Part shown: positions 1 to 64,000 of the stretch, piece by piece
Layout of the letters: each line of letters begins with the position of its first letter
Position numbering within the stretch: position 1 is the first letter of the stretch
Assembly: GCF_004138485.1 (NCBI RefSeq)
Contig: NZ_ML142848.1
Location: 62,001 to 126,000, forward strand
DNA from: Peristeroidobacter soli
GTDB taxonomy: Bacteria > Pseudomonadota > Gammaproteobacteria > Steroidobacterales > Steroidobacteraceae
DNA length: 64,000 bases
Direction: 5' to 3'
Program-made: the position numbers and the translations under genes
Notes under the pieces: model-generated
What the model saw: only the letters and a program-made list of their open reading frames with translations
Told to the model about the DNA's origin: nothing
Databases searched by the model: none

Positions 1-82
1 GGGCCTGAGCACCGCCGAGTTGCGCACGATGCTGGTCGAGAATCCGGCGACGTTGCTCGGTCTGCCACAGCGGCCGGGCTGA
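1..82 (+). CDS. C-terminal end of an amidohydrolase (partial)
   Basis: An open frame enters from the left edge and stops at TGA 80-82. The last residues read LVENPATLLGLPQRPG. The pattern 'N-P-A-x-L-L-G-L' close to the stop is typical of the final helix of amidohydrolase-2 type TIM-barrel metal hydrolases and decarboxylases. Only 26 codons are visible, so no catalytic residue can be checked. It lies upstream of, and in the same direction as, an aromatic-acid-type transporter, which would suit a catabolic cluster extending to the left. Confidence 0.5.
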   Translation, partial: GLSTAELRTMLVENPATLLGLPQRPG

Positions 83-121
83 TGCGCATGATGCGCCTTC
101 GCGATGCTTCGAGTTTGCATG

Positions 122-148
122 GATAATATCAGACAGGCTGATATCATC
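122..148. promoter_or_regulatory. Inverted-repeat operator candidate upstream of the MFS gene
   Basis: The arms GATAATATCAG (122-132) and CTGATATCATC (138-148) are inverted copies with 10 of 11 positions matching around the 5-base centre ACAGG. The core ATATCAG/CTGATAT is perfect. GATAAT at 122-127 could also serve as a -10 element, so a bound dimer would block transcription. The site lies 32 bases before the start of the MFS transporter, which has a good Shine-Dalgarno (AGGAG, 167-171). The regulator is not in the window; a TetR, MarR or GntR protein would fit. The function is inferred from symmetry only. Confidence 0.5.
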
Positions 149-179
149 GGCCCAACCATTTGAGAGAGGAGAGCATCGT

Positions 180-1529
180 ATGGCGGCACCCTCCACGTCC
201 GGGGTGAAATCGATTGGCCAGGATGGGCCGCTCACGTTCTGGCAGATCGCCGTCGTCGCTCTGTGCGTGCTGGCGAACATCTGCGATGGCCTCGACACCA
301 CCTCGATCGCCTACGCCGCGCCGACGCTGCTGCGTGAATGGAACATCTCGCCGCAGGCTTTCGGCATCGTCCTGAGCGCGGGCGCTCTGGGCATGCTGGT
401 CGGCGCCATCCTGGTCGCGCCACAAGCCGACAAAGTGGGCCGCCGCGCCATCATTCTCGCCGCCACCACCACCTCCTCGATCTGTATGTTCGGCCTGGCC
501 GCCAGTCAGAACCTGACCCAACTCATGATCTTCCGATTCATGGTCGGCACCTGCGTCGGGGCGCTGCTGCCATCGCTGAGCATCATGGTGGTCGAGTTCT
601 CGAACGAGAAACGTGGCAACCTCTTTCTGGCCCTGGTGCACATCGGCTTTGCCATCGGCGCGATCCTGGGCGCCGCGATCGGCGCGACCGTGGTCGAAAC
701 CTATGGCTGGCGAGCAATATTCCTTACGGGTGCGATCGTCACCAGCATTACGACGCTTGCCTGTTACGCCGCCCTGCCCGAGTCGGTGAACTTTCTGCTG
801 GCGCGGCAGCCGCCGAATGCGTTGGCGCGCGTCAACAAGATTCGCGAGCGCTTCGGCCAATCGCTGCTGACCGAGCTGCCGCCGAGGCCGCAAGCCAAGG
901 TGCGAACATTCGACGGCATCGCCGCGATCCTGTCGCCCCAACTGATCCGTGCGACGCTGCTGCTGTGGCTGGCATCGTTCACGCGCTTCTTCATCAGCTA
1001 CTTCCTCACCGGCTGGAAACCGCAAGTGCTGGTCATGGCGGGCTTCACCGACAAGGCGGCCATCGCCGTCGGCATGGCGACCAGCTCAGCGGCTTCCGTA
1101 GGCGTCCTGTGCATGGGCCTTTTCGCAGCGAAGATCGGCGCCGCGCGCGCCACAGCGATCATGCTTGCTGGCTGCGCCGCTGCGCTCATGGGCTTCGGCT
1201 TCACCCAATCGCCACTGCCACTCGTCCTGCTCGCCGTGGCGTGCATGTTCACGATCGAGGCTGCGTTCACCGGCATCCTCATCACCAGCACCCGTTTCTA
1301 TTCGGTCGAGAACCGCAGCACCGGCGTCGGCTTCACGGTCGGCATCGGCCGCCTCGGCGCGATCGTCGGGCCTTACGTCGGTGGCGCTCTCATCGGCATG
1401 GGCTTCGACCGATCGGTGTACTTCCCGGTGTATGCCTCCGCGGCGGTCATCGGCGCAATCGCCATCGTCGCCGCCATGTCCCGTCGGCCGCCTGATGTTC
1501 GCGAAGGCCAGCCCGTCAACGCCAACTGA
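180..1529 (+). CDS. MFS transporter, aromatic acid:H+ symporter-like
   Basis: A 449-residue inner-membrane protein with about 12 hydrophobic segments. Residues 36-39 read DGLD in the first membrane helix, the position of the conserved acidic motif of the aromatic acid:H+ symporter branch (PcaK/BenK/MhbT type). Residues 83-89 (ADKVGRR) are the MFS loop 2-3 motif. Length is usual for that branch. It probably imports an organic acid with protons; the substrate is not determinable. The ATG at 180 is chosen because AGGAG lies 8 bases upstream. It sits behind the operator at 122-148 and 8 bases before the lipoprotein hydrolase gene, so the two are probably cotranscribed with the second MFS gene. 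Confidence 0.85.
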   Translation: MAAPSTSGVKSIGQDGPLTFWQIAVVALCVLANICDGLDTTSIAYAAPTLLREWNISPQAFGIVLSAGALGMLVGAILVAPQADKVGRRAIILAATTTSSICMFGLAASQNLTQLMIFRFMVGTCVGALLPSLSIMVVEFSNEKRGNLFLALVHIGFAIGAILGAAIGATVVETYGWRAIFLTGAIVTSITTLACYAALPESVNFLLARQPPNALARVNKIRERFGQSLLTELPPRPQAKVRTFDGIAAILSPQLIRATLLLWLASFTRFFISYFLTGWKPQVLVMAGFTDKAAIAVGMATSSAASVGVLCMGLFAAKIGAARATAIMLAGCAAALMGFGFTQSPLPLVLLAVACMFTIEAAFTGILITSTRFYSVENRSTGVGFTVGIGRLGAIVGPYVGGALIGMGFDRSVYFPVYASAAVIGAIAIVAAMSRRPPDVREGQPVNAN

Positions 1530-1537
1530 CAAAGCTC

Positions 1538-2542
1538 ATGCGTGTGATCGCACGACTATTCGTTTTCGCCGCGGCGGCACTCATCACCGGTTGCTCGTCA
1601 CAAAAACCGCTGCTCATCGCTTCTCAAGGAAGCATTGCCGTCGGCGGAAAGATCGTGGGCGACCCCGGGAAGGCGTCGCTCCATTGCGATCACGGTGTCG
1701 CTGAATATCAGATTCCTCCTCGAGCCCGCGCGGTGAATCTGTTGATGTGGCACAGCGCCAGTGCCGTCGCCTGGCAACGACGATGGGATGGTGGCGAAGG
1801 CTTCCAGAGCATCTTCGTGAGGCGTGGCTACCCCGTCTATCTTTGGGACGGGCCACGCGTCGGCCGCGCCAACTGGGGCTGCGCCGAAACCACGTACACG
1901 CCGCGCGCGCGGGCCGATCAGCAGAACTTCGTCGCGTGGCGCTTCGGCCTCACCTATCCGAGCTGGTTCGAAAATGTGCAGTTCCCGAAAAACGATTCCG
2001 AAGCCTGGAATCAGGCCATGCGCGCCCGCTACGATGAATTCGACACCGTCGCGAACGCGCAGCTGGAAAGCGATGCCGCTGCGGCACTGGCGGATCGTAT
2101 CGGGCCCACAGTTGCACTCACGAATTCGGCGGGCGGCTTGCGTGCTCTGCTCACGGCACTCAAGAGTGACAACATCAAAGGCATCGTGGCGTACGAGAAC
2201 GTGGGCTGGGTCTACCCGCAGGGCGAAGGGCCCGACGTGCCCGAGGGACCGTTTGGTCCGGTCGAAGTGTCGCTCGAGGAATTTCGCAAGCTCACGCGCT
2301 TTCCGATACAAGTCGTCTGGGGCGACAACATCGAGCAATCCGCCGTCTATCAGGCGCGACTGGCGGAATCACGCCGCTTCGTCGACATCGTCAACAAGCA
2401 CGGCGGCCAGGCCGAAGTGCTGGTGTTGCCCGAGGCCGGGCTCGATGGCAACACGCATCTGCCGTTCGCCGATCTGAACAACGTCGCCGTCGCCGATCTG
2501 CTCTCGACGTTTCTTGCTGATCACGGCCTCGACCGGCGGTGA
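1538..2542 (+). CDS. Lipoprotein alpha/beta hydrolase
   Basis: A 334-residue protein with a lipoprotein signal ending in the lipobox ITGC (Cys19), so it should be anchored in the periplasm or outer membrane. The nucleophile elbow is NSAGG at 196-200 (Ser197). Asp263 in WGDN and His307 in GNTHLPF are plausible acid and base residues of a Ser-Asp-His triad. Such hydrolases cleave esters, lactones or polyesters; the substrate is unknown. It lies between two MFS transporters, overlaps the next start by 3 bases (GTGA), and probably processes a compound that one of them moves. The family assignment rests on the elbow and the spacing of the triad. Confidence 0.75.
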   Translation: MRVIARLFVFAAAALITGCSSQKPLLIASQGSIAVGGKIVGDPGKASLHCDHGVAEYQIPPRARAVNLLMWHSASAVAWQRRWDGGEGFQSIFVRRGYPVYLWDGPRVGRANWGCAETTYTPRARADQQNFVAWRFGLTYPSWFENVQFPKNDSEAWNQAMRARYDEFDTVANAQLESDAAAALADRIGPTVALTNSAGGLRALLTALKSDNIKGIVAYENVGWVYPQGEGPDVPEGPFGPVEVSLEEFRKLTRFPIQVVWGDNIEQSAVYQARLAESRRFVDIVNKHGGQAEVLVLPEAGLDGNTHLPFADLNNVAVADLLSTFLADHGLDRR

Positions 2543-3897
2543 CCCCTCACACCCTCTACCCAGACGGCCTGCCCTCGCCGCGCCGTTACTGGTCCATGGC
2601 GACCACCATGATGGTGATCGCGATATGCGTCCTGGACAGCACCATCGTCAGTGTGGCTCTGCCGTCGATCGCGCGAGACCTCGACACGAGTGCGGCGACG
2701 TCCATCTGGATCATCAACAGCTATCAGATCGCGATTCTGATCGCGCTCATCCCGCTCGCGTCGCTGGGAGAGATCATCGGTTATCGACGGGTTTCCCAGG
2801 CAGGCCTGATCATCTTCACGATCGCCTCACTCGCGTGCACACTCGCGCACACGCTGCTAGAGCTGACGATTGCCCGCGCCGTACAAGGCCTCGGCGCCGC
2901 TGGCATCATGAGTGTGAACGCCGCTCTGGTTCGATTCACCTATCCCGCGAACACGCTGGGCCGCGCTACCGGCATCAACGCGATGGTGGCTGCCGTGGCT
3001 GCGGCAGCTGGCCCGACAGCGGGCGCGGCCGTGCTGGCGATTGCGGACTGGCGATGGTTGTTCGCCATCAACGTTCCCATCGGCATCGTCGCGGCGGCAA
3101 TCGCGCAGTTTTCGTTGCCCTACACCGAACGCGCGCACCGTTCATTGGATTACGTGAGTGTGATACTGCACGTCGCAACGTTCGGTTTGCTCATCGCAGG
3201 GCTGCAATCGCTCATACACGAGAACGCGCGGCCCGGCGCCGCACTTCAGATCGGCGCAGCGTGCATGTTTGGCATGCTGCTGATTCGCCGTGAGATCCAC
3301 AGGCCCGCCCCGCTCGTGCCTTTTGACTTGATGCGCCTGCCGATCTTCTCTCTGTCGCTCGCCATCAGCATGTGCTCGTTTTTCGCGCAGATGGCAGCAT
3401 TCGTCGCGCTTCCCTTCGAGATTCAGCGACTGGGCCGCAGCGTCGTGGAAACGGGGTTGCTCATGACGCCGTGGCCGGTCGCCGTCGCGTTCGCGGCGCC
3501 TGTCGCCGGGCGACTTGCGGATCGTCATTCCTCAGCGATCCTCAGTGGCTTCGGGCTCATTGCGCTCTCGGCTGGACTCGTGTTGCTCGCGCTATTCCCG
3601 GAGCATGGCACCGCATGGGATCTCATGTGGCGCATGGCACTGTGCGGACTGGGTTTCGGCTTCTTTCAGGCGCCCAACAACCGCACGATGATGTCATCGG
3701 CTCCCCGCTCGCGCAGCGGCGCCGCCGCTGGAATGCTGAGCACGGTGCGCTCGCTCGGGCACGCCAGTGGCGCTGCCATCGTGGCCCTGCTATTCAGCAC
3801 TCATCTGGAAGGCGGCACGAAGATCGCCCTGACTACTGCCGCAGCCATGGCAGCGATCGCCGCGTTGCTCAGCTTTTTGAGGTTGCGCCGCCATTAG
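2539..3897 (+). CDS. MFS transporter, DHA2 (EmrB/QacA-like) family
   Basis: A 452-residue polytopic inner-membrane protein. The N-terminal region carries LDSTIVSVALP, the first-helix motif of the 14-helix drug:H+ antiporters (EmrB/QacA). The next loop motif is LGEIIGYRR. It would export toxic organic compounds using the proton gradient. The chosen start is the GTG at 2539, overlapping the TGA of the hydrolase gene (2540-2542), which indicates translational coupling. An internal ATG (2596) would lose only the cytosolic lead-in. Its stop overlaps the convergent ABC exporter by 4 bases. Confidence 0.85.
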   Translation: MTPHTLYPDGLPSPRRYWSMATTMMVIAICVLDSTIVSVALPSIARDLDTSAATSIWIINSYQIAILIALIPLASLGEIIGYRRVSQAGLIIFTIASLACTLAHTLLELTIARAVQGLGAAGIMSVNAALVRFTYPANTLGRATGINAMVAAVAAAAGPTAGAAVLAIADWRWLFAINVPIGIVAAAIAQFSLPYTERAHRSLDYVSVILHVATFGLLIAGLQSLIHENARPGAALQIGAACMFGMLLIRREIHRPAPLVPFDLMRLPIFSLSLAISMCSFFAQMAAFVALPFEIQRLGRSVVETGLLMTPWPVAVAFAAPVAGRLADRHSSAILSGFGLIALSAGLVLLALFPEHGTAWDLMWRMALCGLGFGFFQAPNNRTMMSSAPRSRSGAAAGMLSTVRSLGHASGAAIVALLFSTHLEGGTKIALTTAAAMAAIAALLSFLRLRRH

Positions 3898-5675
3898 ACC
3901 GGCAAGGGCTCGCCGACGCCAAGATCCGCGCGATTCCCGCTTTGAATGGAGTGCAAGCGCGCGTACAGCCCATCGGCATGATTCACCAGGGTTGCATGCG
4001 TGCCTCGTTGAACGATGCGCCCACCCTCCAGGACCAGAATCAGATCCGCGCTCATCACCGTGCTCAGTCGATGCGCGATGACCACGGCAGTTCGTCCGCT
4101 CATCAGGCGTTGCAGCCCCGCCTGGACCAGATGCTCGGATCGGGAATCGAGCGCACTGGTGGCCTCATCCAATATGATCAGCTCGGGTTTCTTGAGCGTG
4201 GCGCGTGCGATGGCGATACGTTGCTTCTCGCCACCGGAGAGCTTGATGCCGCGCTCGCCGACCAATGTTTGATATTGCTCGGGCAAGGCGTCGATGAATT
4301 CATCCGCGTGCGCCGCGCGAGCGGCGGCAGCTATCTCCTCCGGCGTCGAGCTCGGTCGCGCGAAGGCGATGTTCTCCTCGATGGAATCGTTGAACAGTGC
4401 CACGTCCTGAAGCACGACGCCGAGACGCGCGCGGACCGACTGCTGACGATACCTGCTCAGATCCACGCCGTTGACCAGAATGCGGCCCGAGCTGGGATCG
4501 TAGAACCGCAACAGCAGTTTGATGATGGTGGTCTTGCCCGCCCCGCTCAGGCCCACCAGTGCCAGCGTCTGTCCTCGATGCAGCTTGAACGAAACATCGG
4601 CGAGCACGACGCGTGCCTGTTCGCCATAGGCAAAGCTGACGCGATCGAATTCGAGCGTTTCGATCTCGTCCAGGTCGATGGCGTCGGGCGCATCCAGAAT
4701 CTCCGCGTCCGCGTCGATGAGCTCCATCAGACGCTCGGCATTGGTTTCGATATCGCCGGTCTGATTGATCAGGCGGGTCAACGGTTGCACGCTGTTGATC
4801 AGGTTCTGCGAGAGCATCAGCACCAGCAGAATGTCGCCTGGGGTGAAGCGTCCACCCAACGCGCCACGCGTGACCCATACAACCGCGAGGATGATGGCGA
4901 TGGTCTGCACTGCGTTGATCAGGGTGTTGTGCTTCCACTGCTCCATGTGCATCTTGCCGCGTACGCCTCGCCACTCAGCTTGAGTCGAGTCATAGCGCTG
5001 CTTCACCGCCGGTTCTCCGCCGAAGCTGCGCACCGTCGCAATGCTCGAGACCATTTCCGCCAGCAGGCCCGACAGTCGCCCCGCCAGCCGTTGCCATCCG
5101 CGCCGATACGGCGTCGTCACTTTGAAAGACCGCATCGACACCGTCACACTGACCAGCAGCACGCCGATCATCAATGCGGCGACAGGCGGCGCCTTCACCG
5201 CCAGCACGGCGACAATCACCAGCATCTGCATGACGTTGGCCAGATTCTGCTCGATCAAAGTTCGCAGCCACATCGTGACCTGCGTGATGCCGTTGAAGCG
5301 ATCCATGATCTCGCCGACCCGGGTACGCTCGTAGTAGTCGATAGACAGGCGGGTCATGTTGTCGAACACCCGCTGACGCAGTCCGCCGACCATGTCGATC
5401 CACAGATCGTCGGACTGCTTCTCCTGCACGAAGTTGAAGATCAGGACCGCGACGCGTAGCACGACGAACAGAGCGATCATCGTCGTAACCGAGCCGCCCG
5501 CCTGCGCGGCACTCACATCGTCGCCGAGCAGTCGCGCAATGACGTCGACGATGTGCTTGTAGATATAAGGAGTGCCCGCCCCGATCGCTCCCAGCACCAG
5601 ACTCACGGCCAGCACGGCAAGCGTGCGGCCGCGATACTCGGGAATCAGCCTGATGACCCGCCAGATCTTCGACAT
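3894..5675 (-). CDS. ABC exporter, fused permease-ATPase (MsbA-like half transporter)
   Basis: A 593-residue half transporter. Residues 1-310 hold six membrane helices of the type-I exporter fold. The nucleotide domain follows with Walker A GLSGAGKT (375-382), a Q-loop at Gln423, the LSGGE signature (479-483), Walker B LIILDE (499-504) and an AHRLST switch histidine. It would act as a homodimer exporting a lipid, peptide or drug. It is the last gene of the minus-strand TonB receptor/DszB/Yej operon, 18 bases after the DszB-like gene. Export of a reaction product or toxic intermediate is a reasonable inference. The Shine-Dalgarno is weak (AAGAA). Confidence 0.85.
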   Translation of the reverse strand: MSKIWRVIRLIPEYRGRTLAVLAVSLVLGAIGAGTPYIYKHIVDVIARLLGDDVSAAQAGGSVTTMIALFVVLRVAVLIFNFVQEKQSDDLWIDMVGGLRQRVFDNMTRLSIDYYERTRVGEIMDRFNGITQVTMWLRTLIEQNLANVMQMLVIVAVLAVKAPPVAALMIGVLLVSVTVSMRSFKVTTPYRRGWQRLAGRLSGLLAEMVSSIATVRSFGGEPAVKQRYDSTQAEWRGVRGKMHMEQWKHNTLINAVQTIAIILAVVWVTRGALGGRFTPGDILLVLMLSQNLINSVQPLTRLINQTGDIETNAERLMELIDADAEILDAPDAIDLDEIETLEFDRVSFAYGEQARVVLADVSFKLHRGQTLALVGLSGAGKTTIIKLLLRFYDPSSGRILVNGVDLSRYRQQSVRARLGVVLQDVALFNDSIEENIAFARPSSTPEEIAAAARAAHADEFIDALPEQYQTLVGERGIKLSGGEKQRIAIARATLKKPELIILDEATSALDSRSEHLVQAGLQRLMSGRTAVVIAHRLSTVMSADLILVLEGGRIVQRGTHATLVNHADGLYARLHSIQSGNRADLGVGEPLPV

Positions 5676-5693
5676 GAAGCAAATTCTTGTTGG

Positions 5694-6722
5694 TTATTTG
5701 GTGAGCGCCGCCAGCGGCCGCGGATCGATCCAGTTGCGCACATCGAAATCCTGCGCCAGAAAGCCCCACTGCAACAGGAAGTTCTTGTAGCCCTCGAGCG
5801 CCACGATGGAGGACTCGGCCAGATCGGTGACCTGACGCAAATGCAGATCGGCGCCGTACGCCCGCCGCACATCGGCCTCTCGCGAACCCGTTTCGCGAGC
5901 CACATACGCAACCGTCTCGCCTGGATGCGCGACTGCCCACGCTCCCACATCCACGATGCGTTTCAAGAAGCGAGTGACGATGTCCGGTCGGGTCTGCAAC
6001 AGATGCAAGTCCACTGTGACGGGGCGCGGCGCCCCATTGTTTGCCCGCACGCGCGGGTCCGGATGATTGCGAACGTCGAAGACCACGTGTGCCTTCAGCT
6101 GCTCGGTCACTTCGATACCCCGCGAGCCCTTGACGAAGATCGCATCGACACGCTTTTCGAGGAGTGCTTCGACTTCCTTGCCATAGGCGGCACGCTGGCC
6201 ACCCGTGAACGCGGGCGCCCGCGGAGAGTCGCTGTAGTCGGCATCGATGAATTCGACTTCCTTCGGGTCGATACCCGCGAGCTGCAACGTGACCACGACG
6301 CCACGCAGTGCCGAGGCGCGACTGTGGTCGATCGAGTTGTGATGACGAGGCAATGCCACCCGGCGCCCGCGCAAATCCGCCGGCGCCTGGATGCCCGAGC
6401 CAGGCAACGTCAGGATGCCTTGATACTCATCGACCCAGTTCAGTCCGATCACGCGTGTCTCACGGCCCTTCGCTCGCGCCCAGATCGGCGGCACATTGCC
6501 GCCCTGGCGAAACGAATTGTGCAGATGATGATCGTAGTGCGACTCGCGCACTGTCGCGTCTTCGGTTTCCTGCAGAGTGCTGATCTGAATACCGTCGGCG
6601 GCGAACTCCTCGTTGAACCAACCCAACTGCGCGGCCAATCCGAGCGGAGTCGGCACCGGGCATCGGGTATACCAGAGCTGTCGCAGCTCGGCGTCGGCAA
6701 GGTCATCGGGTTGAGCTGACAT
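5694..6722 (-). CDS. DszB-like enzyme 1 (2'-hydroxybiphenyl-2-sulfinate desulfinase family)
   Basis: A 342-residue soluble protein with no signal peptide. The N-terminal part reads WYTRCPVP with Cys21, then SHYDHH with His62, then RQGGNVPP with Arg72. Rhodococcus DszB has YSNCPVP (Cys27), His60 and RFGGEIPP (Arg70), with the same 10-residue His-to-Arg spacing. The rest follows the periplasmic-binding-protein type II fold that DszB also has, so generic annotation would call it a nitrate/sulfonate-binding protein. The missing signal peptide and conserved triad favour a cytosolic C-S cleaving enzyme. It overlaps the yejA-like gene by 20 bases and has AGGAG 7 bases before the ATG. The substrate is unknown. 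Confidence 0.7.
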   Translation of the reverse strand: MSAQPDDLADAELRQLWYTRCPVPTPLGLAAQLGWFNEEFAADGIQISTLQETEDATVRESHYDHHLHNSFRQGGNVPPIWARAKGRETRVIGLNWVDEYQGILTLPGSGIQAPADLRGRRVALPRHHNSIDHSRASALRGVVVTLQLAGIDPKEVEFIDADYSDSPRAPAFTGGQRAAYGKEVEALLEKRVDAIFVKGSRGIEVTEQLKAHVVFDVRNHPDPRVRANNGAPRPVTVDLHLLQTRPDIVTRFLKRIVDVGAWAVAHPGETVAYVARETGSREADVRRAYGADLHLRQVTDLAESSIVALEGYKNFLLQWGFLAQDFDVRNWIDPRPLAALTK

Positions 6723-8535
6723 GAATGATCTCCTGGGAGGGCGAAGCCGGCTTGCGCCACCACTGACTCAAGACCCAGTCATAGGGAGCGTAGTAATCCG
6801 GCAATTGTTCGGCGAAGGCCAGAGCGGTGTTGTAAGCAACGCGATGCTCGAACGAATAGCGCTCCGGCACCACGTAGTAGCCATGCATGAGGACACGATC
6901 CAGCGCACGAGCCACCGTTTTCAATTCATCGGCGGAATGCGCGAGCGAGAGCTTGTCGATCAGCGCATCGATCACGGGCGACTTGACGCCGATGGTGTTC
7001 TCCGAGCCGGGCACGTCGGCGTCGGCACTGTTGAGCTTGGCACGCAGGTCGCTACCCGGCACCCGCGACTCCCGGAACACGATCATCGCCATGTCGTAAT
7101 CGAAGTTCTGCATGGCCTTGCGTTGCGCGACCTGATCGCCGAGCCGGCGTTTGACGATGATTCCGTAGCGCCCGATGTTCCTCAGATAAGTCTCGATACG
7201 TGGCAGGGGAATGCCCTCGCTCAAGCTGGCTTCGAGCACGAACGGCTCGCCCTTGGCATTGCGCAGGGCGCCGTCACGATAGGTCCAGCCCGCCTCCGCG
7301 AGCAAACGCTGACCTTTGATGAGCTTGTCACGCAGCGACGTGGGTGCAACCTGTGCGGAGTTTGGCACCATGGGACCGAACACCGCGGGATCGAGCTGAT
7401 CGCGCCACGGCTCGAGCAGCTTCAATTCCTGTGCCGAGGGCTCGCCGGTCGCGGCCAGCTCGCTGTTGGAGAAATAGCTGTACGGATGTTTGTACTCGCC
7501 ATAAAAGATGTTCTTGTTGATCCAGTCGAAATCCAGTGCCAGCGCCAGTGCCTGGCGCACGCGCACGTCCTGGAAGCGCTCGCGACGCAAGTTGAAGATG
7601 TAGCCGTTCATGCCTGGCACGTTGGTGTGCGGGAACAGCCGCTTGGTGAGCTCGCCGGCGGCGAAGCGTCCGCCCGTGTACACGCAACACCAGTTGCGTG
7701 CCTTGCCCTCCACCATGACGTCGAACTCGCCGGCTTTGAACGCTTCGACTTGCAGGTCATAGTCGCGAAACAGCTTGTAGCTGACGACGTCAAAGTTGAA
7801 CGCGCCCCGCCGCACCGGCAAGTCGGCCGCCCAATAGTTCGGGTTGCGTCGATAACGGATGCCACCGCGCACATAGTCGGCCTGCTCGACCACGTAGGGA
7901 CCGCTCGCGATCGGCGCATCAGTCTGTACATCGGCGAACGGCTTGCCCTGGCCCCAGCGAGGCGAGAACACCGGCAGTGTGCCGGCGACGAACGCCTGTT
8001 CATGGCTGGCGCGCTTGAACTCGAAGCGGACCGTCATGTCGTCCACCAGCACGGCTCGTTCGATGCCGGCGAAGTACAGCCGGAAACGGGGCGCGGCACT
8101 CTTGCCCGTCAGCGTATCGAACGAATATTTCACGTCGGCCGCGGTGACCCGGTCGCCATTCGAGAAGCGCGCGGCCGGATTCACGTGGAAGGTCGCTGCG
8201 CGCAAGTCAGATGCCACGGCGATGTCATCGGCGATCAATCCATACTGCGTGGTCGCCTCGTCCATGCTGTAGACCGCGAGCGTCTCGAACACCAGCTCGA
8301 TCAATCCTGGCGCCGCCTTGCCTCGCAGAGTGTACGGGTTGAGCTTTTCGAAGTTGGTCGCTTCATAGGACGTTGACAAGCGCAGCGTGCCGCCCTTGGG
8401 CGCGTCCGGATCGGCGTATTCGAAGTGTTGGAAACCCGCCGGATATTTCGGCTCGCCGTACAGCGCAATGGCATGCGCCGCTTCAGCCCCCGGTGCCAGC
8501 AGCGCCAGCATGAAGATCAGAGTAAACCGGCTCAT
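6703..8535 (-). CDS. yejA: ABC transporter substrate-binding protein, family 5 (YejA-like)
   Basis: A 610-residue SBP_bac_5 protein with a typical signal peptide (about residues 1-20). The mature start, ALYGEPKYP followed by DPDAPKGG, is characteristic of YejA of the microcin C/oligopeptide importer. It would bind a peptide-like or other medium-sized solute in the periplasm and deliver it to YejB/YejE. The start overlaps the yejF stop as ATGA. Its 3' end overlaps the DszB-like gene 1 by 20 bases, so import and the DszB-like protein are translationally coupled. The solute may differ from E. coli YejA substrates, given the unusual neighbours. Confidence 0.85.
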   Translation of the reverse strand: MSRFTLIFMLALLAPGAEAAHAIALYGEPKYPAGFQHFEYADPDAPKGGTLRLSTSYEATNFEKLNPYTLRGKAAPGLIELVFETLAVYSMDEATTQYGLIADDIAVASDLRAATFHVNPAARFSNGDRVTAADVKYSFDTLTGKSAAPRFRLYFAGIERAVLVDDMTVRFEFKRASHEQAFVAGTLPVFSPRWGQGKPFADVQTDAPIASGPYVVEQADYVRGGIRYRRNPNYWAADLPVRRGAFNFDVVSYKLFRDYDLQVEAFKAGEFDVMVEGKARNWCCVYTGGRFAAGELTKRLFPHTNVPGMNGYIFNLRRERFQDVRVRQALALALDFDWINKNIFYGEYKHPYSYFSNSELAATGEPSAQELKLLEPWRDQLDPAVFGPMVPNSAQVAPTSLRDKLIKGQRLLAEAGWTYRDGALRNAKGEPFVLEASLSEGIPLPRIETYLRNIGRYGIIVKRRLGDQVAQRKAMQNFDYDMAMIVFRESRVPGSDLRAKLNSADADVPGSENTIGVKSPVIDALIDKLSLAHSADELKTVARALDRVLMHGYYVVPERYSFEHRVAYNTALAFAEQLPDYYAPYDWVLSQWWRKPASPSQEIIHVSSTR

Positions 8536-10109
8536 TGGGCCGCTCTCAGCAGACTTTGGGTGTAGGTGTGACGCGGCGAGCCCAGGAGCTGCTGTGTCTC
8601 ACCCGTCTCGACGACCTTGCCATCCTTCATCACCAGCAGGTGATGCGACATCGCATTCGCAACGGCGATGTCGTGCGTGATCAGGATGTAGCTCAACTGA
8701 TATCGGCGCTGCAGACGGGTCAGCAAGGCCAGCACCTGGCGTTGAATGGAAACGTCGAGCGCCGAGGTAGGTTCGTCCAGCACCACGATGAGCGGCTTCA
8801 ACACCACCGCGCGCGCGATCGCAATCCTTTGTCGCTGGCCGCCCGAGAATTCGTGCGGATAACGCGACAGCGCCGACTCCGGCAACCCGACTTCGCCCAG
8901 CACTTCGATCAGCGCCGCCCGCCGCTGCGCCGCTGTCAGTTCGGGCCGATGCAACTCCAGCCCCTCGCCGATGATCTGCTCGACCGTCATGCGTGGCGAC
9001 AACGAACCAAAGGGATCTTGAAACACGACTTGCAGTTGGCCGCGCATCGCACGCCAGGCATTGCTGGCGTACTTCACTCCCCGACCGTCATATTCGACCG
9101 TGCCGGCCGCGGGCCTCACCAACCCGAGCACCGCCAGCGCGAGCGTGGATTTTCCCGAGCCTGATTCGCCGAGCACGCCCAGCGTTTCGCCCCGCCGAAG
9201 TTGAAAGTCGACACCGTCGACGGCGGCGAGCGTATTGCGCCTGAATCGCTCACGCCAGCCACCGCGCCGATGTTTGAATTCGACGCGCAGGCCGGAAGCC
9301 TTAAGCACGGTGGGTTCGGAGGCTTCGACCGGCGTGACCGCGCGAACCGGCTGACTGTCCATCAGACGGCGCGTGTACGGATGTTTCGGCGCTTCGAACA
9401 GCTGCTCGGTCGGCGCCACTTCCACCAGCACGCCCTGCTCCATCACGGCGACGCGCTGAGCGAACTTTCTCACCAGGTGCAGATCATGCGTAATCAACAG
9501 CACCGCGAGCCCGTCGCGCTGCTGCAGCTTCAACAGCAACTCCACGATCCTGGCGCGAATGGTCACATCCAGCGCCGTCGTCGGCTCGTCGGCGATCAGC
9601 AGTCTGGGCTTGCACGCCAACGCCATCGCGATCATCGCGCGCTGCCGCTGGCCACCAGACAACTGATGAGGATAGCTGTCGACGCGACGCGCGGGATCAG
9701 CGACGCCGGTGGATTCCAACAGTGAAATGGCCGCCTCGCGCGCCCGTCTCGCACTCAGGCCCTCATGGAGCACGAGCGTTTCGATGATCTGCTTGCCGAT
9801 GGTGAGCACCGGATTGAGCGCCGACATCGGTTCCTGAAAAATCATGGAAATGTCCCGGCCACGGAGGGTCCGGATCTGCTCATCGTCATAGCGAGACAGA
9901 TCCTCGCCTTGAAAGCGGATGGCGCCACTGATGCTGGCCTCCTCCAGGAGGCGCAACACCGACAGTGCGGTGACGGTTTTTCCGGAGCCCGACTCACCGA
10001 CCAGCGCGACACGCTCCCCCGCCTGCACGGCCAGAGACAAATCGCGCACGGCAACGGTATCGCCGAAGCGAACCGACAGTTTTTCCAGCTCGAGCAGCGG
10101 CGCCGTCAT
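8532..10109 (-). CDS. yejF: Double ABC ATPase of oligopeptide-type importer (YejF-like)
   Basis: A 525-residue protein with two ATPase domains in one chain, as in YejF. The first has Walker A GESGSGKT (38-45), signature LSGGQRQR (150-157) and Walker B ending ADEPT (173-177). The second has GESGSGKS (314-321), FSGGQRQR (421-428) and VVLDEPT. Between them lies the C-terminal PYTRRL element typical of the OppD/DppD class. It powers the YejB/YejE permease on the cytosolic face. Both ends overlap the neighbouring genes by 4 bases (ATGA), so the stoichiometric yejE-yejF-yejA order is kept. Confidence 0.9.
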
Positions 10110-11221
10110 GATGCCGCCGCAGCGCTGTCGCGCACGCGTGTATCGAGCGCGGTGCGCAGCGCCTCACCGATGAATGTGAGCAGCAACAACGTGATCACCA
10201 GCACGAAGAACGTCGGCACCGAGATCCACCAGGCATATAGATAAGTTTTGCCCTGCGCGAGCAGCTCGCCCAGGCTGGGCGTCGGCGGTGGCACGCCGAG
10301 ACCGAGAAAGTCCAGGCTCGTGAGCGCCATGATGGCGGCGCTCATGCGGAACGGCAGGAAAGTGATCACGGGAGTGAGACTGTTCGGCAGGACGTGCCGC
10401 CAGATGATCTGCAAGTTCGTCAGCCCCATGGCACGCGCCGCGGTTACATACTCGAGCTGCCGATTGCGCAGAAACTCCGCGCGCACGTAGTCCGATAGCG
10501 AAATCCAGCCAAACGCGGACAACAGCACGAACACCAGCAACAGGCTCGGTTCGAAGAACGAGGCAAAGATGATCAGCAGATACAGCTCCGGCAGCGCGCC
10601 CCAGATCTCGATCAGGCGCTGCGTGACCAGATCCACCCGCCCGCCGAAATAGCCTTGCAGAGCGCCGAGCGCCACACCGATCAGCACTCCCGACACCGTC
10701 AGTGCCAGACCGAACAACACCGACAGTCGAAACGCGTAGAACAAACGGGCCGCCACGTCGCGACCGATGATGTCCGTGCCCAGCCAGTTGCTGGCGGAAG
10801 GCGGCGCGGGATGCGGCGTCTCGGGGAAATAGTTCATCGCCTTGTAGCCCCAGCGATTGAACGTGAACAACGCGAAGTTGCCCGGTGCCGTCAGCTGCTG
10901 TTGCACGAAGGGATCGTGATAGTCGGCTTCGGTGAGCAGTTCTCCGCCCAGATCCGCCTCCGACAGGGTCTGCACGATCGGCACATACCAATGCCCGTCG
11001 TAGCGAGCCAGCAGTGGCTTGTCGTTCGAGAGCAGCTCCGCCAGCAGGCTGATGGCCAGCATCGAGGCCAGGATCAACAGGCTGTAATAACCGAGGCGCT
11101 GACGTTTGAAACGCTCCCACACCCGCCGGCCGGGTGAAACGGATTCCACCACGGTCGGCCTCGTCGCCTCGGCGACCGGCGGCACCAGAGAGAGGCCCAC
11201 ATCATCCGGCAGAGTACTCAC
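10106..11221 (-). CDS. yejE: ABC importer permease (YejE-like)
   Basis: A 371-residue inner-membrane permease of the DppC/YejE class. One N-terminal membrane segment is followed by a long periplasmic stretch containing DGHWYVPI and FNRWGYKAMNYFPETPHP, as expected for YejE. Five more helices and the EAA-type cytosolic loop (ARAMGLTNLQIIWRHVLPN) contact the ATPase. The GTG at 11221 is chosen because it lies 1 base after the yejB stop (TGACGTG). A longer frame upstream would run into yejB. It pairs with the YejB-like permease to form the channel. Confidence 0.88.
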   Translation of the reverse strand: MSTLPDDVGLSLVPPVAEATRPTVVESVSPGRRVWERFKRQRLGYYSLLILASMLAISLLAELLSNDKPLLARYDGHWYVPIVQTLSEADLGGELLTEADYHDPFVQQQLTAPGNFALFTFNRWGYKAMNYFPETPHPAPPSASNWLGTDIIGRDVAARLFYAFRLSVLFGLALTVSGVLIGVALGALQGYFGGRVDLVTQRLIEIWGALPELYLLIIFASFFEPSLLLVFVLLSAFGWISLSDYVRAEFLRNRQLEYVTAARAMGLTNLQIIWRHVLPNSLTPVITFLPFRMSAAIMALTSLDFLGLGVPPPTPSLGELLAQGKTYLYAWWISVPTFFVLVITLLLLTFIGEALRTALDTRVRDSAAAAS

Positions 11222-11222
11222 G

Positions 11223-12272
11223 TCAGCTCCGGTGCGAATCGAACTTGATGCGCGGATCGGCCAGCACATACGCGAGATCGCCGATCAGCTTGGTGAACAG
11301 CCCGAGCAACGTGAATAGAAACAGCGTGCCGATGACCACCGGATAATCCCGCCGACGCACCGATTCGAACGACAGCAGACCGAGCCCGTCGAGCGAGAAC
11401 AGCGTCTCGATCAACAGACTGCCTGTGAAGAACGCGGCGATGAAGGTTGCGGGAAAGCCCGTGACCAGCGGCAGCAACGCGTTACGAAACACGTGTCGCC
11501 ACAACACACTGCGTTCCGACAGTCCCTTGGCCCGGGCGGTGAGCACGTACTGACGCCGGATCTGTTCGAGCACCGCATGCTTGGTCAGCATCGTCTTCAC
11601 CGCGAACTGACTGACGACCGTAGCGGTGACGGGCAAAGCGATATGCCAGAGATAGTCGAGCACCTTTCCGGTCGCGCTCAGCTGTTCCCAGTTCTCCGAG
11701 GTGAGCCCTCGCAAGGGAAACACCGTCCAGTAAGTCCCGCCGCCGAACAACACCAGCAACAGCACGCCCAGCACGAAGCCCGGAATCGCATAGCCAGTCA
11801 TCACCAGCACGCTGCTGACCAGGTCGAAGCGCGTGCCGGCGCGGACGGCCTTGGCAATGCCCAGCGGCACCGAGATCAAGTACGTGAGCATGAAAGTCCA
11901 CAGTCCGAGCGACAGCGACACCGGCAGCTTGGATTTGATCAACGACCAGACACTTTCGTGCGTGAAGTAGCTTTCGCCCAGATCGAAACGCGCGAAGCGG
12001 CTGATCATGAGCCAGTAGCGTTCGAGCACGGGCTTGTCGAAGCCGTACATTTCTCGAAGCTGCTGCAACTGGCTGTCGTCGACCCGGCCGCCCGCGCTGT
12101 AGTTCAAACCGCCACCGCCGCTGGCCTCGGCGCCGGTGTCGGTGCCCTGCGCTTCGTTCAACACATGCTCGATCGGTCCGCCGGGCACGAACTGAGTGAT
12201 GATGAACGTCAACGTCACCACGCCGAACAGAGTCGGCAGCATGACGAGCAGGCGTTTGAGGAAGTAGAGCAC
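11223..12272 (-). CDS. yejB: ABC importer permease (YejB-like)
   Basis: A 349-residue DppB/YejB-type permease starting LYFLKRLLVMLPTLFG, followed by FVPGGPIEHVL, both family hallmarks. The cytosolic loop reads ARAKGLSERSVLWRHVFRNALLP. I chose the GTG at 12272, whose first base is the last base of the TAG stop of the DszB-like gene 2 (overlap of 1 base), because the extra upstream codons are polar and antisense-like. It forms the inner-membrane pore together with YejE. Its tight coupling to a DszB-like gene is the point of interest. Confidence 0.88.
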   Translation of the reverse strand: MLYFLKRLLVMLPTLFGVVTLTFIITQFVPGGPIEHVLNEAQGTDTGAEASGGGGLNYSAGGRVDDSQLQQLREMYGFDKPVLERYWLMISRFARFDLGESYFTHESVWSLIKSKLPVSLSLGLWTFMLTYLISVPLGIAKAVRAGTRFDLVSSVLVMTGYAIPGFVLGVLLLVLFGGGTYWTVFPLRGLTSENWEQLSATGKVLDYLWHIALPVTATVVSQFAVKTMLTKHAVLEQIRRQYVLTARAKGLSERSVLWRHVFRNALLPLVTGFPATFIAAFFTGSLLIETLFSLDGLGLLSFESVRRRDYPVVIGTLFLFTLLGLFTKLIGDLAYVLADPRIKFDSHRS

Positions 12273-13354
12273 TACTTCCCCTGCTCGAGCAGCTTGCGCG
12301 CGTTCTCGAGCGGGCGACGATCGGTCCACTCCTCGAGATCGAAATCGCGTTCCAGGAAACCGTGCAACAGCAGGAAGTCGATCTGCTTGCGGAACAGCGC
12401 CAGCCGTTCCGGCGACAGATCGGGATGCAGCGACTTGTGGAAGTCATTGCGATAGGCGGCGGCCACACCATCCGCGCTCCCCCGCGTCTCACTTTGCAGC
12501 ACCTCACGCACGCCAGCTTCGTTGTTTACCGCCCAGTCGGCCGCGCGCAGGCTTTGCGCGATGAAACGACTCACCAGATCGAGATGGTCGTTGAGGAAAT
12601 CCTCGTGCACAGTGATGGGCCGCGGCGTACCGTTGTTCACGCGGAAACGACGATCAGGCAACGTGTCCAGGTCGATGGCGACCACGACGCCGAGCCGCTT
12701 CGCTGCATCCACTGCGGAAGCGCCCTTCACATAGACGGCATCGACCCGTCCCTGCACCAGATCGTTGAGTCCCCACCAAAGGTTCTGCAGCGCTTGAGCG
12801 TTGGCGGGAGCGGCGCCTGATTCGATCCGGCGTGCCTCCACTTCGACGAAAGTCACATCGTCAAAGCTCAGTCCGGCATACGCCAGCGCGCCTCGCACAC
12901 CGGCGAGCGTCATGCCGCGACCGATGCTGCTGCCGCGGATGTGACTCGGAATCCGATGCTCGATGAAACTGGGGAGCGCGATCCTGCGGCCCTTCAGATC
13001 CTTCGGCTCGCGGATGCCGGAATCGGGCCGCGCGATGATGGCCTGGCCTTCATCGATCCAGGTCAGACCGATCAAGCGAGTCTTCGCCCCCTGCGCACGA
13101 GCCGCGATCGACAGCATGTTGCCGCCTTCGCGGATCAGCGTGTTCAGCTCGTGATCGTAGTGATGCCGGGACAGATCGCTGTTGCGCGCGTCCTCCTGCA
13201 GCGTCGACAGCGGAATGCCGTCGCGGGCGAACTCCTCCGTGAGCCAACCGAGCTTGTACGCCAGACCCGTCGCCGTCGGCACCGGGCAGCGTGTGAACCA
13301 GATGCGATCGACGGCGGGCGTATTGGACGGCTTCAATGCAGCGTTGCTGGACAT
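12272..13354 (-). CDS. DszB-like enzyme 2 (desulfinase family)
   Basis: A 360-residue soluble protein without a signal peptide. The triad residues align to DszB: Cys23 in WFTRCPVPT, His65 in HHYDHEL and Arg75 in REGGN, with the 10-residue His-to-Arg spacing kept. A long block RVNNGTPRPITVH is shared nearly unchanged with DszB-like 3, and in related form with DszB-like 1. This copy is closer to 3 than to 1. It lies 34 bases downstream of a TonB receptor gene and overlaps yejB by 1 base. A Shine-Dalgarno AAGGATC precedes the ATG. Activity on an imported sulfinate is inferred; a role as an intracellular binding protein cannot be excluded. Confidence 0.7.
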   Translation of the reverse strand: MSSNAALKPSNTPAVDRIWFTRCPVPTATGLAYKLGWLTEEFARDGIPLSTLQEDARNSDLSRHHYDHELNTLIREGGNMLSIAARAQGAKTRLIGLTWIDEGQAIIARPDSGIREPKDLKGRRIALPSFIEHRIPSHIRGSSIGRGMTLAGVRGALAYAGLSFDDVTFVEVEARRIESGAAPANAQALQNLWWGLNDLVQGRVDAVYVKGASAVDAAKRLGVVVAIDLDTLPDRRFRVNNGTPRPITVHEDFLNDHLDLVSRFIAQSLRAADWAVNNEAGVREVLQSETRGSADGVAAAYRNDFHKSLHPDLSPERLALFRKQIDFLLLHGFLERDFDLEEWTDRRPLENARKLLEQGK

Positions 13355-13388
13355 GATTGATCCTTTGATGAGTGAGTGAGCTCGAGTT

Positions 13389-15593
13389 TCAGTACTTGAC
13401 GGTGACAGCGACGCCGTAGGTACGCGGCGGACCGTTCGAGTACGAACCCGTGATCAGCGAGGTGTTGCGATAAATCTTGTCGGTCACGTTCAGCGCATAG
13501 GCGCGGAACTCGTAGTTGCCGGCCGGCGACTGATAGCCCGCCGACACGTTACCCAGCGTGTACGCCGGCTCGATCAGCGCCCGGCTGGTCTGATCGGTGG
13601 CATTGAAGTACGACTTGGTGCGATACGCCCAATCGGTATCCAGCGCCAGATGACCGCCGTTGGAGAGCGGCAGCTTGTACCCGAGCTGCAGATTGCTGAT
13701 CACCCGAGGCACCCGGTTGAACCAGTTGCCGCGCGCGTTGCTGGTCGGCGAATCCTGGAAATCGGTGAACTCGGTGTTGTTGTAGCCAAGGTTCAGACGG
13801 ACGTTGAGATTGGTGATGGGGACGACCGCCAGCTCCACTTCCGCGCCCTTGGAGACGCCGCTCCTGGCGTTGATGAACGTCAGCACCTGCTGGTTGTTGG
13901 CGTCGAGCGTGGTCGCCTTCTGCTGGATGTCGGTGTAGTCGTAATAGAACGTCGCGACGTTCAGCACCACGCGGCTGTCCCACCACTCGCTCTTCAAGCC
14001 GAGCTCGTAGGCCTTGAGATATTCGGGCTCGATCACCGTCACCTGATTCTGGCGCGTCGCGCCGGCGTTGAAACTGCCGCCGTTGAAACCTTTCGAATGG
14101 CGGAAGTAGACGCGCAGGTTGTCATTGATTGCGTAGCCCGGAGTGATTTCGTAGGTGAAGGCGTTCCAGGTCTTCTGCTGATTCTGAACCGCGTCGTTGC
14201 GCAGCGGACGGTTGACGATCAGCTCCGGCACCCACCACTGATTCAGATCGCCGAACGCAAAGCCGGTGACGCCGGTCTGGTTGAGCAGATCGACCCGCTT
14301 GGTCTCCGAGGTTTGCCGCACACCCAGGCCAAGATCGAACTTCTCGGTGAAGTGATAGGTCGCGTTCGCAAACGCCGCGTAGCTCTCCGCCTCCAGCGTG
14401 TATGCGTTGATGGTGTAGCTGATCGGTTTTGCCGCGCCCGCGGCGGTAAGCGAGCCCGGCAGCGCCGCGCTTTCGCTGTCGGCGACCAGCTTGCCGTTGA
14501 AGTAGTGCGCGCCCAGGATCCAGGTCAAGCGTTCATCGGCGCGCGACGTAAGCCGAAACTCCTGACTGAACTGATCCACTTCGAACGCCGTGTGCGTGCG
14601 GGTCGATTCGTAGGGTACGGCATCGCCACCCAGCTGCTCGCGCTCGAAGTTTTCGTATCCCGAGATGGACGCGAGCGTCCAGCCGTTGGCGAATTGCTTG
14701 TTCAAGGTCACCGTGGCACCACGCTGCTGCAGATCGTCTTCGCGATCGGCGAGCGAGGGAACGTTGAAGCGCGTCTGCTCCCGATTGTTGTAATTGCCGC
14801 TGGTCAGCACCGGACCGCTGAAATCGCGGTAGTGCAGGTTCACGACCCCGTCGAACGTATCGGAGAACTGCGTGAGCAGTTGGAAGCGGACACCCGCGTC
14901 GCTCCAGCTGTCGGTGCCGGGCAGGAAGCTGTTCTGGGTATAGAGATCGGCCTCGTTGTACTGGCCCGACAGGCGCGCCGCGAACACGCCGTCCTTGAGC
15001 CCGCCGCCGATGGCGCCTTCGATCAGCTTCTCGTTGTAGTCGCCGTAGGCCACCTTCAGATAGCCATCCGGATCGAAGCTGGGCTTGCGGGAAATGAAAT
15101 TGATCGCGCCGCCCGTGGTGTTCTTGCCCCACAGCGTGCCCTGCGGACCGCGCAGCACTTCCACCCGCTCCAGATCGAACAAGGGAAAGCCCACCGTGGA
15201 AGCATTCCAGATATATACGTCATCGACATACGTGCCGATCGGATTGGTGTTCCAGATGGATGCATCCGACAGACCGATGCCGCGAATGTAGAACTTCGGT
15301 CGTCCGTGGCCGTCGGTGGTATCCGCGGTCATGTTCGGCACGAAGCGGATCACGTCGCCGGCATTGCGCACTTCTGAATTGGCGACGGTCTCGCCGCTGA
15401 TCACGCTGACCGCCGATGCGATCTCCTGCACGTTCTGTTCGCGGCGCTCGGCGGTCACGACGACCGTTTCGACCGCGTCGCCGCCGGCGACATTCTCGGC
15501 AGCGGCGGTGGTTACCGCGGCGAACGTCAGAGACAAATAGCTCAAGGCCAGCGGAGCACGCACGCTCCACTGTGCCATTTCACGGGAAAACAT
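13389..15593 (-). CDS. TonB-dependent receptor, first gene of the DszB/Yej operon
   Basis: A 734-residue outer-membrane receptor. The N-terminal signal peptide is followed by a TonB-box-like ETVVVTAERREQ, a plug domain containing YIRGIG, and VEVLRGPQGTLWGKNTTGG, then a 22-strand barrel ending in the aromatic-terminated VAVTVKY. The ATG at 15593 is preferred because GAGG lies 7 bases upstream and the signal peptide starts there. It would bring the operon's substrate across the outer membrane. Divergent from it lies DszB-like gene 3. This receptor class (pesticin/iron-dicitrate-like plug) does not reveal the ligand. Confidence 0.88.
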   Translation of the reverse strand: MFSREMAQWSVRAPLALSYLSLTFAAVTTAAAENVAGGDAVETVVVTAERREQNVQEIASAVSVISGETVANSEVRNAGDVIRFVPNMTADTTDGHGRPKFYIRGIGLSDASIWNTNPIGTYVDDVYIWNASTVGFPLFDLERVEVLRGPQGTLWGKNTTGGAINFISRKPSFDPDGYLKVAYGDYNEKLIEGAIGGGLKDGVFAARLSGQYNEADLYTQNSFLPGTDSWSDAGVRFQLLTQFSDTFDGVVNLHYRDFSGPVLTSGNYNNREQTRFNVPSLADREDDLQQRGATVTLNKQFANGWTLASISGYENFEREQLGGDAVPYESTRTHTAFEVDQFSQEFRLTSRADERLTWILGAHYFNGKLVADSESAALPGSLTAAGAAKPISYTINAYTLEAESYAAFANATYHFTEKFDLGLGVRQTSETKRVDLLNQTGVTGFAFGDLNQWWVPELIVNRPLRNDAVQNQQKTWNAFTYEITPGYAINDNLRVYFRHSKGFNGGSFNAGATRQNQVTVIEPEYLKAYELGLKSEWWDSRVVLNVATFYYDYTDIQQKATTLDANNQQVLTFINARSGVSKGAEVELAVVPITNLNVRLNLGYNNTEFTDFQDSPTSNARGNWFNRVPRVISNLQLGYKLPLSNGGHLALDTDWAYRTKSYFNATDQTSRALIEPAYTLGNVSAGYQSPAGNYEFRAYALNVTDKIYRNTSLITGSYSNGPPRTYGVAVTVKY

Positions 15594-15885
15594 GGGAAAC
15601 CTCAGGTGAGGCGCATGACTGCGCTGTTCGAATCTTGATTGCAGTCTACGAAGCACCGGTCACCGGCGCTGTTATGCCGCGGTTACGGATGAGTCACAAC
15701 TTCACTCTGTCAGCGACGCAGAGCGGCCATTCCGTGCGGAAAATCGTGCACGCCGCGAAGTAACGATGCTTACAAACGTTGTGGTTACAACACATGAGCT
15801 CATAACGAGTCGATCTGAAGGCCGCGCTTCCCGACCGGCACTATCCTGCGCACATCGGTCGACTCATCAACGTCAGGAACCTCGC
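15594..15885. promoter_or_regulatory. Divergent intergenic region between TonB receptor and DszB-like gene 3
   Basis: This 292-base gap must hold promoters for both directions. Two small dyads are visible: TTCCGTGCGGAA (15730-15741) and GTTGT-GGTT-ACAAC (15778-15791). A local AT-rich patch (TAACGATGCTTACAAACGTT) lies around 15762-15780. No consensus -35/-10 pair stands out on either strand. A single regulator controlling both operons from this gap is plausible, but no regulator gene is adjacent. Confidence 0.45.
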
Positions 15886-16953
15886 GTGAGCAACGTCAAC
15901 TCCAAAGTCGAAACCCTCTGGTTCACTCGCTGCGCGGGCGGCGGTCGCGGCGGCGTGCCCACCGCCTCGGGCATCGCATACAAGCTGGGCTACCTGGAAC
16001 AGGAGTTCAGAGCCGACGGCATTCAGTTGCGCACTCTGCAGGAGGATGCCGGCCCGGAATTGTTACATCATCATTACGAGCATGGTCTGCCCACGCTGAT
16101 CCGCGAAGGCGGCAACCTGTTTGCCATTCCCGCCAAGGCCCAAGGCGCTCAGACCCGTCTGATCGGTTTGACCTGGATCGATGAAGCGCAGTCCATTCTC
16201 GTGCGACCCGACTCGGACATCCGCTCGCCGGTCCAACTCAAAGGCAAGCGCCTCGGCGTGCCCGCCTTCCGCGCCAACGATATCGAGGAGAATCGCCGCG
16301 GCCGGAGCATCAATCGGCTGGGCGCTCTGCATGGTTACAAAGGGGCGCTGGCGGCGGCCGGCCTGACGCTCGACGATGTCGAGCTGGTTGAAATCCCCTG
16401 GGACCAGGCCAGAGATGCCGATGCCTTCGGCGGCTGGCGCCAGGGCTTTCAACCGTTGCTCGACGGCAGCATCGATGGCTTCTATGTGAAAGGCGCCGCG
16501 GCTCAGGATGGCGCACGCGTCTTCGGCCTGGAGGTCGGCATCGATCTGGATCGCCTGCCCGAGCGCCGCTTCCGTGTGAACAACGGCACGCCGCGGCCCA
16601 TCACCGTGCACCAGGACTTCCTGGACAATCATTTCGACTTGCTGGTTCGTTTCCTGCACCAGACGCTGCGCGCCGCCGAGTGGGCCAAGAACAATCTCGC
16701 CGGCGTGAGTGAGATTCTCCAGAGCGAGACCGGTGCGACCGCCAGCGGCGTGGCTGCCGCGTATCGCAATGGCTTTCATCTGTCGCTCGCTCCGGATCTT
16801 TCCGCAGAGCGCCTCGCACTGTTCCGTCAGCAGAAGAATTTTTTGTTCACGTACGGCGTGCTGGATCGCGACTTCGATTTCGATGCCTGGATCGATCCGC
16901 GGCCGCTGGATGAAGCCTTGCGACGGCTGCATTCGACCAAGGCCGCGGCCTGA
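15886..16953 (+). CDS. DszB-like enzyme 3 (desulfinase family) with a Gly-rich insert beside the catalytic Cys
   Basis: A 355-residue soluble protein without a signal peptide, starting at GTG 15886 (AGGAA 6 bases upstream); longer upstream frames lack a plausible start context. Triad positions are Cys16 (WFTRC), His63 (HHHYEH) and Arg73 (REGGN). Its body is very close to DszB-like 2 (shared FRVNNGTPRPITVH, SGVAAAYRNGFH, RLALFRQQ). Between Cys16 and VPT it has AGGGRGG where the other two copies have a single Pro, a six-residue insertion next to the presumed nucleophile. It is transcribed divergently from the receptor operon and ends in a stem-loop shared with the convergent response regulator. 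Confidence 0.7.
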   Translation: MSNVNSKVETLWFTRCAGGGRGGVPTASGIAYKLGYLEQEFRADGIQLRTLQEDAGPELLHHHYEHGLPTLIREGGNLFAIPAKAQGAQTRLIGLTWIDEAQSILVRPDSDIRSPVQLKGKRLGVPAFRANDIEENRRGRSINRLGALHGYKGALAAAGLTLDDVELVEIPWDQARDADAFGGWRQGFQPLLDGSIDGFYVKGAAAQDGARVFGLEVGIDLDRLPERRFRVNNGTPRPITVHQDFLDNHFDLLVRFLHQTLRAAEWAKNNLAGVSEILQSETGATASGVAAAYRNGFHLSLAPDLSAERLALFRQQKNFLFTYGVLDRDFDFDAWIDPRPLDEALRRLHSTKAAA

Positions 16954-16960
16954 TCGCTCA

Positions 16961-16988
16961 CTGGTTCCGCTCAGAACGGCGGAACCAG
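16961..16988. terminator. Bidirectional stem-loop between convergent genes
   Basis: CTGGTTCCGC (16961-16970) pairs perfectly with GCGGAACCAG (16979-16988) around an 8-base loop. It begins 7 bases after the DszB-like gene 3 stop, and its right arm encodes the last residues of the convergent response regulator. There is no T-tract on either side, so intrinsic termination would be weak; a shared 3'-end stabilising hairpin is the alternative. Confidence 0.55.
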
Positions 16989-17615
16989 CCCCAACCGGAT
17001 GGCCGCCCGCAGCAGCTGTGTCCCGTTATCCGCGCCGAGCTTCTGCCGGATCGAAGACTGATGATTGGCGACGGTCTTCGGGTTCAGGCCCAGCTGCCGG
17101 GCGATCTCATTGAGAGCACAGCCGTCCGCGAGCAGCTTCAGCACCTCGAACTCCCGCGCCGAAAGAATCTCGTGGCTGCCTTGCTCGGTGCTCAGCGGCT
17201 GCAGCGCCAGCGTCTGCGCCACATCGGGACTGAGAAACCGGCGGCCGCCTGCGACGCTGGCCACCGCCTCCACCAGCACGCGAGGTGCGGCCGCTTTCGT
17301 CAGATAGCCAGCCGCGCCAGCTTCGAGCGCACGCCGGGCAAAGATGGCGTCCTCATACATGCTGAACATCAACACGCGTGCCTTGGGTTCATGCACCAGA
17401 ATCCGGCGGAGGGCTTCGATGCCGCTCACGCCCGGCAAGGCGATGTCCATGACGGCGACATCCGGCATCAAGCTGCAAAACATGTGATAGGCCTCGGTGG
17501 CGCTGGCGGCCTCGCCTACGACCGTGATGCCGCCGCTGACTTCCAGCAATCGCCGGTACCCCTCACGCACGACGGAGTGATCGTCCACCAGCAGCACCGT
17601 TGTTCGCGCACTCAT
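16971..17615 (-). CDS. Response regulator, NarL/LuxR family
   Basis: A 214-residue two-domain regulator. The receiver has LVDDHSVVREG (acidic pair Asp11-Asp12) and phospho-acceptor Asp57 in VMDIALPG, with the conserved Lys in YLTKAA. The C-terminal LuxR-type HTH (about 148-205) contains SAREFEVLKLLADG and NPKTVANHQSSIRQKL. It resembles UvrY/GacA-like regulators. It would activate or repress promoters on phosphorylation by an unlinked histidine kinase; no kinase gene is in the window. The ATG at 17615 has AGGAG 8 bases upstream. It is separated by 51 bases from the lipoprotein gene upstream. Confidence 0.88.
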   Translation of the reverse strand: MSARTTVLLVDDHSVVREGYRRLLEVSGGITVVGEAASATEAYHMFCSLMPDVAVMDIALPGVSGIEALRRILVHEPKARVLMFSMYEDAIFARRALEAGAAGYLTKAAAPRVLVEAVASVAGGRRFLSPDVAQTLALQPLSTEQGSHEILSAREFEVLKLLADGCALNEIARQLGLNPKTVANHQSSIRQKLGADNGTQLLRAAIRLGLVPPF

Positions 17616-17666
17616 GGCGTCACTCCTGGGCTGATCGCCGTTTCCCGTTGGGCCCTCCCACGCCCA

Positions 17667-19586
17667 TCACGGTATCACAGGAGGAAACACCAGAGGGCCG
17701 CCGTTGAGCGTCGTCGTTCTCGTGCCGGGCCGCGGGAAAGACTGGACCTCGTGCAACACGGTGCCCGCGAACGTCACGGTGCGATGGCCGAGAGTATCCG
17801 GCAACGACACCGACACCCCGTCGCAATCGGCATCACAACGAAACGCCTGACTGACCGGGCTGCTGTAAGTCACGCTCACCACCGCTCCGGCGCGCAGGAT
17901 CACTTCAATCGGGGCGAAACTCTGATCGTCGAACATCTCGAGCTTCTGGTCGCCATTGTCGAGCACCGACGTTGTCCGGTTCGCCTCCGCCGAACAGAAG
18001 TTGAAAGGACCTGACAGGACGTCGATCGCCACCGTATCGGACGCTGGGTCGCAACCCGCGAGCGCCGGAAATACCAGCGGCGTATTGGGATCGACGAAGT
18101 AGACAGTCGTGAAAGAGGCCTTGAGCGTCGCAGTCGTACCGGTCGGCGCTCCAGACTCTGTCATTCCCGACAGCGTCGTGTTCGCAAAGCTCACGTTCCG
18201 AACCAGCACGGGCATGTCGGGTCCCAGGTCCGTGTTGACGGTCACGGGGCCGAGGGTGATTCCATTGCACGCCTCAGCCTCGCACGCGAAACGAACGGTC
18301 GGGATGAGCGTCGCCGGGTCATACTGGAAGAAATAAACGCTCACGACGCTGTCGTTGCCATCCGTCACCAGCTCGACCTGCGGATAGGCGGGGTCCGCTC
18401 CACTCGTGTCAGCGAACGCGTAGACCGCCCGTGATGGCGTCGCGCCGCGCGATGTATTCAGCGTGCCGCCGATATTCAAAGGATCGAACGCATCGACGCA
18501 TTGAGCGATGACGGTATTGTCCGCGAGGACCACGAAGAACTTGTTGGTGCTGCATGGGAGCACCGGCAGCTCCACGCCGGGAATGGCGCCCCTGAGAACT
18601 CCGTTCAGCACGGCACCCTCCGATGTGCCTGTCAGCGTCGCGCTGGTGAACGTCAAGGAACGCGTCTGATCGCTGGCGGCAACTCCTAAGATGACTCCGC
18701 CGCAAGCACTGCCGCTGCAGGAATAGGTGAGACCCGCGTTGACGTAGTCCGCACTCAGAATTTCATCGCCGCGCACCCTCACGGTAAGCGTGTCGTTCGT
18801 GGGCGCCGAGAAGACATAGTCAATGACGCTGTTGTCGTCCTCCTCGCGATTCGCCGTCTTGGTCGCCGGACAGAACTCCCGCGACACGCCGGCGATGTCT
18901 ATTACAACGTTCTCCTCGATGCACAGGCGTGCCAGTGAAGCCACCTGCCGAGAGAGCGTCGCGAGCGTACTCCCATTGGTTACCAGCACCGCTTCGAGCG
19001 CCTGAATGGTGTCGAACATCGGATCGCCGGAGGTTGCATTGAAGGCCGAAGTAATGAAGCTCGCATCCCCCGATCGAACCGACACGCCCAGCACATCCCG
19101 CAGATAGGCCGTGACCTTGGCTTGCGCTGCCCGGATCTTTTCGTCGGTGACCATTTCAGTGCCGTTGGCGCCGAAGGCCGCGTACGCCGCCGTCGGATCC
19201 TGCCCCATCAGCTGAGCGAACAGGAGCGTCGTGAGCGGCGTGACATTCGCCGTCCCCGCTTGTGTGGCGACCGAATACAGGAAGACCTGCTGATCATTTG
19301 CGTCGGGGCCGATCCAACGCAACGCGTACGGACCGGTCAGCTGTGACAGGTCCACGCTGTAGCGATTGGTCCCGCTCGAATTGCTGGCGGTTCGGGGCAG
19401 GCCCGCCGTTCCCTTCGCCGTTACCGGCCCTGCCGTCACTCTGTCGTCATAAGCAGCGGTTCCGGCGAGCGTCGGCGTTGTGAGTGTGGTCTGCTTGGGG
19501 GGGGCATCTTCGCCGCACCCCGCGAGCAACATCGCAAATGCCAGGGCGATCAGCCCGAAACGCCGCCCGTGCCTTCTCTCCAACAT
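17667..19586 (-). CDS. Lipoprotein with three Cys-pair repeat modules, unknown function
   Basis: A 639-residue exported lipoprotein with lipobox LAGC (Cys24). An N-terminal part includes NVTPLTTLLFAQL, a motif seen in many uncharacterised proteobacterial lipoproteins. From about residue 260 it contains three diverged beta-rich modules, each with a Cys pair followed by Gly and a hydrophobic strand: Cys290/295 (ACGGVILG), Cys435/440 (ACNGITLG) and Cys584/588 (DCDGVSVS), then an R-x-x-TF strand; the first and last end in a 'LNG' element. The same module occurs twice in the adjacent gene. The function is unknown; surface binding or adhesion is possible. It is the last gene of a five-gene run below a TonB receptor. 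Confidence 0.65.
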   Translation of the reverse strand: MLERRHGRRFGLIALAFAMLLAGCGEDAPPKQTTLTTPTLAGTAAYDDRVTAGPVTAKGTAGLPRTASNSSGTNRYSVDLSQLTGPYALRWIGPDANDQQVFLYSVATQAGTANVTPLTTLLFAQLMGQDPTAAYAAFGANGTEMVTDEKIRAAQAKVTAYLRDVLGVSVRSGDASFITSAFNATSGDPMFDTIQALEAVLVTNGSTLATLSRQVASLARLCIEENVVIDIAGVSREFCPATKTANREEDDNSVIDYVFSAPTNDTLTVRVRGDEILSADYVNAGLTYSCSGSACGGVILGVAASDQTRSLTFTSATLTGTSEGAVLNGVLRGAIPGVELPVLPCSTNKFFVVLADNTVIAQCVDAFDPLNIGGTLNTSRGATPSRAVYAFADTSGADPAYPQVELVTDGNDSVVSVYFFQYDPATLIPTVRFACEAEACNGITLGPVTVNTDLGPDMPVLVRNVSFANTTLSGMTESGAPTGTTATLKASFTTVYFVDPNTPLVFPALAGCDPASDTVAIDVLSGPFNFCSAEANRTTSVLDNGDQKLEMFDDQSFAPIEVILRAGAVVSVTYSSPVSQAFRCDADCDGVSVSLPDTLGHRTVTFAGTVLHEVQSFPRPGTRTTTLNGGPLVFPPVIP

Positions 19587-19612
19587 GTGAGTTGATCCCC
19601 GGGAACTGGCGC

Positions 19613-20602
19613 CTACATCGGTGGCAGGATGAGAGATCCGTTCAGTACGGCATTGCTCTCGCCGCTATTCGTGTCGATCAGAGTGGTGCCGGCAAAAGTG
19701 AAACGGCGCGCGCCTTCGGCGTTTGCCACTGAGATCCGCACGCTGCCGCACTCGACGGACCGGCAGGCAAGTGAGACCTCGCCCTCGTACTGCACTCGCC
19801 TGACCTGCTGATCCTGATCGGCGGCCACCACGATCGATTCGCCATCGAGACTGGTGAAGCGGTAACGCCGGGTGCCGTCATCGGCAACCTCGAAGCCCGC
19901 GCCTCCCTGCGGACAGAAAGTTTGCGACGAACTGTCGCTGGTGACGATGCTGACGCCCTGCCCGGGACACGCAAGGTCGGAGAACTCCTCGGCGGGGATC
20001 TCGATGCGTCCGCTCAATTGCAGAGACTCTTGCGTGGCCGACGTTTCGTTCGAGCTCGTTCGCATAAGCGCCGTCCGCTCGAGAGTCATCACGCGAGCTC
20101 CCTGCGCGTCGCGCCTGCTGATCGTGATGCCCTGGCACGCCGCAGCCACGCAGTGGAACTCCGGCCGGACGTCACTGCCCCAAGCCGCCGACAGGATGTT
20201 GCCCCCGGCGACTTCGACACGCAGCCAGCGCTGTGGCGCGGTGAGCGAAGCAATTTGATGGGAGCGCACGCTGCCGTTGTGTTTTGTGATGAGCGCGCCC
20301 ATGCACACGGACTCGATGGAGTCATCCATCGCGATTTCGAGCTGCTGTCCGGCGCAGGCAGATGAGGACTTCGCTGCCTCCGCGATCTCCCTGGTGGGCT
20401 CGACCTGCTCGTGGTCCAACCCGGCCGCAAGCCGATCGGGCGGTCGCGGTTCAGTGCGGTCGCCGTGTTTCACGACGCCAAGCGCGACGATCGCCACGGC
20501 CCCGAGCAGCGAGAGCACAACCCATTTCCGTTTTGGTCTTGCCACGTCGACGATCTCCTTCGGCGGGCGTCGCGATGACGACGCCCGCTTGCCCCGGCTC
20601 AT
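19613..20602 (-). CDS. Membrane-anchored protein with two Cys-pair repeat modules, unknown function
   Basis: 329 residues when started at ATG 20602, 4 bases after the preceding stop. A longer frame from 20626 would overlap the previous gene. An Arg/Lys-rich head precedes one transmembrane segment (about 25-43), so the bulk should lie in the periplasm. Two modules like those of the downstream lipoprotein are visible: Cys151/156 (ACQGITIS) and Cys280/285 (ECGSVRIS). The last is followed by RRFTFAGTTL and LNGSLILPP, almost the same ending as the lipoprotein's LNGGPLVFPP. I do not recognise a described family. The shared module suggests the two proteins act together. Confidence 0.6.
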   Translation of the reverse strand: MSRGKRASSSRRPPKEIVDVARPKRKWVVLSLLGAVAIVALGVVKHGDRTEPRPPDRLAAGLDHEQVEPTREIAEAAKSSSACAGQQLEIAMDDSIESVCMGALITKHNGSVRSHQIASLTAPQRWLRVEVAGGNILSAAWGSDVRPEFHCVAAACQGITISRRDAQGARVMTLERTALMRTSSNETSATQESLQLSGRIEIPAEEFSDLACPGQGVSIVTSDSSSQTFCPQGGAGFEVADDGTRRYRFTSLDGESIVVAADQDQQVRRVQYEGEVSLACRSVECGSVRISVANAEGARRFTFAGTTLIDTNSGESNAVLNGSLILPPM

Positions 20603-20606
20603 TGCA

Positions 20607-21452
20607 TCAGGACGTCTTGCAGGCATACGCCTGCGCCTGAATGTTGGTCGGAATCTGAGTTTCCTCGCCGCCCTGCCAGTACTTGATGGCGAAGCTGGTC
20701 AGCGCGTAATGATCGCTGGTGCCGCCGAACGGGCAGTTCTGCCGCACGAACAGCCAAGGCGACCAGATGCTGTTCACGCCATCCGGATCGAAGACATTGG
20801 TATCCGCCCAATACATGACCCTGCCGTTGTCCCGGTCGGCCGCCGAGCCCGGGGGTACGACTTGGTTGATGCCCTTATAGGTCTTGCCGGTGTATTCGAG
20901 ATACTTCACCGCCAGCGAATTGTCGGGATCGGTGCCCGAGGTGCTGCCGCTCCCCATCCAATAGCTGACCCAGGCCGACAGCGATGCGCCAGTGCCGCGG
21001 ATGTTTCGAAAGAAATTGTTGATCTCGAAACAATCGTTACTGGTGCCGCTCCACAGCGGGCAATTGGGATTGCGGGCCGGGAAGTTCACCGGCGTCGCGG
21101 CCATGCGGACCCGCGTGGCCAGCATGAACGTATTGGTCGCATCGCAAGTCGAGCCGGTGCCCAGACAATAAACGCGGTCATACAGAGTGCCGACGTTGAC
21201 GCCGCTCACCGTGATGTTTGCTGTACGCGTCGCTTTCAGAATGTAGCCCGTGAGACCGCCGGAGCCGCCCGGCAGACCACCGACGATGCAGGTCGCCGGC
21301 GGCGGAACGGTGAATGGTTTGGGGTTCACGGTAATGATCGGTGGGTCCATGTCGGGCAGCAGGCATTCGGTCGCTTGCGCCGGCGCCTGATGAAACAAGG
21401 CCGCCGCCGCACCCAGGACCATCGCACATGACAAGGCATTTGATGTTTTCAC
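20607..21452 (-). CDS. Secreted protein of unknown function, paralogue of the next gene upstream
   Basis: A 281-residue protein with a clear signal peptide (cleavage near AQA-TE, residue 27). It starts at a GTG with AAGGAG 7 bases upstream. The mature part holds several Cys residues. Its C-terminal half (DNGRVMYWADTN, then DPDGVNSIWSPWLFV) matches the neighbouring gene's DNTWVDFRIDAN and DPDGTSSARSPWLLT, so the two are paralogues. No catalytic motif is recognisable. It is probably a periplasmic or surface protein working with the TonB receptor encoded upstream. Confidence 0.6.
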   Translation of the reverse strand: MKTSNALSCAMVLGAAAALFHQAPAQATECLLPDMDPPIITVNPKPFTVPPPATCIVGGLPGGSGGLTGYILKATRTANITVSGVNVGTLYDRVYCLGTGSTCDATNTFMLATRVRMAATPVNFPARNPNCPLWSGTSNDCFEINNFFRNIRGTGASLSAWVSYWMGSGSTSGTDPDNSLAVKYLEYTGKTYKGINQVVPPGSAADRDNGRVMYWADTNVFDPDGVNSIWSPWLFVRQNCPFGGTSDHYALTSFAIKYWQGGEETQIPTNIQAQAYACKTS

Positions 21453-21503
21453 GGAATATCTCCTTCCTGTAGAGAATCTCGCGTCGTTGCAAGCCGGGCA
21501 GCG

Positions 21504-22256
21504 TTATTCCTCGCCCTCCTCCTCGTCGTCGTCATCCTCCGGTGGCGGCACGCCGTTGGGTTGATAGCTGGTCGTGTAGAAATCCACCGCGTCGAGCGGA
21601 TCGTCGACATCGGAGTTGAGCACCCGCAGCCCCAGCGTGTTGAGAGAGATGCCGGTGGGCGCGCGCGTCTTGGTCAACAGCCAGGGCGAACGCGCGCTGC
21701 TCGTGCCGTCCGGGTCGGCGGCGTTGGCATCGATACGAAAATCGACCCATGTGTTGTCGCGTTCCGGCTCGTCGCCCTCGAACTCGTTCAGGCCTTGCAC
21801 AGTGCGTCCGGCCTCGTGCAGCGCCTCGGTCGCGCCATCCAGGAAATAGGCCACCGAGACGGCCTTTCCCGGACGCGTCTGGCGGAACAGATCGTTCACG
21901 TTGAACGAGGCACCGCTCGAGTCCCATGGGTTCGCGTTCATGATCACGCGCACGCCAAAGATATAAAGCTTAGGCTTGCCGACGTTGCGCCAGACCCGCT
22001 CGTTCACCGTGCCGATCTCGATGTCGTTGTAGATCAGCGGCGCCGACCGGGATGCCACCAGGGCGTAGCCCGGCTCGCCCGGCAGGCTGGTCAGCCTGCA
22101 GCGCTGATTCCAGCCCGCGCTGGTGGGGTTGCAGCGGGTCAGCACCGAATCGCCGGTTTTCGAAAGCCGTTCGAATCCCGCCGCCGCAGCCTCGCCCGTC
22201 GCCAGCCCCAACCCCGTGCACGATACGATCAATCCGTAAAGAATCTTCCGTTTCAT
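21504..22256 (-). CDS. Secreted protein of unknown function with acidic C-terminal tail
   Basis: 250 residues from ATG 22256, chosen because AGAGGAG lies about 7 bases upstream and the signal peptide (MKRKILYGLIVSC, cleavage near EAAAA) begins there. The mature protein shares the DPDG-x4-SPWL block with the downstream paralogue. It ends in an almost uninterrupted run of Asp and Glu (about the last 12 residues), which could bind Ca2+ or be disordered. The function is unknown. It lies 39 bases downstream of the TonB receptor stop, in an apparent operon. Confidence 0.6.
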   Translation of the reverse strand: MKRKILYGLIVSCTGLGLATGEAAAAGFERLSKTGDSVLTRCNPTSAGWNQRCRLTSLPGEPGYALVASRSAPLIYNDIEIGTVNERVWRNVGKPKLYIFGVRVIMNANPWDSSGASFNVNDLFRQTRPGKAVSVAYFLDGATEALHEAGRTVQGLNEFEGDEPERDNTWVDFRIDANAADPDGTSSARSPWLLTKTRAPTGISLNTLGLRVLNSDVDDPLDAVDFYTTSYQPNGVPPPEDDDDEEEGEE

Positions 22257-22295
22257 CTGCTCGCTCCTCTTCTTGTGATTGATGGCGTCCACACC

Positions 22296-25061
22296 TCATC
22301 GCGATTCATACGTGAAACCGAGCCAGACCCCACGCGGTGCTCCGGGTCCGACGTAAGTCGAATTGCGCCACTCGCTGGAGTTGTAGTTCCAGCCGCTCGG
22401 GCCGAGCGCGCCATTGACCGAAGGCGAGAATGGATTCACCCCCAGCCGGCCGGCGCTGAAATATTCCTCGTCGAGCAGATTGCTGATCCGTGCGAACAGC
22501 GTCAGGCGCTCGCCGATCCGATAGTTGGTATCGAGATCGACGACCACGAAGCCGTCGGTCCGTCCCTGGTTGGTGAACGGACGGCCGCGACGCACGTACA
22601 TCTGCTCCAGCCCGTTGTTCGCGCAGCCGCCACCGAGCGAACAGAAGTAGAGCCCGGTCTCCTGATCCGTCCCGGCGGGCTCATGCAGGTTGTTCTCGTT
22701 GCCTCTGACGAACGAGGCGGAATGCGCGGTGACGTCCACACCAACCCGCCACGCCGGGGTGAGATTCAACGTCAGTGTGCCGTTGTAGTTGTGCTCGGGA
22801 ATTCCCGGCAGACGCGCCCCCGGATCGATGCGGATCATATGATAGGTGCCGCGCCCGCCATTGGCGCTCGCCGTTGGCGAGGGCAGCGAATTGAATGCGC
22901 CGAGCTCGGGAAGATTGGTCGACGCCTGCGAGTTCTGGTTGAAATCCGCGGTGCTGTTGTGCGGGCTCACTGTATAGAACGTCGATTGGAACGTTGCTTC
23001 GGTATAGGAATACGCGAGTCGCAGTTCGAGCGGACCCGCCGCGCCCGCCAGCCCCACTTCGAAGCCCTGACGCCGCGTCTTGCCGACGGTATCGAAATAG
23101 CTCTTGCCATCGCCGACACCGACGAAATAGATATCGTCCTTCAGATCGGTGCGAAATACGCTCGCATTCCACTGCACCCGGCTTCCCAAAGTGCCGCGCG
23201 CGCCTGCCTCCGCCGAATCGGAACGGATTTGCGGCAGATGAGGATCGCCGGAGAGCGTGGTCGGCAGACTGCAGCCCGGCGAGACCAGGCTTCGCGGCGC
23301 TCGCGATGTGAGATTCCCAAACGGGATGTCGATCAGCGTGTCATCGAACGCGCATCCCAATTCGACCACCGATGGCACGCGCGCGCCGCGACTCACATTC
23401 CCGTAGAGATTGAGCGAGGCAACCGGCAGCCAGTTGATGCCCACCTGGGGATTGAACGAGCTGTAGTCGAAAGATTCCCGGGTGCGAGTCTGCCCGTTGA
23501 CGAGTTGATCGATGATGGCGCTGCCGGTACGCAGCTCGTGCAATTCATCCAGCGCCGCCCGCACCAGCAGATCGCTGTCGACACTCGTGCTGTTGTATCG
23601 GCCGGCGAGGGTCAGATGCAGGTTCGGCAGCATCGACCACGTTTCGCTGAAATAGGCGCTGCGGGTCGTTGCCGTGCCATGGAAGTCGTTGCCGGGCACA
23701 TCGTTCGCGGCCGCATAGTACTGAGACGCGATGCTGGACGGATCCAGATACACCCGATGCGAAGCATCGATGAGCGCCAGGCGCTGAACCATGCGATACG
23801 CGGCACGGCTGCGGTCGATGGACACACCCACCATGAGCTTGTGACTCGCGAGATTCCAATTCGACTGCACCGCGCCGCCATAGGTCGTCTGAGTCAGAGT
23901 TGTCGGCGTCATCAATCCGATCGGTGTTCCGTCGACGACGCCCGATCCCGAGGTGATACCGCCCACGAGACGGCTCTGCACCGCGCCGTTACGCGCGAGA
24001 AACTCTCCAGGCTGTGTCGGGTCCACGACCGCATCGTGGTCGAAACTGAAGTCATCGAACCCTTCATAGGCATCGCCGTTCAACGCATCTCGATCGCTGC
24101 CGCGGCGGTAGACCTGCGCGGTGATGTTGATGGCTTCAGAGACGTCGTACGCGCCGCTCAGTGCGAACTGTCTGAGTCGGTTGCGTGTCTCATCGGGTGA
24201 GGTGAAGACGGATTCCGGCCGCTCGTCGTAGAGCTCGCTGGGAATCAACCCGTTGCCCACCAGGTCGTTGTCGGCGAGCAGCGCGGACGCCGTGATCACG
24301 CCGAACCGGCCTCGCCAGTCCGCTCGACCGAAGAACTGCCGGACCTGCGAAGGCGAGTTGTCGCGCCAGCCCTCTTCCTCGAAGTAGTTCAGGGCGGCAA
24401 AGCCGCCGATCGCGCCGTTGTTCGCGCCAAGAGTCAGCTGTCCCTGGCGGCGGCCGAAGGAGCCCGCCAGTCCGCCCGCTTCGATTCCCTGCGACGAGAA
24501 TCCGCTGCGCGTGCGGACGGAAAGCGCGCCGCCCAGCGTGTTGAGACCAAACAGTGGATTCGAACCGGGAAAGACATCGAACCGTTCGATCGCATTCAGC
24601 GGGATCAGATCCCAGTTCACCACATCGCCGAACGGCTCGTTGACCCGGATGCCATCGAAGAACACCGACAGGCCCTGCGGCGTGCCCGCCTGCGGACTCG
24701 CCGTGAAGCCCCGGTAGTTCACGTCCATCTGAAAGGGATTGCCCGAATACTCATTGATGCTGACGCCTTGCATCTTCTCGTTCATGAGCTCGCCGATGCT
24801 CAGCGCGCCCGCCTCGGCAATCTGGCGCTTGCCCAGACTCTGAACGTTGCCTGGAATCTGATCTTTGTTGAGCAGCAAGCCCGGCATGGGGCCGGCATCG
24901 GTCGGACGGACGCCTGCCACGATGACATCGGGCTCGACATCGCCCGATGTTTGCGCCGCCGTGATGTCCGACAGTGTCACGCCACAGCATACGAATGCGA
25001 CGGCGATCGGCGAGGGCAGCGAGCAAACAGCGCTTGCCCGGTCCCGGCTTTGTTCCGACAT
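22296..25061 (-). CDS. TonB-dependent receptor
   Basis: A 921-residue outer-membrane receptor. After an N-terminal signal-like segment come a plug with YRGFTASPQ, LSVFFDGIRVNEPFGD and GLNTLGGALSVRTRSG, and a large barrel ending with VWLGFTYESR. The ending lacks the usual terminal aromatic residue but has an amphipathic last strand. I place the start at ATG 25061; a GTG directly before it (25064) is possible. The receptor heads a run of four exported proteins of unknown function and lies 114 bases downstream of a Rieske oxygenase gene on the same strand. The ligand is unknown. Confidence 0.85.
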   Translation of the reverse strand: MSEQSRDRASAVCSLPSPIAVAFVCCGVTLSDITAAQTSGDVEPDVIVAGVRPTDAGPMPGLLLNKDQIPGNVQSLGKRQIAEAGALSIGELMNEKMQGVSINEYSGNPFQMDVNYRGFTASPQAGTPQGLSVFFDGIRVNEPFGDVVNWDLIPLNAIERFDVFPGSNPLFGLNTLGGALSVRTRSGFSSQGIEAGGLAGSFGRRQGQLTLGANNGAIGGFAALNYFEEEGWRDNSPSQVRQFFGRADWRGRFGVITASALLADNDLVGNGLIPSELYDERPESVFTSPDETRNRLRQFALSGAYDVSEAINITAQVYRRGSDRDALNGDAYEGFDDFSFDHDAVVDPTQPGEFLARNGAVQSRLVGGITSGSGVVDGTPIGLMTPTTLTQTTYGGAVQSNWNLASHKLMVGVSIDRSRAAYRMVQRLALIDASHRVYLDPSSIASQYYAAANDVPGNDFHGTATTRSAYFSETWSMLPNLHLTLAGRYNSTSVDSDLLVRAALDELHELRTGSAIIDQLVNGQTRTRESFDYSSFNPQVGINWLPVASLNLYGNVSRGARVPSVVELGCAFDDTLIDIPFGNLTSRAPRSLVSPGCSLPTTLSGDPHLPQIRSDSAEAGARGTLGSRVQWNASVFRTDLKDDIYFVGVGDGKSYFDTVGKTRRQGFEVGLAGAAGPLELRLAYSYTEATFQSTFYTVSPHNSTADFNQNSQASTNLPELGAFNSLPSPTASANGGRGTYHMIRIDPGARLPGIPEHNYNGTLTLNLTPAWRVGVDVTAHSASFVRGNENNLHEPAGTDQETGLYFCSLGGGCANNGLEQMYVRRGRPFTNQGRTDGFVVVDLDTNYRIGERLTLFARISNLLDEEYFSAGRLGVNPFSPSVNGALGPSGWNYNSSEWRNSTYVGPGAPRGVWLGFTYESR

Positions 25062-25175
25062 CACGCATTCCCTGTGCAGCTGTCACCAAGGTCTCGTGGC
25101 CGGCAGTCTAAGCATCCGGCACCTGGACAAGCCACGGAGAAGCTCCCGAAGAATCCATGAAGGATTCCTCGATTG

Positions 25176-26222
25176 TCACGGCACAGGCGCGACACTCTCC
25201 TTCTTCAGGAACTGAGCCACCACCCAACGGAACTGTGACAACGCCGTATCGACGCTCAGCGGGGTCATCGTGAAGCCGGGATCGAGCGCCAGGTTGTGCT
25301 GTTGAGCCGTGATCATGGCACGGTCTTCGTTGAATGCCTTGACGATGCCGGCGTGGATCTCGCGGGTGACTTCGGGACGATCGATCAAAAAGTTGTGAGC
25401 GTGCCCGAAGAAATAGTGTGTCGAGGTCTCGGTCTCCGGCGTGAGCGCCTGGCAGCCGCGGAATGCCAGCGCATCCTCGCGGTGACTATCCTGACCGCCT
25501 GTGCCGGCAGGCATCATTCCGGAATCCATCAGCAGCACGCCGGGCACCACGAAGTCGTAGTACATCCAACGATCGACGCGAGCGCCTTCCGGATAGTTGG
25601 CGTACTTCGCCGAGTACTCCGGAGGCTGGGTATTGGCAACCCACTTGGTCAGACGCACGCCGCGTTGATTGCGCTCCACTTTGGGCAGTACCGCCGCATA
25701 GTCCGTCGATCCGCCTACCGTGGTCGGATGCAGGAACGGCAGATGCGAGAAGTCGAGGAGGTTGTCGGCGATCAACAGATAGTTCACGTCATAGTGCAGA
25801 TAACCATCCAGAGAACGCCATTGCGGATGGTCGAGCCATTGGGTATCCGGAATCAGCGCCGGATCCGCGAGCGCCGGGTCGCCCATCCAGACCCAGATCC
25901 AGCGATGACGTTCGACGACCGGGAAGGCCCTGACTTTCGCATTGGGGGGAATCCGGGTCTGCGCCGGGGCACCGATGCATTGCCCGGACCGGTCATATAG
26001 CAGGCCGTGATACATGCAGCGGATCTGATCGCCGCCCTGCTCCGTCCGTCCCATCGAGAGCCGGGCCGCGCGATGACAGCATCGATCCAGCAGGGCCACG
26101 ACCTGCCCGTTGCGATCGCGCCAGAAGACCAGCGGCCGATTGATGATGGTGCGGCTGAACAGCCCGTCCGCGGGCACCTCTTTATCCCAGCCGGCGACGT
26201 ACCAGCAATTCTCGATGAACAA
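25176..26222 (-). CDS. Rieske non-heme iron oxygenase, VanA-like
   Basis: 348 residues from a TTG at 26222, which has GGGGGGAG 5 bases upstream and gives the N-terminus FIENCWYVAGW, matching vanillate O-demethylase oxygenases. Upstream in-frame ATGs at 26285 and 26258 would leave very little promoter space. The Rieske cluster ligands are Cys48/His50 (RCCHR) and Cys69/His72 (RCMYHG). Catalytic iron ligands are His160 and His165 in DFSHLPFLH, with Asp157 as the bridging acid. It probably O-demethylates or hydroxylates an aromatic or steroid-like substrate using an unlinked reductase. A LysR regulator is divergent. Confidence 0.82.
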   Translation of the reverse strand: MFIENCWYVAGWDKEVPADGLFSRTIINRPLVFWRDRNGQVVALLDRCCHRAARLSMGRTEQGGDQIRCMYHGLLYDRSGQCIGAPAQTRIPPNAKVRAFPVVERHRWIWVWMGDPALADPALIPDTQWLDHPQWRSLDGYLHYDVNYLLIADNLLDFSHLPFLHPTTVGGSTDYAAVLPKVERNQRGVRLTKWVANTQPPEYSAKYANYPEGARVDRWMYYDFVVPGVLLMDSGMMPAGTGGQDSHREDALAFRGCQALTPETETSTHYFFGHAHNFLIDRPEVTREIHAGIVKAFNEDRAMITAQQHNLALDPGFTMTPLSVDTALSQFRWVVAQFLKKESVAPVP

Positions 26223-26311
26223 CGCGGCTCCCCCCAGCAATGCCCGATTGCAAGCCATTCTGATCGGCTCATAATCGACGCTCAAGACGATGGCACGGAC
26301 TCTGACTATCT

Positions 26312-27301
26312 GTGGAAACGATAATCCTCGGGGCGCAAGGTTTCGATCTGAACCTGCTGCGCGTCCTCATTGCGCTGGATCGCACGCGTCATGTCACCAA
26401 AGCCGCCGCGCTGCTGGACATGAGTCAATCGGGTTTCAGCTCCGCCCTCGCCCGGCTGCGACAGCACGCCGGAGATGCACTGTTCGTCCGTAGCGCGGCG
26501 GGCATGACGCCAACGCCACGTGCGCAGAAGATGATCGAAGCCGCGCGCAATGCTCTGATCACGGTGGGCGAAGGCGTGCTGGCACCGCCGGCATTCGAGC
26601 CCGCAACCGCGTCGACTGAATTTCGGTTCGCGATGTCCGATCTCGCCGAGATCGTTTTCTTGCCGAAGCTGCTCGGCCACCTGCAGCGAGTCGCTCCGCA
26701 GGCGAGCGCGAGCAGCGAGCAGTTGTCAGAGGACGCGGTGCCGGCCGCGCTTGCCGACGGTGCGGTGGATCTGGCGCTCGGTTATTTTCCGGAGCTGTCG
26801 ACCCAGATCCATTTTCATCAGCGCCTGTACCGGCATACCTTTGCCTGCCTGGTCCGCCGGGGACACCCGCTCGATCAGGGGCGCCTGACGACGAAGGCGT
26901 TTGCATCGCTGGGACACATCGTCGTCGCATCGCCGGCGCGCAGCGGCAGGTTGTTCGATACCTGGCTGCATCGCAAGCGGATCAAGCGGCGTATCGTGCT
27001 GCGAACGCCGCACCACCTCAGCCTGCCGACCATCGTCGAGAGCACCGACTTGATCGCCATCGTGCCGCTGGCGGTCGGCGCGCGCTTTGCGGAGACCAAC
27101 GCCGTCGACCTGATGGCTCTGCCCTTCAAGCCGCCGATGTTCAACGTCGAGCAGCATTGGCATCGACGCTTCCAGCACGACACGAGGCACCGCTGGCTGC
27201 GTCAACAGATCGCCACCCTGTTCAACGACCGCAGCGACGACTGGGCGGCCGTTGAACAGAGGCTGTATGGCGCCGGGCTGCGCAAGAAAGCCGCTCGATA
27301 G
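26312..27301 (+). CDS. LysR-family transcriptional regulator
   Basis: A 329-residue regulator with an N-terminal winged HTH (about 12-70: FDLNLLRVLIALDRTRHVTKAAALLDMSQSG, here read as separate segments FDLNLLRVL and HVTKAAALL) and a C-terminal periplasmic-binding-like effector domain. It is most like the NodD/PcpR subgroup that starts with 'DLNLL'. The GTG start at 26312 has no clear Shine-Dalgarno. It is divergent from the Rieske oxygenase, the classic arrangement for a LysR activator responding to the aromatic substrate, so it probably controls that gene from the 89-base gap. Confidence 0.85.
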   Translation: METIILGAQGFDLNLLRVLIALDRTRHVTKAAALLDMSQSGFSSALARLRQHAGDALFVRSAAGMTPTPRAQKMIEAARNALITVGEGVLAPPAFEPATASTEFRFAMSDLAEIVFLPKLLGHLQRVAPQASASSEQLSEDAVPAALADGAVDLALGYFPELSTQIHFHQRLYRHTFACLVRRGHPLDQGRLTTKAFASLGHIVVASPARSGRLFDTWLHRKRIKRRIVLRTPHHLSLPTIVESTDLIAIVPLAVGARFAETNAVDLMALPFKPPMFNVEQHWHRRFQHDTRHRWLRQQIATLFNDRSDDWAAVEQRLYGAGLRKKAAR

Positions 27302-27306
27302 CGGCG

Positions 27307-28926
27307 TCAACGCACGCGTTGTAACGACTCTCCCAGCAATGCCCAGCCGGGATCGAACGATGCCACGCGTCCTTGCGGATCGATGCCGAACGTGACGAAG
27401 AATTGCATCAGCTCGGCGCCGGCGCTGCTGACATGCAAGCGAAAGGTCTCGCCGCGCCAAGGTTCGAGGCGCCAGCGGAAGACTCCAGGTAGCCGCAGGA
27501 ACAACTCGTTGCCCACGTGTTCGATACCGACCTCGCCGAGCTCCGCATTCCGATACGGGCCGGCATATTCGCGCAGCGGCAGCGAGGGTGGCATTCGCTT
27601 GCCGCGACTTCGCTGCAATTCGAGCTGGTGGCGTCGTTCTTCCGCCTCGGCGCGCTCGGCGACTCGCAGCAGATCCCCACTCCAATCGTGCGGCTCGACT
27701 TCCAGTAACGCGTCCAGGATGCGCATGGCAATCGCTGAATTCATCAAACCGTGCCCGCCGCGCCCGTAGCTGTTGGCAAGCACGACCACGCCCATGCGCC
27801 GCTCCGGAATCATCGCAATGAGCGACATCGCGCCCAGCAGCGCGCCGCCATGATCGATATAGCGATAGCCACGAAAAGTGTCGGTGAACCAGCCGAGCGC
27901 GTAGCCCGGCGGCCCGCGACTCGGACTCACCCGCTCGACCACGCTCGAAACCGCGCTGAACGACGACGACGGCGATTCGCGAATCAACGTCTGGGTCGTA
28001 TGCAACTCCGCCAGCGTCGCCTGGCGCAGCATCGGTTGCCCGTCGCTCAGATGCCAGCGCGTCCATTGCAACAGGTCGTCCAGATTGGAGACGGCGGAGC
28101 CAGCGGCGGCGCCGCCTTGCAACGATATCTGCCAGGGTAAAACAACGGCCGCCGGGGGCGCGTGCCAGTGAGGCATCGAAACGTTGTCGTTGAGCGCGAG
28201 CTCCAGGCTCACCGCACCGGCCGGCGCCTGACCATACATGCTCGGTGCCAGATGTTCCGGTCGCCACAGCCCCGCCGTATCGACACTCGCGAAGCTGTTC
28301 TTCATGCGCAGTGGCGCGAACAACCGTTGCTCGACGAACTGCGCCCAGCTCATCCCCGAGACCGCGCTCACCAGCTCGCCGGCCACGTCGTAGAGCGAGT
28401 TGCTATAGAGCATCGAATCACGGAATGACGTGAATTGCCGCAGAATCCGCGTGCGGTTCAATACATCGCGGGCGGTCATGGGCACGACGACCTCGGTGCC
28501 GCCCTCGAAGCCCACGCGATTTGCGAGCAGATCGCGCACCGTGACTCGGGACGTCACCCACGGGTCTGAGAGTCGAAACGCCGGCAAATGATCGATGACC
28601 AGATCATCCCAACGAATCCGCCCCTCCTCGACCAGCAGCGCCAGCGCCGCCGCGGTCACCGCTTTGGTCAGTGAGCCGATCTCGAACAGGCTCTGCGTAT
28701 CCAGGCGCTGCGGCTTGCCGATCTCTCGGGCGCCATAGCCCCTGGCGAAGACGACCTCGCCATCGAGAACGACGCCGACCGCCACGCCGGGCACTTGCCA
28801 ATCCCGGCGGGCCTGTTCGATATAACCGTCGAGAGCGACGACTCGCGAGTCGTCGGCCCTCACAGTGCAGGTGACGAAGCAAAGCGTGATAACGATCCGC
28901 CACGCGCAGCGAGCGATGTGACTCAT
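27307..28926 (-). CDS. Serine hydrolase of the class C beta-lactamase/PBP fold
   Basis: A 539-residue exported enzyme with a signal peptide (1-24). Active-site motifs are SLTK (Ser85, Lys88), YSN (Tyr174-Asn176) and HGG (359-361) in place of KTG, as in esterase and D-aminopeptidase-like members. The C-terminal 130 residues form an extra lipocalin-like beta domain. It begins 1 base after the TonB receptor stop, so it is the fourth gene of a FecI-FecR-receptor operon. Periplasmic hydrolysis of the imported ligand (ester or peptide bond) is an inference from that linkage. Its stop lies 5 bases from the convergent LysR gene stop. Confidence 0.82.
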   Translation of the reverse strand: MSHIARCAWRIVITLCFVTCTVRADDSRVVALDGYIEQARRDWQVPGVAVGVVLDGEVVFARGYGAREIGKPQRLDTQSLFEIGSLTKAVTAAALALLVEEGRIRWDDLVIDHLPAFRLSDPWVTSRVTVRDLLANRVGFEGGTEVVVPMTARDVLNRTRILRQFTSFRDSMLYSNSLYDVAGELVSAVSGMSWAQFVEQRLFAPLRMKNSFASVDTAGLWRPEHLAPSMYGQAPAGAVSLELALNDNVSMPHWHAPPAAVVLPWQISLQGGAAAGSAVSNLDDLLQWTRWHLSDGQPMLRQATLAELHTTQTLIRESPSSSFSAVSSVVERVSPSRGPPGYALGWFTDTFRGYRYIDHGGALLGAMSLIAMIPERRMGVVVLANSYGRGGHGLMNSAIAMRILDALLEVEPHDWSGDLLRVAERAEAEERRHQLELQRSRGKRMPPSLPLREYAGPYRNAELGEVGIEHVGNELFLRLPGVFRWRLEPWRGETFRLHVSSAGAELMQFFVTFGIDPQGRVASFDPGWALLGESLQRVR

Positions 28927-28927
28927 G

Positions 28928-31369
28928 TCAGAACCGATACAACGCCTGACCCGTCACGGTCCGCGCCGGATTCACGTGCACGCCGAATCCGAAGCCGTTG
29001 TACGCCGGTGTGTAGTACTTCTCGTTGAATAGATTGGTTGCGGCCACTTGCAAGCGCCAGCGTTCGAAGTTGCGAAACACCCGCACGTCGAACTCCGTGA
29101 AGTCGCCGAAATCGAAGCGGACCGGCCGGCCGTCGAGGCCAAGATCCGCGGAGAATGCGACGCGGCCGCGTTTGTGAACGACACCCGCGCCCACGCCGAA
29201 CCCCTGCAATGCGCCGCCCTGGAACTGGTAGCTGCTGAACATCGACAAGCCGAACTTCGGCGCGTTCTCCGGCTGATAGCCCTTGAACTCGCCGTCGATG
29301 AATTCGGCGTCCATCCAGCCCAGCGAACCGAACAATTCCCAGCCGGCCAGCACCGTGCCCTGAAACTCGACTTCGACGCCCCGGCTGCGCTGGGTGCCGA
29401 TGGCATCGGAAAACGGCGTATTGATGCGCGACTGCGCGATGTTGCTACGTTCCATATCGAACACCGCCAGCGAATAGGAGAAGCGCGGCGACAGCGTGCC
29501 TTTCAGGCCGATCTCCTTGGCGACCCCCTCCTCCGGAGCGATGAATCGATTCACATCGCTCAGCAAGGTCTGCGGCTCGAAACTTTCGCCATAGCTGGCG
29601 TAGAGATTCAGGTTCGGCGTCAGCGCATAAGTGACACCGCCTTGAAACGTCCAGACGCTGGTCTGCAGATCGACGCGATCGTACGGCGTATCGCTGCCAG
29701 GCAAGGTGGCGTCGCCCGATCGCGTGTGATCGCTGTTGTCGTCGCGCGAGTAGCGACCGCCGATCAACACCGTCAGCCGGTCGATGGGACGAATGAACGC
29801 CTGCGCGGTGACGCCGAGACTCTCCTGCTCCAGGCGCCGCTGAAAATAATCGCTGTAGTATTCGGGCCCGTTCGGGCGCGGCGTAGCGGTATTGTAGGTG
29901 GGATCGAAGACGCTCGGCGTCGGCGCATTCGCGCTGGAGTACAGCAGCGGATTCTTCAGCGTCGAGTAGTCCGCGCCGACGAACAACGTGTGGGTATGTC
30001 CGAACAGCTCCACGTCGCCATAGACGTTCACTTCCGCGCCGTCGAGCGTGAAGCTGTTGTCGTTACGCTCGGCGAAAGAGAACAGCGGCACGCCGTCGGC
30101 CTGGAGGTAACCGCTGTTCCGTTGCGAGTACAGCAAGTCCTGTTGGTTGTGTTGCGCATTGAATCGCAAGGTCCAGTCGCCCGCGAAACGATGCTCGAGG
30201 CTCGCCTGCAGCAGCTTCGCCTCGAACTCGCTCCTGTTCCAGGACGCGCCGTTGAAATGCGAGCGCGGCAGATTCGGCACCACCAGCAAGTTCGGATCCA
30301 TGCCCGTCGCGAAAGCCTGGTCGAGATCGCCCAGATACTGCAGCCCCGCGCTCCACTGCGGCACCAGGTCGAACTTCTGATAATTGAAACGCACGTACGC
30401 CGAAGTATCGGGGCTGAACTCGTACCGCAACGTCGGTGCGATCACGGTCGTTTCCTTGCCGGCATAGTCGAGATAGGAATTCTCATCGAGGCGCGCACCG
30501 ACGAAGCGATAGGTCAGTGCGCCATCGTCGGTCACCGCACCGTACACATCCGCATCGGCCCGATAATGATCGAAGCTGCCCACTTCCAGTTTCAGCTCGC
30601 CGCCGAACTCGCTGTGGGGCATTTTCGAGGTGGCGTTCAGGGTGCCGGCGATCGAGTTCTGGCCGTACATGGTCGAAGTTGCGCCCTTCACCAGCTCCAG
30701 CCGTTCGAACGAGGCGAAGTCCAGATTGAAGTCGGCGCGCAGCCGGAAGCCGTCGATCTTGACCGCGTTGTTGCTCTGCTGACGAAAACCGCGAAAGTAA
30801 TTGACGGTGAAATTGTCGGTTCGATGGGTCGTGCCGCCGGTCGCATCGACTCGATAGACGTCCTGAAAGGTCTTGATGGCGGCGAAGTCCATCACGTCGC
30901 CGGTGATGGCCATGACGGTCTGCGGGGTGTCCTTGATGGACAGCGGCACTTTCAACGCGGTGCCGGCGGTGTCGTCGTGGAAGCGGGCGCCATGCACCAC
31001 GATCTCATCGACGACCTGCGTCTGTTGCGCCCCTCGCTCGGCGGCGGCGCGCACGACGATGGAGCCATCGCCCTCCATCACATACTCCAGCTGCGTGCCT
31101 TCGAGCAATCGTTCGACGGCCTGCTGCATCGTCATGGTGCCCGAGACCGCCGTCGACCGCTTGCCGGACGTCATTTGATGAGGCGCGATCACGATCACGT
31201 CGGACTGGCGCGAGAACTCCACGAGCGCTTCGGCCAGCGACTTGGCGGGAATATCAAACTTCTTTACCGGCGTCTCCGCGCCTTGCGCGGCCGTCGTCAC
31301 TACTGCGCCGGCCAATGCGATCGCCACGGCGCAACTCAAACGCCAACGGCGCAGGCTGTTCGACACCAT
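28928..31369 (-). CDS. TonB-dependent siderophore-type receptor with STN signalling domain (FecA-like)
   Basis: An 813-residue receptor starting at ATG 31369 (GGGGAG upstream; the ATG at 31384 has no such site). The signal peptide is followed by an STN domain (about 35-105; FDIPAKSLAEALVEFSRQS) that contacts FecR, then a plug with VKGATSTMYGQNSIAGTL and a barrel ending RTVTGQALYRF, with a terminal Phe. Ligand binding should signal through FecR to the ECF sigma factor encoded upstream, which would raise transcription of this operon. An iron-siderophore is the usual ligand, though related systems take carbohydrates. Confidence 0.88.
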   Translation of the reverse strand: MVSNSLRRWRLSCAVAIALAGAVVTTAAQGAETPVKKFDIPAKSLAEALVEFSRQSDVIVIAPHQMTSGKRSTAVSGTMTMQQAVERLLEGTQLEYVMEGDGSIVVRAAAERGAQQTQVVDEIVVHGARFHDDTAGTALKVPLSIKDTPQTVMAITGDVMDFAAIKTFQDVYRVDATGGTTHRTDNFTVNYFRGFRQQSNNAVKIDGFRLRADFNLDFASFERLELVKGATSTMYGQNSIAGTLNATSKMPHSEFGGELKLEVGSFDHYRADADVYGAVTDDGALTYRFVGARLDENSYLDYAGKETTVIAPTLRYEFSPDTSAYVRFNYQKFDLVPQWSAGLQYLGDLDQAFATGMDPNLLVVPNLPRSHFNGASWNRSEFEAKLLQASLEHRFAGDWTLRFNAQHNQQDLLYSQRNSGYLQADGVPLFSFAERNDNSFTLDGAEVNVYGDVELFGHTHTLFVGADYSTLKNPLLYSSANAPTPSVFDPTYNTATPRPNGPEYYSDYFQRRLEQESLGVTAQAFIRPIDRLTVLIGGRYSRDDNSDHTRSGDATLPGSDTPYDRVDLQTSVWTFQGGVTYALTPNLNLYASYGESFEPQTLLSDVNRFIAPEEGVAKEIGLKGTLSPRFSYSLAVFDMERSNIAQSRINTPFSDAIGTQRSRGVEVEFQGTVLAGWELFGSLGWMDAEFIDGEFKGYQPENAPKFGLSMFSSYQFQGGALQGFGVGAGVVHKRGRVAFSADLGLDGRPVRFDFGDFTEFDVRVFRNFERWRLQVAATNLFNEKYYTPAYNGFGFGVHVNPARTVTGQALYRF

Positions 31370-31461
31370 CGACTCACTCCCCATGTTTTTGTCGACCCGC
31401 AGGGGGCCTGTGCGAGTGAGACAATCGAGCGCGGGCGATTCGCACCGCGGGCGGGAAAAAA

Positions 31462-32460
31462 CTATTCGGCGCGCGGCGCCAGACGAATCGTGCGCTCATC
31501 GACGCGAATCACCTCGATGGGCAAAGCGCGCGCCAGCACTTCCAGCATCCGGTCGATCTGATCGGCGCGAAACGCCGCGGTCAACTGCAGGTCGCCGACC
31601 GACGGATCGGCGAGCTGAATCTCGCCGCCGTAGTAACGAGTCACATCGGCGACAACGTCACGCAAGCGCGCATCGACATAAACGAGACGCCCGGATCGCC
31701 AGGCGGCCAGATTCTCCTGCGCGACTGGAAACGTGGCGTTCAGCTGTCCGGAATTCGAAACGCTCGCGCCCTGCCCCGCGGTCAATGCATGGGCGCCACG
31801 CAGTGTCGGTTGTGCGTCGGCCTTGGCAGTTGCCGTCGTGGCCTGCGCGCCGCCGTTCAATACTTCGACGCGCCCTTCGAGCACCGACACCCGAATCGAA
31901 TCGGCGGCCCGTGTGACGTCGAACCGTGTGCCCACCACGCGTACCGTCGTAGCTCCGGCCGATACGAAAAACGGCCGGCTCGGATCGTGAGCCACATCGA
32001 AGAACGCCTGCCCATCGAGCAGCTTCACCCGGCGCTCCCGATCGTTGAAATCGACGCTGATCCGCGAAGCGGCGCCGAGCGAGATGGTCGTGCCATCATC
32101 GAGCGTCACTTCCTTGAGCTGCGCCACCTCGGTGGAGAACCGCTCGCCGGTAAGCAATGGCACTCCAACCCGGAACAGCAACGCACCGATCACCGCCACG
32201 ACTACGGCCGCGGCGGCTGCAAGCGGCCAGGCCCGCCTGGTCGCAGACGGCGCGGGGCTCGTGGGCACTTCATCGATCAAATGCCCCATTCCACCGATCA
32301 TCGACCAGGCTGCCCGCTGGGCCTGGAACACTCGCTCATGCTCGGCGTCGGCGCTCAGCCAGGCAGCGAAACGGTCACGCTGCTGGCTCGACGCGCTCGG
32401 GTCGCTCAGTATCACCAGCCATTCGCTGGCTTCCTCTTCGATGCGCGAAAAGGCGTTCAT
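31462..32460 (-). CDS. FecR-family anti-sigma factor/signal transducer
   Basis: A 332-residue protein with a cytosolic N-terminal domain (EASEWLVILSDPSASSQQRDRF) that binds the sigma factor, one membrane segment (about 79-99), and a periplasmic FecR domain (VTLDDGTTISLGAASRI). The C-terminal STN-like segment is also typical. It relays the receptor's ligand-bound state to the FecI-type sigma factor. Its ATG overlaps the sigma stop (ATGA), and the TonB receptor follows after a gap of about 92 bases. Confidence 0.9.
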   Translation of the reverse strand: MNAFSRIEEEASEWLVILSDPSASSQQRDRFAAWLSADAEHERVFQAQRAAWSMIGGMGHLIDEVPTSPAPSATRRAWPLAAAAAVVVAVIGALLFRVGVPLLTGERFSTEVAQLKEVTLDDGTTISLGAASRISVDFNDRERRVKLLDGQAFFDVAHDPSRPFFVSAGATTVRVVGTRFDVTRAADSIRVSVLEGRVEVLNGGAQATTATAKADAQPTLRGAHALTAGQGASVSNSGQLNATFPVAQENLAAWRSGRLVYVDARLRDVVADVTRYYGGEIQLADPSVGDLQLTAAFRADQIDRMLEVLARALPIEVIRVDERTIRLAPRAE

Positions 32461-33032
32461 CGGCCGCCTCGCTTGCTACCGCCCGCGTCGTTTACTTCCA
32501 ACAACATGCGGCCGCATTCCCGCACGGCCAGAGCGACATGTTTACGAATGACTGACTCCGACAATCCGGCCCGCCGCGCGATCTCGGCGTAGCTCAACCC
32601 TTCGACTCGATTCAGCAGCAAGTAGGATCGGCGCGGCTGAGGCATGGCGCGGATGGCGGCCTCGACCAGCGCGTAATGCTCCTCGGCCTGCGCGCTTTTC
32701 TCCGGGCTGATCTCATCTCGAACCTGCTGCAGCTCCTCCGTCTCGGGCATCGGCGTGAGAAAGCGCCGGCCGATACGCTCACGCTTGCGGTAGTTGAGCA
32801 CGATGTTGACAGCGGTGCGGTACAGGAACGCCCGTGGATTGAGTACCTGACTGGGCGCGACCGTCGCGAAATTGACGAATGCCTGCTGAGCCACGTCTTC
32901 CGGCTCCGGCGGTCCGCCCCCAAACCGGGAGCGAACGAACGCCACCAGCTCCTTGCGGTAGCTTCCATACAGCACCGATAAGGACATCTCAGACCCGGCC
33001 AGCGCCGCTTCTTCAGCTGAACCCTCGCTCAC
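32457..33032 (-). CDS. ECF sigma-70 factor, FecI-like
   Basis: 191 residues from GTG 33032. An ATG at 32987 (MSLSVLYGS) is an equally possible start, and neither has a good Shine-Dalgarno. Region 2 reads LVAFVRSRFG, then EDVAQQAFVNFA; region 4 has RVEGLSYAEIARRAGLSESVIRKHV. It directs RNA polymerase to its own cell-surface-signalling regulon, probably the receptor and hydrolase genes here. It overlaps fecR-like by 4 bases. A divergent PsiE-like gene starts 143 bases away. Confidence 0.85.
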   Translation of the reverse strand: MSEGSAEEAALAGSEMSLSVLYGSYRKELVAFVRSRFGGGPPEPEDVAQQAFVNFATVAPSQVLNPRAFLYRTAVNIVLNYRKRERIGRRFLTPMPETEELQQVRDEISPEKSAQAEEHYALVEAAIRAMPQPRRSYLLLNRVEGLSYAEIARRAGLSESVIRKHVALAVRECGRMLLEVNDAGGSKRGGR

Positions 33033-33175
33033 GGATTCGAGCTTACTACGGGCCGCGGCCGCCGTAACAAAATCCGCGGGCCGGTGCGGATCGGGGTGGC
33101 TCGATTGTCTATGTGTTTCATGGGCGCCGAATCTGCACATTGCCTACATTGCCCGGCCGTCGCGTCCGTGAGTTG

Positions 33176-33643
33176 ATGCGATCCATGCAACCGCCGTCGC
33201 GCCTGTGGCATCTGTTCGACCGCTGGGTCCTGGGCATTCTCGAAGCCATTCTGGCGTTTGGCATCGTGGCGGCGATCGTGGTCACGGTGTGGCTGGTCAT
33301 TCGCCGCATCCCGCACGCGATGATGCAAATCGACAACGTCGCGGAATTGCAGCAGGCGGTACAGGCTCTGTTTGCCGGCATCCTGCTGGTGGTGCTCGGC
33401 CTGGAGCTGATGGATACGCTCAGGAACTATTTCATCGAGCACCGGATGCGCGTCGAGCTCCTGATCAGCGTGGCATTGATCGCAGTCGCACGCCACGTCA
33501 TCCAGCTCGATTATGAGCACAGCGAACCCAAGCTCGTAGCCGCGATGGCCTTCCTGGTACTGGCGCTCACGGCCAGCTATGTCGGCGTTCGCGCGCTGAT
33601 GCGCAAAGACACCGAGAGGGAGCAAAACAGCCCTGGTCCATGA
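33176..33643 (+). CDS. PsiE-family membrane protein
   Basis: 155 residues from ATG 33176 (a longer frame from 33113 adds a polar head with no membrane role). Four hydrophobic segments are visible. The central block LELMDTLRNYFIEHRMRVELL followed by VALIAVARHVI (shown here as two parts of a longer conserved stretch) matches PsiE, the phosphate-starvation-inducible inner-membrane family whose molecular role is not known. It overlaps the next gene by 4 bases (ATGA). Possible relevance: a polyphosphate kinase lies close by, but on the other strand. Confidence 0.7.
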   Translation: MRSMQPPSRLWHLFDRWVLGILEAILAFGIVAAIVVTVWLVIRRIPHAMMQIDNVAELQQAVQALFAGILLVVLGLELMDTLRNYFIEHRMRVELLISVALIAVARHVIQLDYEHSEPKLVAAMAFLVLALTASYVGVRALMRKDTEREQNSPGP

Positions 33644-34416
33644 TGCGCATACTCATCGCCGCGATCTTCTCCTTTCTGCTGTTCCTGGGCACAGTGGCGT
33701 GCCTGCGAATGGGCTGGCGGCTGGGCCGTGCCCGGTTGCGCGCAAGTGGCGAAGACTCGGTCGCCGGCCTCGGCGCGATCGAAGGCGCGATCTATGCATT
33801 GATGGGCTTGCTGATTGCCTTCACCTTTACCGGCGCGGCCCAGCGCTTCGAGAATCGCCGCGATCTCATCGTTGCCGAGGTCAATGCGATCGGTACTGCA
33901 TGGCTGCGACTCGATATTCTCGATGCCGAGGCGCGTCAGGAGGTAAGGACCCTCTTCAAAGAATATCTGGACGTGCGCATCGCCACGTATGCGAACGTCA
34001 GCGACACCGAGCTGACCGCGGCCCGCGTCGCCAGATCGCTGGAGCTGCAGAAGGCGATTTGGAACCGGCTGATCGCGGCCGCAAAGCAGGACCCCACGGT
34101 CCGCACCACTTCGAGCGTGCTGCCGCCGGTCAATGAGATGTTCGACCTCGCGAACACCCGGCTGCTGGCCACGCGGCAGCATCCGCCGCTCGCCATTTAT
34201 CTGATGCTGGCGTTTCTGATCCTCGTCAGCGCGGTGTTCGCGGGCTTCGCCATGGCCAAATCGGAACGACGCAGCATGCTGCACATCGTCGGCTTCGCCG
34301 CGGTCGTCAGTATCGCGGCCTATCTCATTCTGGATCTGGAATTCCCCCGCCTGGGACTGCTGCGGGTCGACGCCTTCGATGAAGCCTTCCTGCAACTGCG
34401 ACGGTCGATGGAATGA
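33640..34416 (+). CDS. Membrane protein, DUF4239/bestrophin-like
   Basis: A 258-residue protein with membrane segments near 3-20, 48-65, 183-203 and 212-232 and a cytosolic helical middle. The stretch GAIYALMGLLIAFTFTGA, then RFENRRDLIVAEVNAIG, is typical of DUF4239 proteins, which are distantly bestrophin-like and of unproven function. It is translationally coupled to the PsiE-like gene. Its stop is 9 bases from the convergent PPK2 stop. No specific substrate can be suggested. Confidence 0.65.
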   Translation: MMRILIAAIFSFLLFLGTVACLRMGWRLGRARLRASGEDSVAGLGAIEGAIYALMGLLIAFTFTGAAQRFENRRDLIVAEVNAIGTAWLRLDILDAEARQEVRTLFKEYLDVRIATYANVSDTELTAARVARSLELQKAIWNRLIAAAKQDPTVRTTSSVLPPVNEMFDLANTRLLATRQHPPLAIYLMLAFLILVSAVFAGFAMAKSERRSMLHIVGFAAVVSIAAYLILDLEFPRLGLLRVDAFDEAFLQLRRSME

Positions 34417-34425
34417 ATCCGTGCC

Positions 34426-35217
34426 TCAAAACCGCTCCGCTACATATTTATAAGGATAGTCCGGCTCCCGATAGCCCTTCGGCCCCTGTCGCTTCGGCAG
34501 TTTGACTTTCTGGTACGGCGCCTTCTTGTACGGAATCCGACTCAGCAGATGACTGATGATGTTCAGACGTCCCTTTCTCTTGTCGTCGGTCCTGGCAACG
34601 AACCACGGCGCCCACTCCGTGTCGGTGGTCTTGAACATGTCGTCGCGCGCGCGGGAGTAATCGTACCAGCGTCCGTAGGACTTCAGATCCATGGGCGAGA
34701 GTTTCCAGATCTTGCGGCCGTCGTCGATGCGATCCTGCAGGCGCCGCGTCTGCTCCTCCATGGACACTTCGAGCCAGTACTTGATCAGGATGATCCCGGA
34801 GTCGACGATGGCTTTCTCGACTTTGGGCGTGGTGTTTAGAAACTCCCGGGCCTGGCTTTCCTTGCAGAACCCCAGCACGCGCTCGACGCCGGCCCGGTTG
34901 TACCAGCTGCGATCGAAGATCACCACCTCGCCGGCCGCGGGCAGATGCGGCACATATCGCTGCACGAACATCTGACTCTTCTCGCGATCCGACGGCGCCG
35001 GCAAGGCGATGACGCGAAACACTCGCGGACTGACCCGCTCGGTGATGGCCTTGATGGTGCCGCCCTTGCCGGCGCCGTCGCGCCCTTCGAAGACGACGCA
35101 CACCTTCAGCCCCTTGTGCACGACCCACTGCTGGAGCGCGACCAGCTCGACGTGCAGTTTCTTGAGTTGCTGGTCGTACTCCTTGCGCGTGAGCCCGCCT
35201 TGCTTGGATTGTTTCAT
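34426..35217 (-). CDS. ppk2: Polyphosphate kinase 2 (PPK2)
   Basis: 263 residues from ATG 35217 (an upstream ATG at 35244 would overlap the previous gene). Walker A is GRDGAGKGG, followed by the lid region and the FDRSWYNRAG motif that defines PPK2. The enzyme transfers phosphate between polyphosphate and nucleoside phosphates in the cytosol. Length fits the one-domain short PPK2 group. It begins 10 bases after the permease gene of an RbbA-type exporter, in what looks like one operon, an unusual partner that might link efflux to energy supply. Confidence 0.9.
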   Translation of the reverse strand: MKQSKQGGLTRKEYDQQLKKLHVELVALQQWVVHKGLKVCVVFEGRDGAGKGGTIKAITERVSPRVFRVIALPAPSDREKSQMFVQRYVPHLPAAGEVVIFDRSWYNRAGVERVLGFCKESQAREFLNTTPKVEKAIVDSGIILIKYWLEVSMEEQTRRLQDRIDDGRKIWKLSPMDLKSYGRWYDYSRARDDMFKTTDTEWAPWFVARTDDKRKGRLNIISHLLSRIPYKKAPYQKVKLPKRQGPKGYREPDYPYKYVAERF

Positions 35218-35227
35218 GTCGTCACCG

Positions 35228-36358
35228 TCACTTGGATGCCGCAATCGACTTGCGAAAGAGTGCCAGGCTGTAGACGAAGAACGCCAGCCCGACGCCGGCC
35301 ACCATCAGGAATTCCTGCCACACCGCCGAGAGACCGCCGCCTCGATAGATGATGACTTGCGAGAAACTCACGAAGTGCCGCGCCGGCAGAAAATAAGTGA
35401 GTGCCTGCAGCCAGCGCGGCTGACTCTCGACCGGCGTCGAGCCGCCGGACAGCAGCATCAGCACCACGATCACCAGAATGATCAGCAAGGCGAACTGCGC
35501 CATCGATCGTGAGATGGTGCCGAGAAATATTCCCAAGGCGGTCGCGAAGAACAGATACAGCAGCACGCCGACGAACCACAGCGTGAAGGAACCCGCGAAC
35601 GGCACCTTGAGCGCCCACTGCACGATCAGGAACAGCGAGGCCGCGGTCGCGATCAGGATCACCAGACTGTTGGCCCAGACCTTGGCCATGGCGATCTCGA
35701 ATGCCGTGAGCGGCATCACCAGCAGATGCTCGAGCGTGCCGTGCTCGCGCTCGCGAATGACGGCGGCCCCGGTCAGGATCACGGTCAGCAGCGAGATCTG
35801 ATTGATGATGGCCACGACGCTCTTGAACCAGGAGGACTCCGCGTTCGGATTGAACAGGCGGCGCACGACGATCTGGATCGGTGGCGGCGATGCCAGATCG
35901 GTACGTTCGAGGAACGAGGAGACGCGGTCGGTAATGATGTTTCGGATATAGCCGGCGCCGATGCCGGCCTGCTGCATCGCTGTCGCATCGATGCTGACCT
36001 GGATGGCGGGGTTGCGTCCGGCGCGCAGGTCGAGCTCGAAGCGCGGCGGCAATGAGACGACGAACATGTACAGGCCGCGGTCCATCGCCTCCTGCACCAC
36101 GCTCGCATCGACCAGCTCCGGATATTTGAAGCGCGGCGGATAGAACGCGTTGAACAGTTCTTGCGACAGCGCCGAATGATCCTCGTCCACGAAAGCGATC
36201 GAGGCATTGTTCACTTCGCTGGACGTGCCGGTGGCCTGGACGTAGATGGCCAGCGTGAATGCATACACGACGAACAGCACCATGACCGTGTCGCTCATCA
36301 GGCTGCGGATTTCCTTGATCCCCAACCAGAAGATGTTCATGAGCGACGCCAAGATCAT
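35228..36358 (-). CDS. ABC-2 type permease (YhhJ-like)
   Basis: 376 residues from ATG 36358, which overlaps the stop of the fused ATPase gene as ATGA. Topology: one N-terminal membrane helix (about 23-43), a large periplasmic domain, then five or six C-terminal helices with EREHGTLEHLLVMPLT in the connecting loop, a hallmark of ABC-2 exporters. It pairs with the fused ATPase/permease, the HlyD protein and the NodT channel to make a drug-type efflux complex across both membranes. Confidence 0.88.
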   Translation of the reverse strand: MILASLMNIFWLGIKEIRSLMSDTVMVLFVVYAFTLAIYVQATGTSSEVNNASIAFVDEDHSALSQELFNAFYPPRFKYPELVDASVVQEAMDRGLYMFVVSLPPRFELDLRAGRNPAIQVSIDATAMQQAGIGAGYIRNIITDRVSSFLERTDLASPPPIQIVVRRLFNPNAESSWFKSVVAIINQISLLTVILTGAAVIREREHGTLEHLLVMPLTAFEIAMAKVWANSLVILIATAASLFLIVQWALKVPFAGSFTLWFVGVLLYLFFATALGIFLGTISRSMAQFALLIILVIVVLMLLSGGSTPVESQPRWLQALTYFLPARHFVSFSQVIIYRGGGLSAVWQEFLMVAGVGLAFFVYSLALFRKSIAASK

Positions 36359-39153
36359 TTCTCCTGCTTCTTCAGGCCGATCCAGCTGATGGCCAGGAAC
36401 ACCGGAATGCAGGCGGCCAGAAACAGCACATCCCCGAGCATCAGGCCCGCCGGCAGTCCCTTGGTATAGGTGCCCAGGCTGGAATGCATGTAGTACGACG
36501 CAGGCCAGATCTCGCCGATCACTCTCGCGCCGCCTTCCAGCGTCGAGACCGGCTGCAACAGTCCCGAGAACTGGATGGTCGGGACGATGGTCAGGATCGC
36601 CGTGACGAAGACCGCCGCGACCTGGCTGCTGGTGAATGTCGAAGTAATCATGCCCAGCCCGGTCGTGGCCATGACGTACAGCAGCGTGCACAGCGTCAGC
36701 ATCAGAAAGCTGCCCTTGATCGGGACCCCGAACACCAGCACCGTCATCGCCGCCAGAATGAAAAAATTGATCAGGCCGATCACGACGTAAGGCAGCTGCT
36801 TGCCGATCAGGTACTCCACCTTGCCGGTCGGAGTGACATAGAAGTTGATCATCGAGCCGAGCTCCTTCTCGCGCACGATGCTGACGGTCATGAGAATCGC
36901 CGGAATCAGCAGCAGCAACAGCGCCGGCACGCTCGGCGCAATCGAGTAGATGCTCTCGAACGTCGGGTTGTACATGAAACGTTCTTCGATGTCGGCCTGG
37001 TTCTTCTGAGGCTTCGACGTTGGCAGACCCACCGCCGGATCCTGCAGCGCTCTCGCATGCACGCCCAGGACGTACTGCGCGACCGTTTCGCCACGGAAGG
37101 TCATCGCGCCATCCACCTGCGCCAGTACTTCCGGTCGTGCGCCTCGACGAAGATTGCGGCCGAAATCCGGTGGCATCTCGATGACCAGCGAATCCTCGTC
37201 CGCCTGCAGACGCTTCAGCCCCTCCTCCGCCGACTGCACAGGCGCAGTCTGAGTGAAGTAGCGCGGTATCGACGCGAACTGCTCCAGATACGCACGGCTA
37301 TCAGGCGATCGATCCAGATCGTTGGTCGAATAGCGAATGCGTTCGACGTCGGTCGTGATACCGAAGCCGCACACGATCATCAGCAATGCGGAGCCGAGGA
37401 ATGCGAACGTCAGCCGCACCGGATCGCGCAGGATCTGCATAGTCTCGTTGCGCGCGTAAGCGAGCATTCTCATCAGGGGCAGGCGCCACGGCGCAGGCTG
37501 CGCGTGCTCGGGATGCGCAGGTGTTTCCGCCACGGTTGCGGCCGGTGTCGCAGTATCGCTTTTCGCTGCTCCGGTCCCGCCCGCCTTCTCCGCAATGGCA
37601 TCCTCCATGTAACCAATGAAGGCTTCCTCCAGATTGGGCGCACCACGCCGCTCGATGAGCTCTTGCGGAGCGCCGTACGCCAGCACCTTGCCGGCATGCA
37701 TGAGCGAGATGCGGTCGCATCGCATGCCCTCGTTCATGAAGTGGGTGGTGACGAAGATCGTGACGTTCTGTTTGCGCGACAGATCGATGAGCAGTTCCCA
37801 GAAGCTGTCGCGCGCGACCGGATCGACACCGGAAGTGGGCTCGTCCAGGATCAGAATCTGCGGATCGTGCAACACCGCCACGGCCAGCGACAACCGCTGC
37901 TTCAATCCCATCGGCAGATCTTCGGCCAGCGCATCGAGATGAGCTTCCAGCCCGAAACGTTGCACGAGCTCGTCGATCCGCGCCTTCGCCTTCTCGGGCG
38001 CGAGATGGTACAGACGCGCATGCAGCTCGAGGTTCTGACGAATGGTCATCTCGCCATAGAGCGAGAACGCCTGCGTCATGTAGCCCAGATTCTCTCGCAC
38101 CTCCATGCTGCCGGCTTCGACGGAGCTGCCGAAGATGGTCGCCGTGCCTTCCGTCGGTGTGAGCAATCCAGTCAGCATCTTCATGGTCGTGGACTTGCCG
38201 CAGCCGTTGGAGCCGAGAAAGCCGAAGATCTCGCCGCGCTCGATCGACAGCGTGACATGATCCACCGCGGTGAAATCTCCGAACCTTTGCGTGAGTCCTT
38301 TCGCATCGATGGCGATCTCCGCCTTGCCGGCCGTGCGTGGCGGGATCGTCAGCTCCTTGTGTCCGCGGCGCTTCTCCTCCGGCAGCAACCGGATGAAACA
38401 TTGCTCCAGATCCTTCGACGCAGTCCGCTGCATCAGTTCGGCCGGCGTGCCGGTCGCGAGCACTTTTCCGGCATCCATCGCCACGATCCAGTCCCACATC
38501 TGAGCTTCATCCATGTAGGCAGTCGCGATAACCACACTCATGCTCGGCCGGTCCCTGCGGATATCGTCGATGAGCGCCCAGAACTGTCGGCGAGACAGCG
38601 GATCCACGCCGGTGGTGGGCTCATCGAGCACCAGCAGATCCGGCTCGTGAACCAGCGCCCCGCACAGCCCCACCTTTTGTTTCATGCCGCCGGAGAGCTT
38701 GCCCGCGGGGCGCTGAGGAAACGGCGCGAGCCCGGTGGCGTCGAGCAGTTCCTGCACCTTCGCCGGACGCTCGGTGCGCGACAGCCCGAACAGCTGAGCC
38801 ATGAAATCGATGTTGTCCCACACGCTCAGCTCGAGATACAGATTCTTGCCGAGCCCTTGCGGCATATATGCAATCCGCGGACAGACGAGCCGGCGATGAC
38901 GGATGTCACCGATATCGCCGCCCAGCACGGTCATGGTGCCTTCCTGCATTTTCCTCGAGCCCGCCAGCAGCCCCATGAGCGTGGACTTGCCGACGCCGTC
39001 CGGACCGATGATGCCGACCATCAGGCCGCTGGGAATATCGAGCGTGATTCCGTCGAGCGCGAGCACCTCGCCGTAACGGTGCGTAACGTTCTTGATCGCG
39101 GCGACTGGGCCGCGCGCCGATGCGGTGGCAGGCGCTGCAGGAACGGTGACCAC
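36355..39153 (-). CDS. rbbA: Fused double-ATPase/ABC-2 permease (RbbA/YhiH-like)
   Basis: 932 residues from GTG 39153, chosen because AGGAG overlapping the HlyD stop lies about 5 bases upstream. Two ATPase domains come first: Walker A GPDGVGKS (50-57), signature LSGGMKQK (153-160), then GSNGCGKS (314-321) with a degenerate signature LPMGLKQR and Walker B ILILDEPTSGVD. In the first domain the switch His is replaced in ATAYMDEA, as in RbbA. The C-terminal third is an ABC-2 permease with IVREKELGS. It drives efflux with the YhhJ-like partner; ribosome association, reported for RbbA, cannot be judged. Confidence 0.88.
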   Translation of the reverse strand: MVTVPAAPATASARGPVAAIKNVTHRYGEVLALDGITLDIPSGLMVGIIGPDGVGKSTLMGLLAGSRKMQEGTMTVLGGDIGDIRHRRLVCPRIAYMPQGLGKNLYLELSVWDNIDFMAQLFGLSRTERPAKVQELLDATGLAPFPQRPAGKLSGGMKQKVGLCGALVHEPDLLVLDEPTTGVDPLSRRQFWALIDDIRRDRPSMSVVIATAYMDEAQMWDWIVAMDAGKVLATGTPAELMQRTASKDLEQCFIRLLPEEKRRGHKELTIPPRTAGKAEIAIDAKGLTQRFGDFTAVDHVTLSIERGEIFGFLGSNGCGKSTTMKMLTGLLTPTEGTATIFGSSVEAGSMEVRENLGYMTQAFSLYGEMTIRQNLELHARLYHLAPEKAKARIDELVQRFGLEAHLDALAEDLPMGLKQRLSLAVAVLHDPQILILDEPTSGVDPVARDSFWELLIDLSRKQNVTIFVTTHFMNEGMRCDRISLMHAGKVLAYGAPQELIERRGAPNLEEAFIGYMEDAIAEKAGGTGAAKSDTATPAATVAETPAHPEHAQPAPWRLPLMRMLAYARNETMQILRDPVRLTFAFLGSALLMIVCGFGITTDVERIRYSTNDLDRSPDSRAYLEQFASIPRYFTQTAPVQSAEEGLKRLQADEDSLVIEMPPDFGRNLRRGARPEVLAQVDGAMTFRGETVAQYVLGVHARALQDPAVGLPTSKPQKNQADIEERFMYNPTFESIYSIAPSVPALLLLLIPAILMTVSIVREKELGSMINFYVTPTGKVEYLIGKQLPYVVIGLINFFILAAMTVLVFGVPIKGSFLMLTLCTLLYVMATTGLGMITSTFTSSQVAAVFVTAILTIVPTIQFSGLLQPVSTLEGGARVIGEIWPASYYMHSSLGTYTKGLPAGLMLGDVLFLAACIPVFLAISWIGLKKQEK

Positions 39154-39161
39154 TGGCGCTC

Positions 39162-40208
39162 CTACCTGGCCGCTGGAACAGATTCGTTTTGAGCGGCCGC
39201 GGGTGCTGGCGTCGCAGCCGGATTCACCAGACCTTTTTCGAGCCAGTCGGGCCACACCGCCGAGTCATTCACTTTCACGTAGCCCACGCCGCGCACGCCG
39301 GTCTTGATCTGCTCGATGTATTCCGTCGCCAGCACATTCGGCAACTGAATCTTGACCCGGAACATCAGCTTCTCGCGCTCGCTCTTGGTCTCGACCTGCT
39401 TCGGGGTGAACTGAGCCTCCGGCGACACGAAGCTCACTTTGCCAGCGACCGAACGACCGGGCGCATGATCGACCGTGATGCGTGCATCGGCACCGATCTT
39501 GATCGCCGCCGCCTCGGCGCTGGGCAGGAAGATCTCCATATAAACATCTTCCAGATTGACCAGCGTGAGCGCCTTACCCCCCGGCCCCAGCACTTCGCCC
39601 GGCTCGGCCAGGCGATACAAAACTCTGCCCTGCACGGGTGCGGTCAGCGTCGCATCGGCGATACGCGACTGCGTCTTCGCGACCTTCGCTTCAGCGGTCT
39701 CGATATCCTGCTGAGCGGACTGCAATCGGGCCTGATCCTGTTCGAGCGACGCCTCGGACGCCGCCAATGCCGTGGTACGCACGTCGAACTCCCGTTGCGA
39801 GCTGGCCCGCTCCGCCAGCATCTTGCGCGAACGATCCACTTCGATGCGTGCGAGCTTCACTTCGCTGGTTCGCTTCACGATGGCCGACTTGGCGGCCGCC
39901 AGTTGTTCTCTTGCCGCCAGCGCCGCCGATTTGTCGCCGGCCAGCTCTGCTTCGATCGTCACCGTGTCGAGGTGCGCGAGCACCTGACCTCGCTGCACCA
40001 GATCGCCTTCGTTGACCAGGATGTCCTTGACGCGCAGCGGCTCCTTCGCCGAGACATCGACGAGCTTCGCTTCCACGCGGCCATTGCCCGAGGCGATTCC
40101 CTCCGGCAACGCGGCCTGCTTCGATTGCCAGAACTGGTAGCCGAAGATGGCCGCCACCAGGACCACGATCCCGACGATGAACCACTTGTTGGTGAGTATC
40201 TTGGGCAT
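39162..40208 (-). CDS. HlyD-family membrane fusion protein (YhiI-like)
   Basis: 348 residues from ATG 40208 (GAGG upstream; a longer frame lies in the NodT gene). One N-terminal membrane anchor (about 9-27) is followed by a lipoyl half-motif (VSAKEPLRVKDILVNEGD), a long coiled-coil hairpin (about 75-175), the second lipoyl half and a beta-barrel domain. It bridges the ABC-2 exporter in the inner membrane to the NodT channel. Genes before and after are 4 and 8 bases away, so the whole set is one transcript. Confidence 0.88.
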   Translation of the reverse strand: MPKILTNKWFIVGIVVLVAAIFGYQFWQSKQAALPEGIASGNGRVEAKLVDVSAKEPLRVKDILVNEGDLVQRGQVLAHLDTVTIEAELAGDKSAALAAREQLAAAKSAIVKRTSEVKLARIEVDRSRKMLAERASSQREFDVRTTALAASEASLEQDQARLQSAQQDIETAEAKVAKTQSRIADATLTAPVQGRVLYRLAEPGEVLGPGGKALTLVNLEDVYMEIFLPSAEAAAIKIGADARITVDHAPGRSVAGKVSFVSPEAQFTPKQVETKSEREKLMFRVKIQLPNVLATEYIEQIKTGVRGVGYVKVNDSAVWPDWLEKGLVNPAATPAPAAAQNESVPAAR

Positions 40209-40212
40209 GGCG

Positions 40213-41748
40213 CTACCTCGAGACGGGCGAATGCAACTTCGGCTGCTGCGAGAAATAGTCGCCCCAGTCGGTGCGTTTCTGCATTTCCTCTCGCATGTTC
40301 TCGGGAACGAACGGCTGACCGGCACGCGTCTCCCAACCGCCACCCAATGCCTTGTACAGCGCGATCAGATTGGTCGCGACCGCCGAGCGCGCCCGCGCCA
40401 GATTGTTTTCTTCCTGCAATTGCGAGCGTTGCGCATCCAGCACGCGTTGAAAGTCGACCGCGCCCTCGCGATATTGAATGAAAGCGAGCTCCACGGAACG
40501 TCGCGCCGAGTTGGCCGCGTTCTGTTGAAAGCCCGTGACCTCCTGCGCTTTCAGATATCCCACCAGGCTGTCCTCGACTTCCTGTGCTGCCTTGAGCACC
40601 GTGTCCTGGTAGCCGACCATCAGCCGCTGAAAGCGCGCGTCTTCGACACGCACCCGGTTCTTGGTACGACCGTAGTCGAGGAAGGTCCATGAGATGCGAG
40701 GGCCGAGCGCATAGAACAGACTGCCGGAATCGAACAGGTTGCCGCTCTCGATGGTGCTGCCGCTGGTGGTCTGGAATCCAATCGTTCCAAACAGCTGGAT
40801 GCGCGGATACAGATCCGCTTTGGCCACGCCGATCCGTTCTGACTGCGCGATAGCGGAGAATTCGGCGCCACGCACGTCGGGTCGTCTTCGTAACATCTCG
40901 GCAGGAACGCTCAGCGCCACTTGCGCCGGCGGCATCGGAATTTCGTGCGGCCCTTGCAGCAGCGCCAGCACCGAACCGGTCGGCTGACCCAATAGCGTGC
41001 TCAGCGCGTTCTGAGACTGCGCCAGGCTGGCCTCGAGTTGGGGAATCGAGGCCCGGGTGCTCTCCAGCAACGCACTCGCCTGACTGACATCCAGCTCCGA
41101 GGTGGCCCCGTTGCGATAGCGCGATTCGGCGATTCGCAGCCCCTCTTCCTGGACGCCGACATTGTTACGGCCTTGCGCGATCAGCACCTCGAACATCCGG
41201 ATGGTCGCGTACGTGCGGGCCACCTCGGCGCTCAATGAAACGAGCGCGTCCTGATAGTCAGCAACCGAGCCGAGATAGGCCGCTTCCTGCGATTTCACAC
41301 CGCGACCGAACCTGCGCCAGAAATCCGCTTCCCAGGTGGCATCGAAGCCGACCTGGTAATCCCAGAAGTCGCGGTCGAAGTTGATGCTGTTGGCCAGGTT
41401 CTCGCTCAGACTGATGCGGGTCGCGCTCGCCATCGCCGCCTGCAATTGCGGATATTGCTGGCCGACGGCGATGCCCAATGCAGCGCGTGCCTCCATGATC
41501 CGCACACCCGCCGCCCGCAACGAAAGATTCTGGCTGCAGGCCAGATCGATCAGGCGATCGAGGACCGGATCGTTGAATGTCTTCCACCAGGCGCTGTCGG
41601 TCGCGGACTGAGTCGTCACCTGGGCATTGGCCGCTGTGCTCCAGCCTTCGTTGATCTTTACCTGCGGCCGCACGTACTCGGGCCCGACCGCGCAGCCGGA
41701 CAGAACCAGCATCGCCCCCAGCAGCGCTAAGACGGACTCTCGTTGCAT
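40213..41748 (-). CDS. NodT-family outer-membrane efflux lipoprotein
   Basis: 511 residues from ATG 41748. The lipobox is LSGC (Cys19), followed by AVGPEYVRP, the usual opening of NodT/OprM-type channels. The repeated OEP helices and the A-x-Y-R-x-G-x-x-D/E motifs (ESRYRNGATSELD and FIQYREGAVDFQ) are clear. It forms the trimeric outer-membrane exit duct for the ABC-2/HlyD efflux system encoded just downstream. It is the first gene of the operon; its promoter should lie in the 256-base divergent gap. Confidence 0.9.
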   Translation of the reverse strand: MQRESVLALLGAMLVLSGCAVGPEYVRPQVKINEGWSTAANAQVTTQSATDSAWWKTFNDPVLDRLIDLACSQNLSLRAAGVRIMEARAALGIAVGQQYPQLQAAMASATRISLSENLANSINFDRDFWDYQVGFDATWEADFWRRFGRGVKSQEAAYLGSVADYQDALVSLSAEVARTYATIRMFEVLIAQGRNNVGVQEEGLRIAESRYRNGATSELDVSQASALLESTRASIPQLEASLAQSQNALSTLLGQPTGSVLALLQGPHEIPMPPAQVALSVPAEMLRRRPDVRGAEFSAIAQSERIGVAKADLYPRIQLFGTIGFQTTSGSTIESGNLFDSGSLFYALGPRISWTFLDYGRTKNRVRVEDARFQRLMVGYQDTVLKAAQEVEDSLVGYLKAQEVTGFQQNAANSARRSVELAFIQYREGAVDFQRVLDAQRSQLQEENNLARARSAVATNLIALYKALGGGWETRAGQPFVPENMREEMQKRTDWGDYFSQQPKLHSPVSR

Positions 41749-42004
41749 GCTTTGCGTGCGCACGTTGCGAACCCTCACTGTGCGGGCGGAGCCGCGAACT
41801 GCGAGCACGCTCGAACTTTAGTCCCGCTCCTCAGGCCCCACTATTGCGTCAAGGGGAAGGTTCCGACGGCCAGATGCTCACGTGCGGACGACATGCGTCA
41901 TGCATCGCTGCACAACCATCACGGCAAATTCAACGCGGCATCACGCACGCAATTTATAAGACCTCGTTGATCGAACATCCGCAGACGAGCACGAGGTTGA
42001 GAGA
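41749..42004. promoter_or_regulatory. Divergent intergenic region (efflux operon / VPLPA-CTERM gene)
   Basis: This gap should hold the promoters of the NodT efflux operon (leftward) and of the VPLPA-CTERM gene (rightward). An AT-rich element TTTATAAG (about 41952-41959) could be part of a rightward -10 box. GAGGTTGAGAG just before the ATG at 42005 serves as ribosome binding site. I see no long dyad or tandem repeat here. Confidence 0.35.
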
Positions 42005-42709
42005 ATGAAACATCAAATGAAACATCGGTGGCTGGCAGCGGCGCTGCTGCTGGTGGCGGGAACGTCGGCCCAGGCGGCGCTGGTCCGCGTGAATTTCGAG
42101 GGCGCCAATTCGAGCCCGACCGCGGCCAACGTGTTCGGCGAGCCCGTTCCGGGCGTGTCGGGCTACGTCATCTATGAGAGCAACACGACCGGCACGTTGT
42201 TCAGCGACTTCAACGGCCTGACCTACAACTACGCGAACGCCATCAAGGAAGTCGGCTTCACGCTGCACGATGGCGACACCGACATCGTGTTCTCCGGCGT
42301 GAGAACGGGCAGCTTCGGCTCCGCGCAGGTACGCGACGGCGCGGGCAACCTTCAGGACAACATCTCGTTCAACAACATGACATTGACCGCGGCTCAGGTG
42401 AACGGTGAGCCTGCGGGATTCCAGAACGCACAGCTGACGCTGCGCCTGGCAACGAGCGGCACGTCGCCCCTCAACCCCTGGTCCGCGACGGCTCTGCCGA
42501 GCACGTTCGATCCGCTGCAGTTCGATGGCCAGAACCAGTTGCAAGTGTTCATTGCGCGCGCCGCCGGTTCGCAGCCGACCGGTGTCGCCGTCAACTTCAA
42601 CTACAACCTGTCCGCAGTGTCGGTCACGCCAGTACCGCTGCCGGCCGCTGCCTGGTTGCTGCTAACCAGCCTCGGCGGCCTGGTGACGATCGCTCGTCGC
42701 CGCCGCTGA
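42005..42709 (+). CDS. VPLPA-CTERM (exosortase-target) protein
   Basis: A 234-residue secreted protein. The signal peptide (about 1-24, ending AQA) is followed by a Ser/Thr/Asn-rich beta domain. The C-terminus carries the sorting signal VPLPAAAWLLL, a hydrophobic helix, then RRRR at the very end. This is the VPLPA variant of the PEP-CTERM signal, recognised by an exosortase that removes the tail and anchors or releases the protein. No exosortase is in the window. The function is unknown; such proteins are usually linked to exopolysaccharide or surface structure. It stands alone, with a terminator-like stem-loop after it. Confidence 0.85.
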   Translation: MKHQMKHRWLAAALLLVAGTSAQAALVRVNFEGANSSPTAANVFGEPVPGVSGYVIYESNTTGTLFSDFNGLTYNYANAIKEVGFTLHDGDTDIVFSGVRTGSFGSAQVRDGAGNLQDNISFNNMTLTAAQVNGEPAGFQNAQLTLRLATSGTSPLNPWSATALPSTFDPLQFDGQNQLQVFIARAAGSQPTGVAVNFNYNLSAVSVTPVPLPAAAWLLLTSLGGLVTIARRRR

Positions 42710-42729
42710 GCTCACTTGTAAGATCGATC

Positions 42730-42754
42730 CGGCCGGCGCAATCGGCGCCGGCCG
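42730..42754. terminator. Bidirectional GC-rich stem-loop
   Basis: CGGCCGGCGC (42730-42739) pairs with GCGCCGGCCG (42745-42754) around a 5-base loop AATCG. It fills the short space between the convergent ends of the VPLPA-CTERM gene and the small lipoprotein gene. There is no T-run, so it may act as a weak or Rho-assisted terminator for both strands. Confidence 0.55.
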
Positions 42755-42755
42755 C

Positions 42756-43004
42756 TCAATAGATACAGCGAAACGTGGTGATGTAGCGCGTCTTCTCGTT
42801 CGGAGCGCCTGCGTCTTTCTGGACGGTTGAGACCACCTCTGCGCGCACGGCGCGGGCCTTGCTGCAAGCCCGATTGGCCAGCTCCTTGCCCTTCTCGTCG
42901 CCGCCGGCATGTTCGACGCTGTCGGTGGCGTCATGGTTGATCTTGACCACGGCGCAGCCGGCGAACAGCGTTGCAGCCACCAGCAGCACGATCGAATTCC
43001 GCAT
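42756..43004 (-). CDS. Small lipoprotein, unknown function
   Basis: 82 residues from ATG 43004. A lipoprotein signal MRNSIVLLVAATLFAGC gives Cys17 as the lipidated residue. The short mature part has two further Cys (47 and 80) that may form a disulfide. No family is recognised. A longer upstream frame exists but is Arg-rich and looks non-coding. It is divergent from phosphoglucomutase, 125 bases away. Confidence 0.6.
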   Translation of the reverse strand: MRNSIVLLVAATLFAGCAVVKINHDATDSVEHAGGDEKGKELANRACSKARAVRAEVVSTVQKDAGAPNEKTRYITTFRCIY

Positions 43005-43129
43005 GAATCTGTCCTCGCGAGGCGACCGAAGCGTCCTCGCCGCCGATTCTAACGCCAGCCTCCGAGGGACCCGAAGGGCCTTTTGAGGTATTTTGACCCT
43101 GATCCGGCGATGCCCTAGCGAGGTGAACC

Positions 43130-44764
43130 ATGACCCTTTCTCCATTGGCTGGCAAACCTGCCCCCAAGGAACTGTTGATCGATCCCGCGCAGCTCGAGCG
43201 TGAGTACTACGCCCGTAAACCTGACCCGACCGATCCCACCCAGCTGGTGAGCTTCGGTACCAGCGGCCATCGCGGTTCACCGCTCAATGGATCGTTCAAC
43301 GAGACGCACATCCTCGCGGTCACGCAAGCCATCTGCGACTACCGGCGCGCTCAGAGCATCAGCGGGCCGCTTTTCATGGGCCGCGACACGCATGCGGTGT
43401 CCGCGCCGGCGCAGCGCACCGCCTTGGAAGTGCTTGCCGCCAACGGCGTCGAGACGATCATCCAGAGCGCGGATGGATTCACGCCGACGCCGGCGATATC
43501 GCGGGCCATTCTCGTGTACAACCGCGGCCGCACCGAGCGGCTCGCGGACGGCATCGTCATCACGCCTTCGCATAACCCGCCGGAGGATGGGGGATTCAAG
43601 TACAACCCGCCGAACGGCGGACCGGCCGAGTCCGATGTGACCGGTTGGATCCAGGCCCGCGCCAACACGCTGCTGCGCGAAGGCAATCGAGACGTGCGAC
43701 GCATGGCGCCGTCGACGTCCACATTTCAGGAGCAGGACTTCGCTGCTGCATATGTGGACGACCTGCGGCACGTCATCGACATGGACGCAATCCGCGAGGC
43801 GCGCTTGAAACTCGCCGTCGATCCCCTCGGCGGCGCCGCCGTGCACTACTGGGAACCGATCAATCGCGTGTACGGGCTGGACATCGAAGTGGTCAATCCG
43901 CGGGTCGATCCGACGTTCTCGTTCATGACCGTGGATCACGACGGCAAGATCCGCATGGATTGCTCGAGCCCGTACGCGATGGCCAGCCTGCTCAGGCTAA
44001 AGGATCGCTTCGCCGTCGCCTTCGCCAACGATACCGACGCCGATCGTCACGGCATCGTCACGCCATCGGCAGGATTGCTGAATCCCAACCATTATCTCGC
44101 GGTCGCCATCCGCTATCTGTTGACTCATCGCCCGCGCTGGAACACGGGCGCGGCGGTCGGCAAGACGCTCGTGTCGAGCAGCCTGATCGACCGCGTGGTT
44201 GCAACGGCCGGCCGTCGCTTGTTCGAGTCGCCGGTGGGATTCAAATGGTTCGCACCGGGCCTGCTCGACGGCTCGGTCTGTTTCGGCGGCGAGGAAAGCG
44301 CGGGCGCAAGTTTCCTGCGCATGGATGGAACGGCCTGGAGCACCGACAAGGACGGCCCCATTCTCGCGCTGCTCGCAGCCGAAATTACTGCGCGAACTGG
44401 CAAGGATCCGGGCGAGCACTATCGTGAGATCACGGCGCAGTTCGGCGCCCCCTACTACACGCGCATCGATGCGCCCGCGACGCCAGAGCAAAAGACCCGC
44501 CTCGGGAAACTCACTGCCGACGCGGTGCAAGCCTCCACGCTCGCGGGTGAACCAATCACCGCGAAGCTGACACGCGCGCCGGGCAACAACGCACCCATCG
44601 GTGGGCTCAAAGTTGTCACCGACACGGGCTGGTTCGCGGCTCGTCCGTCCGGTACCGAGAATCTATACAAGATCTATGCGGAGAGCTTCCGCGATACCCG
44701 GCATCTGGAGTTGCTGGTCGCCGAGGCCCGGCAGATCGTCTCCGAATCCCTCGGCGCGTCCTGA
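43130..44764 (+). CDS. pgm: Phosphoglucomutase (alpha-D-glucose phosphate-specific)
   Basis: A 544-residue cytosolic enzyme, close to the usual 546 of E. coli Pgm. It interconverts glucose 1-phosphate and glucose 6-phosphate, feeding glycogen, trehalose and surface-sugar synthesis. The N-terminus has SFGTSGHRG. The phosphoserine loop is TPSHNP (145-150, Ser147), the Mg2+ site is NDTDADRHG (Asp300, 302, 304), the sugar-binding loop is GGEESAG, and the C-terminal phosphate loop is RPSGTEN. All catalytic elements are present. AGGTGA precedes the ATG. It is monocistronic, followed by a stem-loop at 44795. Confidence 0.96.
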
Positions 44765-44794
44765 GCGGAGGCTCATCCGCATTAGATGCAGCAG

Positions 44795-44814
44795 CCGGTG
44801 GCCCTTGCCACCGG
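44795..44814. terminator. Stem-loop after pgm
   Basis: CCGGTGGC (44795-44802) pairs with GCCACCGG (44807-44814) around the loop CCTT, 30 bases after the pgm stop. There is no T-tract, so it is a candidate terminator or mRNA-end hairpin only. Confidence 0.5.
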
Positions 44815-44911
44815 TCCAGCGTCGGCAGGACACCGACCGTCCCGAATTCCAGCCATGTCATTCTCAGGACACAAGCCGTCGTGAGCATTGACTGGAGGGA
44901 GGTCTCGTCCA

Positions 44912-45340
44912 ATGAAACTTCTGGTCATTACCAACGATCCGGTGCGCGGCACCGAGCTGGCCGACACTCTGGAACATGGCGGCCATCTGGTGGTTCGAGC
45001 CTGGAGCGCAGGCGAGGCGCTGCTGCTGATCCGCAACGATCCGCCGATGCTTGCGATCATCGATCGGTGTTACGGCGACGTCCCCGAGGCCACGAGGCTC
45101 GCCGACTACCTGCTCGATAAACGCATCGACATGCTTTGGCTCGGCGAGCCACCGCCGCTGCTTCCCAAGTCATCGAATGCACTGGTCGCGGCACTCGCGC
45201 CGCCGTGTGATCCCGGCCGTGTCAACCTCGCGCTGGAGGTAATCGCGCACACGCGTGCCGGTGCGGAAATGCCGGCGCGCCCGGTCGGGCTGGCTTATCT
45301 GACGCCGGCGCCGTCGACGGGACCGGCCATCATTTCTTGA
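44912..45340 (+). CDS. Stand-alone receiver-like protein, unknown function
   Basis: 142 residues from ATG 44912 (GGAGGGAGG about 9 bases upstream). The N-terminal 100 residues have the alternating pattern of a receiver domain (MKLLVITNDP, EHGGHLVVRAWSAGEALLLIR, LAIIDR), with an Asp in the phospho-acceptor position (LAIIDR). The acidic pair near the N-terminus is reduced to ND, and the Thr and Lys of active receivers are not evident. There is no output domain. It may be a pseudo-receiver binding partner. Its stop overlaps the convergent hydrolase-cupin gene by 11 bases. Confidence 0.5.
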   Translation: MKLLVITNDPVRGTELADTLEHGGHLVVRAWSAGEALLLIRNDPPMLAIIDRCYGDVPEATRLADYLLDKRIDMLWLGEPPPLLPKSSNALVAALAPPCDPGRVNLALEVIAHTRAGAEMPARPVGLAYLTPAPSTGPAIIS

Positions 45341-46652
45341 CGTACTCAGTATCGGTCGGTCCCTCGCCGGTGATGTAGACCACAGCGGGTGCGTCGCCAG
45401 TGAAAGCAAAATGCGCGACGCCCGCGGGTTCGGTGTAGAAGCCGCCCGGTCCGAGCGTGGTGGTTGCGCCTTCGCTGGCACGTTCACCGTAGCCAAAATG
45501 CCATTCGCCTGAAACGACGATGGCGTTCCGGTTGTCGCGATGGCTATGCGCCTCGATGCGCGTATGCGCTGGCACTCGAATTTCGAACGCATAGGGACCG
45601 GATGCATTCGGATTGCCCGAGAGCACCGTCGTTTGCACGCCGTTGAGCCCCGACGTACCCACGCCACCCTCGCCTCGCGCCATCTCGTCGACCTGCGCTT
45701 TGGTCAGGCGCGTTTGCCGCAATGGTGCGTTCGATGCGGTTTGCAGGAAGCTGCGAATCGCGGCAATCGTCGGTCCCGGCTGTTCCTCCATGAGCCAATG
45801 ACCGGAGTCGGCAATGACGACCTGATGCACGTCGTCCGCCGCGAAACGCATCACGAACGCCATGGTGGGACCGAATGAATGATCGCCGCCCACCGCCAGC
45901 ACCGGCATTTGCAAACGCCCGCGCGTCAGCAAGTTACGATTGTCGATTGCGTCCTGATCGAAGGCGGCGAACTGCGCAAAACCCGCGTGCATGCGCCCGG
46001 TGCGTGCGTACAGAGCGGCATAGTGAGCGCGCGCGGCTTCGCTGAAGCGCGCCGGATTCGCCGCGAATTCATTCCAGAAGCGATCCAGATAGATGCGCTC
46101 CCGACCGGCGACGAGGCGCTCCATGTCGGGGCCGCCGAAACGGAAATGCCACAGCAGCGGGTTCTTCAGGACTTCTTCCCAAGGCCCCACGCCGGGGACC
46201 GGAGCGTCCATCATCACCAGACGCGTCGTGCGCTCCGGATGTGAGGCGGCGAAAGCAAACGCCACCATGTTGCCGATGTCATGAGCGACGACATCCGCCT
46301 CGCGCACCTGTAGCGCATCGAGCACGCCGGCCATGTCCTCGGCCTGGTTCTTCTTGGTGAACCCATCGGCGGCGACAGCGGACAGGCCCATGCCTCGCAG
46401 GTCCGGCACGATAACGGTGCGATCACGCATCAGTTGCGCGGCCAGCGGTGCCCACATGTCGCCCGTGTCGCCATAGCCATGAAGCATCAGGACCGCCGGC
46501 CCCGACCCGCCGACTCGCACGTGGAGGGTCGTGCCGTTGGTCGCGATGTCCTGGGTACGAAAGCCCTTCGGGTATTCGAAACTCTCCGCGCCCAGCACGG
46601 TCCCGACCGACATCCAGGCGACCGCGGCCAGCAACAGACTTCGTGGGCTCAT
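45330..46652 (-). CDS. Exported alpha/beta hydrolase - cupin fusion
   Basis: 440 residues from ATG 46652 (GGAGAG upstream). A signal peptide (1-22) is followed by an alpha/beta hydrolase domain: oxyanion HGYG (58-61), nucleophile elbow AHDIGN with Asp125, and a late GHW histidine. An Asp nucleophile is the epoxide hydrolase/haloalkane dehalogenase type. After about residue 320 a linker leads to a cupin domain (VPAHTRIEAHSHRDN, then GPGGFYTEPAGVAHF). The two domains may act in sequence on one substrate. A LysR regulator is divergent, 103 bases away. Confidence 0.8.
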   Translation of the reverse strand: MSPRSLLLAAVAWMSVGTVLGAESFEYPKGFRTQDIATNGTTLHVRVGGSGPAVLMLHGYGDTGDMWAPLAAQLMRDRTVIVPDLRGMGLSAVAADGFTKKNQAEDMAGVLDALQVREADVVAHDIGNMVAFAFAASHPERTTRLVMMDAPVPGVGPWEEVLKNPLLWHFRFGGPDMERLVAGRERIYLDRFWNEFAANPARFSEAARAHYAALYARTGRMHAGFAQFAAFDQDAIDNRNLLTRGRLQMPVLAVGGDHSFGPTMAFVMRFAADDVHQVVIADSGHWLMEEQPGPTIAAIRSFLQTASNAPLRQTRLTKAQVDEMARGEGGVGTSGLNGVQTTVLSGNPNASGPYAFEIRVPAHTRIEAHSHRDNRNAIVVSGEWHFGYGERASEGATTTLGPGGFYTEPAGVAHFAFTGDAPAVVYITGEGPTDTEYVKK

Positions 46653-46755
46653 TCTTCTCTCCGTCGAGCGACCAGTGCGCGAAATCAGTATGCTCAAAGA
46701 CGATGAGCCTGAGCAGGTCGAAAACGTCGAACCAACCTTCCGGAGATTCCGAACG

Positions 46756-47661
46756 ATGAAGCTCGATGGAGTCGCTGCCTTTATCGCCGTGGCCGACACC
46801 GGCTCGGTCAACGAAGCGGCGCGTCGGCTGCGCCTTTCCAAGTCCGCGGTCAGCGAGCGGCTCACCGAATTGGAGCGGGCACTCGGCGCCCATCTCATCC
46901 AACGCAACAGCCGGCAGCTGGCCCTGACCGAGGATGGCCTGGCGTTCTTGCAGCGGGCGAAACGAATAATCGCGGAAGCGGATGCGGCCGCCGCGGAGCT
47001 CGCACATCGGCGTGGTGAGATCACCGGGCCGCTGCGTATTTCAGCCCCGCGCGGCTTCGGCGACACGCATCTCGGCCCTGCCCTCCACACCTTCATGGAG
47101 CGCTATCCCGAAGTTTCGGTCATCGCGGACTACGACGACCGCATCGGCGATGCGGCCGGCGGCTATGACGCGGTCATTCGAATTGCCCAGGGCGAGATGC
47201 CGAAGCTGGTCACGCAAACACTGACTGTCAGCCGCCGCACCCTGGTGGCATCGCCGAGTTACCTCGCGCAGTACGGGCGGCCCGGAACCATCGAGGATCT
47301 CGCTCAGCATCAAGCCATCCACTACATGGAACGCCACCCGGACGATTGGAGTTTCAGGAGCGGGACGGATTTGCTGGTCGCTCGCGTCGCCCCGCGGCTT
47401 CGTATCACGTCCTGTCTGGCGATGCGCGACGCTGCGATTGCAGGGCTCGGGATAGCATCGTTGCCGACTTTTCACAGCCATCAGGCGATCAAGTCGGGCG
47501 CGCTCGAAATCCTCGACATCGGCGCGGACCCCGATGTCACGCCGATCGTGATCGCCCACCAGAACGACATGCGACCCTCGGCAAAACTGACCGCGCTGAT
47601 CGAACATCTGAAACTCGCGTTCGGCAACCCGCCCTATTGGGACGATGGCCTGCCGCTGTGA
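46756..47661 (+). CDS. LysR-family transcriptional regulator
   Basis: 301 residues from ATG 46756 (GGAG about 10 bases upstream; a further in-frame ATG at 46690 is possible). The winged HTH reads MKLDGVAAFIAVADTGS, then NEAARRLRLSKSAVSERL. The effector domain has the LYSR_substrate type fold (GPLRISAPRGFGDTHLGP), typical of the CrgA-like group. It is divergent from the hydrolase-cupin gene, which it probably regulates from the 103-base gap. Confidence 0.88.
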   Translation: MKLDGVAAFIAVADTGSVNEAARRLRLSKSAVSERLTELERALGAHLIQRNSRQLALTEDGLAFLQRAKRIIAEADAAAAELAHRRGEITGPLRISAPRGFGDTHLGPALHTFMERYPEVSVIADYDDRIGDAAGGYDAVIRIAQGEMPKLVTQTLTVSRRTLVASPSYLAQYGRPGTIEDLAQHQAIHYMERHPDDWSFRSGTDLLVARVAPRLRITSCLAMRDAAIAGLGIASLPTFHSHQAIKSGALEILDIGADPDVTPIVIAHQNDMRPSAKLTALIEHLKLAFGNPPYWDDGLPL

Positions 47662-47673
47662 GCGCCGGGCCCG

Positions 47674-50634
47674 TCAGTTCAGGCCGGTCAACTGCAGATC
47701 GAAGTTCACTCGTTCCTGCACGCCCGTGAACTCGATGGGCGCGGGCAAGGTTCGCACCGGATACATGCCGCACACTTCGCCGGGATCGCACAAATTGCCG
47801 TCGTTGTTCATATCGGTACCGGCGATGGCGACATAGCCACCGAGCGGCAGATCGTCGAACCGGAAACGACGGATCCGATCGGAGATCTGCACGGTGCGAA
47901 TCGGGGCGGCGGAGTTGGCGTCGATCGCGCGCACGTACAGCGCTCCGACGCTCGAGCCGATGCCGAAGAACACGTTGTTCACCACCACCGGCAGTTGCGT
48001 GATCCCCGCGGTGGATTGGATTTCGATGGTCGCGTGATGCACGCCTCGCGACAGCGTCGAGTAGTCGGCGACAACCTCGTAATTGCCCAGTCCATTGTTG
48101 TCGACCCCTTGCGGCGTGACGGTGAGCCACGACTGCACGGCGCGCACGCTCGTCACTGACAGCACACCGATACCCACGTTTTGCAGCTTGAAGTAGTCCG
48201 AGCGATAGATGCGGTTCAAGCTGATCGTATTCGGTGTCGACCCCACCCGCGCCGGCGGCGTGAAATCGTCGTTCGCGGCCTGCACCGCCTTATAGGCATT
48301 GATGAGGCCGTGACCCAGCTCGGGAATCGAGCTGTTGGTGGCCACCGGATCGGTGAGCCAGCCGCCTGCCAGCAATTGCCGGAGCTCCAACGGATTGAGC
48401 GACGGCCGCACCGACTTCATCAGCGCAAAGATGCCCGAGACGTGCGGTGCCGCCATCGAGGTGCCTTCGAGACTGGAATAGCCGAGGCCATTGGGTTGTC
48501 CGCCGGTGCTGAACACGCCGTCGGGGAAATGATCGTTGTCGACGTCGTTCAAGGTGTCGCCGCCGGGTGCGCCGAGCGACACATATCTTCCATAGTTCGA
48601 ATATCGCGCCAGACTGCCTCCCGAACCAGTGGCGGCCACCGTGAATACGGTCGGACATGACGCAGGCGTGTACTCGACATTGGATTGATCGTTGCCCGCC
48701 GAAGCCACCACGATGACGCCGCTGTTCGACACCGCAGTAAACAACTCCGCCGTCGCCGGATCGCAGCTACCGTAGGCACCCAGACTCATATTGATGATAT
48801 CGGCTCGTCGCGCCGGCACTTGCCCCGAATCATTGGGCAGACCCGCGGCATAACGCACTGCTTGCAGGATGTCGTAGGAAGTACCGCTGCGCCCATTCAA
48901 CGCTCGAATCGGCATGATCCGGCTGCCCCAGGCGATGCCGCTGCCTCCCACACCATTGTTGGCAAGCGCGCCGATGGTGCCCATGACGTGAGTGCCGTGA
49001 TAGATGCGCACGCCGCCCGTGTCGTAGCCGCTATCGGCGAAGTTCGTGTCGCGATCCACCATGTCGTAGCCGTCGACGAACTTACCCTGCAGGTCGGGGT
49101 GATTGACGACCGCACCGGAATCGATCACCGCGACGATGACATCGCTCGAACCCGTCGTGACGTCCCATGCCGCGGGCAGGCCGACAGCGTTGTAGTGCCA
49201 ACGCTGGCGAGCAAACATTGGATCAGTCGGCACGGCCTGCGCATGCATGATCCGATTTACGCTTGCGTGACGCACATCCCCGAGCTGCGACAGCCGCTTG
49301 ACCTCTCGCAGAGTCGCGAGCTTGTCGCGCATTTCGGCGGAGAGATTCATTTCCGCCTTCTGCCCGAACCAGGGACGGCGTGACTTGGTAGCCGCGCCCG
49401 TCACAGTCGACGGCGAGGCGGTCGAGAATGTCACCAGTGTTTCTCGCGCAGGCGCACTCGATTTGCGCTGGAACGCGCCGCCGTTCGAGATCTCCCGCGT
49501 CACGATGGCTTGGCCGGGCACGAACTCGCTCGCCAATGTCGCCGGCCGACCGACATTCAGGACTGGAGGATCTTCGAGTGTCAGCAGGTAGTTCATGCCG
49601 CCGCGTTCGGCCTTCACGCCGACGACGAAGGTGCCGGTGCGGGGCAGCGCAATCAGCTCTTCATTGGTGGCTCCCATGGAGGCATCGACCAGGGCGCCGG
49701 TGTCGCGGTCGTATAGATACAAATCCGCGTCGTCACGCTGCCCTGCCGGCACGGACAGATCGACCGAGGGCAGGCGCAACCGCACGACCTGATCGGCGAG
49801 GTCGCTCGCGAAATAGAAGTAGTCCCACTGATCGCCGGCGGCGAACGAACGTCCGGCCGGCCCCTGGCCAGCAACGTTCACATAGCCAGGCACGGCGCCG
49901 AACGCCGGTATGTATCCCACCGCTGTGCTGTCGTTGGACACGTACTGCGCATTCGGGTCGTTCACATCCGTGTCGATGTAGACTCCATCCGGAATGCTCA
50001 GCTCTCCCGACAGCGTCTTCACCGGCGCTTCCACGGTCTTGTACCAGGTGATATCGGGCCCGGTGCATTGCACGCCGGCTCGGATAAAGCTCGAGGAATA
50101 GCTGGCTTCGATGGAATATTGCACCGAGCCTGTCGGCGGCAGCGTCGGCGGGGTGCCGGTGACCGCCCATTGCGCGACACATTCAGTCGCCCAGGGTGCG
50201 GACCAGGCAAAGGTGACCACGCTGCCGCGCTCGACCAGCGCCGGCGTTATCGTGAACTCGATGGGCGGCGGCGCCCGGACGACGGTAACACTCACACTGC
50301 GGGACACCGAGCCTGCACTGTTGGTACAGGTCAATGTGTAATTCGCCGTCTGCTGCAAATCGGCTAACGTCTCGGCGCCTTCGATCGCGCGACTCCCCGA
50401 CCAGGCGCCGGAAGCCGTGCAACTGGTGGCCGATGCCGCGTTCCAGGTCAGCGTGACCGGATCGCCTTGAGTCACCATGAGGGCACTGGTGTTGAAGGTG
50501 AGCGTCGGCGGCTGCCGGGCGCCGTCGCCGCCACCGCTGCTGCTGCCTCCCCCACCTCCGCCACTTCCGCCGCCACCACCGCACGCAGCGAGACCGACGA
50601 CCAGAAGCAACGGCAAGAAATCCATCCCGCGCAT
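47674..50634 (-). CDS. S8 (subtilisin-like) serine peptidase lipoprotein
   Basis: A 986-residue lipoprotein (lipobox LAAC, Cys18) with a poly-Gly/Ser stretch (19-38), two Ig-like repeats with paired Cys (about 41-205), and a pre-peptidase-like beta domain near 265-355. The peptidase domain has Asp505 (AVIDSG), His546 (HGTHVMG), the oxyanion Asn648 (SAGND) and Ser726 (GTSMAAPHVSG). All catalytic residues are present. It should digest proteins at the cell surface or in the periplasm. The C-terminal 200 residues carry more beta-sandwich. Its stop is 12 bases from the convergent LysR gene. Confidence 0.92.
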   Translation of the reverse strand: MRGMDFLPLLLVVGLAACGGGGGSGGGGGGSSSGGGDGARQPPTLTFNTSALMVTQGDPVTLTWNAASATSCTASGAWSGSRAIEGAETLADLQQTANYTLTCTNSAGSVSRSVSVTVVRAPPPIEFTITPALVERGSVVTFAWSAPWATECVAQWAVTGTPPTLPPTGSVQYSIEASYSSSFIRAGVQCTGPDITWYKTVEAPVKTLSGELSIPDGVYIDTDVNDPNAQYVSNDSTAVGYIPAFGAVPGYVNVAGQGPAGRSFAAGDQWDYFYFASDLADQVVRLRLPSVDLSVPAGQRDDADLYLYDRDTGALVDASMGATNEELIALPRTGTFVVGVKAERGGMNYLLTLEDPPVLNVGRPATLASEFVPGQAIVTREISNGGAFQRKSSAPARETLVTFSTASPSTVTGAATKSRRPWFGQKAEMNLSAEMRDKLATLREVKRLSQLGDVRHASVNRIMHAQAVPTDPMFARQRWHYNAVGLPAAWDVTTGSSDVIVAVIDSGAVVNHPDLQGKFVDGYDMVDRDTNFADSGYDTGGVRIYHGTHVMGTIGALANNGVGGSGIAWGSRIMPIRALNGRSGTSYDILQAVRYAAGLPNDSGQVPARRADIINMSLGAYGSCDPATAELFTAVSNSGVIVVASAGNDQSNVEYTPASCPTVFTVAATGSGGSLARYSNYGRYVSLGAPGGDTLNDVDNDHFPDGVFSTGGQPNGLGYSSLEGTSMAAPHVSGIFALMKSVRPSLNPLELRQLLAGGWLTDPVATNSSIPELGHGLINAYKAVQAANDDFTPPARVGSTPNTISLNRIYRSDYFKLQNVGIGVLSVTSVRAVQSWLTVTPQGVDNNGLGNYEVVADYSTLSRGVHHATIEIQSTAGITQLPVVVNNVFFGIGSSVGALYVRAIDANSAAPIRTVQISDRIRRFRFDDLPLGGYVAIAGTDMNNDGNLCDPGEVCGMYPVRTLPAPIEFTGVQERVNFDLQLTGLN

Positions 50635-50764
50635 AGAAACTCACCCAGCGCCGTGCCGAGAAAATCCGTGTTATCGGCGCTGTTTGATACTAGCCCACGG
50701 GGTGCGGCCTCGCTAGCGCGGGCGCTTGGCTCCCAGGGTCAGGCTGTTTGAGAGGAGAAACGAC

Positions 50765-51478
50765 TCAGCCCGGCGGCATCCGCAATGACTCCAGCAAGGC
50801 CGTGATGGTCAGGCGCCACTCGCTCCGATCTTGCGGAGGCTGGAACTGCGGTTCGATCCTTGCCGCATGCAGCACCCTGGCGGGATAGACGATCGCGCGG
50901 TTGAACTTCAGCTCACTCGCAAAGATCCTCTCGAACAACGAGCTGTCGCCATTGATATAGCCTCGAGGCGGCGGTCCATGGATCCGCATGTCACCGTTCA
51001 TCGCGAGCTGATAATTGGTGACGTTGTCCCTGGTTATCTCTTCGTAGCCGGTCCTGCGATGTCTGTAGAACGCGGTTCCGGAAAACCTCGGACCGCATAG
51101 ATAGATCACGGCCGCGAACAGAGTCGGGTCGGTGGAATCATAGTGAGGAATGCACTGGATGGGCCGCAGATCCCGGCTCGCCGTGGTCACTACAGAAAAG
51201 AAACTGGTATCGCTGGAGATGACTCGATCGTCCTCCAGCATGCCGTTGCGCTGAAGGATCGGTGTGAGCCAGGCGCGAAACGAAGTTGAGAAGTTCTCGG
51301 GCACGGCGGCCCGCACGCCGGGGTAGAGATTGCCAGGGTCCTGACTGTAAGACTGAGCCAGGCCCACGGCGGCCACGCCTTCAGGGTCGCACAGAACATC
51401 ATCTATCGAACTCACTTTGATGCCGCTGCGGCCGATGCGAACCAGCTCGACTGCCGCGTTGTCGTTGAACGCAACCAC
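50765..51478 (-). CDS. DUF6445-like protein, candidate 2-oxoglutarate/Fe(II) oxygenase fold
   Basis: A 237-residue protein starting at GTG 51478, directly after the SapC stop (TGAGTG). It has PHYDST with His112 and Asp114, and a later His204 (RVLHAAR, Arg207), a spacing that would suit an H-x-D...H iron site with an Arg for 2-oxoglutarate. I believe it belongs to the DUF6445 proteins that accompany flavin halogenases, but that naming is from memory. Last of the receptor-halogenase-SapC-DUF6445 run. It may modify an amino acid or peptide. Confidence 0.6.
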   Translation of the reverse strand: MVAFNDNAAVELVRIGRSGIKVSSIDDVLCDPEGVAAVGLAQSYSQDPGNLYPGVRAAVPENFSTSFRAWLTPILQRNGMLEDDRVISSDTSFFSVVTTASRDLRPIQCIPHYDSTDPTLFAAVIYLCGPRFSGTAFYRHRRTGYEEITRDNVTNYQLAMNGDMRIHGPPPRGYINGDSSLFERIFASELKFNRAIVYPARVLHAARIEPQFQPPQDRSEWRLTITALLESLRMPPG

Positions 51479-52198
51479 TCAGCTTGCGCTTGCCTGCCAG
51501 GCGCGACTGAGAGCGATGCGCTGGTTCTTGAGTCGAATCAGATTGAATATCTGGCCACTCGCGACCATCACTGCATAAATCAGGTCGAGCTGCCCCGCCT
51601 GCCACAGGCGGGTGACTTCCGCCGTCGCGAGCTGCCTGAATCTTTCCTCGTCGAGACCGTAGAGACCTTGAACCTGCAGCGGCGTGCCATCGTCCAGCAC
51701 GATGTCGAGCACGATGGGCGCCAGCAGATCGAGGGACAGCACGGCCGCGATGAATTGCTCGGTCGCGGTTCTTCCTGTGACCAGTTCACCCAGGACGGCC
51801 AATATTTCCTTGAGATAGGCCGAGTCGCTGCCATCGGCATTCACGAGGGTTCTGGTCCCTGCGCCGTCCACAGCGGCGTGATCGAGATCGATGCACAGAA
51901 CGTTTTCGCTGCCCACGTAGAACGGCTGCCGCCGCACGTTCAGCGGCACGTAGGCCACGTCGAGCCCGGTTCCCGTCCAGAACAGATTCTCCTGAACGTC
52001 CAGACCGCTCAGGACATAGGGCGCGAACCGCCCGGTGTCAGGATGTTTCGCAAACACGATCGGATACTGAGTCGCGGCCTTGCGAAATTCGCTCACGACG
52101 ATGGGAATCAGATGTTGACGGGCAGCGTCGGCTTCGACCCGGTCCGCGCGGATCTTCAATTCCCGATGTTCGCTGCGCGACAGCTCGACTGGACGCAT
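51479..52198 (-). CDS. SapC-family protein
   Basis: 239 residues from ATG 52198; a longer frame upstream lies inside the halogenase gene and is rejected. The sequence (PIVVSEFRKAATQYPIVF, then a hydrophobic FWTGTGLDVAYVPLNVRR) matches the SapC family, named for a Campylobacter S-layer-linked gene, biochemical function unknown. It lies between a flavin-dependent halogenase and a DUF6445-type gene, 20 bases and 0 bases from them, in the order commonly seen next to TonB receptors in Xanthomonas- and Caulobacter-like genomes. Confidence 0.75.
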   Translation of the reverse strand: MRPVELSRSEHRELKIRADRVEADAARQHLIPIVVSEFRKAATQYPIVFAKHPDTGRFAPYVLSGLDVQENLFWTGTGLDVAYVPLNVRRQPFYVGSENVLCIDLDHAAVDGAGTRTLVNADGSDSAYLKEILAVLGELVTGRTATEQFIAAVLSLDLLAPIVLDIVLDDGTPLQVQGLYGLDEERFRQLATAEVTRLWQAGQLDLIYAVMVASGQIFNLIRLKNQRIALSRAWQASAS

Positions 52199-52218
52199 CC
52201 TGCACCTGCTCGCGATGG

Positions 52219-53763
52219 CTAGATCTTTTGCAGACCGAGCTCTTTGATCCGGTCGATCAGCGCACGATTCTTCGGCAGCGTTCGGGTCCATCTCGTCTTG
52301 AGTGTTTCGTTCTGCGCGAAGGCCCGTTGGGCGCCGCCGAGGTCCCGATCCAGCGACTGATGACCCAGATCCGTTCTGAAGCCCATGCCGAACAACACAT
52401 ATTGATAGCTGGCGGCGGGAAACATTTCGCAGTTGCTGGTGAAGTCCTGATCGCCCGGCGCCCGATAGCGCCACAGTTCCATCTGCTCCTTCAGACTGTG
52501 CGGAATGCCGGCCGGATCGCGATTGTCGATCCAGAACCTGGAATCGGTGCGACGGCTCAGAATGTAATGCAGTTTCAGAAAATCGATGATCCGGTCCCAG
52601 CGATACTGGGTGGTCGAATTGTAGCGACGGGCGACGATATCCATCGTCTCGCGCGTCGCCGGCAGCATGGTGCTGATCAGCTCGGCCGACAGCTCGATCA
52701 GCACCAGTGCCGACGCTTCGAGGGGTTCGAGGAATCCTCCTGCCAGGCCCACCGCGACACAGTTTCCTTTCCAGAACGTTTGACGATGTCCGCAAGCAAT
52801 CTTGATCTCCCTGGGTTTCAGATCGCGATGCTGGTCGCCGACGTAAGCGCGCAGTTCATCGAAGGCGGCATCGGCAGTGGTGTGATTGCTCGAATACACG
52901 TAGCCCACGCCGCGCCGGCTCTGCAACCCGATGTCCCAGATCCAGCCATGTTTCTGCGCGGTCGACACTGTGTACGGAACGATGTCGCTTTGTTCATCGT
53001 CATGTGGCACCTGCACGGCCAGCGCACGATCGATGAACAGCACATCGCCGCGATCCACGAACGGCACGCCCATCGTTTCGCCCAGCAACAGGGAGCGGAA
53101 ACCCGAGGCGTCGACAAAGAGATCGGCGGCGAGGCGACCTGACTTGCGGGTCTGCACGGAATCGATGTCGCCGGTGTCACTTCTGATGACCCCGGTCACG
53201 TCATCCACGATGTGCTGGACGCCGAGCTGCTTGACGCAATGATCCCGAATGAAGCCCGCGAACCGGCCGGCATCCAGATGATAGGCGTAGTTGGCGACCC
53301 CGGCGTATTCCGGTGTCGTGATCAATTTGGGCGCGAGGCCCAGCTCGCAGACCGCCTCCTGAAAACAAACTGCATTGGAGAACGACGGCGCCTGCAACTG
53401 CCCTTCCGAATATCTCATCCAATAGGGAGCCAGATCGAGGCTCGGAAAGCCCTCCGGCAACATCAGCGGATGATAGTAGAAGTCTGCAGGCTCGCCGGTC
53501 ACCCAGCGGGCGAACTTCGCGCCGTGCTTGAACGACGCGTTACATTCGCGAAAGAAGTCGGTCTCGGAGATGCCCACCTTTTTCAAGGTCGAGCGCATCG
53601 TCGGCCAGGTACCCTCGCCCACCCCGATGATGCCGATGGTTTCACTTTCCACCAGCGTCAGCCGCAGCCCGCCCGATCCGTGGCGTGCCGCGATGATGGC
53701 GGCGGTCAGCCATCCAGCCGTTCCGCCGCCGACGATACAAATCGATCGCACCGGACGTTCCAT
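52219..53763 (-). CDS. Flavin-dependent tryptophan halogenase family protein
   Basis: 514 residues from ATG 53763, 13 bases after the receptor stop; the alternative ATG 53796 overlaps that gene. FAD motif GGGTAGW (12-18), VGEGTWP (48-54), the catalytic Lys79 in FKHGAKF and Glu346 in FLEPLEAS all sit at the numbering of PrnA. The WxWxIP motif reads WIWDIG (274-279), with Gly for Pro. The enzyme may halogenate or hydroxylate an aromatic side chain, using reduced flavin from another protein. The genetic link to a TonB receptor suggests an exported or imported peptide or glycan substrate. Confidence 0.85.
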   Translation of the reverse strand: MERPVRSICIVGGGTAGWLTAAIIAARHGSGGLRLTLVESETIGIIGVGEGTWPTMRSTLKKVGISETDFFRECNASFKHGAKFARWVTGEPADFYYHPLMLPEGFPSLDLAPYWMRYSEGQLQAPSFSNAVCFQEAVCELGLAPKLITTPEYAGVANYAYHLDAGRFAGFIRDHCVKQLGVQHIVDDVTGVIRSDTGDIDSVQTRKSGRLAADLFVDASGFRSLLLGETMGVPFVDRGDVLFIDRALAVQVPHDDEQSDIVPYTVSTAQKHGWIWDIGLQSRRGVGYVYSSNHTTADAAFDELRAYVGDQHRDLKPREIKIACGHRQTFWKGNCVAVGLAGGFLEPLEASALVLIELSAELISTMLPATRETMDIVARRYNSTTQYRWDRIIDFLKLHYILSRRTDSRFWIDNRDPAGIPHSLKEQMELWRYRAPGDQDFTSNCEMFPAASYQYVLFGMGFRTDLGHQSLDRDLGGAQRAFAQNETLKTRWTRTLPKNRALIDRIKELGLQKI

Positions 53764-53776
53764 GCCCGATGATAGA

Positions 53777-56700
53777 TCAGAACTGAGCCCGGACACCGAT
53801 CTTGTAGCGACGCCCGCTGTCTTCCGCGTAGAGGAACTGGTTCTCGTAGTACGCGTACTTCAGCACCGGCCGGTTGGTCAGATTGACGCCCTCCAGGAAG
53901 ACTCCAAGGCTCTTGTTGATGTGATACGTCGCACTGGCATCCAGCTGATATCGGCCACGAACCTGGGTGACGGCCTGGCCGGCGCCGTTCAGCGGCGGTG
54001 GCGAAAGATATTGCAAAAAGTTTTCTCGCCAGTTGAGTGCCATGCGCGCTTCGAAATTGCTCTTGTCGTCGTAGAACAGCACGCCGTTGGCCGAGTTGGA
54101 CAGCCCGGTCAGCGCGAACTTGTTGGCCAGGTCCTGAGGATCGAGGTCCTTGTCGCTGCGTGCGAGCGTGCCGTTGAGCTGGATGCCGAAGCCGCTGTCG
54201 CCGAAGGACTGCTGGATGCCCGCTTCCAATCCGTACACCTGCGCACTTTCGCCGTTGGTGGGCGCGGTGATGGTGAATTGCGCCGGCTGTCCGGTGGCGG
54301 GATCGAGCAGCGGCGTACCGGCGGAATTGTTCACCGCGCCGGTGGTCTGATTCAGCACGATGAAGTTGCTCACATCCTTGTAGTACGCGCCAATGGAAAT
54401 GAAATTGGCGTCGCCATAATAATATTCGAACGACAGATCCAGATTGTTGGACCGGAACGGCTGCAGATCGGGCGTACCGCTGGCCGCCGCGAAATTGCCC
54501 GGCCGCAAGGTCACCAGCGTCGTGACCGGCGAGAGCTGCTCGAGCGTGGGACGGGTCATCGTCTGGGATGTGGCAAAGCGCGCCGTGATCTGATCCGTCA
54601 GCGCCCATTTGAACGACAGATTGGGCAAGACATCAGTGTAATGATTCGACTTCGATACGGTCGCGGTGCCCGCCGTGGAAACGCCATATTGAGTGGCGTC
54701 GTTGGCGAGCCGGGTCAGCGCCACGAAGTTGGTCGCCAGTCCACTGATATCCGCCTGCGTATTCTCGACACGCACGCCGACGACACTACTGAACGATCGA
54801 CCGCCCAGGCTGCCTGCGAACACGGCTTGCAGATAGCCCCCATAAACATCCTCTTCCACCAGAGAATCGTTCACCTTGGGCGGGGCGAACGTGAAGCCGG
54901 GCGTGCTGGCCTGTTGCTGCTGGGTGATGGCGTTGAACAACGACTGGCCATCGAAGGTCAGCCAGCGGGTGGTCAGACGATTCGCCCCGCTGATGCCGGA
55001 CAGGAAGCCGCCGCCGGCATTGAAAACCCCGATGGGAACGTTCGCCGGCGCCGGATTGTTATAGCCGCACGTCGTGCATCCCGTGCCGCCGTCATTCGAA
55101 TAGAGCGCGGTATCTTTCTCGTCCCGGGAAAACAACGCGCCCAACCGCAGACTGGTCAACCCCTCATCCGAACGGTCGCCCGCCACTTCCAGATCGGCAC
55201 GCAACTGGGCCACTTTGTCATCGACACCGTAGCCTCGATAGAGCATCACGTGTTGGAACATCGGCTGCGTGCCGCCCGCCACACCGGCATTGGGACCGTC
55301 GGTCGGCCTCACGAAACCGGTGGTGAACGGCAGGATCGAGCCATCGGATTGAAACCGGATCGTCTGGCCGGTGTACCCCAGCAGCGCAAGCTCGCTCTCC
55401 GCACCACCGTTCGGATCTTCCTTGGCGCGCGACACGCTGCCATCCAGATTGAGCGTCATACGATCCGAGAGCCGCCATTCGACATTCAGGCCGCTCGCGC
55501 TGAGACGAGTCTTTTTGTCGAACGCCTTGTCATGGAAGTCGGACGCCATGCCGACGCCTTGAGTCAGATCGATCGCCGTGCCATTGGCGTCGGTCACGAC
55601 GTTGGTCAGGTTGGACGGCGTGAACCAATGACCGAACGAACGTGCGTCGGTGGTGTTGGTGAAGCGCGAATAGAGCGTGTCCGCGGTGATGGTCAGATCG
55701 TCATTGGGCTTGTATTGCAGTACCAGAGTACCGCCGATGCGCTTGCGATCCTCGAAGGTCACCTTGGTATCGAAGTTTTGCGGGACGAACAGATTCCCTT
55801 GCGGATTCGACCCTGTGATCCCGACGCCGGCCCCGCCATTGATCTGAGAGGCCGGCGTGCCGCCGTTCACGATCCAGCCATCGGTCTGCGCTTGATTCAG
55901 CCGGTCCTTGCGGCGCTGATAGCTGCCCGACAACAGAATACCGAACCGATCGTCGGCAAAACGATTGCTGATCAGGAACGAAGCGTCGGGCGAGGACTCA
56001 TCCGAGTTGTCCTCGTAGTTGATATCTCCGGACGCGGACAGCTTGAACCCCTGATAATCGAACGGCCGTGCCGTTCTGATATTGATGGCCGAGCCCACGC
56101 CGCCGGACTGCAACTGCGCCACCGACGACTTGAACACCTCGACACCCGAAATGAGCTCGGAGGCCAGGGTGTCGAACGAAAACGCCCGGCCGCTGGCCTG
56201 CGCCGGATCGGTCGGCGTGGCGATCTGGCGTCCATTCAGCAAGACGTTGTTGAATTCCGGTCCGAAGCCGCGCACCGTCACAAACGCGCCCTCGCCGCCG
56301 GAGCGATCGATCGACACGCCGGTGATTCGTTGTAACGACTCGGCCAGGTTGGTATCCGGGAGCTTGCCGATATCCTCGGGCGAAATGGCGTCGACGATCC
56401 CCAAGGAGTCGCGCTTGATGGTCATCGAGTTGACCAGCGACTGACGCAGTCCGGTCACGACCACTTCCTGAATGGTTTCGCCGGTCTCCACTGGCTCCTG
56501 CGGCTCACGCGGCGGCACCGTTTGCGCCTGAGCAAGCCGGATGTAGCCTGAATGGCTGCCAGGCACCGCCGATGAAGTTGAAGGCGGGGCTGCGCTGGGC
56601 GCGTCGCTGCTCGTGGCATCGGCACGCTTTTTCTCGGTGGCAACCGGACGAATGGTCGCGGTATCGGTGCCGCTGTAGATCGCAATCAGCCCCGTGCCTC

Positions 56701-56965
56701 GTAACATCTGCTCCAGAGCGGCGTGCTTCTCGAGCTGTCCCGTCACGGGATTGGCCGTCGCGCTTCTGACGGCATCGTAGCGGTAGAGCAATTGCATCTT
56801 CGCCTGCGCGGCGAAACTCTTGAGGGCCTCAGGCAGAGGCTGGGCGTCGATATCGAATTGCGCGGGATCGGCGTTCGCTCTGCCTGGCGTGGTCAGCAAC
56901 AGTCCCGATGCGCAGGCCAACGCCTGCAAAATCGCCAGCCGGACCAATCGATTGGTCGCTTTCAT
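53777..56965 (-). CDS. TonB-dependent receptor with STN domain (Caulobacter-type)
   Basis: A 1062-residue receptor. Signal peptide, STN domain (about 36-110; FDIDAQPLPEALKSFAAQA), a Pro/Ala-rich linker, TonB box ETIQEVVVTGLR, a plug with DTNLAESLQRITGVSIDR and VRGFGPEFNNVLLNGR, then a very long barrel ending RRYKIGVRAQF (terminal Phe). The plug pattern is that of the large TIGR01782-like group, often used for complex carbohydrates. AAGGAGGGGGC precedes the ATG. An STN domain without a linked FecR is notable. It is the first gene of the halogenase operon. Confidence 0.9.
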   Translation of the reverse strand: MKATNRLVRLAILQALACASGLLLTTPGRANADPAQFDIDAQPLPEALKSFAAQAKMQLLYRYDAVRSATANPVTGQLEKHAALEQMLRGTGLIAIYSGTDTATIRPVATEKKRADATSSDAPSAAPPSTSSAVPGSHSGYIRLAQAQTVPPREPQEPVETGETIQEVVVTGLRQSLVNSMTIKRDSLGIVDAISPEDIGKLPDTNLAESLQRITGVSIDRSGGEGAFVTVRGFGPEFNNVLLNGRQIATPTDPAQASGRAFSFDTLASELISGVEVFKSSVAQLQSGGVGSAINIRTARPFDYQGFKLSASGDINYEDNSDESSPDASFLISNRFADDRFGILLSGSYQRRKDRLNQAQTDGWIVNGGTPASQINGGAGVGITGSNPQGNLFVPQNFDTKVTFEDRKRIGGTLVLQYKPNDDLTITADTLYSRFTNTTDARSFGHWFTPSNLTNVVTDANGTAIDLTQGVGMASDFHDKAFDKKTRLSASGLNVEWRLSDRMTLNLDGSVSRAKEDPNGGAESELALLGYTGQTIRFQSDGSILPFTTGFVRPTDGPNAGVAGGTQPMFQHVMLYRGYGVDDKVAQLRADLEVAGDRSDEGLTSLRLGALFSRDEKDTALYSNDGGTGCTTCGYNNPAPANVPIGVFNAGGGFLSGISGANRLTTRWLTFDGQSLFNAITQQQQASTPGFTFAPPKVNDSLVEEDVYGGYLQAVFAGSLGGRSFSSVVGVRVENTQADISGLATNFVALTRLANDATQYGVSTAGTATVSKSNHYTDVLPNLSFKWALTDQITARFATSQTMTRPTLEQLSPVTTLVTLRPGNFAAASGTPDLQPFRSNNLDLSFEYYYGDANFISIGAYYKDVSNFIVLNQTTGAVNNSAGTPLLDPATGQPAQFTITAPTNGESAQVYGLEAGIQQSFGDSGFGIQLNGTLARSDKDLDPQDLANKFALTGLSNSANGVLFYDDKSNFEARMALNWRENFLQYLSPPPLNGAGQAVTQVRGRYQLDASATYHINKSLGVFLEGVNLTNRPVLKYAYYENQFLYAEDSGRRYKIGVRAQF

Positions 56966-57063
56966 GCCCCCTCCTTGGAGTCTCGCGTCGTTATGCTCTC
57001 ATGGCTTCCGCAGTGGTTACGACCCGCGAGTGGTCAAAGTCCCCCAGTCTATTTCTGCACAAT

Positions 57064-59229
57064 CTATGGAGTAACCGGTGTCGCCTGGTACGCGCGCCAC
57101 GCCGAATCGACGACGGCCGCCCGAATCTGCTGTGCTTCGGCGGACGTGATCAATCCCTGAAACGAGCCCATGCCTTTCGCGGCACGCACGCCTTTCAAGA
57201 CGATGTCTTCGAACTGCTGGTGAGTCTCGGCGCTCATCCAGCGCAGATCGGGAATCGCCCCCGGCCCTTCGTTGGCATGGCACCGCGCGCAGTGACGTTT
57301 CATCAATGCGTTGCCTGCTTCGATATCCGCTGCCGAGCCGAAACGCTCGACCGCCGGACGCGGCACCGAAGTTTCCCGACGCAACTCCGCCGGCTTGGGC
57401 ACGACGCCGCCATCGAGTTTGAATGCAACGATGCGGCCGGCGTTGCCGTATCGTTCCGCCGCCGTGCCCGCCGGATGCACTCCGCCCAATGCGCCACCGA
57501 AGCCCGCCATCACAGCGACGTACTGCACGCCATCGAGCTCGTAGGTCATCGGCGCGGCCATGATGCTCGTGCCGACGTCGATGGCCCCGAGCGCACGACC
57601 GTCGGTCGCACGATAAACATGGAGCACGCCGGTGGAGCGCCCCTGGAACACCAGGTTGCCCGCCGTGGTCATCACGCCGCCGCCATTCCAGATCGCATTC
57701 ATCTGACCGGTCCATTGATCGGACGTGTCGACTTGCCACGCAACTTTGTTTGCTACGGGATCCCACGCACGCAGGAATCCGCGGATCGTCGTGTCGGGCT
57801 GACCTTTGCCAAGCTCGGACAGCGGCGGCAGATGTTTCGTGTGCGCGGACTCCAGACCCCAATCCCCTGCGTGCTGCGCGGGGAATGCGTAGATCGCGCC
57901 GGTGTTGATGCCGCCTTTTTGGTACACGTAAGGCGCATCGGGAATCCAATAGACTGCACTCGCTTCCAACACAGGGATATAAACCAACCCCGTATCAGGA
58001 TTGAATGCCATCGGCTGCCAGTTGTGTCCGCCGGCGGGCGAAGGAAACACCAGCTTCGGCCCGTTGCTGTAATCGCCCTGCCCCGTTTCGACCGGCCGCC
58101 CGGTTTTCTGATCGACACCGGACGCCCAGCTGACCGGCACATACGGCTGCGCCGACAGCAGCTCGCCGGTCGCGCGATCGAGCACATAAAAGAAACCGTT
58201 CTTCGGTGCCTGCATCAAGACCTGACGGGTCCGAGCGCCGATCTTCAGATCGGCCAGGATCATCTTCTGCGTGGCCGTGTAGTCCCACTGATCGCCCGGC
58301 GTGGTCTGGTAGTGCCACGCGAGCCGTCCGGTCTTGGGATGGATGGCGAGAATCGAGGAAACATAGAGATTGTCGCCGCCCTTCGGGCTGCGCAGCTTGC
58401 GCGGATACAACGCGGAGTTGCCGACGCCTACATATAAGAGATCGAGTCTGGCATCGTAGGCCATGCCATCCCACACGGTGCCGCCGAGCCCGACCTCCCA
58501 ACGCGAATCCGGATCCCAGGTCTTCGCGGCCTGCTCCAGCTCGGAATGTTCGAACGGACCGGTCGCGCTGCCCGGCACCGTAAAGAAGCGCCAGGCCAGC
58601 TCGCCGGAATCGACTCGATAGGCGCTGACGTAGCCGCGCGCATCCAACTCACCGCCGGAGTTGCCGATGACCACCACATCGCCCGCGACGTAGGGCGAAC
58701 CGGTAACGGTGTAACCGCGCTCGTGATCGACGATGGTATCGACACGCCACAACGCTTTGCCGTCTTTGGCGTCGAGCGCGGACAACTGTCCGTCGATGGC
58801 TGCCGTGAACACACGACCTTCGGAGAACGCGAGGCCACGACTGACGATGCCACAGCAAACTTTGCTGGTGATGGCGTCATTGACCTTGGGATCGAACACC
58901 CAGCGTTGCTGACCCGTGCGCGCATCGAGCGCGTGCACGAATCCCCAAGGCGCACTCGCATACATCACGCCATCGACCACGACCGGCGTTGCTTCCTGAC
59001 CATGCGTGGTCCGCAGGTCGTAACTCCATGCAAAGCCGAGACGAGCGGCATTGCCTTCGTCGATCTGCCGCAGCGGGGAATGATAGGTCTGTGCGGCATC
59101 GTGACCGCCGGTCAACCAGCCTGCGTCGCTCGATTGAATGGCTGGTGCCTGCTGCTTCGAGCAAGCGGACGACAACAAGACGACAACGGTCGCGAAGATC
59201 GACGCACGCGTGCATGGCGCAGAATTCAC
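57064..59229 (-). CDS. PQQ-dependent quinohemoprotein dehydrogenase (lipoprotein)
   Basis: 721 residues from GTG 59229 (a TTG at 59232 precedes it). The N-terminus has an SSAC lipobox-like end at Cys23. A PQQ eight-blade propeller follows, with the vicinal disulfide Cys125-Cys126 of quinoprotein alcohol dehydrogenases. The C-terminal c-type cytochrome domain has Cys647-x2-Cys650-His651 (HCARCHANEG) and a possible axial Met. It would oxidise an alcohol or sugar in the periplasm and pass electrons to cytochrome. No PQQ-synthesis gene is in the window. Confidence 0.85.
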   Translation of the reverse strand: MNSAPCTRASIFATVVVLLSSACSKQQAPAIQSSDAGWLTGGHDAAQTYHSPLRQIDEGNAARLGFAWSYDLRTTHGQEATPVVVDGVMYASAPWGFVHALDARTGQQRWVFDPKVNDAITSKVCCGIVSRGLAFSEGRVFTAAIDGQLSALDAKDGKALWRVDTIVDHERGYTVTGSPYVAGDVVVIGNSGGELDARGYVSAYRVDSGELAWRFFTVPGSATGPFEHSELEQAAKTWDPDSRWEVGLGGTVWDGMAYDARLDLLYVGVGNSALYPRKLRSPKGGDNLYVSSILAIHPKTGRLAWHYQTTPGDQWDYTATQKMILADLKIGARTRQVLMQAPKNGFFYVLDRATGELLSAQPYVPVSWASGVDQKTGRPVETGQGDYSNGPKLVFPSPAGGHNWQPMAFNPDTGLVYIPVLEASAVYWIPDAPYVYQKGGINTGAIYAFPAQHAGDWGLESAHTKHLPPLSELGKGQPDTTIRGFLRAWDPVANKVAWQVDTSDQWTGQMNAIWNGGGVMTTAGNLVFQGRSTGVLHVYRATDGRALGAIDVGTSIMAAPMTYELDGVQYVAVMAGFGGALGGVHPAGTAAERYGNAGRIVAFKLDGGVVPKPAELRRETSVPRPAVERFGSAADIEAGNALMKRHCARCHANEGPGAIPDLRWMSAETHQQFEDIVLKGVRAAKGMGSFQGLITSAEAQQIRAAVVDSAWRAYQATPVTP

Positions 59230-59335
59230 CAACTACCACTCCCCCAATCGTTGAGGCCGGAGTTTTACGCGATGTCGCCCGGGGACGTGATCAATTCGCC
59301 TAACGGAGTCGATAAGCGGGTTTTATGGCTTGGGG

Positions 59336-59362
59336 TTGCAACGGGGCGATCTGACGTATAAT
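59336..59362 (+). promoter_or_regulatory. Sigma-70-type promoter for the phnA-like gene
   Basis: TTGCAA (59336-59341) and a perfect TATAAT (59357-59362) are separated by 15 bases, a little shorter than the usual 16-18. They lie just upstream of the GTG start at 59389, which has AGGTGA as ribosome binding site. The position between divergent genes makes a real promoter likely. Confidence 0.65.
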
Positions 59363-59388
59363 CGCGGCTCCAATCTCCAGGTGACGCA

Positions 59389-59730
59389 GTGACCGACTTT
59401 CCTCCTTGCCCCCAATGCGGCTCGACTCTGACCTATCAGGACGCCGACCTTTATATCTGCCCCGAATGCAGTCACGAATGGTCCGTTAGCGCCGCGGCAC
59501 CGGCCGCCGAGCCGGAACGGGTCGTGCGCGACTCCGTGGGCAACGAGCTTCACGACGGCGACGCCGTGACCGTGATCAAGGACCTGAAAGTGAAAGGCTC
59601 CTCGCTGGTGGTCAAGATGGGCACCAAGGTAAAGAACATCCGGCTGGTCGAGGGCGATCACGACATCGACTGCAAGATCGACGGCATCGGCGCGATGCAG
59701 TTGAAATCGGAGTTCGTGAAGAAGGCGTAG
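59389..59730 (+). CDS. phnA: PhnA-family zinc-ribbon protein
   Basis: A 113-residue protein starting at GTG 59389. The N-terminus holds a zinc ribbon with CPQC and CPEC. The C-terminal PhnA domain reads [19 protein letters not shown], then [19 protein letters not shown]. PhnA (YjdM) was first linked to phosphonoacetate use, but its activity is not firmly known. Length and order are normal. Its last 73 bases are overlapped by the convergent regulator gene. Confidence 0.9.
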
Positions 59731-60374
59731 GACCCTTTACTCCTTTTTACCGCCGCCAGCCTGTCCGCCATCCGCACCAATGAGGCAAACGAAGCGGCGG
59801 ACATCTTGCGCATGACCCGGCTGCGGTGGATCTGAACCGTGATCTCGGCGATCGCCAGTCGCTGAGCGATCTGCTTGTTGAGCAAGCCGTCGGTCACCAG
59901 CTCGAACACTTCGCGCTCGCGCGCCGATAACAGCTCGTACCTGGAGCACAGCTCGCGAATCTGCACCCGCCGATCCAGCGACGAACGAGCTTCTTGCAGA
60001 GCGTAACGCACGGCGTTCAGCAGCCGATCCGCGCCACAGGGCACCGTCAGAAAATCGACGGCGCCGGCTTTCAATGCCCGCACACAGGAAGAAATGCAGC
60101 GCTCCCGCGTGAGGAACAGGATGGCGGCGCCTTCCCGGGCCAGCTCGTCCTGGAGCTCGAAGCAGCTCGCGTCCTGCAGGCGCACATCGAGAATCGCGCA
60201 TGCGACCGCCCCCGGTGCGAGACGAGCGGCCAGCCCGGACGCCGTGCTCAAACCGATGGCATGCAATCCAGCGGACGCGACGGTGCGCTCGATCCACGCA
60301 CGCGTGGGTTCATCGCCATTGACGATGAACACCACTGGTTCGACAACTGTGCCGCCGTGCCGCTGATCCGCCAT
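59658..60374 (-). CDS. FixJ-type response regulator with a degenerate receiver
   Basis: 238 residues from ATG 60374 (GAGG 6 bases upstream). The receiver keeps the acceptor Asp63 (ILDVRLQD) and a Thr89, but the acidic pocket VDDD is VNGD (18-21) and the conserved Lys is Val111 (FLTVPC). Phosphorylation control is therefore doubtful. The LuxR-type HTH follows ([21 protein letters not shown]). After the HTH a tail of about 25 residues is encoded antisense to the 3' end of phnA. No partner kinase is adjacent. Confidence 0.8.
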
Positions 60375-60471
60375 CTGAAACCTCACCGATCTGCTCCGTG
60401 AGGCCATTCTCATTCCGGCCGGGCGCCGTCACCAAGTTAGTTGTGGTAAAGCGGTGCCGTCTGCTCCTTTA

Positions 60472-60483
60472 CCGGTTAACCGG
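60472..60483. promoter_or_regulatory. Perfect 12-base palindrome
   Basis: CCGGTTAACCGG is its own reverse complement. It sits between the end of the ABM gene and the start of the regulator gene, 2 bases outside the ABM stop. It could be an operator or a hairpin; no partner copy was seen nearby. Confidence 0.3.
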
Positions 60484-60485
60484 AA

Positions 60486-60884
60486 TCAAAGGATCTCCAT
60501 CCGGACGACTTTGACGCCGCCGTCGGCGAGCTCGGGCAGCTTCGCCAGCCACGCCTTCACGTAAGACATGTTGTTGTGCGCCTCGAAGTCGGCTTCGTTG
60601 GCGAAGACTTCATAGAATACGAAGTGCCCCCGCGAGGTGCGATCCTCCTGAAGGAAATACAGCAGATTCTTCGGGTCGCCGCGGACCAGTTCGATCAGTG
60701 GCAACGTGACGGCGCGCAGTTCGTCCTCCTTACCCGGCTTCGCGCGAACTTCCGCCACGACCGAAAACACACCGGGCCGGGCATGCTCATAGCCCTTGCC
60801 GGGCCCAACTTCCGCCGCTATTGCCGATGCACTCGCGAGGCACGCAGCGATGCTCAGGATGAGTGGCTCTAGAGCGGTGCGCAT
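60486..60884 (-). CDS. Exported antibiotic biosynthesis monooxygenase (ABM) domain protein
   Basis: 132 residues from ATG 60884, 1 base after the VOC gene stop. A signal peptide (about 1-24, ending AIAA) precedes an ABM fold (FSVVAEVRAKPGKEDELRAV, then HFVFYEVFANEADFEAH). ABM proteins form dimers that oxidise or rearrange quinone-like compounds without cofactor, though many act as general detoxifiers. An export signal is unusual for the family. It is the second gene of a two-gene operon with the VOC protein. Confidence 0.8.
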   Translation of the reverse strand: MRTALEPLILSIAACLASASAIAAEVGPGKGYEHARPGVFSVVAEVRAKPGKEDELRAVTLPLIELVRGDPKNLLYFLQEDRTSRGHFVFYEVFANEADFEAHNNMSYVKAWLAKLPELADGGVKVVRMEIL

Positions 60885-60885
60885 A

Positions 60886-61734
60886 TCAGATCCCTCCTTC
60901 GGCGACCAGGCGCCGGCGCGCTTCGAATGCATTGCTGAAAGTCTGTTTGACCGGCCCCAGCGCCTGCACGAATTCGAGCTGTTCGCCCTCCGGTCCCTTG
61001 CAATAGATCAACGACCAGCCGTTCGACTTTCCTTCGGTGATCCTGTTGGTGTTGGCACTGCTCGGTGCCGCGAGTCGCTCCTTCTCCGTCCTCACTGTGA
61101 CCACCCGGTTCGCTTTGACCTGGGTCATGCCGCGGCGGGCCGACTCGGCTTCGAGGTCGTGAATGAACTGGTTGAAGTCCACGTCGTCGCGAATGTAGAA
61201 GCAGATGTGCATGGAGCGTGGATACGCCGGACTCATGTGGTCGCGTGGCTCGGCCCAGCTCTCGCCACCGCCCATCGGTTGCCTGGCGTCGCGGTACTGC
61301 AGAAGCTCGATCACGACGTTGTCGAACTGAATGAAGCGCACATCGAGGCGCTGTTCGCCGCCCTTCAGGTCCGGGATGCCGATGGTGCGTGGATTGACCT
61401 TTCGCTCTCGCGCCACGATTTCCTGATCGGTCAGCAGCGTGTTGTGGATACGTTCGCCCTGGAAGTCGCCGTCGCGCATCACTTCGGTTCCACCGAGCAC
61501 CTCGGTGTAGAACGCGAACGCTCGATCCATGTTCTGCACGGTCAAGCCGAAGTGCTGCACGCCCTGTAAGCGTCCGCCCAGCGAACCGCTATTTCTGCGC
61601 GCCGAGGCGTCGTTGCTCGTCTGCGTCATCGCCGCTGGCGCCGCCGCTGCCACGGCGATTGCGCCGGCAGCTACGATCAGCTCGCGCCGACCGGGATCGG
61701 CGATATCGGTTGAGTTCTTGGGGTCATTGGCCAT
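60886..61734 (-). CDS. Exported VOC-family (glyoxalase/dioxygenase fold) protein
   Basis: 282 residues. The N-terminus has GRREL followed by an Ala-rich segment, consistent with a twin-arginine signal, so it may be exported folded with its metal. Metal-binding His of the VOC fold is at QHFGLTV, with a Glu late at EQLEFVQAL; two beta-alpha-beta-beta-beta repeats are visible. VOC proteins act as dioxygenases, isomerases or resistance proteins. GGAG lies 9 bases before the ATG. It is divergent from an AraC-type regulator. Confidence 0.75.
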   Translation of the reverse strand: MANDPKNSTDIADPGRRELIVAAGAIAVAAAAPAAMTQTSNDASARRNSGSLGGRLQGVQHFGLTVQNMDRAFAFYTEVLGGTEVMRDGDFQGERIHNTLLTDQEIVARERKVNPRTIGIPDLKGGEQRLDVRFIQFDNVVIELLQYRDARQPMGGGESWAEPRDHMSPAYPRSMHICFYIRDDVDFNQFIHDLEAESARRGMTQVKANRVVTVRTEKERLAAPSSANTNRITEGKSNGWSLIYCKGPEGEQLEFVQALGPVKQTFSNAFEARRRLVAEGGI

Positions 61735-61836
61735 GGATGATTCTCCGGCAGGGGTGTCCCGGAAAATCTAGAGCGGCGCAGGTCAGCCCTCAATTATGCT
61801 TTTCTATGATCGACGCCATGCTCGCCAGGCAAGCGT

Positions 61837-61900
61837 AGTCGCGTGCCTCGCCGGTGGGAATAACGGGAGCCCATGATTTGAAGGTCGCTGTCAGTCGCGT
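61837..61900. promoter_or_regulatory. Direct repeats AGTCGCGT in a divergent regulator gap
   Basis: AGTCGCGT occurs at 61837-61844 and 61893-61900, 56 bases apart. The gap separates the VOC gene from the AraC gene. Direct repeats are the form used by AraC proteins, so autoregulation is possible, but eight bases could match by chance in a GC-rich gap. Confidence 0.25.
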
Positions 61901-61912
61901 ACGTTCCGCGAC

Positions 61913-62515
61913 ATGCACACCTCAGGCCTGCAACTTCGATCGATCGAGCCGCGCCATCGGGGCGGCCTCACCCGCTGGCAGCTGTTGAAGATTCACGCGG
62001 AAATCGACACCAACCTGAGCGAGAGCATCCGCAATCGACAGTTGGCCAGCTGCATCTGCCTGAGTCCGTTTCACTTCGCCCGCGCCTTCCGTCAGAGCAC
62101 GGGCATGTCACCGCAGCGTTACGTCACCCGCCGTCGCATCGAGCGCGCTCAGCAGCTCATGCTGTCGACCGATGCGACCTTGAGCGAGATTTCATTTGAA
62201 TGCGGATTCGCGGACCAATCGCACCTCAATCGACGATTCGTCGCGGCAGTGGGAGTGACCCCTCGGGCGTGGCGCAGGGCTGCTGCGTCCACGCCCGTCG
62301 AGAGCTCATTGCGCGCGCCAGCGGTAGCGATACTCGATTCCATACATCCGCTCGTTGCCCACCGACTGGCCGATCGCTCCCGGAGCAAAAGCGCTGCTGC
62401 CGAAGCCCCGCACGATCGCGTAGTCCTTATCCAGCAGGTTACGAGCCCAAAGCGTGAGCGACGAACCGCCCGAAGCTTCCTCGACCCCGAGCCGCAGATT
62501 CACCAGCCCGTATGA
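61913..62515 (+). CDS. Short AraC-family regulator (DNA-binding domain only)
   Basis: A 200-residue frame. The AraC double HTH fills residues 20-122 (LSPFHFARAFRQSTGMSP, then ISFECGFADQSHLNRRF, then GVTPRAWRR). There is no N-terminal effector domain, so it is a minimal regulator of the SoxS/MarA length class. The last 70 codons, from 62306 on, run antisense to the end of a TonB receptor and look like read-through coding. It is divergent from the VOC/ABM operon and probably controls it. Confidence 0.78.
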   Translation: MHTSGLQLRSIEPRHRGGLTRWQLLKIHAEIDTNLSESIRNRQLASCICLSPFHFARAFRQSTGMSPQRYVTRRRIERAQQLMLSTDATLSEISFECGFADQSHLNRRFVAAVGVTPRAWRRAAASTPVESSLRAPAVAILDSIHPLVAHRLADRSRSKSAAAEAPHDRVVLIQQVTSPKRERRTARSFLDPEPQIHQPV

Positions 62516-64000
62516 GTCGCCCATGATCTGCGGCGAGTTGGCGGCGTCCGAGTAGCGCTCGCTGCGATACGTGTATTCGGCCCGGCCCAGGAAATTCCAG
62601 CGCTCGGACAGCGGCTGCAGATACTGAGTCGTGGCGCTGAACGAATGTTTCGGCGACTGCGGCAGCGTGTGACCGGAGAAGTCGGCACCTGCCGGCGTGG
62701 CACCTCGGAACGAATCGTACGAAGCGTCGGTGTAGCCGTAACCCAAGGTGACATCGAGATCCGCCGCGAGCCGCGCCACGATCTCCAGCTCACCGCCCTT
62801 GCTGATCGCCTTGGCCGCGTTCGACGTCTGATAGTTGATGATGCCCTGCGCGTTCTGGATGAGCTGATTGACCTGCAGGTCCTGATAGTCCATGTAGAAC
62901 ACGTCGGCGTTGAGGCGCAGCCGGCCGTCCAAAAGCGTGGTCTTGACGCCGACTTCGTAGTTGTCGACGTACTCCGGATCGAACTCCGCCAGCGATCCGT
63001 CCGCTTGCAGCAGCGAGAACGAGAACGCGTTGTAGCCGCCGGATTTGAAGCCGTGCGAGTAAGTCACATAGCCGAGGACATCGTCGGAAAACGACCAGGT
63101 GGCCGAGGTGAGCCAGGTGGCTTCTTCATCGGTGCGTGAGTCGGTGACGCGCGGAGTGTTCGGTACGAACTGGCCCGTTGGATCGGCGAACAACTGATGA
63201 TTGATGCTCTTCTCCTCGGAGGTGTAGCGCAGGCCGGCGATGAGCTTCAATCGATCGGTGGCGCGGATCTCCAATTGTCCGAAGCCCGCATAGCTTTCCG
63301 ATTCGAGGCCGATGTCGATGTAGCCAACGCCCGGCGTTGGATTGGATCCCAGCGGCAACCCGAATACCGCGAACACGTCCCTGCCAACCCGCGCCCACGC
63401 TTCGGCGTCCATGTCCTGCTGGTCGTAATAGACACCGAGCAGATAGCCGAGACGGTCGCCGGCGTTGCCCGCGAAGCGCAGTTCCTGGCTGAGCTGGCTC
63501 TGGTCTTCCTTGATGCCGGTGCCAAAGATGTCGAACGCCGACTTGTTCGAACTCTGGAAATTGTTCCAGTCGAAGGCGCGATAGGCCGTGATGGAAGTGA
63601 ACGTGCCGCCGGCCACGCGCCAGTTGGCCTCGGCCGAGATGCCCCACAGATCGCGATCCTGAAATGCCGAGGGCGCATCGTTGATGACCCGGTCCCACGG
63701 ATTCACATCCTGAGGCGAATTGAAGGGCGCGCGGGCATAGAGCGGCGAAGGCACGAGGATTTCGTTTGCACCGTCGTGTGTCCGGTCGCGTGCCGCATCG
63801 GCACGAAAGATGATGCTCAGCGTGTCGTTGACATCGTACAGAGCGGCAATGCGCGCATTGATATTGTTGACGTCGTTGTTGTCCGGCCCCGCCAGGTTCT
63901 CGAGCAAGCCATCGCGTTGCTGGTATTGCACGGCGCCGCGAATCGCCAGGCTGTCGCCGAGCTTCGGTGTGTTGCCGATCAACGTGACCGTCGCGGCGTT
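62306..64000 (-). CDS. TonB-dependent receptor (C-terminal part, gene continues beyond the window)
   Basis: At least 564 codons of the barrel of a TonB receptor. The frame is open to the right edge, so the N-terminus, plug and TonB box are outside. The sequence includes RGAVQYQQRDGLLEN, YVTYSHGFKSGGYNAFS and the end GIEYRYRWRAQ. The KSGGYNAF motif is typical of receptors for steroid- or lignin-like or unknown organic ligands in sphingomonad-type families. It converges with the AraC gene and overlaps its 3' end by 210 bases. Confidence 0.85.
   Translation of the reverse strand, partial: NAATVTLIGNTPKLGDSLAIRGAVQYQQRDGLLENLAGPDNNDVNNINARIAALYDVNDTLSIIFRADAARDRTHDGANEILVPSPLYARAPFNSPQDVNPWDRVINDAPSAFQDRDLWGISAEANWRVAGGTFTSITAYRAFDWNNFQSSNKSAFDIFGTGIKEDQSQLSQELRFAGNAGDRLGYLLGVYYDQQDMDAEAWARVGRDVFAVFGLPLGSNPTPGVGYIDIGLESESYAGFGQLEIRATDRLKLIAGLRYTSEEKSINHQLFADPTGQFVPNTPRVTDSRTDEEATWLTSATWSFSDDVLGYVTYSHGFKSGGYNAFSFSLLQADGSLAEFDPEYVDNYEVGVKTTLLDGRLRLNADVFYMDYQDLQVNQLIQNAQGIINYQTSNAAKAISKGGELEIVARLAADLDVTLGYGYTDASYDSFRGATPAGADFSGHTLPQSPKHSFSATTQYLQPLSERWNFLGRAEYTYRSERYSDAANSPQIMGDSYGLVNLRLGVEEASGGSSLTLWARNLLDKDYAIVRGFGSSAFAPGAIGQSVGNERMYGIEYRYRWRAQ

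Follow-up and report, generated by a model that had tools for sequence, protein, structure and literature searches.

A TonB receptor, Yej-type importer and DszB-like protein operon in Peristeroidobacter soli: a candidate module for organosulfur import and C-S cleavage

The window analysed here is a stretch of 64,000 nt from Peristeroidobacter soli (assembly GCF_004138485.1, contig NZ_ML142848.1, positions 62,001-126,000), and all positions below are window positions. Eight genes are packed on the minus strand in the order TonB-dependent receptor (TBDT), D2, yejB, yejE, yejF, yejA, D1, and exporter, and a ninth gene, D3, is divergent from them. D1, D2, and D3 encode proteins that resemble the desulfinase DszB. 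The genes are as follows.

3894..5675, minus strand: EXP, ABC exporter-type half transporter (Pfam ABC_membrane and ABC_tran)
5694..6722, minus strand: D1, DszB-like, subfamily A (Cys, His, and RxGG kept)
6703..8535, minus strand: yejA, family-5 solute-binding protein (Pfam SBP_bac_5; signal-peptide-like N-terminus)
8532..10109, minus strand: yejF, double ABC ATPase (best family, NCBIfam YejF)
10106..11221, minus strand: yejE, permease, likely GTG start at 11221 (best family, NCBIfam microcin C permease)
11223..12272, minus strand: yejB, permease, likely GTG start at 12272 (best family, NCBIfam YejB)
12272..13354, minus strand: D2, DszB-like, subfamily B (alone against the PDB, matches DszB 2de2 at E 8e-12; placed by trees)
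13389..15593, minus strand: TBDT (plug and barrel), likely ATG start at 15593, longest frame to 15656
15886..16953, plus strand: D3, DszB-like, subfamily B, divergent, likely GTG start at 15886, longest frame from 15766

By Pfam, D1, D2, and D3 are NMT1 proteins, YejB and YejE are BPD permeases, YejF is a double ABC ATPase, and YejA is an SBP_bac_5 protein; the TonB receptor and the ABC exporter are recognised as such. With the likely starts, TBDT and D2 are separated by 34 bases, D2 overlaps yejB by 1 base, and yejB and yejE are separated by 1 base. The overlaps that follow are 4 bases (yejE-yejF), 4 bases (yejF-yejA), and 20 bases (yejA-D1), and a gap of 18 bases precedes the exporter gene; 292 bases lie between the starts of TBDT and D3. 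The genes, strands, and spacings agree with those of the first-pass annotation, which was made from the window alone, wherever it gave figures. Third-position GC is 0.73-0.82 across all nine frames. The spacing suggests translational coupling and a single transcript. Pattern scans of the operon for promoter-like (including sigma-70), terminator-like, and sigma-54-like patterns gave no excess over the shuffled expectation. Matches to the D proteins were found in just 6 of 148 related genomes, including that of P. soli itself; in this lineage, the operon is thus accessory.

D1, D2, and D3 are 37-57% identical to one another, and a search of the 9.37 Mb genome of P. soli with D2 gave these three proteins as the only matches. 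We prepared a profile from 44 chosen D proteins (alignment A3) and searched it against the PDB. The profile matched the two DszB structures, 2de2 (E 2e-30) and 2de3 (E 2e-28), over nearly the full length (profile positions 13-348). The only other matches were two annexins, both weak and partial, and no SsuA-type binding protein was found at E 0.001. DszB is therefore the sole full-length match of the D family among solved structures, and the kinship that the first-pass annotation had proposed is borne out by this match and by the residues described below.

DszB is the 2'-hydroxybiphenyl-2-sulfinate desulfinase of the 4S pathway. It is a mechanistically unusual desulfinase without a cofactor requirement, and its Cys27, His60, and Arg70 (in the RxGG motif) have been discussed as active-site residues (PMC6100217). 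The D proteins of the window are similar in size to DszB, and each of them conserves all three residues. To extend the comparison, we aligned 162 of 192 BLAST hits to D1-D3 or DszB (those above 120 bits and 200 aa) together with DszB. Over the 163 rows, Cys27 is kept in 140, His60 in 147, and Arg70 in 162. The 23 rows lacking the Cys have Ser (12), Gly (6), Arg (3), or a gap (2); the two gap rows are frames cut at the end of a locus. By position, the 21 rows with Ser, Gly, or Arg are second or third D genes, and the matched D gene of each of these loci keeps Cys, His, and Arg. These changed paralogues (for example in loci L041, L031, L032, L046, L049, L060, L065, L077, L079, L013, and L027) are possibly dead or altered enzymes. 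The size of this sister family of DszB and the conservation of its catalytic residues are new here.

The relationship to DszB is nevertheless distant (the best pair in the 75-row tree described below is 32% identical). Several residues are near-invariant in the D family but not present in DszB, namely W99, E102, R146, K210, R238, P244, and R245 (D2 numbering), and the motif RxNNxxPR, which holds the last three, occurs in 151 of the 162 D rows. Therefore, the substrate of the D proteins, and even the reaction, may differ from those of DszB. Judging from hydropathy, the N-termini of D1, D2, and D3 are not signal-peptide-like, and that of DszB is likewise not. The three proteins are thus likely to be cytosolic, as had been supposed at first.

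To see what accompanies the D genes in other organisms, we took the best 80 of 236 genome-contig matches, which gave 77 loci. The loci were chosen by likeness to D2; subfamily B is therefore present in them by construction. Open reading frames were clustered, and the large clusters were named from one scanned representative apiece, with a few exceptions (among them the permease-like cluster 10 and the ExbD-like cluster 21). Clusters of LLM monooxygenases, with representatives of the SsuD, SfnG, NtaA, and DmoA types, occur in 61 of the 77 loci (a raw count, as are those that follow). Both D subfamilies are found together in 49 loci. Other recurrent neighbours are a sigma-54 regulator (48 loci), an SsuA-like protein (45), an ABC ATPase cluster (44), exporter-type ABC clusters (41), and an SfnB/DszC-like cluster (12); several of the loci end at contig ends. 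Many D relatives are thus located in loci of the SsuABCDE/SfnG/MsuDE kind, and the link to sulfur, because of the monooxygenase clusters in the relatives' loci, is stronger than the earlier annotation could show. The window differs from such loci in that its importer is of the Yej type and in that no SsuD-like enzyme was found in the genome.

Annotated plasmids show a like setting. The three D genes of the Sphingobium plasmid pTomTYG65a are surrounded by three ssuD-named genes, the genes of an ssu importer, and an arylsulfatase gene. A Sinorhizobium pSymA plasmid has two D genes together with genes for an NtaA/DmoA monooxygenase and a member of the acyl-CoA dehydrogenase family. Two loci that resemble the window closely are those of Duganella aquatilis (L011) and Herbaspirillum autotrophicum (L012). 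Their receptors are 62% and 64% identical to the TBDT of the window, and their D1 and D2 relatives are 65-68% identical. These two loci also contain an importer-type permease and ATPase, a 347-aa protein, and an exporter pair, and have no Yej genes. No LLM cluster was found in either stretch, and SsuD-like genes are present elsewhere in both genomes. Relatives of D3 with about 70% identity occur in L084 and L034, and copies of the exporter in L029 and L084 (60% and 63% identical). A class II aldolase-family cluster, absent from the operon of the window, was observed in 60 of the 77 loci, in several of them directly beside the subfamily-B gene.

The first-pass annotation had noted that DszA and DszC, the FMNH2 monooxygenases of the known pathway, are absent. 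None of the nine genes described here encodes an LLM monooxygenase or FMN reductase, and the absence of FMNH2 monooxygenases extends to the genome of P. soli as searched. Only two PF00296 matches were found there; judged by reading, one lies beside F420-type genes and the other is LuxAB-like. The SsuD model gave one match, at 26.6 bits. The SfnB model gave 21 matches, none of which passed (the best, 87.6 of 430.9 bits). Thus, the PF00296 and SfnB-model searches of this genome found no DszA or DszC partner for a 4S pathway, and an importer operon stands in their place. No SsuD-like monooxygenase was detected in P. soli, whereas five of the six other D-carrying genomes searched have them (SsuD-model matches: G153, 4; G154, 11; G155, 5; G156, 7; G149, 15). 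The sixth is G008, which belongs to the genus of P. soli; it has one D gene and a single SsuD-model match, of 42 bits. A genome with three D enzymes in which no SsuD-like partner is found is new here. Since no such partner was found, either the compound is already oxidised when it arrives, or another oxygenase acts, or the reaction is a different one. The genome has seven TauD-family matches, and genes of the sulfite/nitrite reductase type (NIR_SIR) are present. About 8 kb beyond D3, the window contains a VanA-type Rieske oxygenase gene with a divergent LysR regulator gene (25176-27301); it is conceivable that this oxygenase is a partner of the D enzymes.

The importer has all four subunits of YejABEF, including a double-domain YejF, and Yej models are the best families for B, E, and F. 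The scores are below the NCBIfam cut-offs (YejF, 616 bits against 834; YejE, 364 against 439 for the microcin C permease; YejB, 422.9 against 445). Relatives of YejB at E 1e-100 or better were found in 67 of 369 genomes of the class, including P. soli, and the others are 49-67% identical. We looked for D genes in 20 of the 66 other genomes, one of them comparatively distant and the rest among the closest. No match was found in 19 of them, and one had a fragment of 19.8 bits. In these 20 loci, yejA comes first in 16, and no yejA was found nearby in the other four.

The order yejB-E-F-A was found in the window and in G148, G150, G151, and G152, which are metagenome-assembled genomes named after methanotrophs, all with D genes. 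The concatenated Yej proteins of these five form one clade (support 100/100). When we searched 301 genomes from the order to which G150 belongs, a further such locus was found in G580, where a D1 relative (63% identical) lies about 490 bases upstream of yejBEFA. The same search gave G545 and G564, in which yejA comes first and D2-like genes had no match. In a larger Yej tree, constructed without the YejA relative of G008, the six D-linked loci form one clade (SH-aLRT 100), and G545 and G564 are the next branch (91).

Within this clade, D genes and yejBEFA are on one short stretch in three of the five relatives (G148, G150, and G580). In G150, D1 (63% identical) is 10 bases upstream of yejB, and two SsuD-like monooxygenase genes are divergent from D1. 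The same contig encodes an MsuE/SsuE-type FMN reductase which, like the two SsuD-like enzymes, scores below the NCBIfam cut-offs; two NtaA-type monooxygenases over the cut-off, beside a D3-type pair; an exporter (60% identical); and a TolC-type protein. On the 13 kb contig of G148, yejB is preceded by three D genes, of which two are complete and one is partial, and by an exporter pair. G148 is named after an alphaproteobacterial family; mis-binning is therefore possible. The yej contigs of G151 and G152 are short, and no D gene was found on them; the D genes of these two genomes lie on other contigs. The yej contig of G151 includes a partial copy of the exporter (57% identical).

The D-linked Yej clade thus comprises the window and five D-carrying genomes, and 22 compared genomes with other YejABEF genes have no convincing D gene. 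The tie between the D family and this rearranged clade is new here. The order receptor-DszB-yejBEFA-DszB, proposed at first as that of a system to be sought in other genomes, was not supported as a conserved arrangement, as the full order was seen only in the window among the loci examined. The recurring elements are the D-linked yejBEFA clade and the combination of a similar receptor, ABC genes, D1, and D2 that L011 and L012 share without Yej genes. Conserved neighbours without DszB-like genes, which the first-pass annotation had counted against a system, exist in part, since close YejABEF genes occur in D-less genomes. Close Yej genes were accordingly rejected as a marker of the system: 19 of the 20 YejB genomes are D-less, and so are G545 and G564. 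As a separate observation, a locus in G008 (L113, contig C223) has a YejA relative (48% identical) next to receptor-like frames, a monooxygenase of the NtaA/DmoA type, and a nitroreductase-type protein of the malonic semialdehyde reductase family; yejB, yejE, and yejF had no match in 13 kb of this locus.

We propose, with a probability of about 0.55, that the operon is a module for organosulfur import and C-S cleavage that is fed by an already oxidised, sulfinate-like compound. The TBDT would take up an organosulfur compound whose size or scarcity makes porins inadequate, YejA would bind it in the periplasm, and YejBEF would import it. In the cytosol, D1-D3 would use DszB-type chemistry, with Cys, His, and Arg, to cleave a C-S bond of a sulfinate-like group; the sulfite set free would be assimilated, and the exporter would probably expel the desulfurised remainder. 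The gene set and order, the homology to DszB, the catalytic residues, the nature of the N-termini, the sulfur-gene neighbours of relatives, the D-linked Yej clade, the lack of an SsuD-like match of note in the genome, and the sulfite/nitrite-reductase-type genes are seen in the sequences; the substrate, the directions of transport, C-S cleavage, sulfite release, and the role of the exporter are inferred. The parts of the operon are of known kinds, akin to those of sulfonate/sulfone scavenging loci. We recognised no description of the D family or of a desulfinase-linked Yej importer in the open-licence literature searched. If the D family desulfinates, cofactor-free C-S cleavage would be greatly widened, to proteins that are often annotated as transport proteins, and the Yej clade that accompanies the family would point to a sulfur substrate for an importer of the peptide type.

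Several points weigh against a sulfur module. Most of the related loci pair D genes with monooxygenases that are lacking in the genome of P. soli, and the D genes are off the yej contig in G151 and G152. Further such points are the rows without the Cys, the near-invariant residues not shared with DszB, and the lack of any regulatory site in the scans, and the receptor scores lean weakly to siderophore receptors. YejABEF is otherwise an importer of peptides or muropeptides: long peptides are bound by the E. coli YejA, whose pocket is very large (PMC10924461), and the YejBEF importer of Agrobacterium, with YepA, takes muropeptides (PMC9790009). The large pocket and the uptake of muropeptides make a peptide-linked or bulky substrate plausible. 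A more specific form of the proposal is that TonB and Yej import a large, possibly peptide-borne, sulfinate-like compound, and that the sisters of DszB, with a more polar pocket of their own, cut its C-S bond without any cellular FMNH2 monooxygenase; we regard this oxygenase-free route as tentative and rather unlikely.

The alternative that survives best is that the operon imports a peptide- or metallophore-type compound, which the D proteins modify by another reaction, for example decarboxylation, with the sulfur context as a remnant. Other enzymes of this fold are decarboxylases. The best PDB match of YejA, which has a hydrophobic N-terminus, is MbnE, followed by YejA proteins, and methanobactin uptake follows the same logic of a receptor and a Yej-type importer; it differs from the window in that the operon here contains D enzymes. 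The best NCBIfam model for the TBDT is a siderophore receptor, a weak match of 157.5 bits against a cut-off of 223.5. The lack of an SsuD-like enzyme in the genome and the family-specific residues of the D proteins would also fit. However, relatives of D1 and D2 sit in sulfonate/sulfone-type loci, the TBDT is 62-64% identical to the receptors of L011 and L012, loci that hold relatives of both, and the Cys, His, and RxGG of DszB are retained. We therefore consider this alternative possible but doubtful.

The sole Pfam match of the D proteins is NMT1, and this match, with the loss of the Cys in some members, would suit non-catalytic proteins that descend from SsuA-type binding proteins and bind a ligand, or regulate, in the cytosol. 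Most members, however, keep the Cys, His, and Arg; among 62 SsuA-like proteins of cluster 4, the Cys motif occurs in none and RxGG in two; and at the threshold used, the PDB search with the D profile gave DszB but no protein of the SsuA type. A non-catalytic role is thus improbable. A first tree of 75 rows (D genes of 27 of the 77 loci, the window, DszB, rows from plasmids and methanotrophs, and four SsuA-like proteins) and a second tree of 72 rows, from which three rows with a changed Cys were removed, separated the D proteins, at a support of 100, from the four SsuA-like proteins, which come from the same loci. Subfamily B, with D2 and D3, is one clade (100/99); subfamily A, with D1, is not firmly monophyletic, and DszB is on a very long branch. 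A strongly hydrophobic N-terminus was found in 1 of 137 D proteins and in 30 of 56 SsuA-like proteins encoded in those loci. That D1-D3 are ordinary periplasmic sulfonate-binding proteins serving the importer, as database names (many plasmid relatives are called ABC transporter substrate-binding proteins) and SsuA_fam matches of 49-77 bits (cut-off 163.5) would have it, is very improbable, since the N-termini and the tree position speak against a plain SsuA-type protein and the Yej importer already has its own binding protein.

Many Pseudomonadota carry members of the D family, as do a few Actinomycetota and Vulcanimicrobiota. D-family genes were seen on 90 plasmid records (49 from Sinorhizobium and 22 from Rhizobium), of which 60 are predicted to be conjugative. 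In a proteome study of P. putida under chromate, a sulfonate-binding-like protein was induced (PMC2996968).

Other genes lie around the operon. On the plus strand, positions 180-3897 encode an aromatic-acid/H+ symporter-like MFS protein, a lipoprotein-like protein (by eye, without a Pfam match), and a DHA2-like MFS protein, the gene for which is convergent with the ABC exporter gene and overlaps it by 4 bases. A LuxR-type response regulator gene (16971-17615, minus strand) is convergent with D3. Further away, a gene for a tryptophan halogenase-family protein (52219-53796, minus strand) overlaps the end of a large upstream frame (53777-56965), which is TonB-receptor-like by eye.
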